DNA of 40,282 bases from Methanosarcinales archaeon (GTDB taxonomy: Archaea > Halobacteriota > Syntropharchaeia > Alkanophagales > Methanospirareceae). The notes under the pieces were generated by a model. That model was not told the origin of the DNA. It saw only the letters and a list, made by a program, of their open reading frames with translations, and ran no database searches. This document shows positions 1-40,282 of this stretch, in pieces (positions within the stretch are counted from its first letter, which is position 1; each line of letters begins with the position of its first letter). Position numbers and translations under genes: made by a program. The stretch covers positions 1 through 40,282 of the forward strand of contig JAODGH010000056.1 of assembly GCA_025464325.1 (NCBI GenBank), read 5' to 3'.

Positions 1-146
1 AGAATGGCAAGATATTCAATGCCGGGCATGTCACGGAGGTACTTACACCCGAGAATATAAAGCGTGTGTACGATGTCTATGCGGAGGTCTTTTATATCCA
101 TATCGTGCCCGTTATCGTACCGATAGGAGATATAAAGAGGAGATAA
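1..146 (+). CDS. ABC transporter ATP-binding protein, C-terminal fragment
   Basis: The reading frame is open from the left edge (frame starting at base 3) to TAA at 144-146. It gives about 47 residues with the pattern VLTPENIKRVYDVYAEV followed by VPVIVPIGD. This resembles the C-terminal tail of FecE/BtuD-type ATPases, in which a 'VLTPENIRRVYGVEVEV' segment precedes a short terminal strand. No Walker or signature motif lies in the window, so the call rests on this tail alone. The gene ends 3 bases before the FmdE start, so the two are probably one operon. A metal or metal-chelate importer beside FmdE would fit molybdate/tungstate or iron/cobalamin supply, but the substrate cannot be read here. 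Confidence 0.6.
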   Translation, partial: NGKIFNAGHVTEVLTPENIKRVYDVYAEVFYIHIVPVIVPIGDIKRR

Positions 147-149
147 GAA

Positions 150-875
150 ATGAAAGGAGGAGAAGAAGAGCAAACTGGAGTGTTTAGAAAAGAGATAGCC
201 GAGTTAATAAGCAAAGGGGACATGAGAAGATTGCTTGAAAAGAGTGCGGAGTTACATGGACACATATGTCCATATTCAGCGTACGGTGTCAAAGCAGGCT
301 ATATCGCAATGCGTGAACTGGGTATAGAGAATACGGGTATGGAGGAAGTGGTAGCAATTGTAGAGACAAATAACTGTTTCAGTGATGGTATTCAACTCGT
401 GACCGGCTGCACATTTGGAAACAACGGACTGATTTTCAGAGATTACGGTAAAACCGCTGTTACTGTCGCAAGAAGAGATGGGACCGCAATAAGAATCGCA
501 CTAAAACCGGGATTTGATGAGTCCATAATGGAGAAATACCCGGAAGCAAGTGCATTGTTCGAGAAGATCGTTGCAAGGAGAGAAGAAGCAACCGAAGAGG
601 AACACATGAGAATGCGGCAGTTGTACACCGAGATGGGATTCGAGCTATTAGAGGTGCCAGAGGATGAAATGTTCATAATAGAGCGCAAGAAAATAAAAGT
701 GCCGGACTATGCGCCTATATTCACATCGGAGAGATGTTCATTCTGCGGTGAAAAAGTCATGGCAAGCCGAATAAAAGAGAGGGATGGTAAACCCGCGTGC
801 ATACCATGTGCAAATGCTGATTATTACGAGATGAATGGCGCGGGCATCAAGGAGGTTGGAGGTGAGAACGGGTAA
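150..875 (+). CDS. FmdE family protein with C-terminal zinc ribbon
   Basis: 241 residues. The N-terminal half has the FmdE hallmark HGHICPYSAYG (residues 36-46) and a second Cys-containing stretch (C76, C87). The C-terminus carries a four-cysteine zinc ribbon (C196, C199, C217, C220). FmdE was named from the molybdenum formylmethanofuran dehydrogenase operon of methanogens; its biochemical role is not settled, and metal binding or molybdenum/tungsten-enzyme maturation are the usual suggestions. The ATG at 150 follows an AGGAGATAAGAA ribosome-binding region and lies 3 bases after the preceding ABC ATPase stop. The pairing of FmdE with a FecCDE-type transporter suggests metal-linked work. The family call is firm; the function is inference. 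Confidence 0.85.
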   Translation: MKGGEEEQTGVFRKEIAELISKGDMRRLLEKSAELHGHICPYSAYGVKAGYIAMRELGIENTGMEEVVAIVETNNCFSDGIQLVTGCTFGNNGLIFRDYGKTAVTVARRDGTAIRIALKPGFDESIMEKYPEASALFEKIVARREEATEEEHMRMRQLYTEMGFELLEVPEDEMFIIERKKIKVPDYAPIFTSERCSFCGEKVMASRIKERDGKPACIPCANADYYEMNGAGIKEVGGENG

Positions 876-924
876 TAATTGCAATACTGAACGGGTTTCT
901 GGTTATGCTAACAAGGTCTGACTT

Positions 925-1308
925 TTATTCTCGGGATTCACGTAAACTGAGCAGTATTATACTGATTATTATGCAGATTGCAAGTGCAGATATGGTCATG
1001 TTGAGATCCGGTATCCTGCCTTCCATTGTGAGAATCAAACCACCGATAATGGCAAGCAGGCAGAAAGTAGAGCAGATAGCAAGGAACAGACCACGGAGTA
1101 GTGATACCGGCACCTCACCCGATCTTGACCGATAGAATACGGTGCAGATAACAAACGATATCGCAAAGATCAGTAATGTCAGAGGTGTGGGTACGGGATT
1201 ACCGCGGTTCGTGAAATATATCAGCCCGAAAGCTACGTAAAGCACCAAAAATGCGAGCGCTACGGATATCGCCAGTGTATTCATGTATCGCCTGTAATCT
1301 ATCTTCAT
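925..1308 (-). CDS. Small four-helix membrane protein, unknown function
   Basis: About 127 residues, almost all hydrophobic. Four membrane segments can be picked out: around ISVALAFLVLYVAFGLIYF, LTLLIFAISFVICTVFY, GLFLAICSTFCLLAIIGGLIL and ISALAICIIISIILL, with short polar links. The last three residues region is charged (LRESRE). The ATG at 1308 is preferred over an upstream TTG two codons earlier. An AT-rich TATA-like element lies about 25-35 bases upstream. It is convergent with the FmdE operon and divergent from the transporter operon to the right. I do not recognise the family and no function can be proposed. Hydrophobicity and a promoter-like upstream sequence are the evidence that it is a real gene. 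Confidence 0.6.
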   Translation of the reverse strand: MKIDYRRYMNTLAISVALAFLVLYVAFGLIYFTNRGNPVPTPLTLLIFAISFVICTVFYRSRSGEVPVSLLRGLFLAICSTFCLLAIIGGLILTMEGRIPDLNMTISALAICIIISIILLSLRESRE

Positions 1309-1332
1309 GCTCAAATAGGTAATGCTTGTTGT

Positions 1333-1345
1333 GTATATATCTAAT
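1333..1345 (-). promoter_or_regulatory. TATA-like element for the minus-strand membrane protein
   Basis: On the minus strand the sequence TTAGATATATACAC lies about 25-37 bases upstream of the proposed ATG at 1308. This is the spacing expected for a leaderless or nearly leaderless archaeal transcript. Confidence 0.4.
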
Positions 1346-1401
1346 TATAGCCTTTATGCCTCTCTGATGTAATTCACCGGGTGATGATGATAACATACCA
1401 G

Positions 1402-1445
1402 CTTCTCAATTTTGGAAGTAACAAAAAAATCAAAAGATTTATATG
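1402..1445 (+). promoter_or_regulatory. Promoter with palindromic operator, copy 1 (shared with 5030-5073)
   Basis: The 19-base element CTTCTCAATTTTGGAAGTA (1402-1420) contains an imperfect palindrome (CTTC..AA.TT..GAAG). It is followed by an A-rich spacer and the TATA box TTTATATG (1438-1445). The same 19 bases recur at 5030-5048 with identical 36-base spacing to the next TATA box. Over 45 bases the two copies differ at only six positions. The element sits upstream of the TATA box, where archaeal activators usually bind. A second small palindrome, GTGGTAGACCAC (1447-1458), lies just downstream of this TATA box only. Confidence 0.7.
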
Positions 1446-1518
1446 TGTGGTAGACCACTAAAGGTGGAATAATATCTGCAAGTAAAAATAAATAGAAAGG
1501 AGGGAATAAAAGAGGAAA

Positions 1519-1587
1519 ATGGAACTGGAGTTAGTAACAACCACCAGTGGTGAGCAAATTTGTATGAGGAGGGAAGGACAGAGATGA
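1519..1587 (+). CDS. Possible 22-codon leader peptide
   Basis: A short reading frame starts at ATG 1519 behind purine-rich AAAGGAGGG and GAGGAAA sequences. It runs 22 codons to a TGA at 1585-1587 that overlaps the ATG of the binding-protein gene (ATGA at 1584-1587). That overlap is the usual form of translational coupling. The peptide is polar, contains one Cys and resembles nothing I know. The frame also spans the palindrome CACCAGTGGTG (1542-1552). It may be a regulatory upstream frame or chance. Confidence 0.3.
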   Translation: MELELVTTTSGEQICMRREGQR

Positions 1588-3158
1588 TGCGGAAGATCGC
1601 TATCATTGCGGTATGCATGGTATTGCTCGGCTGTGTAATGGCGGGCTGCATAGAAAAAGAGCCGCAACAGGCAGCCAGTACAGAGCAGGGTGCCGTAAAA
1701 CAATCGCTCAAAGTAGGAGAGATGTGGAGTATCCGTTCAGTGGATCCTGCGAAGAGTGGCTCCCTGATGAAAGAGAAGGCGATGATCGTTGAGACACTGG
1801 TCGGAGCCAACCCGGATTTTACACTCAAGCCATGCCTTGCTGTGTCATGGGAACGGATAAATGACACACAGTGGAGGTTTCATCTGAGGAAGGGTGTGAA
1901 ATTCCACGATGGAACGGATGTTACAGCAGAGGCGGTAAAATGGTCAATTGAACGGGTTTTAAATATGAATCCGGCGGTGAAAGCGTTAACACTGATAAAA
2001 TCCATTGATGTTGTCGATGACAGTACACTGATATTCACAACGGAAGAGCCATACGCCGCTTTTCCCGCGTCACTGGAATATTCAAACCTTGGGATAGTAA
2101 GCTCTACTTCTGAGATGGATGACAAGGGCGTTATAGTAAAGCCCATTGGGACAGGACCCTTCAAATTTGATCGATTCGATGTGGCAACCGGTACGTTATA
2201 CCTGTTGAGGAACGACAATTACTGGGGAACAAAACCAAAACTCGAGAGTGTGATCATCCAGGGTATTCCAGATCCGGCATCTCGTGCAATGAGTGTGGAG
2301 AAGGGGGAGGTAGACTTCACCTGCGATGTACCCTACGGTGACATTGAACGGCTGAGGGCAACTCCGGGATTGCATGTAGAGGTACACCCAACAGCCCGGG
2401 TGTATCAGTTGACATTCGGTAATCTCACAGGAACGCCGTACAGTGATTTGCGTGTGAGGAAAGCGATAAGCTATGCGATCGATCGCACGGTGATAAGCAA
2501 TAATACGCTGCATGGCTGTGCGGCACCAGCCATAGGTCCCGTGATGCCTTCCATGGCATGGTTCAACCGTGATACAAAAGGCTATCCTTACGATCCGGCG
2601 AAGGCGAAAGAACTGCTTGCCGAGGCAGGATGGGTAGATACTGATGGAGATGGCATAGTGGAGAAAGACGGCGAAGAATTTAGTGTGACTTTGTATACGT
2701 ACCCGCAGAGACCCGGACTCCAGCCAATGGCTGAAGCGATTCAGGCTATGCTGAGCGACGTGGGCATCAAGGTCGATATCAGGGTGATGGAGTTCAGTGC
2801 CATAGCAGAGCACATGACCGACCGCGACATGAAACTTTCAGCATATGCGCTGGCGATGGTACCAGATCCTGACTACTATCTCAGGAGGATATACCATTCT
2901 AAAGGCGCATACAATGCATGGGGATACAGCGATCCAGAAATGGACTCACTGCTTGAGGAAGGACTGAGAACTTTTGACCCGGATAAGCGACGGGAGATAT
3001 ATAACAGGGTGCAGGAGAAAGCTCTTGATGAGGTGCCTCTGATTCACGTGGCGTACTACAAAGTTGCGGTCGTTATGCGTGATAACGTCAAAGGTTTTGT
3101 CTTCAACCCGATCGCGCATGACTACATGCTGAATCCCGAGATGTATATAGAGGATTAG
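1584..3158 (+). CDS. ABC transporter solute-binding lipoprotein (SBP_bac_5; peptide/nickel type)
   Basis: About 524 residues from ATG 1584, chosen over an upstream TTG because GAGGAGGG lies about 10-15 bases before it. The N-terminus is a lipoprotein signal: basic MMRK, a hydrophobic stretch, then VMAGC with the lipidated Cys. Family 5 hallmarks follow: LAVSWERINDTQWRFHLRKGVKFHDGTDVTAEAV, IGTGPF, IPDPASRAMSVEKGEVD, and VRKAISYAIDR. The protein would sit outside the membrane and hand substrate to the two permeases encoded next. Family members carry oligopeptides, nickel or metal chelates, and the sequence alone does not decide among them. No ATPase gene follows this set. The shared operator with the CooC operon suggests nickel. 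Confidence 0.88.
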   Translation: MMRKIAIIAVCMVLLGCVMAGCIEKEPQQAASTEQGAVKQSLKVGEMWSIRSVDPAKSGSLMKEKAMIVETLVGANPDFTLKPCLAVSWERINDTQWRFHLRKGVKFHDGTDVTAEAVKWSIERVLNMNPAVKALTLIKSIDVVDDSTLIFTTEEPYAAFPASLEYSNLGIVSSTSEMDDKGVIVKPIGTGPFKFDRFDVATGTLYLLRNDNYWGTKPKLESVIIQGIPDPASRAMSVEKGEVDFTCDVPYGDIERLRATPGLHVEVHPTARVYQLTFGNLTGTPYSDLRVRKAISYAIDRTVISNNTLHGCAAPAIGPVMPSMAWFNRDTKGYPYDPAKAKELLAEAGWVDTDGDGIVEKDGEEFSVTLYTYPQRPGLQPMAEAIQAMLSDVGIKVDIRVMEFSAIAEHMTDRDMKLSAYALAMVPDPDYYLRRIYHSKGAYNAWGYSDPEMDSLLEEGLRTFDPDKRREIYNRVQEKALDEVPLIHVAYYKVAVVMRDNVKGFVFNPIAHDYMLNPEMYIED

Positions 3159-3187
3159 GAGATGCGGATGGCTGCTGAGGGGGGCAG

Positions 3188-4138
3188 ATGCTTGGGTACA
3201 TTGCAAAACGAACAGTAATAGCAGTGTTCGTGGTATTTGCCACATCCGCACTCACTTTTTTTCTACTCTCTCTTATTCCTGGTGAGACAGCCGTAACGAT
3301 TATACAGCGAGTATTTGTCGGAGATGTTACTTATAATCCGTCACAGGCGGAGATTGAAGCGACAGAACGGATGTTTCAGCTCGGTAATCCCCTGTGGATA
3401 CAATACCTGCAATGGCTGGACAATGCAGTACACGGTAATTTTGGAACTTCTTACATCTCGGGGAGACCCGTGTTAGAAGAGATATTGGTCAGATTACCGG
3501 CAACGGTCGAGCTGGCAATTGCCGCGATGGTGGTATCGCTTCTCATAGCCATACCCCTCGGTGTAATCTCCGCGGCAAAACAAAACTCGAAGACAGACTA
3601 TTTTAGCATGGCTATCGCGACATTCTTCATAGCCATGCCGAATTTCTGGCTGGGGCTCATCCTTATCCTGATATTTTCACTGCACCTCGATTTATTGCCA
3701 GTGGCGGGATATGGGGGTCTTGACCATCTGATACTCCCGGCTATCACGCTGGGTGCAGGTATGATGGCAGTAACGGTGCGCTTAACGAGGTCAAGTGTGC
3801 TGGAAATACTGCGATTGGACTTCATAACAACAGCAAGAGCAAAGGGTGTGGACGAAAAACGGATCCTGTACAGGCATGTACTTAAAAATGCAATGATACC
3901 CGTAGTAACCATAGCAGGTCTGCAACTCGGCTACTTACTGGGAGGAACAGTCATCGTTGAGACGATTTTTGCATGGCCGGGCATCGGGAAACTACTGGTT
4001 GATTCGATAGAGGCTAAGGATATACCAATAATTCAGGGTTGTGTGGTTTTCATAGCGATAATATTCTCTCTGGTGAACCTGCTCGTGGATATCTCCTACT
4101 ATTTCCTTGATCCAAGAATAAAATATGAGAGGGTGTGA
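3188..4138 (+). CDS. ABC transporter permease, DppB/NikB type
   Basis: 316 residues with about six membrane helices. The N-terminus MLGYIAKRTVIAVFVVFATSALTFFLLSLIPGE is the typical DppB start, ending in the IPGE/APGD motif. The cytoplasmic coupling loop, TTARAKGVDEKRILYRHVLKNAMIP, is the EAA motif that contacts the ATPase. The C-terminus DISYYFLDPRIKYE is also characteristic. It starts 29 bases after the binding protein and its stop touches the start of the next permease. It should pair with the next gene to form the channel. With no local ATPase it must borrow one, plausibly from 14130-16008. Confidence 0.9.
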   Translation: MLGYIAKRTVIAVFVVFATSALTFFLLSLIPGETAVTIIQRVFVGDVTYNPSQAEIEATERMFQLGNPLWIQYLQWLDNAVHGNFGTSYISGRPVLEEILVRLPATVELAIAAMVVSLLIAIPLGVISAAKQNSKTDYFSMAIATFFIAMPNFWLGLILILIFSLHLDLLPVAGYGGLDHLILPAITLGAGMMAVTVRLTRSSVLEILRLDFITTARAKGVDEKRILYRHVLKNAMIPVVTIAGLQLGYLLGGTVIVETIFAWPGIGKLLVDSIEAKDIPIIQGCVVFIAIIFSLVNLLVDISYYFLDPRIKYERV

Positions 4139-5020
4139 ATGACAGCTTACGGCATCAAACGAACGAGTATTTTTGCTGATAATCGGTATCTACGCATCTT
4201 GAAGCAGAAATCGGTGGTGACAGGCTCGATGTTAATTCTTGGATTGATGTTTCTCGCGATTTTTGCTCCACATCTGACTATTTATGACCCTATTAAAGTG
4301 GATCTGCACAATAACATCCTGCCACCATCGTGGGAACACCCGTTTGGAACAGACAATCTGGGGAGAGATGTGTTTACCCGGGTTGTTTACGCAACAAGGA
4401 TAGACCTCTTAGCGAGTCTCTTCATCGTGGCATTATCCGTGATCATCGGGCTATTAACGGGAATATTCGCGGGTTACTATGGCGGAATTATAGACAAGAT
4501 GCTCATTGGTATGATGGATACTTTCCTCGCGCTACCCGAGATAATTCTGGCGCTGGTACTCGTCGGCGCTCTTGGACCCAGTATATTTAATGCAGCGTTA
4601 GCCCTGGCTCTATTTGGATGGGTGAGATACGCAAGGGTTTCGAGGGGTTTGACACTCTCGATAAAGGAGAAGGAGTTTATAGAAGCAGCAAAAGCAGTGG
4701 GAGTTGGAGACTTTTATCTCATTGCCCGTCATATTATACCAAACGCCATTGCTCCTATATCGACCCTCGCAGCACTACATCTCGGACACGCGATCTTATC
4801 ACTTGCAGCACTGGGCTTTTTGGGTATGGGTGCTCAACCTCCGATGCCTGAATGGGGCGCTATGCTAAACGAAGGCAGGGTGTTCTTGAGGGTGGGATGG
4901 TGGCTGTCAGTATTTCCGGGATTGATGATCATGATCACGGTTTTGGGCTTTAATCTGCTCGGCGATGGTTTGCGGGACGCATTGGATCCAAGATTGAGAC
5001 AGCTAATGTCGATGAAATGA
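4139..5020 (+). CDS. ABC transporter permease, DppC/NikC type
   Basis: 293 residues, about six helices. The N-terminal LITIYDP-like segment and the PFGTDNLGRDVFTRVVYATR motif are DppC hallmarks. The coupling loop is IEAAKAVGVGDFYLIARHIIPN, and the C-terminus has NLLGDGLRDALDPRLRQ. The ATG directly follows the TGA of the preceding permease, so the two are co-translated. This is the last gene of the first transporter unit, and the next promoter begins 10 bases after its stop. It is clearly homologous to the permease at 13291-14133, for example in the shared SIKEKEFIE and GLMIMITVL stretches, so the two transporter sets are paralogues. Confidence 0.9.
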   Translation: MTAYGIKRTSIFADNRYLRILKQKSVVTGSMLILGLMFLAIFAPHLTIYDPIKVDLHNNILPPSWEHPFGTDNLGRDVFTRVVYATRIDLLASLFIVALSVIIGLLTGIFAGYYGGIIDKMLIGMMDTFLALPEIILALVLVGALGPSIFNAALALALFGWVRYARVSRGLTLSIKEKEFIEAAKAVGVGDFYLIARHIIPNAIAPISTLAALHLGHAILSLAALGFLGMGAQPPMPEWGAMLNEGRVFLRVGWWLSVFPGLMIMITVLGFNLLGDGLRDALDPRLRQLMSMK

Positions 5021-5029
5021 TGTAGTACC

Positions 5030-5073
5030 CTTCTCAATTTTGGAAGTATTAAAAAAATAGAAAAACTTATATG
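5030..5073 (+). promoter_or_regulatory. Promoter with palindromic operator, copy 2 (shared with 1402-1445)
   Basis: The same 19-base element as at 1402 (here 5030-5048) is followed after an A-rich spacer by the TATA box CTTATATG (5066-5073). The expected transcript start is near 5097, leaving a leader of about 105 bases. Within that leader is AGGAGGT (5133-5139) followed by a three-codon frame (ATG 5142, stop 5151-5153), before the true ribosome-binding site of the surface protein gene. This promoter would drive the 13-gene unit to 17707. Confidence 0.7.
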
Positions 5074-5203
5074 TTCCATCAGCAATAAGCGCCTAATATG
5101 TCACTTTTTGCAAATAAAAATGCGATAAATACAGGAGGTATATGACAGAATAAAACTATTTAGCCCGAATTTGCAGAAAGTGATGAGAAGGAGGTATAAA
5201 AAA

Positions 5204-7477
5204 ATGGCATCGAAGATATGGAAAATATGTATGGCTGTCGCTCTGGCATTTGCAGTGCTGGTCATACCGACTTCTGCATCGGTAATCAGTGCAACGCAGC
5301 AGAAGCTAAGTTATGGGCAGAGCTTCATCGTCAATTACAACAATATCTCCATCAAGCTGGATGGCATAGATGCAAACGTGATACTCGGTCAGGATATCCA
5401 GTTCTATGATGAAAACGGCAGAAAAGTTGCCGGCAGGGTGATACTGGAGAGACAGAGTGATGAGAACAAAGGCGAAACTGTATCGTCGGATTCTAATGGA
5501 TGGTTTGACACAAGACTATTGAACAATACGGGGAATTACACTGCTACATGTCCGGATTGCCAGTCCGTACAGCCCACTACAATACATGTAGGCACAACGA
5601 AGATAATTTTAGAGTTGAAGAAGGGCACTTCCACGATCTCAAGTGTGTCGCAGGGCTCTCACTTCACGATAAAGCTCACGACCTCGTTAGATGCAAACGA
5701 TGGTGTGAGTCTGAAGGTGAAGAACCCGGATGGAGACACAGTAAAGAAAAATCCTGCAGATGGAACGGTGTTTGATGGTGTTAACGTGAGTTATCTCCAG
5801 AATCTTGATATAAATACCACCGGGTGGGAGATCGGAACGTATACGTTCCGGGTTTCTACGAGCGAGACCAAAGCACGGGGCTTAGTGCTGAAGAGCGAAG
5901 AAAAGACGCTGGAGATTGTGAAGCCTTCTATAGAGATAAAAGCGGAAGAAACAACTGTGGGTGTGGGTGAACCAGTAAAACTGACCGTGACGGGTGTGCC
6001 GGGTCATAATATAACGGTTACCGGTGGGCAGTACGCATTATTCCCCGGTGGTGTGAACAACAACCCTTCAAATGATACTATTGACACATTCACCCACAGC
6101 ATAGGCAGCGGCGGTAAAAGGACCTATACTGTTATTTTCAACAAAACCGGGTCACACAAGGTCAAAGTGACAGATACTGACAGCGGTAAAGAGGACACGG
6201 TGGATATATCCGTAGTGAAGCGGAAAGTAACATTTTACATGCCCGATACCTGTGTGATCGGCGATGACCTCGTGATCAATGGTACTGCAACGGCGGGAGA
6301 TACGGTAGATATCGCGATTGATGACGTGATCGTGATGACCGATATTGTGATCGATGACAATGGTAACTTTAAAGAGGATTTACCAACGCCAGATACACGG
6401 GGGACGGGGGTAGAAGGAGACATCGAGATAGAAGCGTTTATAGACAAGAATTTTGTGGTGGGGCAGCATGTTGGTGATTTCAGTGACGATGGTTTTATTA
6501 TCGTATCGATGGTAAAAGGCGGTTTAACCGCGGAGTTATCTTCCGGGTTTGCTGCACTCGGTGATAGTTTCATAGTCAATGGTACTGCACCGGGTTCTGA
6601 TGCGGTAGATATAATCACCATTGCTCCGCGCGGTGGTGGAGGAAAGGGTATAGACCCTTCCAATTCAGCACTAAATGGACTACCCTCCGGGATTACTATC
6701 GAGACAGTATCCACCTCTGGCGATGATTTCTCATTCTCAGCCGAGATCGATATTCAAAAGAACGCGGATAGCGGCATTTATCTCGTGTTTGTGCTAACTC
6801 CGGGCAAGGATGGCGAGTACGGTATGCTCGGTACCGACAATTTGTTCGAAGGTATAAAAAGAGAGTATGCCGGCGGCGACCTGAAAAATCTTGCTGCGAA
6901 GACGCAGGAGCAAATACGAGACATAATAGCGGATGCAACCATAGGAGCTGCGGGCAGCGATGACTTTGTGCGAATGTTAGAGCTGAAGATAGGAGAGAGG
7001 ATGGTACGGCTTGATCCCGTTGCAGATGTGGTAGCTGGCAGTGATCTCATCATTACGGGCATATCGAACCGGGAGGGACGATCAATAAAGGTGAGTGTGA
7101 GAGGTCCATCAGATCTCGGAACAAAGACCGTGGTGGTTACAAAAGGCGTATTTAGTGCGAAGTTCAATACTACGGGTGCATTACCGGGCAAATATACTGT
7201 GGTGGTGGATGACCGGGACGATCATACAGACACTGCGAGTGTAAATATAACAGCAGGTGAGAGTAGCACTGCAAAAACACCAGTTCCTACAGCAACGGTG
7301 GAAGCAACACCAACACCTACACCAGCACCTGCGCAGACAACCACTCCAGTACCAACACAGACACCTGCACAGACTTCAAATATGCCGGGCTTTGAGACGG
7401 TGTTTGCCATTATGGGTATGATGATAGCAATTGCTTTTGCGGTTTTTGTTGCGAAAAAGAGAGGTGGTGAGAGATAA
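5204..7477 (+). CDS. Secreted surface protein with PGF-CTERM anchor
   Basis: 757 residues from ATG 5204, chosen because AAGGAGGT (5188-5195) is 8 bases upstream; a TTG at 5171 would add 11 basic residues. The signal peptide is KIWKICMAVALAFAVLVIP ending TSAS. The body is rich in beta strand, with repeated Ig-like segments such as VKLTVTGVPGHNITV, DLVINGTATAGDTVDIAIDD and SFIVNGTAPGSDAVDI. Many N-x-S/T sites suggest glycosylation. A Thr/Pro-rich stalk follows, then MPGFETVFAIMGMMIAIAFA and a basic KKRGGER tail. That is the PGF-CTERM signal processed by archaeosortase A, which attaches proteins to the membrane lipid at the cell surface. It heads the nickel-type operon, so surface metal capture or scaffolding is possible, but no metal-binding motif is evident. 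Confidence 0.85.
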   Translation: MASKIWKICMAVALAFAVLVIPTSASVISATQQKLSYGQSFIVNYNNISIKLDGIDANVILGQDIQFYDENGRKVAGRVILERQSDENKGETVSSDSNGWFDTRLLNNTGNYTATCPDCQSVQPTTIHVGTTKIILELKKGTSTISSVSQGSHFTIKLTTSLDANDGVSLKVKNPDGDTVKKNPADGTVFDGVNVSYLQNLDINTTGWEIGTYTFRVSTSETKARGLVLKSEEKTLEIVKPSIEIKAEETTVGVGEPVKLTVTGVPGHNITVTGGQYALFPGGVNNNPSNDTIDTFTHSIGSGGKRTYTVIFNKTGSHKVKVTDTDSGKEDTVDISVVKRKVTFYMPDTCVIGDDLVINGTATAGDTVDIAIDDVIVMTDIVIDDNGNFKEDLPTPDTRGTGVEGDIEIEAFIDKNFVVGQHVGDFSDDGFIIVSMVKGGLTAELSSGFAALGDSFIVNGTAPGSDAVDIITIAPRGGGGKGIDPSNSALNGLPSGITIETVSTSGDDFSFSAEIDIQKNADSGIYLVFVLTPGKDGEYGMLGTDNLFEGIKREYAGGDLKNLAAKTQEQIRDIIADATIGAAGSDDFVRMLELKIGERMVRLDPVADVVAGSDLIITGISNREGRSIKVSVRGPSDLGTKTVVVTKGVFSAKFNTTGALPGKYTVVVDDRDDHTDTASVNITAGESSTAKTPVPTATVEATPTPTPAPAQTTTPVPTQTPAQTSNMPGFETVFAIMGMMIAIAFAVFVAKKRGGER

Positions 7478-8214
7478 TGGTAAGAAGGAAAACGGCTATG
7501 CTGGGATTGATGGCGCGGGGGCATGAAATATGGCTTGAGAAAAGAGAGATAGCGGACGGTAATGTGGAGCTGGCGTTACTATACGGGCACAACATGCGCG
7601 CAGACGGACTCGTGGACCAGGAGCGAGTGACTCCCATCGTTTACTCACCGGATGGTAAGAGGCTCAATCCCCAGCTGACAGCCAGAGAGGACCATTATAT
7701 ACTGACGTTTCAGGCTGAAAAGGGTGGATATTACACTGTAATCGCAGATCTCTCTTCCGTTGTGCTGTCGCAGACCGAAGAAGGCTATCAGGTCGGTCCG
7801 AAGTTCAAGTTCAAGGATGTGATTTATGCGGGTGCTTACCATCAGATGGCAAAGAGGATAGTTAAAATCGGTGATGCTGGCTCGTATCATGGTGAACTCG
7901 TGCACGGGATACTCGAGATTGTACCAGAGAAGATAGAATGTGAGGTGGGTAGTGAGGTTGAACTGACGGTATACTATGAGGGTGAGAGACTATCGTCAGT
8001 GGAGGTGAAAGTGGTACCGAAGAAGCGAGGTGAAGCGCTGGATATGGTTACGACCGATGGAAACGGGATTGCTAAGATTCCCATCACGGAGGTGGGTGAA
8101 TGGATGTTTCTGGTACGACATAGAGACCCCACGAAGAGGGTCAGTGAAGAATATGACGAGTCGGTATTCGTGAGCACACTGGTCCTGGAAGCGACTGAGC
8201 GGAGGGCTGAATGA
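7477..8214 (+). CDS. DUF4198/NikK-like protein
   Basis: 245 residues. The N-terminal pattern HEIWLEKREIADGNVELALLYGHNMRADG matches the DUF4198 family ('H.FWLEP...v.l.l.yGH'), whose members include NikK, an extracytoplasmic component that accompanies nickel/cobalt transporters. A second beta-rich domain (IECEVGSEVELTVYYEGERLS, then TTDGNGIAKIPITEVGEW) has the carboxypeptidase-regulatory/Ig-like look of the family C-terminus. The residues H(16), H(55) and H(120) are possible metal ligands. No clear signal peptide precedes the HEIWLE segment, which is unusual for a family normally exported. The start overlaps the TAA of the surface protein and the stop overlaps cooC. Nickel linkage is inference from family and context. 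Confidence 0.65.
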   Translation: MVRRKTAMLGLMARGHEIWLEKREIADGNVELALLYGHNMRADGLVDQERVTPIVYSPDGKRLNPQLTAREDHYILTFQAEKGGYYTVIADLSSVVLSQTEEGYQVGPKFKFKDVIYAGAYHQMAKRIVKIGDAGSYHGELVHGILEIVPEKIECEVGSEVELTVYYEGERLSSVEVKVVPKKRGEALDMVTTDGNGIAKIPITEVGEWMFLVRHRDPTKRVSEEYDESVFVSTLVLEATERRAE

Positions 8215-8975
8215 AGAAGATAATTGTTACGGGTAAGGGCGGAGTGGGAAAGACAACAGTGATAGCAACGCTCGCACGACTACTGGCGAGGGAGGATAAT
8301 AAGGTTCTGGTGGTGGATTGTGACCCGAGCATGAATCTTGCGATGACGCTCGGTGTCCCACTTTCCGCCGTCATGCCGATCGCGGAAGAGAGGGCGAACA
8401 TCCATGAGGAGCTGGAGACGAGTATGGATGATGGGCATGAGGAGATTGAGGGTCTGATAGACGAAATTATCGATGATTACATAATTGAAACGGATGACGG
8501 AGTGAAGCTGATCGTGATGGGAACGATCCCATATGGCGGATCCGGCTGTTTGTGTTCATCCATTGCATTGCTGAAGCTTTTGATCGGGTATATCCGATCA
8601 GAGGAGCACGATTTCGTGATGATTGATTCTCAGGCAGGGGTTGAGATCTTTGGCAGGGGTCTGGCATCAGAGTTCGACTTCTCACTCGTCGTTACAGAAC
8701 CGATGCCCAAAGCGATAGAAGTGGCAAGGCATATTCTGAAACTGTCGAAGGACCTGGGTGTTAAGAGACAGATTGTGATCGTGAATAAGGTAGAAGATGA
8801 TACAGATTATGCCGGAATTTCACGACAGCTGGGGTGCAGTGAGGTGTATCCTGTACGATACGATCATAGAGTCATAGAAGCGGATAAAAAAGGGGTCTTA
8901 ATACTCGATTATGTGCCACAGGCACCGGTTGTCGATGATGTGAAGAGGATAAAAGAAGAGATAACAGGGGTTTGA
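8211..8975 (+). CDS. cooC: CooC-type nickel-insertion ATPase
   Basis: 254 residues of the MinD/ParA-like SIMIBI class. It has the deviant Walker A KGGVGKTT (residues 9-16), VLVVDCDPSMNLAMTLG as switch I, and FVMIDSQAGVE as Walker B/switch II. The decisive feature is GGSGCLCSSIALLKLLIGY (109 onward): the C113-x-C115 motif is where CooC dimers bind nickel across the interface. CooC hydrolyses ATP to load nickel into the C-cluster of carbon monoxide dehydrogenase. It overlaps the DUF4198 gene by four bases and is followed 7 bases later by cooT. No CODH structural gene lies in the window. Its placement inside a transporter operon rather than beside CODH is notable. Confidence 0.9.
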   Translation: MKKIIVTGKGGVGKTTVIATLARLLAREDNKVLVVDCDPSMNLAMTLGVPLSAVMPIAEERANIHEELETSMDDGHEEIEGLIDEIIDDYIIETDDGVKLIVMGTIPYGGSGCLCSSIALLKLLIGYIRSEEHDFVMIDSQAGVEIFGRGLASEFDFSLVVTEPMPKAIEVARHILKLSKDLGVKRQIVIVNKVEDDTDYAGISRQLGCSEVYPVRYDHRVIEADKKGVLILDYVPQAPVVDDVKRIKEEITGV

Positions 8976-8982
8976 ACATAAA

Positions 8983-9183
8983 ATGTGCGAATTTGTGGTG
9001 TATTTAGAGGAGGACAGCAGTAAAGAGAGAGAAGTTGTGGCGAGGAAGATAATAAAGGCGAAGAGGAAGGATGGTAAGACCGTTCTGATTGATGCAGCCG
9101 GTAATGTCACAAGAATTGAGCACGTGAGTATTGAGGTGGTGGATACGCTCATGCAGGAGCTGGTCTTGAGAAAAGTGAGTTGA
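8983..9183 (+). CDS. cooT: CooT family nickel-binding protein
   Basis: 66 residues beginning MCEFVVYLEE and continuing with strands KIIKAKRKDGKTVLIDAAG and VTRIEHVSIEVVDTL. This is the CooT pattern of a small Sm-like beta barrel whose Cys2, just after the initiator Met, is the nickel ligand. CooT acts with CooC and CooJ in nickel delivery to CODH in Rhodospirillum rubrum; archaeal homologues are common but less studied. It sits between cooC and a methyltransferase gene, with 7 and 4 bases between. The small size means the call rests on MCE..VYL, the spacing of the strands, and the cooC neighbour. Confidence 0.8.
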   Translation: MCEFVVYLEEDSSKEREVVARKIIKAKRKDGKTVLIDAAGNVTRIEHVSIEVVDTLMQELVLRKVS

Positions 9184-9187
9184 ATGG

Positions 9188-10012
9188 ATGCCCGATGCGA
9201 AACATAAAATAAGGAACTACTGGAATAGGAGGTCATCAACATTTGACCGTTCCCCGGGCCATATCATAGGCAGTATCGATGAGAAAGAAGCATGGATATC
9301 ACTTTTTCGTGAGAAGTTCGGCAGCAGGGTGCGAAAAGTACTCGATGTGGGCGCGGGAACCGGCTTTCTTTCGCTTATACTGGCTGAGATGGGCTATGAT
9401 GTGGTTGGCATAGACATCTCAGAAGAGATGTTAGAGCATGCGAGGAATAAAGCGGCAGATCGAGGAGTAAAGGTGGAGTTCAAATTGGGTGATGCAGAAG
9501 ATTTGCCATTTAAAAATGATTCTTTCGACGCCATCGTGAATAGAGCAGTTCTGTGGACTTTACCGGATCCTGAGAAGGCTGTAAGGGAATGGAAACGCGT
9601 GTTAAGACCCGGGGGGATACTGTGTTTCTTCCTCCATGAGCCACATCAGGGTGGTCTAACACAACGTTTACGGCGACAACTCGGTAATATTCTGATCCTC
9701 TTTTTAGAGAGGCGGAATCCATGGCATTCTCTCTATGATGGTAAGTTGGGTGTGGATCTTCCTTTTAGAGGCGGTGTAGAACCTTCAGTAATAACGAAAC
9801 TTTTAGAGGATGCTGGTTTTGAACATGTCTCTGCCGAGTCAATGCACGAAATAAACAGGTTAAAAGTCACAAATATGCCCTTATGCTACAGGATAGCTCA
9901 CGGTAACCATACTCAATACTGTTATACTGCCGTGAAACCGGAATCAGGAGGTGTAAGCGATTACAGGTATTCCATAATGAACGGAACCCGGGTTGATTAT
10001 AGGGAGGGATAA
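9188..10012 (+). CDS. Class I SAM-dependent methyltransferase 1
   Basis: 274 residues. SAM-binding motif I is VLDVGAGTGFLSLILAEMGY (about 51-70), the acidic motif II is VVGIDISEEMLEHAR, and GDAEDLPFKNDSFDAIVNR gives motifs III-IV (Methyltransf_11 type). The C-terminal half is clearly similar to the methyltransferase at 11580-12326: LILFLERRNPWHSLYDGKLG here against LILITEHRIPCHGHYDRDME there. The acceptor is unknown. Both genes flank a NikA-like binding protein inside a nickel-type transport operon, so modification of a small metal-binding molecule is a possibility, not a demonstration. The C-terminal tail beyond about residue 250 is extended relative to its paralogue. Confidence 0.82.
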   Translation: MPDAKHKIRNYWNRRSSTFDRSPGHIIGSIDEKEAWISLFREKFGSRVRKVLDVGAGTGFLSLILAEMGYDVVGIDISEEMLEHARNKAADRGVKVEFKLGDAEDLPFKNDSFDAIVNRAVLWTLPDPEKAVREWKRVLRPGGILCFFLHEPHQGGLTQRLRRQLGNILILFLERRNPWHSLYDGKLGVDLPFRGGVEPSVITKLLEDAGFEHVSAESMHEINRLKVTNMPLCYRIAHGNHTQYCYTAVKPESGGVSDYRYSIMNGTRVDYREG

Positions 10013-10018
10013 AATGAG

Positions 10019-11578
10019 ATGCTAACAAAAGGGAAGAAAATTGGTATTATGCTGGTATGCGTGATATTTTTGTGCAGCATAATGGTGGGTTGCATAGAAC
10101 GGAAAGAGCAGGAGGGGGTTACTTCCGCTTCGAGCCAGATATTGACGATTGGATATGGAAGAGATACAAATGTGGAATCACCGAAAATGATGGGCTTTAT
10201 GCCGGAGATGATGGTTCTGGAGAGGCTAATAGAATACAGAGATGGTAAGATACTGCCAGAATTAGCAAGTTCCTGGGACATCAAAGATAACGGCAGGACG
10301 ATAATCTTCCATTTAAGGAGTGGCATTAAATTCTCGGATGGACAACCGTTCACCGCTGACGATGTAAAATTCACTTTTGAGCGTTTAAAAGCATTGAAAT
10401 ATTATCACTGGACTGAAGCTGATCGGATAGATAGCATAGAGGTGATAGATCCGCACACGATAGCGTTTCATTACAAGGAGGGTAAAGAAGGATACATCGC
10501 ATTGACTGCTTTTGGCGAGTACCATTGTAGCATTATGAGTCCCGCATCGGTTGAACCAAAAGGAGATGTCAAAGGAAAGATCGTGAATCCCATAGGAACA
10601 GGTCCATGGAAGGTGGCGGAATATGTAAAAGATCAGTATACGATATTCGTACCAAATGAGCTATATCGTGGCGAGAAACCGAAACTGGACAAGATTATAG
10701 TCAAGGATATACCAGATGCCGAAACAAGGGTTCTGGCTCTCAGATCCGGTGATGTGGATATGATAGTTGATTATTATCATGGTGGTTCCAGATATACACC
10801 CAGAAATTCGTTAGAACCTTTGAAGAGCGCGGGTTTCAATGTATTCAAATGCGAGATGCCGATGACCACCGTGATCGTGTTCAATTACCATAAAAAGCCG
10901 TGGGACGACGTGAGGGTCAGGAAAGCAGTAAATTATGCGATCGATAAAGAAGGAGTCTCAGCACTATTCGATAACTGGGTGGCACCAGCAAAACACGGAT
11001 TGTATGGGGTAAAAGGACCATACATTAAAGAGTCTAATGTGGAGGAGTATCCTTACGATGTAAATATAGCAAGAAACTTACTTGAGGAAGCGGGGTATAA
11101 AGAGCTGGAAGCCGACCTTATACTGAAAGGGGAGAATCCCGATGAGGTCAAGCTTGGCGAATTTATACAGGCGCAGTTGAAGAAAGCAGGGATCAATGTG
11201 AAGCTGGACGTACTGGAGGGTGGCGCATATAACGAGCGGAGGAATAAAGGAGATTATGATCTCAGGATATACTACATAGGCGGTCCTGAGAGGAGAAGTT
11301 ACACGAGGACGGATGGTAGATTTAATCCCGACGCCCCGGAATTCAAATACGGTGCATATGATGACCCTGAGCTAACAAGAGTTCTTAAGATAGCTGTATC
11401 ATCATTCAACGATAGTGAGCGTCGCAAAGCTTTCAAAGAGTTTTATCAACTGCTACATGATAAGGCGGGTGTTGTACCACTATACTACGATGCGGTGTTT
11501 ATTGTGGCGAATAAGAAAGTGAGGGGCGTCAAGTATGTGAGTTCCGAACCACGTTTTACCGGTGTCTGGATAGAATAG
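10019..11578 (+). CDS. NikA-like ABC solute-binding lipoprotein (SBP_bac_5)
   Basis: 519 residues. The lipoprotein signal is KGKKIGIMLVCVIFLCS ending SIMVGC. Family 5 motifs are LASSWDIKDNGRTIIFHLRSGIKFSDGQPFTADDVKFTFE, NPIGTGPWK, DIPDAETRVLALRSGDVD, and VRVRKAVNYAIDK. The IGTGPW and PD..TRVLALRSGDVDM stretches resemble NikA more than dipeptide-binding DppA, which favours nickel or a nickel chelate. It is flanked directly by two paralogous methyltransferase genes and followed by its own permeases and ATPases. Compared with the binding protein at 1584 it is a paralogue, not a duplicate. Transporter class is sure; substrate is inferred from similarity and from cooC/cooT in the same operon. Confidence 0.88.
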   Translation: MLTKGKKIGIMLVCVIFLCSIMVGCIERKEQEGVTSASSQILTIGYGRDTNVESPKMMGFMPEMMVLERLIEYRDGKILPELASSWDIKDNGRTIIFHLRSGIKFSDGQPFTADDVKFTFERLKALKYYHWTEADRIDSIEVIDPHTIAFHYKEGKEGYIALTAFGEYHCSIMSPASVEPKGDVKGKIVNPIGTGPWKVAEYVKDQYTIFVPNELYRGEKPKLDKIIVKDIPDAETRVLALRSGDVDMIVDYYHGGSRYTPRNSLEPLKSAGFNVFKCEMPMTTVIVFNYHKKPWDDVRVRKAVNYAIDKEGVSALFDNWVAPAKHGLYGVKGPYIKESNVEEYPYDVNIARNLLEEAGYKELEADLILKGENPDEVKLGEFIQAQLKKAGINVKLDVLEGGAYNERRNKGDYDLRIYYIGGPERRSYTRTDGRFNPDAPEFKYGAYDDPELTRVLKIAVSSFNDSERRKAFKEFYQLLHDKAGVVPLYYDAVFIVANKKVRGVKYVSSEPRFTGVWIE

Positions 11579-11579
11579 A

Positions 11580-12326
11580 ATGAATGCGAAGGAGATCATA
11601 AAGGACGAGTGGAACCGGTTAGCCCGGGACTTTGATGATAAGGCGGGTCATGGAATCCGCACAAAGGAAGAGGAAGAGGAGTGGATAAAGCTGTTGACTG
11701 CTGCAATTGGTAAGAATCGGCTGAAAATACTGGATGTGGGGTGCGGTACCGGTGTGATCACACTGCTTCTTGCGAAGATGGGGCATTATGTGACAGGAGT
11801 CGATATATCCGAGCGAATGTTGGAAAGAGCACGGGATAAAGCAAAGAGCATAGCGGTTACGGTGAAGTTCGAGTTGGGAGATGCAGAAGACCTGCCATTC
11901 AAAGACGAAGTTTTTGACGTTGTGATTAATAGACACCTCCTATGGACAATGCTAAACCCCGAGAAAGCTGTAATCGAGTGGAGAAGGGTTTTAAAGCCCG
12001 GAGGTAAGGTTATAATAATCGATGGTATGTGGAATACATGGACACTGCCCAGACGAATCTGGCGTCTCCTTGCTGCACCCCTGATATTGATCACAGAGCA
12101 TCGGATCCCCTGCCACGGTCATTACGATAGAGATATGGAGAAGAAGTTACCGATGAAGCAGAGTAAACGCCCTCAGGCGGATATCGAGCTCCTTGAGCGA
12201 TGCGGTTTTGTGGACATTAACGTGACCAGGGTAGAAATTCCGATAAGCAGAACGTTCATCGAACGGCTGAAGTATGGTTACTGGAATAATGACAGGTTCT
12301 TGTTAAGTGCGACCAGGTCGGAATAA
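11580..12326 (+). CDS. Class I SAM-dependent methyltransferase 2
   Basis: 248 residues. Motif I is ILDVGCGTGVITLLLAKMGH, motif II VTGVDISERMLERAR, and GDAEDLPFKDEVFDVVINR follows. The FKLGDAEDLPFK-type block is almost the same as in the methyltransferase at 9188-10012, so the pair arose by duplication and diverged mainly in the C-terminal substrate region. The start codon is one base after the TAG of the binding protein, and the permease follows after 3 bases, so it is co-translated with transporter parts. The acceptor is unknown. Two methyltransferases interleaved with a nickel-type importer is the oddest trait of the operon. Confidence 0.82.
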   Translation: MNAKEIIKDEWNRLARDFDDKAGHGIRTKEEEEEWIKLLTAAIGKNRLKILDVGCGTGVITLLLAKMGHYVTGVDISERMLERARDKAKSIAVTVKFELGDAEDLPFKDEVFDVVINRHLLWTMLNPEKAVIEWRRVLKPGGKVIIIDGMWNTWTLPRRIWRLLAAPLILITEHRIPCHGHYDRDMEKKLPMKQSKRPQADIELLERCGFVDINVTRVEIPISRTFIERLKYGYWNNDRFLLSATRSE

Positions 12327-12329
12327 AAG

Positions 12330-13262
12330 ATGAAGAGGTACATCGCAAAAAGGCTGCTCTTGCTAATACCGATCATGCTTGGGGCATCCATGCTCTCTTA
12401 CTCTATCCTTTATCTTGCACCTGGAGACCCCGCTGAGTTGATGCTCGAGAGACAGCTGCAGGGTGTCCCCACTCAGGAACAGATAGAGGCATTCAAAGAG
12501 GAGCATGGACTAAACGCGCCCATTCCAATACAGTTTGCAAACTGGCTTTACAGGATACTACATGGCGATTTTGGTATATCACTTAGAACCGAAAAGCCAG
12601 TACTGACAGAGTATTTGAATAGATTCCCCGCCTCTCTTGTTCTATTTCTTATGTCACAGACCCTCTCTATCGCTATCGCGATTCCTCTTGGCATCATATC
12701 TGCGGTAAAACACAATTCGGAGATAGATCATCTCTCACGATTCGTGGCGATGATTGGCGTTTCTGTACCGAACTTCTGGCTGGGGTTGCTCTTAATTCTC
12801 TTCTTTGCCGTTTATTTGGGCTGGCTTCCTGCCTTTGGCTATGGTGGTTTTGCACACCTGATCCTGCCGGCGTTGGCTCTGGGTGTATCAGGCTGTGCAT
12901 CTATCATGCGACTGATGAGAGCAAGTCTGCTTGATGTTTTAAATCAGGATTATATCAGAACAGCGAGAGCTAAGGGTCTGTGTGAAAGGGCTATTATAGT
13001 GAAGCATGCTTTAAAAAATGCCCTTATACCCGTCGTAACTGTTATTGGATTACATATCGGGCATCTTATTTCGGGTATGGTAATCATCGAGACCATATTT
13101 GCCTGGCCCGGAGTCGGGAGATTTCTGGTTGAATCGATACATGCAAGGGATTTTCCGGTAATTCAGGGTTTTGTATTGCTCATTGCGATGATATTTGTCT
13201 TTTCCAACCTGATCGTGGATATTTCATATACATACCTGGATCCCAGGATAAGGTATGAGTAG
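12330..13262 (+). CDS. ABC transporter permease, DppB/NikB type
   Basis: 310 residues with about six helices. MKRYIAKRLLLLIPIMLGASMLSYSILYLAPGDPAE is a textbook DppB/NikB N-terminus. The coupling loop is RTARAKGLCERAIIVKHALKNALIPV and the C-terminus is DISYTYLDPRIRYE. It pairs with the permease at 13291. It is homologous to 3188-4138, with shared YISGRP/LRTEKPVL region and FWLGL and FAWPG stretches. The gene starts 3 bases after methyltransferase 2. The substrate is the one delivered by the lipoprotein at 10019. Confidence 0.92.
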   Translation: MKRYIAKRLLLLIPIMLGASMLSYSILYLAPGDPAELMLERQLQGVPTQEQIEAFKEEHGLNAPIPIQFANWLYRILHGDFGISLRTEKPVLTEYLNRFPASLVLFLMSQTLSIAIAIPLGIISAVKHNSEIDHLSRFVAMIGVSVPNFWLGLLLILFFAVYLGWLPAFGYGGFAHLILPALALGVSGCASIMRLMRASLLDVLNQDYIRTARAKGLCERAIIVKHALKNALIPVVTVIGLHIGHLISGMVIIETIFAWPGVGRFLVESIHARDFPVIQGFVLLIAMIFVFSNLIVDISYTYLDPRIRYE

Positions 13263-13290
13263 GATAACATGAGGTAGCATTAACAGAGAG

Positions 13291-14133
13291 ATGAACGATA
13301 GCATTCATCAGCTTAAAAGGGATAAAATGGCAATGATCGGAATGATGATAATAGCTATTCTTACCTTTATTGCGATATTCGCGCCATATCTGGCACTGTA
13401 TGATCCGCTGGAAGTAAATATGGCGGATCGCTTACAGATGCCAAATGAAAAGCACCCGCTGGGAACTGACCAGCTGGGCAGGGATCTCTTAAGCAGGCTC
13501 GTCTATGCGACACATGTTTCAATAACGGCAGCTGCACTGGCTACATTTATGATTATGACCCTTGGCGTGACGATAGGGGCAATTGCAGGGTATTTCGGGG
13601 GTATCGTCGATCAAGCAATAATGCGTATAGTGGATGTGCTATTATCCTTCCCCAGCTTGATTCTGACAATAGCGATTGCAGGCATTTTGGGTCCCTCACT
13701 CATACACCTTGTAATTGCAATGACCGCCACAGGCTGGGTAGGTTATTCGAGAATAATTCGTGGTTCTGTTCTGTCTATAAAAGAAAAAGAATTCATAGAG
13801 GGTGCGAGAGCGCTGGGATTTGGCAATTTGTATATCATCACCCGCCATATTATACCAAACGTCATCTCGCCCGTGATTGTAATTGCAACTATAGATATGG
13901 GACACATAATACTATCTATTACCGGATTGAGTTTTCTGGGTCTGGGTGCGCAACCTCCCACTCCAGAATGGGGTACGATGCTCAATGAAGGAAGACCCTT
14001 TATGGAGACGGCACCACATTTGATGATATTCCCGGGATTAATGATCATGATCACGGTATTAGCCTTCAACTTCCTGGGTGACGGTTTAAGGGATGCACTG
14101 GATCCGAGGATGCGAGAGGTGATGATGAAATGA
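13291..14133 (+). CDS. ABC transporter permease, DppC/NikC type
   Basis: 280 residues, about six helices. The N-terminal MIGMMIIAILTFIAIFAPYLALYDP and HPLGTDQLGRDLLSRLVYATH stretches are DppC/NikC hallmarks. The coupling loop is IEGARALGFGNLYIITRHIIPN and the C-terminus is NFLGDGLRDALDPRMRE. The stop overlaps the start of the next ATPase gene by four bases (ATGA), so translation is coupled to the ATPase. It is closely related to the permease at 4139-5020, which lacks its own ATPase. Confidence 0.92.
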   Translation: MNDSIHQLKRDKMAMIGMMIIAILTFIAIFAPYLALYDPLEVNMADRLQMPNEKHPLGTDQLGRDLLSRLVYATHVSITAAALATFMIMTLGVTIGAIAGYFGGIVDQAIMRIVDVLLSFPSLILTIAIAGILGPSLIHLVIAMTATGWVGYSRIIRGSVLSIKEKEFIEGARALGFGNLYIITRHIIPNVISPVIVIATIDMGHIILSITGLSFLGLGAQPPTPEWGTMLNEGRPFMETAPHLMIFPGLMIMITVLAFNFLGDGLRDALDPRMREVMMK

Positions 14134-15071
14134 CGGTGTTGAGCATACGAGGTTTAAAGGTGTATTTCTCTACGGAAGATGGTATTGTGAAAGCAGTGAA
14201 CGGTGTTGATCTGGACATAGGAGAGAACGAGACGCTTGGATTGATCGGTGAGACGGGATGCGGTAAAACGGTATTGGGGCTATCGATACTGCGATTACTC
14301 TCCGAGAACACGGTAGTGGAGGGTGAGATCCTGTACAGGGGCATGGATCTGCTCAAACTCAGTGAGGAGGAGATGAGGAAGATAAGGGGAAAAGAAATAG
14401 CAATGATCTTTCAAAATGCATTGACCTCGATGAATCCGGTCCTCACGGTAGGAACACAGGTTTCCGAGCCTTTTGAACTGCATCATGGCTTAAGAAGGAG
14501 GGACGCGTTAATGAAAGCGATAGAGATGTTGAAGTTAGTGCGAATATCGTCACCATCGGAGAGAGTGAAAGAATATCCTCACGAATTCAGCGGTGGAATG
14601 AGGCAGAGAGCGATGATTGCTATGGGACTCGCCTGTGAACCCTCATTGATAATTGCAGATGAGCCGACCACGGGTCTGGATGTAACGATACAGGCGCAGG
14701 TGGTAGAACTGATGAAAGAACTAACGATGAGATCCCGAACCTCCATGTTGCTGATAACCCATGACCTCGGAGTAGCCGCAGAGTTGTGCGATAATATTGC
14801 AGTAATGTATCCCGGCGAAATCGTTGAATATGCGAATACAGTGGAGATATTCAAAAACCCCAAACATCCGTACACACAGGGTTTCCTTGATTCTCTTCCG
14901 GGCAGGGGCTTAAAGCCGATGGAGGGCATGAGTCCGTCCCTGATTAATCTCCCGGAAGGCTGTAAATTCCACCCAAGATGCCCTTTCGCGTTAGAACGGT
15001 GTAAGCGAGAGCACCCGAGGATGGTGGAGATAGGTAATAACCATCAGGTGAGGTGTTTCCTCTATGATTAA
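14130..15071 (+). CDS. ABC transporter ATPase, DppD/NikD type
   Basis: 313 residues. Walker A is GETGCGKT, the signature is [13 protein letters not shown], Walker B is [12 protein letters not shown], and the switch histidine is in LLITHDLG. The C-terminus has the oligopeptide/dipeptide ATPase extension with the cysteine-rich [20 protein letters not shown], the region that in some family members binds an iron-sulfur cluster. It overlaps the permease by four bases and the next ATPase by eight. The two ATPases form the heterodimeric motor for permeases 12330 and 13291, and are the only candidates in the window to power the permeases at 3188-5020. Confidence 0.92.
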
Positions 15072-16008
15072 AGTGGAGAATCTGAAGAAATATTTCTCGA
15101 CCGGTATATTCGGAAAAAAATACGTCAGAGCAGTAGATGGTGTCAATTTTGAGATTAAGTACGGAGAAACGCTTGGTCTGGTAGGTGAAAGCGGTTGTGG
15201 CAAGACCACGGTTGGTAGATTACTTCTACGGCTGATCGAGCCCACGGAAGGTAAAATATATTTCAAAAACACGAACATTATTGAACTGAGTAAGAAGGAG
15301 TTGAGACGGTTGAGACCAAAGATGCAGATAATATTTCAGAATCCTGACACATCGCTTGATCCGAGGATGAAGATAGGGGAAAGCATTGCAGAGCCAATTA
15401 AACTTTACAAAATCGTTAGTAAAGATAAGATAAATGAAAAAGTGATGGAACTCATTGATACGGTTGGACTGAACCCGGAACACGTAAACAGGTACCCGCA
15501 TGAGTTGAGTGGCGGTCAGAACCAGAGGGCGGTAATAGCACGCATTCTTGCAATAAATCCGGAGTTCATAGTTGCCGATGAACCCACTTCGTCACTCGAT
15601 GTGAACGTACAGGCTCAGATCCTATCATTGCTAAAGAACTTAAAGGATAAGTTCGGACTTACATGTCTATTCATCTCACATGACCTGGAAGTAATAAAGG
15701 TGATGACCGATGAGATAGCGGTGATGTATCTGGGTAAACTGGTGGAGATGGGTAAGACGGTGGACATATTTAACGGTGCGAGACATCCGTACACGCAGGC
15801 GTTACTATCGGCAATTCCTGTGCCTGACCCCGATGCGAAACGTAAAAGAATCCTTCTGCCTGGTGAAATCCCGAATCCAATCAATCCACCAGCCGGTTGC
15901 AGATTCCATACCCGGTGTCCGTACCGCGAGAGGATATGCGAGATGGTTGAGCCAGAGATGATCGATATTGGGGGAGGACATAAAGTAGCCTGTCATTTAA
16001 ATCATTAA
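15064..16008 (+). CDS. ABC transporter ATPase, DppF/NikE type
   Basis: 314 residues. It has Walker [10 protein letters not shown], signature [15 protein letters not shown], Walker [13 protein letters not shown] and switch FISHDLE. The signature is LSGGQ, the canonical form, whereas its partner has SGGMR. The C-terminal cysteine-rich segment is [16 protein letters not shown] with a further Cys near the end (VACHL), as in its partner. The start lies inside the 3' end of the DppD-type gene. Start and spacing leave no doubt that it is the second motor subunit of the same importer. Confidence 0.92.
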
Positions 16009-16014
16009 AAAATT

Positions 16015-16941
16015 ATGATCGAAGTGGAGAACCTGGTAAAAACTTTTGGCGACGTTACTGCGGTAGATGGTATAAGTTTCAGGGTACGAAAGGGCGAGAT
16101 ATTTGGCTTCCTGGGTCCCAACGGCGCGGGTAAGACCACAACAATTAATATACTTGTGGGACTATCGCTTCCCACTTCCGGAACCGTAAGAATAGCAGGG
16201 CTCGATGTGACAAAACACCCGATAGAGATAAGGAAGAGAATAGGCATAGCAGCTCAGGATGCATACTTCGACCACCATCTGAACATCGAGGACAATCTTT
16301 TCTATCACGGGTTGTTGTACGGACTACCAAGGAGAGAGCTCAAGAGGCGGGTGGATACCGCTTTACGATGGAGCAACCTTGAGAGATACCGTAATAAGAA
16401 GTTCCATCAGTTATCGGGTGGTATGCAAAGGCGGCTTATCGTTGCACGAGCAATGTTATCAGACCCTGAGATACTGCTACTGGATGAACCCACGACCGGT
16501 CTTGACCCGCAGACAAGAAGACAGGTCTGGAAGTTCATAAAGGACCTGAAAGTAGCGGGAAAAACTGTTCTTCTGACGACCCACTATATGGAAGAGGCGG
16601 ATCTTCTTTGCGACAGGATCGCTATTATAGACCATGGCAGGATCATCGCCTGTGGCACACCAGACGAACTGAAGAAGATGCAGGCAAAGAATATTGTGGT
16701 TGATATAAAGTTGAGGAGGGAAATCGCGGGCAATCAGATCGAGAGAGAATTGAATGGTATCCCTGGTGTCAGTTATGTAAAAATAGAAGATAGCAGGATA
16801 CGGATCGGTGTTGCGGAAGAGGCGACAGTAGAAGCGGTTTTGAGAAGTGTGATAACAACAAACGGGATATGTGAACTCAATATTGTCCGTCCAACGCTTG
16901 ACGATGTTTTTCTGCATCTGACCGGTAAGGAGATACGCTGA
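16015..16941 (+). CDS. ABC-2 type exporter ATPase (DrrA/CcmA-like)
   Basis: 308 residues. Walker A is FLGPNGAGKTTTINILVG, the signature LSGGMQRRLIVAR, Walker [15 protein letters not shown] and the switch LTTHYMEEADLLCD. The EEAD.LCDRIAIIDHGRIIACGTP block and the C-terminal extension ending LDDVFLHLTGKEIR are typical of drug/antibiotic or polysaccharide exporters of the ABC-2 class, distinct from the two importer ATPases before it. It starts 6 bases after the importer ATPase, without a visible promoter or terminator between. Its partner permease follows after one base. The exported molecule is unknown; position invites a link with the methyltransferases. Confidence 0.9.
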   Translation: MIEVENLVKTFGDVTAVDGISFRVRKGEIFGFLGPNGAGKTTTINILVGLSLPTSGTVRIAGLDVTKHPIEIRKRIGIAAQDAYFDHHLNIEDNLFYHGLLYGLPRRELKRRVDTALRWSNLERYRNKKFHQLSGGMQRRLIVARAMLSDPEILLLDEPTTGLDPQTRRQVWKFIKDLKVAGKTVLLTTHYMEEADLLCDRIAIIDHGRIIACGTPDELKKMQAKNIVVDIKLRREIAGNQIERELNGIPGVSYVKIEDSRIRIGVAEEATVEAVLRSVITTNGICELNIVRPTLDDVFLHLTGKEIR

Positions 16942-16942
16942 A

Positions 16943-17707
16943 ATGAGTTTAAGGCTGATTAAAGCTGTACTCGCGGTATGGGAACGTGAGATGTATGAAT
17001 ACCTGATCAATCTACACATAAATGCCCTGCGGCTTGCAATAGAGCCATTACTATTCATTTTCATCTTTGGTATGGGACTTGGCAGGCGTGTAGTGATAGG
17101 TGACGTGGATTATTTGTATTTCCTGGCACCGGGCATACTGTTTATGGTCGTGGTGAACAACAGCTATATGACGATCTCAATGAGACTGATGATCGCACGA
17201 GATTGGGATAAAACACTGATCACTGCGCTAAGTGCCCCGGTAAAACCGTTTGAGATCATTCTCGGCTACGTACTCGCAGGGATAACACAGGCACTGGCTG
17301 CGTGCACCATATTCCTTGTATTAATGATATACTTCCTGGGTATACCGTTTGGTTCTGTATCGCGGGTACTGTTGCTCATCATAGCGACAGCCGCTTTTTT
17401 CTCCTCACTCGGAGTGATGATCGCAGTGGTACTGGATAATCCGCATCACCTCATGGTTATAACTTCAATCGTAGTCCTGCCCATGAGCTTTTTCTGCGGT
17501 ATTTTCATACCTGTGAGTGACCTGCCCGGCTGGTCGCAGCCGATAATAGAAGCGATACCACTTACCGTGGCGGTGGAGTCAGCCAGAGCGTTTGCACTGG
17601 GCAGCGGCAACCCCGGTATCTGGCAAAGTCTGGCATATATAATGGCTTTTACAATAGCCGTGTTTATTGCAGCGCTGTATCTCTTCAAGAGAAAGCTGAT
17701 TATTTGA
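16943..17707 (+). CDS. ABC-2 type exporter permease
   Basis: 254 residues with about six helices, in the ABC-2 membrane class. The N-terminal amphipathic WEREMYEYLINLHINALRLAIEPLLFIFIFGMGLG, the YLYFLAPGILFMVV stretch and the late SMSFFCGIFIPVSDLPGWSQPIIEAIPLT segment match the ABC2 signature (FFLSGxxxPxxxLP). It forms a two-gene exporter with the ATPase before it and is the last gene of the 13-gene unit. Its 3' end overlaps by 8 bases the 3' end of the convergent aldolase gene on the minus strand, leaving no room for a terminator between them. Confidence 0.88.
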   Translation: MSLRLIKAVLAVWEREMYEYLINLHINALRLAIEPLLFIFIFGMGLGRRVVIGDVDYLYFLAPGILFMVVVNNSYMTISMRLMIARDWDKTLITALSAPVKPFEIILGYVLAGITQALAACTIFLVLMIYFLGIPFGSVSRVLLLIIATAAFFSSLGVMIAVVLDNPHHLMVITSIVVLPMSFFCGIFIPVSDLPGWSQPIIEAIPLTVAVESARAFALGSGNPGIWQSLAYIMAFTIAVFIAALYLFKRKLII

Positions 17708-18278
17708 TTCTGGCTTTTAAGAACCCGGCACGTGCAGCATCGACGAGATATTTGACCATGCAAGCATGTTCAACCGAACTGAGGATAACAAAAGCTTCAT
17801 CAACCGTGGCGCCCCTCGCGAATGTGCCATGTCCACGTGCGATTACCGCTTTGTGGTCTCGCAGTGCCTTAGCAGCGTTGAGAGCCAGCTCTTCTGAGCC
17901 GACACCACCGCTAACAACGGGTATCTCATGCAGGATATAGAGGCTTTCAGAATCTTCGGGTACAATGAGCCCATCCGCTTCACAAAGCATTGACAGTGCC
18001 ACCGCATATTTTGAGTGCCCATGTAAGATTGCAAGAGCGGAAGTATGCTTATAAATAGCCCGGTGGACGTTGACCTCTGTAGATGCAATCACATCCAGCT
18101 CATCGGGCGTAGCGGGGTCTATTGGAACCGATACGATCTGCCCTTCAAGCTCGTCAAGCATGCTCCCGGTCGTGCTAATTAACATACGATCGCCAACACG
18201 CTTGCTTACATTACCAAAGTGAGAATGTACAAGTCCAACGTTCACTATCTTCTTACCGTACTTTATCAATTCCTGCAT
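17700..18278 (-). CDS. Class II aldolase (L-fuculose-1-phosphate aldolase-like)
   Basis: 192 residues. The family motifs are GNVSKRVGDRMLISTTG near the N-terminus, TEVNVHRAIYKH (catalytic Glu68 position), the zinc ligands in HGHS (H86, H88) and the later RGHGTFARG (H150). This matches class II aldolase/adducin enzymes. In methanogens the MJ1418 type is a fuculose-1-phosphate aldolase proposed to supply lactaldehyde for coenzyme F420 synthesis. Sugar metabolism or another class II reaction (methylthioribulose-phosphate dehydratase) cannot be excluded. The gene lies 25 bases downstream of tRNA-Cys and may share its transcript. Its stop overlaps the convergent ABC-2 permease. Confidence 0.8.
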   Translation of the reverse strand: MQELIKYGKKIVNVGLVHSHFGNVSKRVGDRMLISTTGSMLDELEGQIVSVPIDPATPDELDVIASTEVNVHRAIYKHTSALAILHGHSKYAVALSMLCEADGLIVPEDSESLYILHEIPVVSGGVGSEELALNAAKALRDHKAVIARGHGTFARGATVDEAFVILSSVEHACMVKYLVDAARAGFLKARIK

Positions 18279-18303
18279 TATAGCCAGCCCAGTCGATACG
18301 GGA

Positions 18304-18376
18304 AGCCAAGGCCCGGATTTGAACCGGGGTATAGCTGATCTGCAGTCAGCCGCGTGTGCCTCTCCGCCACCTTGGC
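18304..18376 (-). tRNA. tRNA-Cys (GCA)
   Basis: Read on the minus strand the acceptor GCCAAGG (18370-18376) pairs with CCTTGGC (18305-18311). The discriminator is U, as usual for tRNA-Cys. The anticodon stem-loop is CTGACTGCAGATCAG with anticodon GCA, and the T-arm is CCCCGGTTCAAATCCGGG. No CCA is encoded. It lies just downstream of the 23S gene, where many archaeal operons carry 5S plus tRNA-Cys; here only the tRNA is found. Confidence 0.95.
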
Positions 18377-18408
18377 TGCTTTCACATTTAACTTTTTAAA
18401 TTAACTTT

Positions 18409-18416
18409 AAAAAAAA
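18409..18416 (-). terminator. Oligo-T terminator after the rRNA operon
   Basis: Eight T residues on the minus strand follow the 23S processing stem directly. Poly-T tracts are the common archaeal intrinsic terminator. A TATA-like TTTAAAAAGTTAAA sequence follows (about 18388-18403), so tRNA-Cys and the aldolase may have their own promoter. Confidence 0.5.
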
Positions 18417-18423
18417 CAGAGTA

Positions 18424-21434
<3,011 letters not shown>

Positions 21435-21512
21435 ATGACAACTTCATCTGGCTGATAGCCATCAGTTCTTCCCTAAATAACGTGTTTCGTTATTAGGTGC
21501 ATTCACGATCTA

Positions 21513-21584
21513 TGGACTCGCTGGGATTTGAACCCAGGGCCTTCGCCTCGCAAAGGCGACGATCTTCCACTGATCTACGAGCCC
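21513..21584 (-). tRNA. tRNA-Ala (TGC) in the 16S-23S spacer
   Basis: The acceptor GGGCTCG (21578-21584) pairs with CGAGTCC (21514-21520), including the G3:U70 wobble that identifies alanine tRNAs. The anticodon arm TCGCCTTTGCGAGGCGA gives anticodon TGC, and the T-arm is CTGGGTTCAAATCCCAG. The discriminator is A; CCA is not encoded. A single tRNA-Ala in this spacer is the standard euryarchaeal arrangement. Confidence 0.97.
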
Positions 21585-21621
21585 CAAGATAATCCCAGCA
21601 TATCATCACATATAAACTTTG

Positions 21622-23242
<1,621 letters not shown>

Positions 23243-23260
23243 CTTATGTCGGACACGACC

Positions 23261-23271
23261 AATATTTTATA
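23261..23271 (-). promoter_or_regulatory. TATA box of the rRNA operon (proximal)
   Basis: The minus strand reads GTATGTATAAAATATTGG. A start site 25-27 bases further would fall near 23238, at the outer edge of the pre-16S processing stem. A second TATA-like TTATATAGG (23413-23421, minus strand) could drive a longer precursor that includes the structured element at 23305-23368. Confidence 0.55.
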
Positions 23272-23304
23272 CATACTCGTGTCCCCATCATTTAATTATA
23301 TGCG

Positions 23305-23368
23305 GTAAAGTGGAAGTCAGCTCCTCATCCCGGGGATACCCCCTCACCTCAGAGCCGACGCCGTTTAC
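23305..23368. other. Structured element upstream of the rRNA promoter
   Basis: This lies in the 332-base gap between the 16S gene and pfkA. A long interrupted hairpin can be drawn: GTAAA (23305) with TTTAC (23364-23368), GTCAGCTC (23316-23323) with GAGCCGAC (23352-23359), and GGGG (23332-23335) with CCCC (23339-23342). On the minus strand the middle shows CTGA opposite GATGA, reminiscent of a kink-turn. An overlapping inverted repeat (ACCAAT..ATTGGT) lies at 23373-23390. It could be a leader element or a small RNA gene; the strand is undecided. Confidence 0.35.
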
Positions 23369-23495
23369 TATACCAATAGTAAGATTGGTTTCTTACTTTA
23401 AAAACCTTTCACCTATATAAAGACATCCCCACCCCCTTTTTCAGCACACCAAAATTTTATTATTCTCTGGCGATTACTGCTTAAAGGAGATGGCA

Positions 23496-24467
23496 ATGAA
23501 GATAAACCGCATCGGGGTTTTAACCAGTGGTGGTGACGCCCCGGGAATGAATGCCGCCATTCGCAGTATTGTGCGAACCGGTTTGCATCACCAGCTTGAG
23601 ACGATAGGGATACGCCAGGGTTATGCCGGCTTGATTAATGACGAGATGGTCTCTTTAAGCAGTCGTTCCGTATCCGGGATCATCAATCGGGGAGGTACCA
23701 TCTTAGAAACTGCGCGGTGTGACGAATTCCTTACGGAAGAGGGGCAACGTAGGGCTAAAGAAGTTATAGAATACCACAGGATCGATGCTCTTGTCATCAT
23801 CGGTGGTGATGGCACCTACCGTGGCGCGATACAGCTCTGGGAGAAGTGGGGCATACCCTGTGTGTGCGTCCCGGCGACCATTGATAATGATCTCAATGGG
23901 ACAGATATCACTATTGGCGCGGATACCGCAATAAATACCGCGCTGGAAGCGACCGACAGGATACGTGATACTGCAACGAGTATGGAACGGGTATTTGTTG
24001 TTGAAGTCATGGGTCGGGAGTCCGGCTATATCGCGATGCAGGTGGCGCTGGCTGGCGGTGCCGAGGAAGTACTGGTGCCCGAAAGGGAATTTGACCTGGA
24101 GAGTATGTGTCATGACATATGCGCAGGTGCCTCAAAGGGCAAGAGAAGCTGGATTATCGTCGTCGCTGAAGGTGCCGCGAGGGCTGTTGATATCGCCGAT
24201 AAGATAACGAAGATAACCGGTCTGGAGACAAGAGTGGCGGTATTGGGACATATTCAGCGTGGAGGGTCTCCTACTGCCCGTGACCGTATACTGGCAACCC
24301 GGCTTGGTGTCGAGGCTGTGAAGTTATTGCTGAATGGCGAGTTTGGCAAAGCTGTTGGTATACGGGACGGATGGGTAATCAGTACCGACTTGCACGTCGC
24401 GATTAAGAAGAAAGACCAGAACAGGGATATTGATTATTTCTATAAACTCATGAGGGATGTGACCTGA
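23496..24467 (+). CDS. pfkA: ATP-dependent 6-phosphofructokinase, bacterial type
   Basis: About 323 residues from the second ATG (23496), chosen because AAAGGAG (23483-23489) directly abuts the first ATG at 23490. Motifs counted from the first ATG: GVLTSGGDAPGMNAAIR (9-25), IIGGDGTYRGA (103-113), PATIDNDLNGTD (128-139) and MGRESGYIA (174-182). GGDG rather than GGDD, and no Lys before TIDND, indicate the ATP rather than the pyrophosphate type. It phosphorylates fructose 6-phosphate, the committed glycolytic step. Most euryarchaea with this activity use unrelated ADP-dependent or PfkB enzymes, so a bacterial-type PfkA is unusual. The next gene is an aldolase 5 bases downstream, making a two-step glycolytic pair. 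Confidence 0.92.
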   Translation: MKINRIGVLTSGGDAPGMNAAIRSIVRTGLHHQLETIGIRQGYAGLINDEMVSLSSRSVSGIINRGGTILETARCDEFLTEEGQRRAKEVIEYHRIDALVIIGGDGTYRGAIQLWEKWGIPCVCVPATIDNDLNGTDITIGADTAINTALEATDRIRDTATSMERVFVVEVMGRESGYIAMQVALAGGAEEVLVPEREFDLESMCHDICAGASKGKRSWIIVVAEGAARAVDIADKITKITGLETRVAVLGHIQRGGSPTARDRILATRLGVEAVKLLLNGEFGKAVGIRDGWVISTDLHVAIKKKDQNRDIDYFYKLMRDVT

Positions 24468-24472
24468 AGAGA

Positions 24473-25711
24473 ATGGATATAGAAGAAGATGTAAGGGAAC
24501 TTGTATTCACTTCAGATATAGAGAGGAAGATAGAGATTTTTGAGACCATACGCGAAGAAGCGAGCGAACTCGGGATTTTCACCGCTTCCATACACAACCT
24601 ATATCGTGCACGTGGCAGGGGCGAAATCGGTGGCGGGTTCACTGTACCCGCGATAAATCTGCGTACACTCACATACGATCTTGCGCGAGTCATTCTTCGA
24701 GTCGCCCGTAAACTTCAGGCAGGGGCATTTATACTCGAACTTGCGCGCACTGAGATGGTATATACCATGCAGCCGCCGGTTGAATATGCCGGGGTTTGCC
24801 TGGCAGCCGCCATAACTGAAGGTTGGCGTGGTCCCCTTTTCATCCAGGGTGACCATTTTCAGATCAATCTGCAGCGTTACAGGGAGGATCCAGAGCGTGA
24901 GATAGGAGATTTGAAGGCGCTTATAAAGAACTCACTGGCTGCTGGATTCTATAATATTGACATTGACAGTTCCACATTGGTTGATTTAAGCAAAAAAGAC
25001 CTGAAAGAGCAGCAGAAGTTGAATTTCGGTCTGTGCGCGGAATTGACGAAGTTCATACGGGAGCACCAGCCCGACGGTATTGAGGTATCTGTTGGCGGGG
25101 AGATAGGGGAAATAGGGGGTAAGAACTCCACGCCCGAAGAGTTAATAGCGTTTATGGATGGTTACCTTGAGGTATTGGGCAGTTCGCTGGAGGGAATAAG
25201 TAAGATAAGTGTGCAGACCGGTACAACGCATGGTGGTGTCGTACTGCCCGACGGTAGTATCGCGGAGGTGAAGCTGGATTTTGATACGCTGGCGACCCTC
25301 TCTAAGCTGGCACGCGAGCGATACAGGTTGGCGGGAGCGGTACAGCATGGCGCGTCTACACTGCCGGACGAGGTATTCCACCGCTTCCCGGAGGTTGAGA
25401 CCGCCGAGATACACCTTGCCACACAGTTCCAGAACATAGTATTTGAGCATCTACCGCGGGAACTGAAAAACAGAATGTATGCATGGGTGAAGGAGAACTA
25501 CGAACGCAGTGAGGATCAGACCGAGGAGCAATTCATTTATACAACGCGTAAGAAAGCTCTCGGTCATTTTAAGACGGAACTCATGGAACTCCCGCCCACC
25601 ATAAAGGGTGATATTGTAAGACATGCAGAGCGGAAATTCACGTTCCTCTTCGAACAGTTGAATATCGGGAATACCATGCCACTGGTCAATCGCTATGTCA
25701 GTTACGCATAA
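24473..25711 (+). CDS. Class II fructose-bisphosphate aldolase family protein
   Basis: 412 residues. Class II metal and active-site landmarks appear in order: FTVPAINLRTLTYDLARVIL in place of the usual 'FNVNN' strand, IQGDHFQIN (H128), a DID strand (163-165), VGGEIGEIGG (E210), THGG (H253) and QHGAST (H292). The barrel is preceded by a helical N-terminal extension and followed by about 110 residues with many charged helices, longer than E. coli FbaA. The likely reaction is cleavage or synthesis of fructose 1,6-bisphosphate; tagatose-bisphosphate aldolase is an alternative. Most archaea use class I or bifunctional FBP aldolase/phosphatase instead. The gene follows pfkA by 5 bases, which supports the glycolytic reading. 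Confidence 0.8.
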   Translation: MDIEEDVRELVFTSDIERKIEIFETIREEASELGIFTASIHNLYRARGRGEIGGGFTVPAINLRTLTYDLARVILRVARKLQAGAFILELARTEMVYTMQPPVEYAGVCLAAAITEGWRGPLFIQGDHFQINLQRYREDPEREIGDLKALIKNSLAAGFYNIDIDSSTLVDLSKKDLKEQQKLNFGLCAELTKFIREHQPDGIEVSVGGEIGEIGGKNSTPEELIAFMDGYLEVLGSSLEGISKISVQTGTTHGGVVLPDGSIAEVKLDFDTLATLSKLARERYRLAGAVQHGASTLPDEVFHRFPEVETAEIHLATQFQNIVFEHLPRELKNRMYAWVKENYERSEDQTEEQFIYTTRKKALGHFKTELMELPPTIKGDIVRHAERKFTFLFEQLNIGNTMPLVNRYVSYA

Positions 25712-25804
25712 TTGGGTGGGTGACTGAGACCAGATGCGACTGTTGTGCTGTGCGATCGAAACATAAATTCGCAATGCTACCCTGAAGCTATTTAGAGGTG
25801 AGAG

Positions 25805-27466
25805 ATGGAGAACAAAAAAGAGGTGTTTGTTATCGGGCATAAGAACCCGGACTGTGATTCCGTATGCGCCGCCATTGCTTATGCATACTTCAAGAATCGC
25901 ATGGATAAGCGATACCGGTACATACCTGCGAGAGCGGGTGAGTTGAATAGTGAAACACGTTTTGTGCTCGATCGATTCGGTATCGAGTATCCGATGGAGA
26001 TAGAAAGCCTTACCCCAACGGTGAGTGATATGGATTTGAAGCGACCGATAGTGGCGTCACCACAAGATTCATTACGTGACGTGACGATTCTCATGAAAGA
26101 GAATAATATCCGTACTGTACCGGTGGTTGATGAAAATCGCAGGTTGGTGGGAATTATAGGTCTGAAAGACATTGCCGAGCATTATATCGAGACGATGGGT
26201 TTCTGCGATCTGTCACGCATACCAATCGATCTGAACATACTGGTGGATACACTGGGCGGTAAGATAATTACGAACCCGAAGGGCATAAAAGAACTGACTG
26301 GCAGGATATTTATCGCGGCTATGCAGAAGACGACCGTTTTGAGTAAGATAGGTCCTGGCGATGTAGTTATCATCGGTGACCGTACAGATGTACAGATGGA
26401 TCTCATAAAATCGGGTTGTTCCGCACTAATAATAACGGGCAACAGCACAATCAGTCAGAGCGTCATCGAGTTAGCAACGAGAAAGGGAACATTGATCATT
26501 CTATCGCCCCATGACACGTTCACAACCGCGAAGTTATTCGACCTGTCCACACCTTTACATTCGATAATGTCGCGTGAAGTGCCAGTAGCAGAGCTTTATA
26601 CGTCTATTCCGGAACTTAAACGCAAGATAATGGAATCGAAATACAGGTGCGTGCTGCTGGTCGATGGTGACCGGCGATTGATAAGTATAATAACACGTAC
26701 TGATCTACTACATCCGATAAGGAAAAGAGTCATACTTGTCGACCATAACGAGCTCTCGCAGGCAGTGGACGGAGTACAGGAAGCGGAGATTATAGAGATT
26801 ATAGATCACCATCGTGTTGGCGATATATCAACATTGATGCCGATAATGGTGCACAACGAGCCGGTAGGCAGTACTTGCACGATCATAGCGAATTTCATGC
26901 TCCTGCATCAGATGGATATACCGCAAGAGATCGCCGGCTTACTACTGTCGGGCATACTATCTGATACGCTGATCCTAACACTAAGTACGACCACCGAGCA
27001 CGATAAGAGAGTAGCAGAGGAGCTCGTGATGATCATCGATGGTATTACGATAGAGGATTATGGCAAAGAACTACTGAGTGCGAGTGTGGATATTGATGGT
27101 AAGAGCGCTCGCGAGATCCTGCTCCATGACTTCAAGGAATACCATCTCGGTGATAAGAAAGTGGGTGTGGGTCAGATAATGACCCTGGACGAAAGCGAGA
27201 TAGCGGCTAAGGAGGAGGAGATAATGCAGGAGATGGCAAATCTACGTGACGAGAAACAGTATGACCTGGTCGCTTTTCTCATCACGAACCCTCTGAAGAA
27301 GGGTGAAACTGTGTTTGTCAAGGGCGATAAGCGCATAATAGAGAAGGCGTTCGGGGTGAAGGTGGAGGGGGATAAATGTTTCCTTCACGGTACATTATCA
27401 CGTAAGAAGGATTTTATACCCGCTATCGGTTATTTCTGCTCTACGTGGAATAAGGAATTAGAATGA
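25805..27466 (+). CDS. ppaC: Manganese-dependent inorganic pyrophosphatase with CBS and DRTGG domains
   Basis: 553 residues of the family II (DHH) type. The N-terminal metal motif is GHKNPDCDSVCAA (11-23). It is interrupted by a CBS repeat (about 67-120, RTVPVVDENRRLVGIIGLKDI), a DRTGG domain (about 130-240) and a second CBS repeat (about 255-310). The DHH core then resumes with ILVDHNELSQ and EIIDHHRVG, and the C-terminal domain has the SRK active-site motif at 532-534. CBS-PPases are allosterically controlled by adenine nucleotides (inhibited by AMP/ADP, activated by ATP or diadenosine polyphosphates). It hydrolyses pyrophosphate in the cytoplasm. A possible TATA element (AACATAAATTC, about 25760) lies 45 bases before the start. 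Its stop overlaps hisC. Confidence 0.92.
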   Translation: MENKKEVFVIGHKNPDCDSVCAAIAYAYFKNRMDKRYRYIPARAGELNSETRFVLDRFGIEYPMEIESLTPTVSDMDLKRPIVASPQDSLRDVTILMKENNIRTVPVVDENRRLVGIIGLKDIAEHYIETMGFCDLSRIPIDLNILVDTLGGKIITNPKGIKELTGRIFIAAMQKTTVLSKIGPGDVVIIGDRTDVQMDLIKSGCSALIITGNSTISQSVIELATRKGTLIILSPHDTFTTAKLFDLSTPLHSIMSREVPVAELYTSIPELKRKIMESKYRCVLLVDGDRRLISIITRTDLLHPIRKRVILVDHNELSQAVDGVQEAEIIEIIDHHRVGDISTLMPIMVHNEPVGSTCTIIANFMLLHQMDIPQEIAGLLLSGILSDTLILTLSTTTEHDKRVAEELVMIIDGITIEDYGKELLSASVDIDGKSAREILLHDFKEYHLGDKKVGVGQIMTLDESEIAAKEEEIMQEMANLRDEKQYDLVAFLITNPLKKGETVFVKGDKRIIEKAFGVKVEGDKCFLHGTLSRKKDFIPAIGYFCSTWNKELE

Positions 27467-28545
27467 TACGAATTCGTGCAGCAGTAAGAGACCTGGAAGA
27501 ATACAGACCCGGTGCATTTGTGGCGGGCGCTATAAAGTTGAGTTCGAATGAGAATCCGTTAGGCACGAGTGAGAAGGTGAAAACCGCGATATTAGAAAGT
27601 ATGGAGCGTGGCAGGCTGGATCTGAGTAAATATCCATGGTCGGGTGACGAATTGGAGCTCAGACGTGAGATTGCTGCATATCTCGACGTTGATGAGGACA
27701 GAATAGTCACGGGTGCGGGTATCGATGGAGTTCTTGATACACTGGTGAAGATATTCATAGATGCAGGAGACGAGGGGTTAATTCCGATACCCACATTCTC
27801 GCTCTACGAATCGCTCGTAAAGATAGCAGGAGGTACGCCCAGATACGTGCGGAGGGATAGAGACTTCAGTGTAGCCGTGGATGCGATAGCATCGGCTTAT
27901 AACGATAGAACGAAGATGATATTCCTCGCCTCACCGAACAATCCGTCGGGAAACAGCCTAACAGAAGCAGAAGTGCGGAAGATAGCCACGATAGCGGCGA
28001 AATCTGTGGTGGTTATAGATGAAGCCTATGCTGAATTCGCATCGAGATCCATGGTGAACCTCGTGGATGATGAGGATAACATAGTGGTATTACGCACGTT
28101 TTCAAAGGCGTTTGCACTCGCCGGGCTACGAGTCGGGTATGCGGTGGTACCCGTATGGCTTGCTGATGTTTACAGACGTGTTGCAATGCCCTTCTCGGTC
28201 AATAACATCGCGATTGTGGCTGCGATAGCGGCGTTACGCGATAAGGAGCACCTGCGTAAGACGATCGAACTGGTCCGGGAAGGTAGAGCGTACCTGATCG
28301 AGCATCTGCGTCCACTATTCAGGGTTCTGCCATCTGATGCCAATTTCGTGCTCGTTGATGTCTCCCCTGCCAGATCCCGTACTGTTTATGAAGCACTGCT
28401 GAGAAGAGGTATAGTTGTCCGGGACTGCTCCTCGTTCCGTGGTGCCGGGGATTCTCTGATCAGGATAACTGTGGGTACAAAGGATCAGAACGAGAAAGTG
28501 GTTGAAGCACTGGAGGCGATAAAAGCTACAATCGCGCATTTTTAA
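27463..28545 (+). CDS. hisC: Histidinol-phosphate aminotransferase
   Basis: 360 residues of PLP fold type I. Landmarks are KLSSNENPLG (25-34), SPNNPSG (157-163), VIDEAYAEF (184-192; D186, Y189) and TFSKAFALAGLRVGY with the PLP lysine K215. RIT (near the C-terminus) completes the carboxylate-binding arginine. It converts imidazole-acetol phosphate and glutamate to histidinol phosphate in histidine synthesis. The start overlaps the pyrophosphatase stop as ATGA, so the two are translationally coupled. No other his genes are in the window. A broader aminotransferase role is possible for archaeal HisC relatives. Confidence 0.88.
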   Translation: MIRIRAAVRDLEEYRPGAFVAGAIKLSSNENPLGTSEKVKTAILESMERGRLDLSKYPWSGDELELRREIAAYLDVDEDRIVTGAGIDGVLDTLVKIFIDAGDEGLIPIPTFSLYESLVKIAGGTPRYVRRDRDFSVAVDAIASAYNDRTKMIFLASPNNPSGNSLTEAEVRKIATIAAKSVVVIDEAYAEFASRSMVNLVDDEDNIVVLRTFSKAFALAGLRVGYAVVPVWLADVYRRVAMPFSVNNIAIVAAIAALRDKEHLRKTIELVREGRAYLIEHLRPLFRVLPSDANFVLVDVSPARSRTVYEALLRRGIVVRDCSSFRGAGDSLIRITVGTKDQNEKVVEALEAIKATIAHF

Positions 28546-28571
28546 CTTGCCGGGCTGTTTAGTAGTAATTG

Positions 28572-29090
28572 ATGAGAGTAGCGAGGATAGGACTGACGGG
28601 TAAGCCGGGAGTGGGCAAGTCCACGATCATAAGGAATGCTGTACGGGCTTTAAAAGCCAAAGCAGGGGGGATGCTCACTGCTGACATTCGTGAACGTGGG
28701 GTGCGGGTTGGTTTCTCGATTGTGGATATAAGTACCGGTAAGAAGGGTATTCTCGCACACATCCGTCAGAATGGCAGTACAAAGGTGGGACGATATACCG
28801 TCAATCTCGCTGATCTGGACAGTATTGGTGCTAATTCGATACTGAATGCGGTGACTCATGCAGATATAATCGTTATAGACGAGATAGGACCGATGGAACT
28901 GCGATCGAAACGGTTTATAGAAGCTGTGGAACGAGCGATAGCGAGCGATAAGCCGATGCTCGTCTCTGTTCATCTCGCATCGCGACACAGGCTGGTGAGG
29001 CGAGTCAAGAGCGAATTCGAGATACTCGAAGTCACCACTGCGAATCGAGACGAGCTTGCCGCGATAGTGGTGGATAAAATAGTGGGATAG
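28572..29090 (+). CDS. THEP1 family nucleoside-triphosphatase
   Basis: About 172 residues from ATG 28572 (a TTG lies one codon upstream). Walker A is GKPGVGKST (10-18), followed by GGMLTADIRERGVRVGF and Walker B IIVIDEIGPMEL. The ERG.R.GF and DEIGPMEL stretches are typical of the THEP1/NTPase family found in archaea and in human NTPCR. Members hydrolyse NTPs slowly in vitro; the cellular role is uncertain. The stop overlaps a possible GTG start of radB. Confidence 0.88.
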   Translation: MRVARIGLTGKPGVGKSTIIRNAVRALKAKAGGMLTADIRERGVRVGFSIVDISTGKKGILAHIRQNGSTKVGRYTVNLADLDSIGANSILNAVTHADIIVIDEIGPMELRSKRFIEAVERAIASDKPMLVSVHLASRHRLVRRVKSEFEILEVTTANRDELAAIVVDKIVG

Positions 29091-29116
29091 TGGTGAATAA
29101 AGATAAGGGACGGATT

Positions 29117-29818
29117 ATGCAATTACCGGTAAGATATACGAGCGGATGCAAGAGCATTGATGAGCTACTGGGAGGCGGGTTTGAGTCCGGGACAGTGACC
29201 CAGCTATACGGCGAAGCGGGCAGTGGCAAGACGAACATATGTCTTCAAACCGCGATAGAATGTGCGATACGTGGTAAGAGGGTAATTTATATAGATAGTG
29301 AGGGTTTCTCACCTGAGAGATTCATACAGATCGTGAAGGGCAGGAATAAGGGTGATGAGATAGAGAGCATAGCGCGTCGAATATTGATATACGAGCCACA
29401 GAACTTCGAACAGCAGACCGCGTGCATAAACGAGGTGGAGCAGGTGATAGAGCAGCATAAGGATATAGCACTTGTAATACTGGATTCCGCGACGTTATTC
29501 TATCGGCTGGAACTTGATGATGAACGGAGTATATATCTGAGACGGGTACTGGCAAACCAGATAGAGCAGCTTTTGATGCTCGCACGGAGATATGATCTCG
29601 CGGTTATTATCACGAATCAGGTCTATGCGGACATCGAGTACGAGGGTAAGTTCCGTCCTTCGGGTGGTTACGCACTGGAGCACCTCTCAAAGGTGATAAT
29701 CCAACTGGAGAAACTGCCGGAAGGTATGGGCAAACGGAGGGCAACGATAAAGAAGCATCGATCAATGCCAGAAGGTATCTCATGCGAGTTCGTTATCACG
29801 GGCAGGGGTGTGGAATGA
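29117..29818 (+). CDS. radB: RadB recombinase paralogue
   Basis: 233 residues from ATG 29117. A GTG at 29090, overlapping the previous stop, would add nine polar residues; the ATG fits the usual RadB start just before SGCKSIDELLGGGFESGTVTQLYG. Walker A is GEAGSGKTN and Walker B is ALVILDSATLFYRLEL. RadB is the short archaeal RecA/Rad51 family member without the N-terminal helix-hairpin-helix domain, acting as a mediator in homologous recombination with RadA. Length and motif order match the family. It follows the THEP1 gene in the same direction. Confidence 0.9.
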   Translation: MQLPVRYTSGCKSIDELLGGGFESGTVTQLYGEAGSGKTNICLQTAIECAIRGKRVIYIDSEGFSPERFIQIVKGRNKGDEIESIARRILIYEPQNFEQQTACINEVEQVIEQHKDIALVILDSATLFYRLELDDERSIYLRRVLANQIEQLLMLARRYDLAVIITNQVYADIEYEGKFRPSGGYALEHLSKVIIQLEKLPEGMGKRRATIKKHRSMPEGISCEFVITGRGVE

Positions 29819-29848
29819 AGCCGCTAAAAAACCGCTAAAAAGGGAATG

Positions 29849-29859
29849 CTTATATAAGG
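29849..29859 (+). promoter_or_regulatory. TATA box for the 29884 membrane protein
   Basis: CTTATATAAGG is centred 30 bases before the ATG at 29884, so the transcript should start within a few bases of the start codon. A short direct repeat CCGCTAAAAA (29821-29830 and 29832-29841) lies just upstream, after the radB stop. Confidence 0.55.
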
Positions 29860-29883
29860 TGGTGATTATAGGAAGAGTGAAAG

Positions 29884-30366
29884 ATGAGCAACGACAGAGA
29901 TGAGTACATAGAAGGATTGAAGAAGACGCTGATCCCGCTTCTTTTCGGCGTTCTCGCGGGTGTTATATGCTTCTCGATATATACATCTCAGCCGCTTATA
30001 GCGATCAATGACAGTTCTGTCGCTGCGTATCTGGATAACGGTGTTATTCCCGCCAATCTCTCTACCACGTTAGAAGCCAATGGCATTACTATCGATAATG
30101 CCACAGTTACAAGGATAGAAAGCCACAAATGGGTTATAAACAATGAATATGTGATAAGAAGTAATTCGTCGATACTGGAAGTATACCGAAGTCCGGTCTC
30201 AGAAGACTGGCTACTCATCGCCTTGATTCTAATACTCATACAGAAATTCGTGTATCCGTTCATGCACATAGAAATAAAAAAGACCGTGGACTGGGTAACG
30301 ATAGCGTTTATAACCGCATTTTTCTGGTTCATAACCTTTACGCTCTTACTCGCTTTTCTGTTCTGA
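29884..30366 (+). CDS. Membrane protein with an external domain, unknown function
   Basis: 160 residues. One helix near the N-terminus (TLIPLLFGVLAGVICFSIY) is followed by about 75 polar residues with several N-x-S/T sites. Two more helices follow at the C-terminus (WLLIALILILIQKFVYPF and WVTIAFITAFFWFITFTLLLAF). The middle domain is probably outside the membrane. I do not recognise the family. It is monocistronic, with its own near-leaderless promoter and the next gene's promoter behind it. Confidence 0.7.
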   Translation: MSNDRDEYIEGLKKTLIPLLFGVLAGVICFSIYTSQPLIAINDSSVAAYLDNGVIPANLSTTLEANGITIDNATVTRIESHKWVINNEYVIRSNSSILEVYRSPVSEDWLLIALILILIQKFVYPFMHIEIKKTVDWVTIAFITAFFWFITFTLLLAFLF

Positions 30367-30375
30367 TTTTTTCGA

Positions 30376-30390
30376 CATATATTATTTAAA
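30376..30390 (+). promoter_or_regulatory. TATA region for the FrhB family gene
   Basis: The AT-rich CATATATTATTTAAA lies 35-49 bases upstream of the ATG at 30425, giving a predicted start site about 10-15 bases before the gene. Confidence 0.5.
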
Positions 30391-30424
30391 CTGATGAGTA
30401 TGGGTTTAAGTAAATAGGGGAGAA

Positions 30425-31489
30425 ATGGTTATTATGGAAGAGAAGAGGGTTTTTAAGGATCTGGAGCGGGAAGTGATAGATAAGGGCAAATGTGCGCTCT
30501 GTGGTGGCTGCGTAGCAACTTGCAGGCTGCTCAATTACGGATACCTCAGTGTGGACTACGATAAAGAGCGCCCGGTAATAGGGGCGGGGTTGCAATGCCC
30601 CCCAGATTGCGGGTACTGCTATTACCAGTGTCCGCGAGTGAATAAGCCGCAGTTGGAGCATGAGCTGGAGGAGATGTATGAGGTGGTCGCGACGGATGAT
30701 GAGATAAGAGAGGCTGCTCAGGATGGCGGTGCGGTAACCGCACTACTTGCTTATGCCCTCGCCGAAGGAATAGTGGAGGGTTGTGTGACGGTTGTACGTG
30801 ATGAGCACTGGAAGCCTCATATAACGGTTGCCATGGACAAATCAAGTCTGATAAAGGCTGCAGGTAGCAAGTATACACCAACGGCAGCGCTTACTGGACT
30901 ACCCGATGCCATCATAGATCGCGGGCTGTGGAGTGTCGCACTGGTGGGTACGCCATGCCAGATGGCGGGTTACGAACAGATGCTTTCTGTTGGACGAGAT
31001 ACGCATAATGCCCATAATTTCGCTTCTACCGTAAGGTTGCGAATCGGTCTCTTCTGCATGGGTACCTACTCGTATGAGGGGTTGATCAATGGCTATCTTG
31101 CAACTGAGCGCGGCATAAAGATAAGCGAGGTGACGGATATGCAGATAAGTGACAATATGCTGCACGTGTACAGTGGTACCGATGAGTTGTTACAAGTTGA
31201 CATTTCAGAGATCGAGCCTTATAAGCGTGATGGTTGCCGGGTATGTGAAGATTTTAGTGCTCTCTTCGCTGATATAAGTGTGGGCAACAACGGCACGCCT
31301 GAAGGCAAATCAACCGTTATCGTTCGTTCATATTTTGGTAAGGACGTCTTTGAGGGCGCTATAGAACGGGGTTACATAGAGGCTAAGCCAATAGACCCTT
31401 CCGGTGCCGAAATCGTACACAGGTTGATGGAACGTAAGAAAAAAGCGGGTATTGCAGAGAAAGAACGCAGAAAAGCAGGTTTGGTTTAG
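30425..31489 (+). CDS. FrhB/FpoF family F420-interacting iron-sulfur flavoprotein
   Basis: 354 residues. Two [4Fe-4S] cysteine sets occur near the N-terminus: CALCGGCVATC (C23, C26, C29, C33) and CPPDCGYCYYQCP (C58, C62, C65, C69). The FrhB N- and C-terminal domains follow, with QDGGAVTALLAYALAEG, GSKYTPTA, VGTPCQMAGYEQML and ADISVGNNGTPEGKSTVIVRS. This family binds FAD and exchanges electrons between coenzyme F420 and iron-sulfur partners, for example in F420-reducing hydrogenase, Fpo/Fqo and F420-linked ferredoxin or glutamate synthase units. No partner subunit is adjacent, so the electron partner is unknown. The ATG at 30425 follows GGGGAGAA; an ATG three codons later is also possible. Confidence 0.85.
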   Translation: MVIMEEKRVFKDLEREVIDKGKCALCGGCVATCRLLNYGYLSVDYDKERPVIGAGLQCPPDCGYCYYQCPRVNKPQLEHELEEMYEVVATDDEIREAAQDGGAVTALLAYALAEGIVEGCVTVVRDEHWKPHITVAMDKSSLIKAAGSKYTPTAALTGLPDAIIDRGLWSVALVGTPCQMAGYEQMLSVGRDTHNAHNFASTVRLRIGLFCMGTYSYEGLINGYLATERGIKISEVTDMQISDNMLHVYSGTDELLQVDISEIEPYKRDGCRVCEDFSALFADISVGNNGTPEGKSTVIVRSYFGKDVFEGAIERGYIEAKPIDPSGAEIVHRLMERKKKAGIAEKERRKAGLV

Positions 31490-31536
31490 TTCTTTCTCTT
31501 TATTTTTCTTTAGTTTAGATTAGTTTAGCTTAGTGT
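31490..31536. terminator. T-rich terminator region between convergent genes
   Basis: The gap between the FrhB family gene (+) and the corrinoid-domain gene (-) is a pyrimidine-rich tract (CTTTCTCTTTATTTTTCTTT, 31492-31511) followed by several copies of a TTTAG/TTAG motif to about 31533. The T runs serve as a plus-strand terminator. No T-run is seen for the minus-strand gene. Confidence 0.5.
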
Positions 31537-32070
31537 TCAGTCGTCAGCGGTAATAAAACCTCCGGCATAGAGGTAGATCGGCAATTCAACGCCACAGACT
31601 GGACCGACATGAACGTTCCAGCCGGTTTCATGCTCTATATCCTCCCGTAATGATGCCGCGAACCCGGGTATTATGAGAGTTTCGTGCTTCACCTTATCTT
31701 CCAGGTTCACTATCTCCGTTCTCACTCTATCAGCTCTGAAAAGACCAAGATATACCGCCATATCGACTGTATAGCCCTCTGTATCGGTAGATACGAGATA
31801 ACAGTCTATTCCTGCATTCACAAGAACCACCCCGATAACTTCATGTGTGTAAAGGCTGTTTCCTGTGACAAGAACAGGTGAGTCTTCGCTCGGTTCGCCT
31901 ATATCAATAACACCGGTAGCGACAGGTGTGGGAATCTCGGGTACAGGTATTTCTGGCAGAAAACTATCCGCACTGGCTATATCATCCAGAAGTTTCCTGT
32001 ACCTGCTGTCGTTTCGCAAACACTGATACCTGCTAATGTCTATTCTGTCAAGGTACAGATCCGCATACAT
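31537..32070 (-). CDS. Stand-alone corrinoid-binding domain of the CdhE/AcsC type
   Basis: 177 residues. From about residue 60 the sequence follows the C-terminal corrinoid domain of the acetyl-CoA synthase corrinoid iron-sulfur protein large subunit (CdhE in archaea, AcsC in bacteria): SPVLVTGNSLYTHEVIG, AGIDCYLVSTDTEGYTVD, ETLIIPGFAASLREDIE and GWNVHVGPVCGVELPIYL. The four-cysteine iron-sulfur domain and the TIM barrel are absent. The N-terminal 55 residues are polar with a Pro-rich link (PEIPVPEIPTP). It may bind a corrinoid and take part in methyl or corrinoid transfer, but this is inference. It is divergent from the DUF447 gene with only 33 bases between. Confidence 0.7.
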   Translation of the reverse strand: MYADLYLDRIDISRYQCLRNDSRYRKLLDDIASADSFLPEIPVPEIPTPVATGVIDIGEPSEDSPVLVTGNSLYTHEVIGVVLVNAGIDCYLVSTDTEGYTVDMAVYLGLFRADRVRTEIVNLEDKVKHETLIIPGFAASLREDIEHETGWNVHVGPVCGVELPIYLYAGGFITADD

Positions 32071-32103
32071 TATTACATTAGATGTATAACTCTTCTTGTA
32101 AAA

Positions 32104-32688
32104 ATGGCAAATTTGGTAGAGGCGGGGCTACACGAAGGTATTTCAGAAGTAATTGCCACCACACAGTCTCGCGCAGGTGTACCCAATGCAGCACCGGTTG
32201 GCATACATGCCGAATCGGGCAAATATTGTGTGGAGCTGTACAGGGGTTCAAAGACACTATCGAATGTGAACACAACGCGGAAAATGGCTGCGAATGTGAC
32301 AGAGGATGCAGTGCTCTTTGTCCGATCATTATTTGGTAACCTTGCGAGTAGCGATTTCTCGCGATTCCTTGGCTTCCCGGTCTTGAGTGGTGCGGATTCG
32401 TGGATACTGTTTCGATGCCGCCTGATAGCAGAACGAGCGGATTATCTACTGTTTCTGCTTACTCCGTTCGCAGTTGCGGTACGAAATAAGAAGATATCAG
32501 CAATAAACAGAGGACTAAACGCCGTTATAGAAGCGGCTATACTCGCATCGAGATACGATCTCCAGGATGGAGCGCGGGATAAGACGCGCATAAAGATGCA
32601 GATACACGATTATGCCAGGATAGTGGATCGATGCGGTGGTCGTAGCGAGAAGGAAGCGATGCAGATATTGCTTCAGCATTTAGTATGA
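32104..32688 (+). CDS. DUF447 family protein (flavin-binding split barrel)
   Basis: 194 residues. The N-terminal GISEVIATTQSRAGVPNAAPVGIHAE matches the archaeal DUF447 family ('GI.EVI..T.....pNAAPMG'), which has a flavin reductase-like split beta barrel. The C-terminal half is helical (INRGLNAVIEAAILASRYDL). FMN binding is expected from the family; a reaction is not established. The divergent gene 33 bases away encodes the corrinoid-like domain, and Sua5 follows 47 bases downstream. Confidence 0.8.
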   Translation: MANLVEAGLHEGISEVIATTQSRAGVPNAAPVGIHAESGKYCVELYRGSKTLSNVNTTRKMAANVTEDAVLFVRSLFGNLASSDFSRFLGFPVLSGADSWILFRCRLIAERADYLLFLLTPFAVAVRNKKISAINRGLNAVIEAAILASRYDLQDGARDKTRIKMQIHDYARIVDRCGGRSEKEAMQILLQHLV

Positions 32689-32703
32689 TTTTACATATCC
32701 ATA

Positions 32704-32750
32704 CTGGAAATAATGATTGATAGTATGCTGGAATAATGATTGATAGTGTG
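32704..32750 (+). repeat. Tandem repeat of the sua5 start region
   Basis: Two adjacent copies, 32704-32727 and 32728-32750, of CTGGAA(A)TAATGATTGATAGT(A/G)TG. The second contains the sua5 start codon (32736). The first ATG (32713) opens a seven-codon frame ending in a TAA that overlaps this start. Confidence 0.75.
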
Positions 32751-33380
32751 CAACGGGACTTAGAGGGCATCATAAGGAAAGCCATAGCGGTAATTAAGGA
32801 CGGAGGCACGATCGTTTATCCTACGGAGACGGTATATGGTCTGGGTGCTTCTGCGTTATCTGCGGATGCGGTATTGAAGGTGTACAGACTGAAGCGGCGG
32901 GAGCTATCCAAACCCGTTTCTATCGCGATCTCGTCGTTCGAGATGCTATGCGAAGTTGCTTATGTGGATCGTTCGCAACTTGAGATCATAAAGCAGCTGT
33001 TACCGGGTCCCGTCACCATCCTGTTAAGGAAAAAAGACTCGGTACCTGACATTTTAACCGCACAATCGGACGTAGTGGGTATAAGGTATCCAGCCAATCC
33101 AATAGCAACGCGTATAATAAGCGAAGCGGGTCCCATAACAGCAACAAGTGCGAATCTCTCGGGCGATAAGCCACCGGTACGCATAGAGGAGATAAATATA
33201 AAGGCAGATGTTATTATAAATGGAGGTAGATGTAAATATGGCGTGCCATCCACGGTGGTGGATATGGCGCGGGGGAATAAGATAAAGATACTGAGGAAAG
33301 GAGCGAGCTATGATAGAGTATTGTACATCCTGCAGAGCAAGGCTGCTGGAGAAGGGATACACGGTCTTTCCGTGTCCTAA
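32736..33380 (+). CDS. Sua5/YciO/YrdC threonylcarbamoyl-AMP synthase
   Basis: 214 residues, the YrdC domain. Motifs are [13 protein letters not shown] (27-39), [18 protein letters not shown] and ATSANLSG near the nucleotide-binding cleft, and PSTVVDM. It makes threonylcarbamoyl-AMP from threonine, bicarbonate and ATP, for t6A at position 37 of ANN-decoding tRNAs; KEOPS completes the modification. Length is that of the short YrdC type without the Sua5 C-terminal domain. The 3' end overlaps the next zinc-ribbon gene by 71 bases. The start is placed in the second copy of a tandem repeat (see that entry). Confidence 0.9.
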
Positions 33381-33471
33381 CTGTGGGAAGGCAGAGATAG
33401 GGAGATGCACGAAGTGCCGGAAGCAGAGTAACCTGTACGTATGTGAGGAATGCGGTTTTGTGGGTCCTTGA
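33310..33471 (+). CDS. Small zinc-ribbon RNA-binding protein
   Basis: 53 residues with four CxxC knuckles: CTSC, CPNC, CTKC and CEEC, ending in GFVGP. This is the archaeal HVO_2753-like family of tiny double zinc-finger proteins, often encoded beside translation genes and annotated as RNA-binding. GAGGAAAGGA lies just upstream of the ATG, inside sua5. It overlaps sua5 by 71 bases in another frame and lies 46 bases before rps8e. The conserved Cys spacing makes it a real gene despite the overlap. Confidence 0.85.
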
Positions 33472-33517
33472 GAGAGCATGGGTATAATAAAAGTAAGAGG
33501 AAAGGAGAGTAAGAGAG

Positions 33518-33892
33518 ATGAGGTGGCAGGGTAAATCCAACAGGAAGTACACCGGTGGACGATTGCACAGGCACCGGAAGAAACGAGCGTACGAAGCGGG
33601 TCGTCCTCCTGCCGATACGGTTATAGGCGACACGAGGCGTAAAATAGTGAGGACGATGGGCGGCAATGTCAAAGTGAGATTGCTGCGATGCGATTATGCC
33701 AATGTCTCAGACCCTAGAAGTGGGACGACAAAGAAGGTGCGAATCATCAGTGTGAAGGACAATCCCGCCAATCCGTTTTACATCAGGCGGAATATTTTAA
33801 CGAGAGGTGCGGTGATAGAAACCGAGCTGGGCGATGCACTGGTCACGAGCAGACCGGGGCAGGATGGAGTGGTGAATGCAAAGTTGATTTGA
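33518..33892 (+). CDS. rps8e: 30S ribosomal protein S8e
   Basis: 124 residues. The start [34 protein letters not shown] is the archaeal S8e N-terminus, and [24 protein letters not shown] follows near the C-terminus. Archaeal S8e is short compared with the eukaryotic protein, and this length fits. It belongs to the small subunit and is shared only by archaea and eukaryotes. The neighbours Sua5 and zinc ribbon form a translation-linked group. AGGAAAGGAGAG precedes the ATG. Confidence 0.95.
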
Positions 33893-33912
33893 TACGCTCG
33901 TTCACGGGGTAG

Positions 33913-35376
33913 ATGTACAAATTAGTGGGTGTAGTAACCGGCGAGATAAAATTACACGAGTTTGACTTTGTTGTTACCGGTGAGGTACGGATAAACGAGT
34001 ATGTGAAAGTATGGACCGAACAGGACGGCTGGATACTCGCGCGTGTGGTGAAGCTGGTGGAGCAGGATAAGAAGAGGGCTACTGCGGAGGTCATAGGCTA
34101 CAAAGATGACCGGGGGTTCCTGACACAGCCGAACAGCACAGTCTCACATGATGATAAGGTGTTCAAGGCGGATCGTGCATTTATAACCGCGACGCTGGGC
34201 TTGAAATCGAATGGTATATATCTGGGGCTGCTTGAGGGTCGCAACATACCCGTATATCTGCGTAAAGAGGAACTGATCCAGAAACACTGCAGTATACTGG
34301 CGAAGACGGGCAGCGGGAAGTCGTATACTGCGGGTGTGTTGATAGAAGAGCTATTGGAGAAGGGCGTACCACTGCTCATTATAGATCCTCACGGCGAGTA
34401 TGTCACACTGAAATACGAGAACAGGAACGAAGAAGAACGCAAGCAGATGGTGAAGTATGGAGTAACACCCCGTGGTTATGCCTCCAGGGTTGTAGTCTAC
34501 ACACCCGCCAATTTCTCCATAAACCCCCATGCCGACCGGCTATTCAGGATAGACGGTATCAACCTGAGTGTGAAAGAGTTATACGATTTGTTCCCCATGT
34601 CGGATGCCCAGCTTGGTGTTCTGTATCAGGGCATAAATGCCATAAAATCGGAGAAGGAGTTTTATACTATTGAAGATATCATCAAGAAGGTATCGGAAAG
34701 CAAAAGCAGTGCACGATGGCGGATCATCCACTACCTTGAACGGATTCGCGAGACCGGTATATTGTCAGACAGTCCAACGCGTATAGAAGAGCTGGTAAAA
34801 CGTGGGCAGGCATCTATAATAGACATGAAGGGTGCCGAACCGGATTTACAGCGTTTGATTGTTTATCGGCTCTGTAAAGAGGTGTTTGAAGGCAGGAAGA
34901 TGGGGAAGATACCACCATTGATGCTTGTAGTCGAAGAAGCGCATAATTTCTGTCCCGAACGTGGTTTTGAGCGAGCTGCAAGCTCTAATATACTCAGGAC
35001 AATAGCATCAGAGGGCAGAAAATTCGGGCTCGGATTGCTCGTAATCTCACAGCGACCCGCACGTGTGGACAAGAACGTTATATCTCAGTGTAATACCCAG
35101 ATAATCCTGCGTGTGACGAATCCCAATGACATAAGGGCATTGAGCAAGGGTCTGGAGTTCATGAGCAGTGAGATGGAGGAGGAGATAAAACGGATACCGC
35201 AGGGTGTTGCTCTATTATCGAGTCCGAGCATAGAAATGCCGGTACTTGTGGATATCCGTGTTAGAAAGAGTGAGCATGGCGGCAGGGCGGTAGAATTTGA
35301 CGATAAGAGTGAGGTAGAAGACACGCAGGCGGGGAAGAAGGGTATGCTTGCACGTCTGTTCTCTTTAAGTGCTTAA
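33913..35376 (+). CDS. herA: HerA-like DNA translocase/helicase
   Basis: 487 residues. An N-terminal HAS barrel (about 1-85) is followed by a RecA-like FtsK-class ATPase. Walker A is AKTGSGKS (130-137), LLIIDPHGEY follows, and Walker B is LMLVVEEAHNFCPE. LLVISQRPARVDKNVISQCNTQI carries the sensor and arginine-finger region of HerA. HerA forms a hexameric motor and works with NurA, Mre11 and Rad50 in DNA end resection. None of those partners is in the window. The gene lies 20 bases after rps8e. Confidence 0.92.
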   Translation: MYKLVGVVTGEIKLHEFDFVVTGEVRINEYVKVWTEQDGWILARVVKLVEQDKKRATAEVIGYKDDRGFLTQPNSTVSHDDKVFKADRAFITATLGLKSNGIYLGLLEGRNIPVYLRKEELIQKHCSILAKTGSGKSYTAGVLIEELLEKGVPLLIIDPHGEYVTLKYENRNEEERKQMVKYGVTPRGYASRVVVYTPANFSINPHADRLFRIDGINLSVKELYDLFPMSDAQLGVLYQGINAIKSEKEFYTIEDIIKKVSESKSSARWRIIHYLERIRETGILSDSPTRIEELVKRGQASIIDMKGAEPDLQRLIVYRLCKEVFEGRKMGKIPPLMLVVEEAHNFCPERGFERAASSNILRTIASEGRKFGLGLLVISQRPARVDKNVISQCNTQIILRVTNPNDIRALSKGLEFMSSEMEEEIKRIPQGVALLSSPSIEMPVLVDIRVRKSEHGGRAVEFDDKSEVEDTQAGKKGMLARLFSLSA

Positions 35377-35416
35377 CTTAACTACGGGCGATGAATGGAT
35401 ATAGGAGCAGATAAGA

Positions 35417-37651
35417 ATGTTTGATTATATTGTGGTTGTGGTTGGTGACGAATCAGAGGTGCAATACCTGAGGCATTATCCATGGCGAAAGGATGTAACC
35501 CTCGACTCTGTTATCATACCGGTCACAGAGAGTGGCTGGTACGGTGCTGCCGGTAACGGACTTGGTACACTATTCGCCGTAAAGAATGCATCGGATGCAA
35601 CAGGCAGTGAGCTCGTGTCAGAAGTGAAGCGGGGTAAGAGCGTACTTATTGTTCATACCGCGGGAGAAGGCACCCGTAACCTGCTGACGAGAACGTGTAA
35701 GAATAAAGCATTCATCAGTGTATCGGGCTATTGTTTACTTGAGGGAGTGATAAAGCAACTCCAGCGATTCGCCATTCCCGGGCGAATACTGGTCACGTGG
35801 TGTGATCAGTTCCTATTTATTGAGGATGCACCCGATGAGATAGCGGAATGCGCATCTCGTACGCAAGTCATGCTCCTGGGCTTAAAGACTGAGCTGACTG
35901 AGGAGATCGTATCCAAATACGGTGTTCAGATAGTCAGATGCGGATCAGATGGTTGTGTATTGCTCGACTTTGACGACACGAGGAACTACGAAGCGGTAAG
36001 AGCAAAGATAGCGCGACACGAAGGTGCTGATATACTGGTGAATTTGGGCGTATTCACGCTGAGTGGCACGATGGTGGAGCAAATGTTCGAGGTATTTGCC
36101 GATAAACTCGAAGCGAGAGAGGGTAAGTTCAATTCTGATGAGTTGTGGCAGTTGTGGGTCTCACCAGATTCCGTTACTTGTGACGACTGGCTGAGAGAGC
36201 GTGCTGCACGGCTGAAGAATGAGCCGAACCTGATAAGAAGCTTTGCGATAAGTAGTAACAGTGTCTGGCTCGATTTCGGTACGAACAGTGGCTATTACGA
36301 GAGTATGATGCGGTTAGTGGATAGAAAATCTGATTTTCTGCGTGCGTTCCTCGATGTGGATCTTGTATCCTCCAGGGTTAACGAGTGCGAAATCACGGGT
36401 TCCATATATTCTGATTCGGATATAGGAAGTGGAGAGATAAGAGATAGTGTGGTCTCGAATACAGTGGCGGAATCTGCTATGCTCAAACGCGCTTGCATAT
36501 TCAATTCCAGATTGAACGACATACGAGGCAGGAACTGTGTGGTTTATAATGTGGTAGATCACACAACAATCGAGCTTGACGGAAGCGTGCTCGTGGATGT
36601 ATTTCATCCCCTCAGAGGCAGGATACGATTGGAGTTCCCGATAGGTAAGGAACGCAGCCCCAAGGAAGAGTGGTGGTATGCACCCCTGCCTGGAAACAGG
36701 TATTCGTTGAACGAAGTTGCAGCTATGATGAAGGGTGTTGCTATAGATGAGATGCTGGCGACAAAGAGGCGGCATGCACTGCTGGCAGACGCACTTATTC
36801 GTGATCCTGACGCGGTGAGAACGCTGCTCGAACGACCCATAAGGATAAAGACACTGCGCATAGATAAGCCATGGGGTTATGAGCTCTGGTGCGCATCTCC
36901 ACGTAACAGTATAGAGACGCAACTGGGCGAATTAACGCTATGCGAGCTCGTATCATTCTTCCCGGAGGCTATAACGGGCGAAGTGATGGATATATTCCCG
37001 TTGATGGTGAAGATACTGAAGGCGAATGATAACCTCTCGGTACAGGTACATCCCGACGATGAGTATGCTCGTAAGCTGGGTGATGTGATGGGCAAGGAGG
37101 AGGCGTGGTATGTGTTAGAAGCGCATAAGGATGCGCGAATTTATTTGGGGTTCAAGGATACGGTGAATGTCGCGGAGTTCAAAGCACAGGTGAATAGTGG
37201 CGAACTGATGGGACGTATGGACGCTTTTGACGCACATAAGGGCGATATTTATCACATTCCCGCGGGAGTTATTCATGCTCTTGGCGCGGGTACGAAGGTG
37301 TATGAGGTGAGTACTTTATCCGAGAGGACGTTCAGGATATACGATTATGGCAGGGGGCGGGAGTTACATCTCGAAGACGCTGCAAACGTGCTCAGATTTG
37401 AGCATATCGATGGGCTAAGGCATACGGGGGGATACATACAGGGCAAACATCTCGAACTGCAGCATATCGATGTTCATGGTGCCTTCACGCTTGATACGAG
37501 CGATATGGTAGTACTCACATGCGTCGATGGCGAGCTGATGGTGAACGGTATAGAGAAGTTGATCATGCCCGATACGATACTGTTGCCCGCGAAAGTGCGT
37601 AGTGTCAAAGTTGAAGGCGAAGGCGAGCTGATATGTGCCCGGTTTATTTAG
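35417..37651 (+). CDS. Fusion: sugar nucleotidyltransferase-like domain, beta-helix repeats, class I phosphomannose isomerase
   Basis: 744 residues in three parts. Residues 1-300 look like a GT-A nucleotidyltransferase with IVHTAGEGTRNLLTRTCKNK (78-97) in place of the usual 'GG.GTRL.PLT...K' loop. Residues about 325-385 have hexapeptide-like repeats (SDIGSGEIRDSVV, AMLKRACIFNS) of a left-handed beta helix. From about 475 the sequence is class I mannose-6-phosphate isomerase: KPWGYELW, SVQVHPDDEYA (zinc ligands near 544), EAWYVLEAH and ALGAGTKVYEVS. Together these would convert fructose 6-phosphate to mannose 6-phosphate and perhaps activate a sugar-1-phosphate; a phosphomannomutase is still needed. 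This is not the ManC/AlgA type II architecture, whose cupin is unrelated in order. The N-terminal activity is inference. Confidence 0.8.
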   Translation: MFDYIVVVVGDESEVQYLRHYPWRKDVTLDSVIIPVTESGWYGAAGNGLGTLFAVKNASDATGSELVSEVKRGKSVLIVHTAGEGTRNLLTRTCKNKAFISVSGYCLLEGVIKQLQRFAIPGRILVTWCDQFLFIEDAPDEIAECASRTQVMLLGLKTELTEEIVSKYGVQIVRCGSDGCVLLDFDDTRNYEAVRAKIARHEGADILVNLGVFTLSGTMVEQMFEVFADKLEAREGKFNSDELWQLWVSPDSVTCDDWLRERAARLKNEPNLIRSFAISSNSVWLDFGTNSGYYESMMRLVDRKSDFLRAFLDVDLVSSRVNECEITGSIYSDSDIGSGEIRDSVVSNTVAESAMLKRACIFNSRLNDIRGRNCVVYNVVDHTTIELDGSVLVDVFHPLRGRIRLEFPIGKERSPKEEWWYAPLPGNRYSLNEVAAMMKGVAIDEMLATKRRHALLADALIRDPDAVRTLLERPIRIKTLRIDKPWGYELWCASPRNSIETQLGELTLCELVSFFPEAITGEVMDIFPLMVKILKANDNLSVQVHPDDEYARKLGDVMGKEEAWYVLEAHKDARIYLGFKDTVNVAEFKAQVNSGELMGRMDAFDAHKGDIYHIPAGVIHALGAGTKVYEVSTLSERTFRIYDYGRGRELHLEDAANVLRFEHIDGLRHTGGYIQGKHLELQHIDVHGAFTLDTSDMVVLTCVDGELMVNGIEKLIMPDTILLPAKVRSVKVEGEGELICARFI

Positions 37652-37706
37652 CTAGCCATTGTACACGGTATTTTTTAGTACTTAAACGTTACTTTTAAAC
37701 AGAGAA

Positions 37707-38978
37707 GTGAAGTGGCTGAGTAGAATCCGGAGAAGGGGTGAAGATATACCCATCACAGTCGCGTTTGATGAGATTGATGTGTGGCTGGAGCGTGTTACAA
37801 ATTCGTTATTTGGCGGTTTTAGTGCGGATTCGTATGATGGGCTGGTATCAAAACGAGAAGAGCTTCGTGATTGCGTTAACAGACTGAGAGATGCCAGTCC
37901 AAAAGAGGACCTGCCCGCACAGATCATGAAGATAGGGCTATTGAGTCGTGACAAGATGGTGAAATTGCTTTATTCGCTGTGTGACCGGCTGAGTGTGCCC
38001 GCACAGGTGAATTACAGGACCGTCTGGGAGTTCCATAACATGGCTTCCAGCACAATAGATTCGATACTGAGCAAGGTATCAAAGAACGCTTATTTCGTCC
38101 GTTCGGTCTTCCCGGACGAGCTGAAAGATGTAGAAACAAGTATCAACCAGTTGATAGCCGCCCTTAACCGTCTGATAACACCGTTGAAGGCGAAAGAGCA
38201 AGAATTAGCTGATTTGACACGGATATATGCGTTAATAGCCAGAATAAAGAGCCAGAGAGAGGATATAGACACTGAGAACGAGAAGATACGGGCAGAAGAA
38301 GCGGAATATGAAGCGATCAAACGTGATCTGGAGCGTTCGAAGGAGCAGCTAAGAGCAATGGAGCAGAAACAGGAGTGGAAACGGTTATTAGCATGCCAGT
38401 CGGAACTGACAGCTCTAAAGAGTGAATTAACCGTATTAGAGTCGGAGATAAGGGATATGTTCGCACCTATGCAGAAACCACTCAATCTATTGAAGAAGCA
38501 GGATGAGACTGGACGGATCGAACTTGCACCGTATGTACGTGCTGCGGTCAATTCCATCCTTGCTTCACCGGTTCGGGTGCTGAACGAAGATATATCTGAG
38601 TATTTACGTGCCATACGCGAGGTGATCAGCGAGAATAAGGGCGTTCTAAAGACGACTAAACGAGAAAGTGCACTGAAATGGATAGACCAGCTCCTGAGTA
38701 ATGACCTGAGGGGTCTGAGTGCAAGATATGAGTCGCTGAGAGCAAGGGAAGAAGCGCTGAGTAGAGAACTGGCGGGTTGTTCGAGTCTAAAAGCGGAACG
38801 CGATGAGATCGAACATGCGATTGCAACTGCCGGTATGCAACTCGAGCGGCTGGAAGAATCAATATCAAAGCGGAAACAGGCAATAGAATCACGTCAGGAG
38901 GAACTGACACTGAAAGAGAAGCTGCTACAGAAAGAACTGGAGAATATTACTGGTAAACCTATAGAGGTTGTATATTAA
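37707..38978 (+). CDS. Coiled-coil protein, unknown function
   Basis: 423 residues starting at GTG 37707; the next in-frame Met is far inside. AT-rich sequence (TTTTTTAGTACTTAAAC, 37671-37687) about 25 bases upstream could be a TATA box, which would make the mRNA leaderless. The N-terminal 120 residues are a mixed helical domain. Two long coiled coils follow: about 155-245 (ELADLTRIYALIARIKSQREDIDTENEKIRAEEAEYEAI and on) and about 325-415 (ALSRELAGCSSLKAERDE and on). No ATPase heads are present, so it is not an SMC or Rad50 protein. The family is not recognised. Confidence 0.75.
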   Translation: MKWLSRIRRRGEDIPITVAFDEIDVWLERVTNSLFGGFSADSYDGLVSKREELRDCVNRLRDASPKEDLPAQIMKIGLLSRDKMVKLLYSLCDRLSVPAQVNYRTVWEFHNMASSTIDSILSKVSKNAYFVRSVFPDELKDVETSINQLIAALNRLITPLKAKEQELADLTRIYALIARIKSQREDIDTENEKIRAEEAEYEAIKRDLERSKEQLRAMEQKQEWKRLLACQSELTALKSELTVLESEIRDMFAPMQKPLNLLKKQDETGRIELAPYVRAAVNSILASPVRVLNEDISEYLRAIREVISENKGVLKTTKRESALKWIDQLLSNDLRGLSARYESLRAREEALSRELAGCSSLKAERDEIEHAIATAGMQLERLEESISKRKQAIESRQEELTLKEKLLQKELENITGKPIEVVY

Positions 38979-39131
38979 AGGTGATCGTGTGTTGATAGCT
39001 ATGAGACCCATACATCAGGTTACGACCACGCAATATAGGATTACATGGGGTGATGGGATCTCCGGGTGAGCCGCCAGTAATGCTTTTAACCCAAGTAAGA
39101 GCAAGATAGGGCATGGACACGGCGTATAACA

Positions 39132-39193
39132 GAGCGTATCTGGCTCCGTTGCACTTCGCCCAAATCATGCTTCGCAGGACTTCAGATACGCTC
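39132..39193. repeat. 11-bp perfect inverted repeat in the 38979-39238 gap
   Basis: GAGCGTATCTG (39132-39142) and CAGATACGCTC (39183-39193) are perfect complements separated by 40 bases. The 260-base gap from 38979 to 39238 otherwise holds no gene I can support. The repeat sits just before the AT-richer broken genes, so it could be a mobile-element remnant, a terminator or a structured RNA. Confidence 0.4.
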
Positions 39194-39238
39194 GAAATTG
39201 GGGCAAAGGTATGTCTTCACTCGAAGGAGTGACGTAAA

Positions 39239-39549
39239 ATGGAGCATACAAAAGATGAGAAACATAGAAAAAGAAAGATACGAAAGGATATAATCGTGAA
39301 TGGAAACGTTCAAAGAGTAGGGTATAGAAATTATATGCAGCGTGTTGCTACAAAATTGGGCATTACAGGGTACGTGGAAAACTTAAGGGACGGCAGTGTC
39401 AAAATAGTCGCTAAGAGCGATCGTGATGATGTTGCGGATAAATTCTTAGATGCGCTTAAATTGCTTTCATAATTTATCGATGTGGAAAAAGATAAGTGTT
39501 GAAAAAAAAGATGCGACAGAAAAGTTTTTTTGTTCTAAAACTTAAATAG
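39239..39549 (+). pseudogene. Acylphosphatase, broken
   Basis: The intact part (77 codons) has the acylphosphatase signature IIVNGNVQRVGYRNYMQRVATKLGITGYVENLRDGSVKIV. The frame stops at TAA 39470-39472 just where family members continue with a last strand. Family-like sequence goes on after the stop: FIDVEK in the same frame, then ISVEKKDATEKFF after a one-base shift at about 39491, then VLKLK and a TAG at 39547 after another shift in a seven-T run (39525-39531). One stop and two frameshifts suggest gene decay; clustered sequencing errors at homopolymers are the alternative. Acylphosphatases hydrolyse acyl phosphates. Confidence 0.7.
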
Positions 39550-39560
39550 GGGGATACAGG

Positions 39561-40199
39561 ATGATTAGAATGGATATTGAACGATTACAAGAATATGGTG
39601 TCCGGGGTACAGTAATTGATAAACTTAAAGAGCTTGGATTTTCTAAGCTCACGGAGGTTCAGAAGATAGCCATAGAGAAGGGACTATTTGAAGGGAAAAA
39701 TATTGTCGTTAGTGCTCCAACAAATACAGGCAAAACATTCATTGGGGAACTTGCTATACTCACTGCGGCTAAAAAGACGTAGAAAATGTGGTCATTTTAT
39801 TTAACGCCTCTTAAAGCTATTGCGGAGGAGAAATTTGAAGAGTTTAGAGAAAAATATAGTGACTGAGGATTAAATATCGCGATTAGCACGGGAGAGCGGA
39901 ATGAGTACGATGCAACTCTAAAAGAGTATGATATTATCATTGCTACATATGAAAAACTTGATGCGTTATTGATAAGAAACCCAGAATTGATAAAGGATAT
40001 AGGTGTGGTTATCGTTGATGAGCTTCAAACGGTCGGTGATGAAGGAAGAGGTGTAAATTTGGAGATATTGTTAACCAAGATGATATATGCTGCTAATGGT
40101 TCACTTCAAATTATTGGTCTTTCTGCAACAATACCAAATGCGAAAGAGTTGGGTAAATGGTTAACCCTAACCCCGAATATTTTTGGGGAATATATATAG
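39561..40199 (+). pseudogene. SF2 (Hel308/DEAD-like) helicase, broken and truncated
   Basis: The start has a Q-motif-like LGFSKLTEVQKIAIEKGL and Walker A APTNTGKT. Helicase sequence continues past an in-frame TAG at 39779-39781: FYLTPLKAIAEEKFEEFREKYSD, then past a TGA at 39866-39868: GLNIAISTGER, IIIATYEKLDALL, motif II DELQ, and motif III SATIPN. The TGA sits where SDWGL would be expected, so it looks like a TGG to TGA change. Near the TAG a paired 2-base and 1-base insertion restores TENVVILF..TPLK if removed. After GKWL the similarity ends and the frame closes at 40197-40199. Only the N-terminal third of a helicase remains, so it is not functional. Confidence 0.75.
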
Positions 40200-40282
40200 C
40201 CCAGGAGCCACATCCAGATCCCTCACCTTCTCTGGGACCTCGGTGATCATGCCACGTCCACGCATCTCAAGATGGTAGACCC
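40167..40282 (-). CDS. Possible 3' end of a minus-strand gene at the right edge
   Basis: On the minus strand a frame is open from the right edge to TAG at 40167-40169, with about 38 residues including MRGRGMITEVPEKVRDLDVAPG. The base composition of 40200-40282 is GC-richer than the helicase remnant before it, like the rest of the chromosome, so normal sequence seems to resume here. I do not recognise the protein, and it may not be a gene. Confidence 0.25.
   Translation of the reverse strand, partial: VYHLEMRGRGMITEVPEKVRDLDVAPGLYIFPKNIRG

Follow-up and report, generated by a model that had tools for sequence, protein, structure and literature searches.

The window, i.e., the whole stretch of 40,282 nucleotides analysed here, carries upstream of two operons a short sequence which reads as an ANME-1-specific upstream promoter element and which is present 5' of mcrB in nearly all ANME-1 genomes containing that region. 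The architecture at mcrB consists of TCTCAWTTTTGG, 16 bases and GAAARNYTTWTA. The element is probably a family-specific upstream activating sequence of ANME-1, near-universal at the mcrB promoter and in the window also placed on a NikABC-type transporter operon and on an operon coding for an S-layer-like protein, a DUF4198 protein and a CooC-type ATPase.

In the sea, the anaerobic oxidation of methane begins with MCR of ANME archaea, which are without a pure culture. Very little work has addressed the control of MCR expression, even for methanogens (PMC11267899). Here, the well-delimited cis element present at mcr promoters across the family represents a bait for its putative factor, allows other targets of this factor to be predicted from sequence alone and opens a direct test of a coupling between MCR synthesis and nickel supply. 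Within open-licence papers, no description of the element was found.

Both copies of the 19-mer CTTCTCAATTTTGGAAGTA, located at 1402–1420 and 5030–5048, lie on the same (+) strand and are identical in 19 of 19 positions, as the original prediction had stated. They are intergenic, each 5' of an operon, and their family-conserved parts span 1402–1416 and 5030–5044, respectively. The agreement of 39 of 45 bases between 1402–1446 and 5030–5074 was reproduced, and the same likeness was recovered as a repeat without gaps, exactly 45 nt long. On the same strand follow an A-rich stretch, a BRE-like region and a TATA box, which cover 1425–1445 for the first copy (BRE-like approximately 1432–1437; TATA TTTATATG, 1438–1445) and 5051–5073 for the second (BRE-like approximately 5060–5065; TATA CTTATATG, 5066–5073). 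Each TATA-like octamer begins 36 bases after the element start, which is the predicted spacing, and the core-promoter offset at both sites equals the one in ANME-1 mcrB promoters.

The paired-site observation is real and far beyond chance. In 100 shuffles of the window, zero matches to the 19-mer at ≤3 mismatches were obtained. At the same threshold, the whole assembly of the window genome (1.42 Mb, 94% complete, 59 contigs) contains the two window sites only, with none in the backwards control; many unrelated copies, which according to the original prediction would speak against it, were not seen. The further sites that had been sought near CODH/ACS, hydrogenase or cobalamin genes are absent from the assembly, both in this ≤3-mismatch scan and in the model search described below. 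A simple duplication had been argued against already, and indeed the likeness between the two regions stops at 45 bp. The remaining repeats in this cluster of the window are coding, with the permeases of the two transporter sets being paralogous, and therefore the shared promoter is not a by-product of a larger duplication.

The connection to mcr comes from the relatives. An early scan using the raw 19-mer with 3 mismatches gave mostly noise outside the family, where control matches were about as frequent, and its lead was CATCTCAATTTTGGAAGCG in genus g10, directly 5' of mcrB and followed at an equal distance by a similar A-rich stretch and a TATA box. A search of the 51 family genomes then placed mcrB in 41 of them, and the upstream DNA was read where present. 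Nearly every region read displays [CAGT][AT]TCTCA[AT]TTTTGGA, a spacer of variable sequence and then AAnCGAAAAGCTTTTAAGT, with an element consensus of approximately 15 bp, C[AT]TCTCA[AT]TTTTGGA; divergent forms occur at mcrB in g9, g11 and G036. In an alignment of 33 mcr promoters over 45 columns, 16 columns are invariant. Conservation reaches 1.68 bits per column within the element, 1.43 within the BRE/TATA part and 0.1–0.5 in the flanks, figures which are weighted by genus and, as relatives share ancestry, not fully corrected for kinship.

A sequence-only model, R1, was trained without the window on the 33 mcr (mcrB) promoters, which stem from other ANME-1 genomes. Its top match in the window genome is 5030–5074 (32.9 bits, E 7.7e-8) and its second match is 1402–1446 (26.9 bits, E 5.7e-6), followed by a third one of 20.3 bits, which covers columns 21–43 only and corresponds to an ordinary BRE/TATA. 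Furthermore, the element, the 16-bp gap and the GAAARNYTTWTA core are matched exactly at 5032–5071, and 1404–1443 is an exact match to the looser mcr-promoter pattern.

An exact scan of 84,980 prokaryote species genomes with the pattern TCTCAWTTTTGG-N11-AWA-NN-RAAARNYTTWTA revealed 25 matches, all in ANME-1, 22 of them before mcrB and 3 before other genes; in viral contigs the exact pattern was not found. At ≤2 mismatches, the 51 family genomes yielded 61 matches (by our count 39 mcr promoters and 22 others) against 0 in the backwards control, and R1 had no match at E ≤ 1e-5 in a further 146 genomes from the phylum, among which 2 belong to the same order and 5 to the same class. With a free gap of 1 to 31 between TCTCAWTTTTGG and GAAARNYTTWTA, 27 of 28 exact matches showed a gap of 16 and one a gap of 17. 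The distance from the element to the start codon takes 19 different values, whereas its distance to the TATA box is constant. The spacing to the core promoter and the specificity results therefore tie the element to the core promoter and to the ANME-1 family.

Approximately 1 to 5 sites are present per family genome, numbers which are lower bounds since the MAGs are fragmentary, and in the majority of relatives the element occurs at mcr only. The non-mcr carriers in relatives comprise a CARDB protein with an RND-type transporter, a DUF7847 membrane protein, a C25-like peptidase, cohesin, and further LamG-like, PLD-like, CbiX and Panacea genes. These targets are mixed and mostly membrane or surface/secreted proteins. 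Conservation in relatives, which the original prediction had called for, holds for mcrB across the family but not for the operons of the window itself: at the loci sampled in relatives, the element was found upstream neither of homologues of the transporter binding protein nor of homologues of the surface protein.

The operon downstream of 1402 encodes a NikABC-type transporter. It comprises, all on the + strand, a NikA/Opp-type substrate-binding protein as first gene (1584–3158; Pfam SBP_bac_5; NCBIfam Opp5A_nikA, 313 bits, cut-off 600), a NikB-type permease (3188–4138; NCBIfam NF045470, nickel ABC transporter permease, 368 bits, cut-off 350) and a NikC-type permease (4139–5020; NF045474, 296.4 bits, cut-off 300). 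Judged by the curated NCBIfam cut-offs, NikB lies above, NikC slightly below and the NikA-type binding protein well below, and the putative nickel annotation of the transporter is backed by NikB. The set is without an ATPase gene. A second, complete Ni/peptide-type transporter set is located at 9188–16008, with two SAM-methyltransferase genes interleaved (9188, 11580). The paralogous transporter genes with the two ATPases, at 10019–16008, are without the element, and the two ATPases may serve both transporters. In the 1402 leader (1500–1590), GGAGG is followed by a 22-codon frame, MELELVTTTSGEQICMRREGQR, whose end overlaps the start of the first transporter gene.

The operon downstream of 5030, likewise on the + strand, starts with a secreted S-layer-like protein (5204–7477; NCBIfam S_layer_MEMAR, E 2.9e-18, below the cut-off), whose PGF-CTERM-like tail was read from the translation, and continues with a DUF4198 protein (7477–8214; Pfam PF10670, E 2.7e-24) and a CooC-type nickel-insertion ATPase (8211–8975). 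For the latter, the earlier assignment of the P-loop ATPase to CooC was supported, since the closest solved relative is CooC1 (top PDB match 3kje, E 3.8e-29) and the CxC metal-binding motif is aligned. Within the 5030 leader (5135–5160), a frame of three codons, ATG ACA GAA TAA, follows GGAGG.

In the assembly of the window genome, mcrB and mcrA of the mcrBGA operon were not found; mcrC is present. An assembly gap is likelier than a true loss of mcrBGA, because in several genus mates, too, mcr is confined to the ends of contigs. Co-regulation of the two window operons with mcr in this organism would accordingly be drawn from the relatives and from the presence of mcrC.

Mechanistically, the element would lie at approximately −65 to −50 from the expected transcription start, 16 bp 5' of the GAAAR part of the BRE/TATA core. 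A putative sequence-specific factor, either an activator or a specialised general factor, would bind the 15 bp and most likely recruit or stabilise TFB/TBP, and binding of this factor would result in a higher promoter output. In the window genome, the same module is predicted to drive both the NikABC-type set and the S-layer-like/DUF4198/CooC operon, and nickel uptake and insertion would thereby come under a control common with the nickel enzyme MCR. A site upstream of the BRE is the usual place of archaeal activators, e.g., EarA and Ptr2 (PMC5512572). The element shares with archaeal upstream activating sequences a location 5' of BRE/TATA at a fixed spacing, the occurrence at several promoters and the conservation in relatives. 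The activator suggested in the original prediction is supported by this position, as a site that precedes BRE/TATA at a constant distance and in a constant orientation fits an activator better than a repressor. As regards the single regulator proposed for both operons, one promoter module is common to both, but a private nickel/CODH operator is unsupported, because the main bearer across the family is the mcr operon.

Similar arrangements are known from other archaea. The EarA sites in the fla operon promoter of Methanococcus maripaludis are short like the element and lie immediately 5' of the BRE; they are needed for transcription and are recognised by an activator dedicated to a single operon (PMC5512572). 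In contrast to these four 6-bp repeats, the ANME-1 element is a single asymmetric 15-bp sequence at one fixed spacing, belongs to another clade and has a putative factor. The Ptr2 sites of Methanocaldococcus jannaschii, as described in the same study (PMC5512572), are likewise 5' of the BRE and Ptr2 recruits TBP; here multiple binding sites are present, whereas the ANME-1 element is single and asymmetric and its factor putative. The ara-box of Sulfolobus solfataricus (outlined in PMC5512572) is also located immediately 5' of BRE/TATA and is bound by an unidentified factor; it is sugar-responsive and found in another phylum, and is likened to the ANME-1 element by position.

A dyad operator was considered for the element and rejected. 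The window 19-mer resembles an imperfect palindrome; its symmetric positions are not conserved in the 33 mcr promoters, where 2 of the 8 (columns 5–13 and 6–12) never pair and two more pair in <40%.

How far the nickel theme carries has to be weighed against simpler readings. Nickel is the common denominator of MCR, NikABC and CooC, and a regulon devoted to this metal is possible. The stronger proposal, that ANME-1 has a dedicated mcr transcription factor which reads the element and in the window lineage also sets nickel import and insertion, is a tentative one; if true, cofactor supply would be tied to the synthesis of the methane-activating enzyme. A regulator-free high-strength extension of the core promoter would look alike. 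Such a general extension, which lifts a few very highly expressed genes (MCR, surface-layer/secreted proteins, transporters) without any nickel-type signal, is a serious rival and a quite plausible one, although we would not put it at even chances. It would agree with the mixed carriers in relatives, with the S-layer-like surface protein as first gene of the 5030 operon and with the mcr operon reported as constitutive in Methanosarcina acetivorans (PMC11267899), yet it would be expected before many highly expressed genes and not at the approximately 1–5 sites per genome. The confidence in this reading overlaps with that in the upstream activating sequence, because both make the element a functional part of the promoter.

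An operator read by NikR or another metal sensor of this kind, which would govern MCR, NikABC and CooC jointly in response to nickel, appears unlikely. Each of the three operons has to do with nickel, be it in the window or in relatives, in the relative G020 the element precedes a CbiX-type chelatase, and NikR operators would likewise join nickel transporters in one regulon. However, NikR sites have been published as inverted repeats of 27–28 bp, GTATGAT-N13/14-ATCATAC (PMC545781), a form which the asymmetric 15-bp element lacks, so that a NikR site was rejected, and most other carriers are without a nickel link. Slightly less credit still is given to a promoter capture, in which an mcr promoter was recently copied into positions 5' of both operons with no shared regulation of interest. 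The identity of the copies (39 of 45, 19 of 19 in the element) would suggest such an event; against it, the window sites resemble each other more than they do the mcr promoters within their genus (29–35 of 45), the copies show no similarity past 45 bp, and the distal TCACAAnnnGTATGA repeat of mcr promoters was not seen near the window sites. Finally, the conserved orientation would also suit an RNA element within a leader whose transcription starts at a more distant 5' position, but the conserved part ends in a canonical BRE/TATA and it is the TATA distance that is fixed and the start-codon distance that varies, which makes this explanation highly improbable. The upstream activating sequence is the reading that we prefer.

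The mcr promoters of the relatives display additional features. In many of them (e.g., L102, L104 and L113), the inverted repeat TCACAAnnnGTATGA is located approximately 45–50 bp 5' of the proximal element and is possibly a separate operator; near either window site it was not found at ≤2 mismatches. The mcrB leaders (e.g., of G004, G006, G002, G020 and G011) contain a short stem-loop between the TATA box and the ribosome site, in which the pairing seems to be kept while the letters vary (GCCTTTTAAGGC, GCCCTTTAAGGGC, ACCCAAAATGGGT, CACCCAAAAAGGGT); the loop of G002 is longer. Two different mcrB promoters are present in one assembly each in G048 (C69 and C155) and G034 (C69 and C19), which reflects either mixed strains or a second mcr copy. 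For the ANME-1 genus represented by G60ANME1, the group has been reported from hydrothermal vents (PMC9576274).

Some weak matches (L226, L227) had suggested a link to formate dehydrogenase, which was dropped because these matches have a degraded left half of the element. At L214 (G020:C92), the element lies 5' of the gene for the CbiX-type chelatase, and in the genus mate at L211 (G009:C208) it lies 5' of a DsrE-like gene; the same ligase-like gene comes next at both loci, i.e., the promoter is shared and the first gene differs.

What the first reader, a model, noticed from the sequence alone, without database searches (positions are those of the whole stretch)
9188..12326. Two paralogous methyltransferases flank a NikA-like binding protein
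The two enzymes share the GDAEDLPFK block and a similar C-terminal half, with a lipoprotein gene between them. Methyltransferases are not parts of peptide or nickel importers. A possible meaning is synthesis of a methylated small nickel carrier, or repair of a modified corrinoid or F430-type ligand imported by the system.
Basis: inference. Interest (0 to 1): 0.65.

Follow-up and report, generated by a model that had tools for sequence, protein, structure and literature searches.

The report
Methyltransferases tied to nickel uptake genes
Two methyl-transferring enzymes in this archaeon sit inside a nickel-uptake operon, and their relatives in many archaea and some bacteria sit beside metal importers too, which points to an unrecognised chemical step in how these microbes handle nickel.

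Summary
MT1 (9188-10012) and MT2 (11580-12326) are intact class I SAM methyltransferases, 41% identical, flanking a NikA/CntA-like lipoprotein in a tight operon that continues into NikBCDE. CooC, CooT and a CooS-type CO dehydrogenase elsewhere in the genome make nickel the likely cargo.

The association is not local. Of 89 members of this family examined across Halobacteriota-type genomes, 82 lie beside a metal-type importer (61 Nik/Opp, 15 FecCD, 6 ECF), against 4 of 35 other Methyltransf_11 genes from five of the same genomes. Rhizobial relatives lie beside FecCD importers. In ANME-1-like relatives a different methyltransferase family fills the same slot between the binding protein and NikB, next to F430-synthesis genes. 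Eight family loci adjoin nicotianamine synthase genes, and the window's own genome carries two.

Best reading: the enzymes methylate a small nickel ligand that the importer handles. The nickel link is well supported (about 0.85). The ligand, and whether methylation builds it, releases metal from it or remodels an imported tetrapyrrole, is not shown. I found no paper describing this linkage in the searches named.

The parts
9188..10012 (+). MT1, class I SAM-dependent methyltransferase (Methyltransf_11), SAM motif DVGAGTG intact
   Evidence: clade with importer-linked relatives
10019..11578 (+). NikA/CntA-like substrate-binding lipoprotein (SBP_bac_5)
11580..12326 (+). MT2, second class I SAM-dependent methyltransferase of the same family, SAM motif DVGCGTG intact
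12330..13262 (+). NikB-like permease (Opp2B, 392 bits over cut-off 350)
13291..14133 (+). NikC-like permease (Opp2C, 329 bits over cut-off 300)
14130..15071 (+). NikD/OppD-like ATPase
15064..16008 (+). NikE/OppF-like ATPase
8983..9183 (+).
   Evidence: read; PF10133 32.5 bits over cut-off 27; 84% identical copy in relative L072
8211..8975 (+). CooC/MinD-type ATPase
   Evidence: CbiA 3.9e-18, ArsA 5e-15; 74% identical in L072; the CooC name is by neighbourhood with CooT
7477..8214 (+). DUF4198 protein, recurrent near nickel transport genes
1560..5020 (+). second SBP plus NikB-like and NikC-like permeases without their own ATPases
16015..17707 (+). ABC-2 type ATPase and membrane protein; possible exporter at the operon end, kept in relative L072
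150..875 (+). FmdE-like gene; FmdE-like genes also adjoin Methanosarcina-type MT operons
   Evidence: sequence; recurrence; the name is recalled and was not tested by a family search here

Best explanation
MT1 and MT2 belong to a family of small-molecule SAM methyltransferases that work with nickel (or cobalt) importers. The binding protein NikA captures a nickel-ligand complex outside the cell and NikBCDE imports it. MT1 and MT2 methylate the ligand in the cytoplasm, most likely as tailoring steps in making or recycling a low-mass nickel chelator of the SAM-derived amino-acid type whose backbone a nicotianamine synthase (NAS)-like enzyme could make. CooC and CooT then pass nickel to CO dehydrogenase. 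Shown: gene content, operon layout, family-wide linkage, NAS genes in the same genome, a nickel CO dehydrogenase in the same genome. Inferred: nickel as cargo, methylation of the ligand, NAS product as that ligand, direction of the chemistry.
For: Linkage: 82 of 89 family members near an importer, against 4 of 35 non-family Methyltransf_11 genes and 0 of 38 distant homologues. The Nik importer label changes at least 15 times on the tree while the MT stays, so the MT follows a shared cargo rather than one importer. Replacement: Methyltransf_2 enzymes fill the SBP-NikB slot in G018, G042 and G044, and precede NikB at a contig end in G050; in G046 a third type does. Others lie beside NikB and CooC in L308 and L309, or FecCD in L311-L313. 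Nickel: CooT and CooC beside MT1; own CooS 556.8 bits over 478; CfbE and CfbD after NikE in L208, CfbC and NikR in L165. Chelator: NAS genes beside MT in eight loci; two NAS genes in the window's genome. Bacteria: 7 of 11 plasmid regions opened have a FecCD importer and 1 has nikBC.
Against: No acceptor is known; family models fit only as generic methyltransferases. The window genome's NAS genes lie on another contig (C49). NAS-linked MTs form subgroups of one clade that holds neither MT1 nor MT2, and 62 of 89 MT genomes have no NAS hit. Relative G023, with the same cluster, has no NAS hit. ECF importers take free ions (recalled), so a ligand in the medium is not needed there. Three of 14 related NikB operons visibly lack a methyltransferase. 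Some Methanosarcina-type copies adjoin genes that look like Mo enzymes (fmd, nif), so cargo may not always be nickel. No dedicated exporter is constant: Gate permease near 8 of 89.
Confidence: 0.45

Rival explanations
1. The methyltransferases remodel an imported or newly made nickel or cobalt tetrapyrrole (F430, a corrinoid or a relative), not a linear chelator.
For: Cfb genes lie beside relatives' operons. FecCD importers (heme, cobalamin or siderophore type) and NifDK/NifH-like reductases cluster with family members in L073 (PBP2 binding proteins there) and with Methyltransf_2 in L311 and L312. The only NCBIfam hit of one replacement enzyme is the tetrapyrrole methylase BchU, weakly (47.5 bits, cut-off 276). 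CfbD is present in the window's genome.
Against: McrA was not found in the window's genome nor in G023, the one relative with the same cluster. Rhizobia with the family are not F430 makers (recalled). Nik/Opp importers and ECF systems are not known tetrapyrrole importers in general (recalled).
Confidence: 0.22
2. Release by methylation: the enzymes methylate a donor atom of the imported chelator so that nickel is freed, as other cytosolic enzymes break down imported siderophores.
For: The gene lies beside importers of several types without a constant biosynthesis partner or exporter, and beside FecCD importers in rhizobia with no metallophore genes annotated nearby.
Against: Six family loci adjoin ECF importers, which bring in free ions, and eight loci adjoin NAS, a synthesis enzyme.
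Confidence: 0.15
3. Ordinary bystanders: small-molecule methyltransferases with an unrelated acceptor that happen to be carried in these operons.
For: Methyltransf_11 is a huge family with 62 matches at E<=1e-8 in the Methanosarcina-sized genome G382 alone. Three of 14 related NikB operons lack a methyltransferase.
Against: 82 of 89 against 4 of 35; replacement by other methyltransferase families in the same slot; spread over many families of archaea and to bacteria.
Confidence: 0.08
4. The cargo is not mainly nickel: the importer-MT modules carry several metals or anions (cobalt, molybdenum, iron) and the MT ligand is general.
For: Methanosarcina-type operons lie next to genes that look like the fmd and nif-mod operons; rhizobial members sit with 'iron ABC transporter' genes; ECF partners may carry cobalt.
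Against: In the window CooT is nickel-binding by family and CooC lies beside it, and NikR and Cfb genes adjoin relatives.
Confidence: 0.1

Closest known systems
NikABCDE nickel importer (Escherichia coli type)
   Same: Gene set and order SBP-B-C-D-E; NikB and NikC pass the nickel-type Opp2B and Opp2C cut-offs.
   Different: NikA falls below the NikA model cut-off (235.9 of 393). The Pro-Arg of solved CntA and Brucella NikA is Gly-Glu here. Two methyltransferases lie inside the operon.
Staphylopine/Cnt metallophore system of Staphylococcus
   Same: CntA-like binding protein (213 bits) and a NAS-like chelator synthase in the genome.
   Different: CntA cut-off is 800; NAS is not in the operon; opine dehydrogenase and CntE-like exporter were not sought; Cnt systems have no methyltransferase (recalled).
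Archaeal nicotianamine synthase of Methanothermobacter (MtNAS)
   Same: Same Pfam family PF03059 as the two NAS genes of this genome and as the NAS genes beside MT relatives; that MtNAS is in PF03059 is recalled.
   Different: The NAS product in these organisms is unknown, and no methylated product is described in the passages read (PMC10248798, passages).
CpaM corrinoid-protein-associated methyltransferase (NF043040)
   Same: Best NCBIfam match of MT2 (87.2 bits); class I fold; lies with metal-cofactor genes.
   Different: Far below its cut-off of 180; no corrinoid protein in the operon.
CooC/CooT/CooJ nickel accessory set of CO dehydrogenase
   Same: CooC-type ATPase and CooT lie directly upstream, with CooS elsewhere.
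   Different: Here they lie in a nickel import operon, not beside the CO dehydrogenase gene.

Membership tests
NikABCDE nickel importer | NikB and NikC match nickel-type permease models above cut-off | tested here: met
   Opp2B 392 over 350 and Opp2C 329.3 over 300; but TIGR02789 NikB 360.4 under 447 and TIGR02790 NikC 350.1 under 358.45
NikABCDE nickel importer | NikA passes the NikA model | tested here: not met
   TIGR02294 235.9 under 393; Opp5A 127 under 600
NikABCDE nickel importer | ligand-contacting Arg of NikA/CntA conserved (recalled as R137/R140) | tested here: not met
   PRP of CntA and Brucella NikA aligns with GEYHC in the window; Arg in 1 of 38 MT-adjacent SBPs (alignment of a fragment, so rough)
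NikABCDE nickel importer | transports nickel | not testable with these tools
   context only: CooC, CooT, CooS
Nicotianamine/staphylopine-type metallophore system | NAS-family chelator synthase encoded | tested here: met
   two PF03059 genes in the genome, 114.9 and 107.5 bits over 27.1, on another contig
Nicotianamine/staphylopine-type metallophore system | CntA-type binding protein | tested here: not met
   NF047575 213.2 under 800
Nicotianamine/staphylopine-type metallophore system | dedicated metallophore exporter | tested here: inconclusive
   ABC-2 pair at the operon end of the window and of L072; Gate permease near 8 of 89 family members
Nicotianamine/staphylopine-type metallophore system | opine dehydrogenase | not tested
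   not searched
UbiE/MenG quinone methyltransferases | passes TIGR01934 | tested here: not met
   76.4 (MT1) and 86.5 (MT2) under 158.35
ArsM arsenite methyltransferase | passes PRK11873 | tested here: not met
   70.6 and 63.3 under 263
CpaM | passes NF043040 | tested here: not met
   71.6 and 87.2 under 180
Class I SAM-dependent methyltransferase | Methyltransf_11 domain with intact SAM-binding glycine motif and acidic residue | tested here: met
   G55, G57 and D76 of MT1 conserved in 85 of 85 family rows

The most novel reading that the evidence does not exclude
Archaea, and some bacteria, use an unrecognised class of methylated metal chelator. A NAS-type or other backbone is methylated by importer-linked methyltransferases, of which several unlike families (Methyltransf_11 type, Methyltransf_2 type) have been recruited to the same operon slot, and is cycled through Nik, FecCD or ECF importers to feed CO dehydrogenase and F430 synthesis with nickel. 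It would be a general small-molecule nickel currency of methanogen-related archaea.
Probability: 0.25. Interest if true: 0.8.

Novelty: new variant of a known kind. Interest (0 to 1): 0.6.

Why it matters
How methane-cycle archaea, which carry large nickel-dependent enzyme sets, take up and traffic nickel is poorly known. A methyltransferase family this closely tied to metal importers gives a concrete handle: the acceptor can be looked for in tractable Methanosarcina laboratory strains. If the acceptor is a nickel ligand, it would be a new class of metallophore chemistry and would place the orphan nicotianamine synthases of archaea in nickel metabolism.

Tried and rejected
Horizontal transfer of the cluster: the window cluster is mostly 72-85% identical to G023, but a control gene (HerA-like, window 33913-35373) is 84% identical to G023 as well, so no transfer is claimed.

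NikR operator: the recalled GTATGA-N16-TCATAC consensus with up to 3 mismatches gave 17 matches where shuffles give 19.3, so nothing.

Methylthio-F430: a Radical_SAM+BATS pair beside Methyltransf_2, NikBCDE and CfbE in L215 looked like a candidate for the unknown 17(2)-methylthio-F430 pathway, but it occurs in only 2 of 58 genomes of the class, one of which (G023) has no McrA hit, so it was dropped. The tested ANME-1 methylthiotransferase did not make that cofactor (PMC10702137, passages).

Structure: AlphaFold2 of MT2 with 13 rows gave mean pLDDT 77, but the acceptor lid 151-195 is below 50. Foldseek gave 1687 PDB matches at E<=0.001, headed by small-molecule methyltransferases (phosphoethanolamine, LahSB, MitM) at query TM-scores of about 0.6. 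This does not name an acceptor.

Quinone, tRNA, arsenite and malonyl-ACP methyltransferase families: all below their cut-offs. The genome-contig scan returned only distant homologues; it was used as a control.

MT-NAS co-occurrence: 27 of 42 NAS genomes have the MT family against 62 of 350 without NAS (by hand; NAS counted at E<=0.001, 38 of the 42 over the cut-off). Not used as proof, because Methanosarcina-type genomes dominate both sets.

Rows and limits: one search scored only 6 candidates per genome and cut its list; I opened regions for the top of that list and some lower places, not all. The 170-bit family threshold was set after seeing the scores. Near-duplicate genomes are not independent. 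In one search the 35 control genes come from 5 genomes, mostly one, and one of them (L266, 156 bits, in a Nik operon) may be a family member.
Full report
What is there. The window is G000:C24:1-40282, from an archaeal draft genome of 1.42 Mb, 94% complete. Reading order on the + strand: FmdE-like (150), a binding protein with NikB-like and NikC-like permeases (1560-5020), a repeat-rich surface-type protein (5171), DUF4198 (7477), CooC-type ATPase (8211), CooT (8983-9183), MT1 (9188-10012), NikA-like lipoprotein (10019-11578), MT2 (11580-12326), NikB (12330), NikC, NikD, NikE (to 16008), and an ABC-2 type pair (16015-17707). From CooT to NikE the gaps between genes are at most 28 bp or the genes overlap. 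MT1 and MT2 are 41% identical over 251 columns; both keep the SAM-binding glycine motif and the acidic residue after it. McrA was not found in G000 or in five of the six other genomes of its genus held, although CfbD of F430 synthesis is present in G000 at 506 bits.

Nickel as cargo. CooT passes its Pfam cut-off (32.5 over 27) and is 84% identical in relative G023 (L072), which keeps the order DUF4198-CooC-CooT-MTs-NikA-MT2-NikBC. The same genome as the window encodes a CooS-type nickel CO dehydrogenase (TIGR01702 556.8 over 478). In relatives the operon continues into CfbE and CfbD (281.8 over 250 and 498.6 over 268.4) in L208, or has CfbC (422 over 402) and NikR next to NikBCDE-MT in L165. 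Nickel transport itself is not shown.

The family-wide linkage. I built a profile (A2) from ten members and searched 392 genomes of the phylum: 89 have a match at E<=1e-35. I then opened regions around listed places and called genes by a simple ORF script with BLAST against named window and relative proteins. Among the 69 sources used there are 89 members scoring at least 170 bits. In 82 of 89 a binding protein, permease or ECF component lies within five genes and 5 kb: 61 Nik/Opp type, 15 FecCD/PBP2 type, 6 ECF type. Seven have none by this count: L077, L078 and L161 (these adjoin NAS genes), L151, L169, L199 and L205. Control: 40 Methyltransf_11 places taken from five of these genomes. Five of them score 170 or more and 4 of these 5 are beside an importer; of the 35 others, 4 are. 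The 38 distant homologues show none with Nik, FecCD or Cbi membrane parts.

Importer swapping and paralogy. In a tree of 97 rows (IQ-TREE) the importer-type labels need 17 changes where shuffled labels need 33: clustered, but swapped many times (starred branches force at least 15 for the Nik label). MT1 groups with L072, L074, L157 (FecCD-linked) and L148 at 100/99; MT2 with L072 at 100/100 and with a set that includes FecCD-linked rows at 99/97. MT1 and MT2 are thus old paralogues, each with importer-linked relatives. Methanosarcina-type genomes also flank a Nik/Opp operon with two family members (L150, L163, L170, L171, L174, L176, L177, L196, L204).

Other methyltransferases in the same slot. 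Of 14 other genomes in the class with a NikB at least 50% identical to the window's, three (G023, G056, G057) have family members in the operon. In G018, G042 and G044 a Methyltransf_2 enzyme with a dimerisation domain lies between the binding protein and NikB; in G050 it precedes NikB at a contig end; in G046 a different class I methyltransferase lies between the binding protein and NikB. In G007, G027 and G030 the NikB operon seen has none. In G009, G014 and G028 the contig ends too close to tell. Members of the Methyltransf_2 set also lie beside NikB and CooC (L308, L309) and beside FecCD/BtuD or PBP2 genes (L311-L314), in L311 and L312 together with NifDK/NifH-like genes; L315 has no such importer. 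One of the replaced operons is followed by CfbE and CfbD (L208) and two by CfbE-like genes (L215, L216). Recruitment of unlike methyltransferases to one slot is, in my view, the strongest argument that methylation serves the importer's cargo.

Nicotianamine synthases. The unannotated gene most often recurring beside family members is NAS, PF03059: eight loci (L076-L079, L149, L161, L193, L194). G000 has two NAS genes on contig C49, next to a DtxR-type regulator. NAS genes without an MT next to them lie beside CbiO and CbiQ genes, a CbiX/CfbA-looking gene or CfbE in G007, G036 and others (the CbiX/CfbA name is by eye). Against a simple NAS-MT pathway: 62 of 89 MT genomes have no NAS hit, G023 has none, and the NAS-linked MTs form subgroups of one clade apart from MT1 and MT2.

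Bacteria and haloarchaea. tblastn of MT2 against plasmids gave 198 records at E<=1e-12, mostly Rhizobiaceae. Of 11 regions opened, 7 have a FecCD-type importer directly beside the gene or one small gene away, 1 (Haloterrigena sp. KLK7) has a binding protein with nikB and nikC, 2 have neither (Halobaculum, Peptoclostridium) and 1 carries no annotation (Proteus record).

The binding protein. Its nearest solved relatives by sequence include Brucella NikA and CntA. The Pro-Arg shared by those two in the stretch recalled to hold the ligand-contacting Arg reads Gly-Glu here, and most MT-adjacent binding proteins lack Arg there (1 of 38 has it, rough alignment). So the ligand is probably neither Ni-histidine nor staphylopine.

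Mechanism. Most likely MT1 and MT2 methylate a small nickel ligand that NikA-NikBCDE bring in, with the ligand made in the cell or taken from others, and CooC/CooT pass nickel on. The steps from linkage to chemistry are inference. Two close rivals remain open: remodelling of a metal tetrapyrrole, and release of nickel by methylating the imported ligand.

Literature. Searches (terms in those calls) turned up no paper in their listings that describes this linkage; only open-licence PMC papers are held. Read as passages only: PMC9012536 (ANME-1 and 'Methanoalium'), PMC2667541 (nickel transporters in archaea), PMC10248798 (NAS-like enzymes use SAM and amino-acid starters), PMC10702137 (origin of methylthio-F430 unknown).

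Noticed in passing
whole genome G000; relatives G009-G013 and G023: No McrA hit in the window's 94% complete genome, in five of six other genomes of its genus, or in G023, yet CfbD of F430 synthesis is present in G000 at 506 bits.
   Followed up: partly
L073; L311; L312: Clusters of NifDK-like and NifH-like genes with FecCD/PBP2 importers and methyltransferases; in L073 the nitrogenase-like enzymes fit no named model above cut-off, apart from one NifH-like protein passing a broad nitrogenase-reductase-like subfamily.
   Followed up: partly
L215:2653-4747; L316:6900-7967: Radical_SAM+BATS proteins in G044 (a pair, in a Nik-Methyltransf_2-CfbE cluster) and G023 (one, beside FecCD); found in 2 of 58 genomes of the class.
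   Followed up: partly
L251; L253; L255: NAS genes beside CfbE, CbiO/CbiQ or a CbiX/CfbA-looking gene, suggesting a role of nicotianamine-type chelators in nickel delivery for F430.
   Followed up: partly
L150; L148: In the M. acetivorans-sized genome (contig of 5,751,492 bp) two MT-Nik/Opp operons lie next to genes that look like the fmd operon and like nif plus a molybdate-type transporter, which hints at cargo other than nickel.
   Followed up: no
window 1560-5020: A second binding protein with NikB/NikC-like permeases but no ATPases of its own upstream; it may share NikD and NikE.
   Followed up: no
window 18300-23480: A stretch poor in convincing ORFs that looks like a ribosomal RNA region (by eye only).
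   Followed up: no
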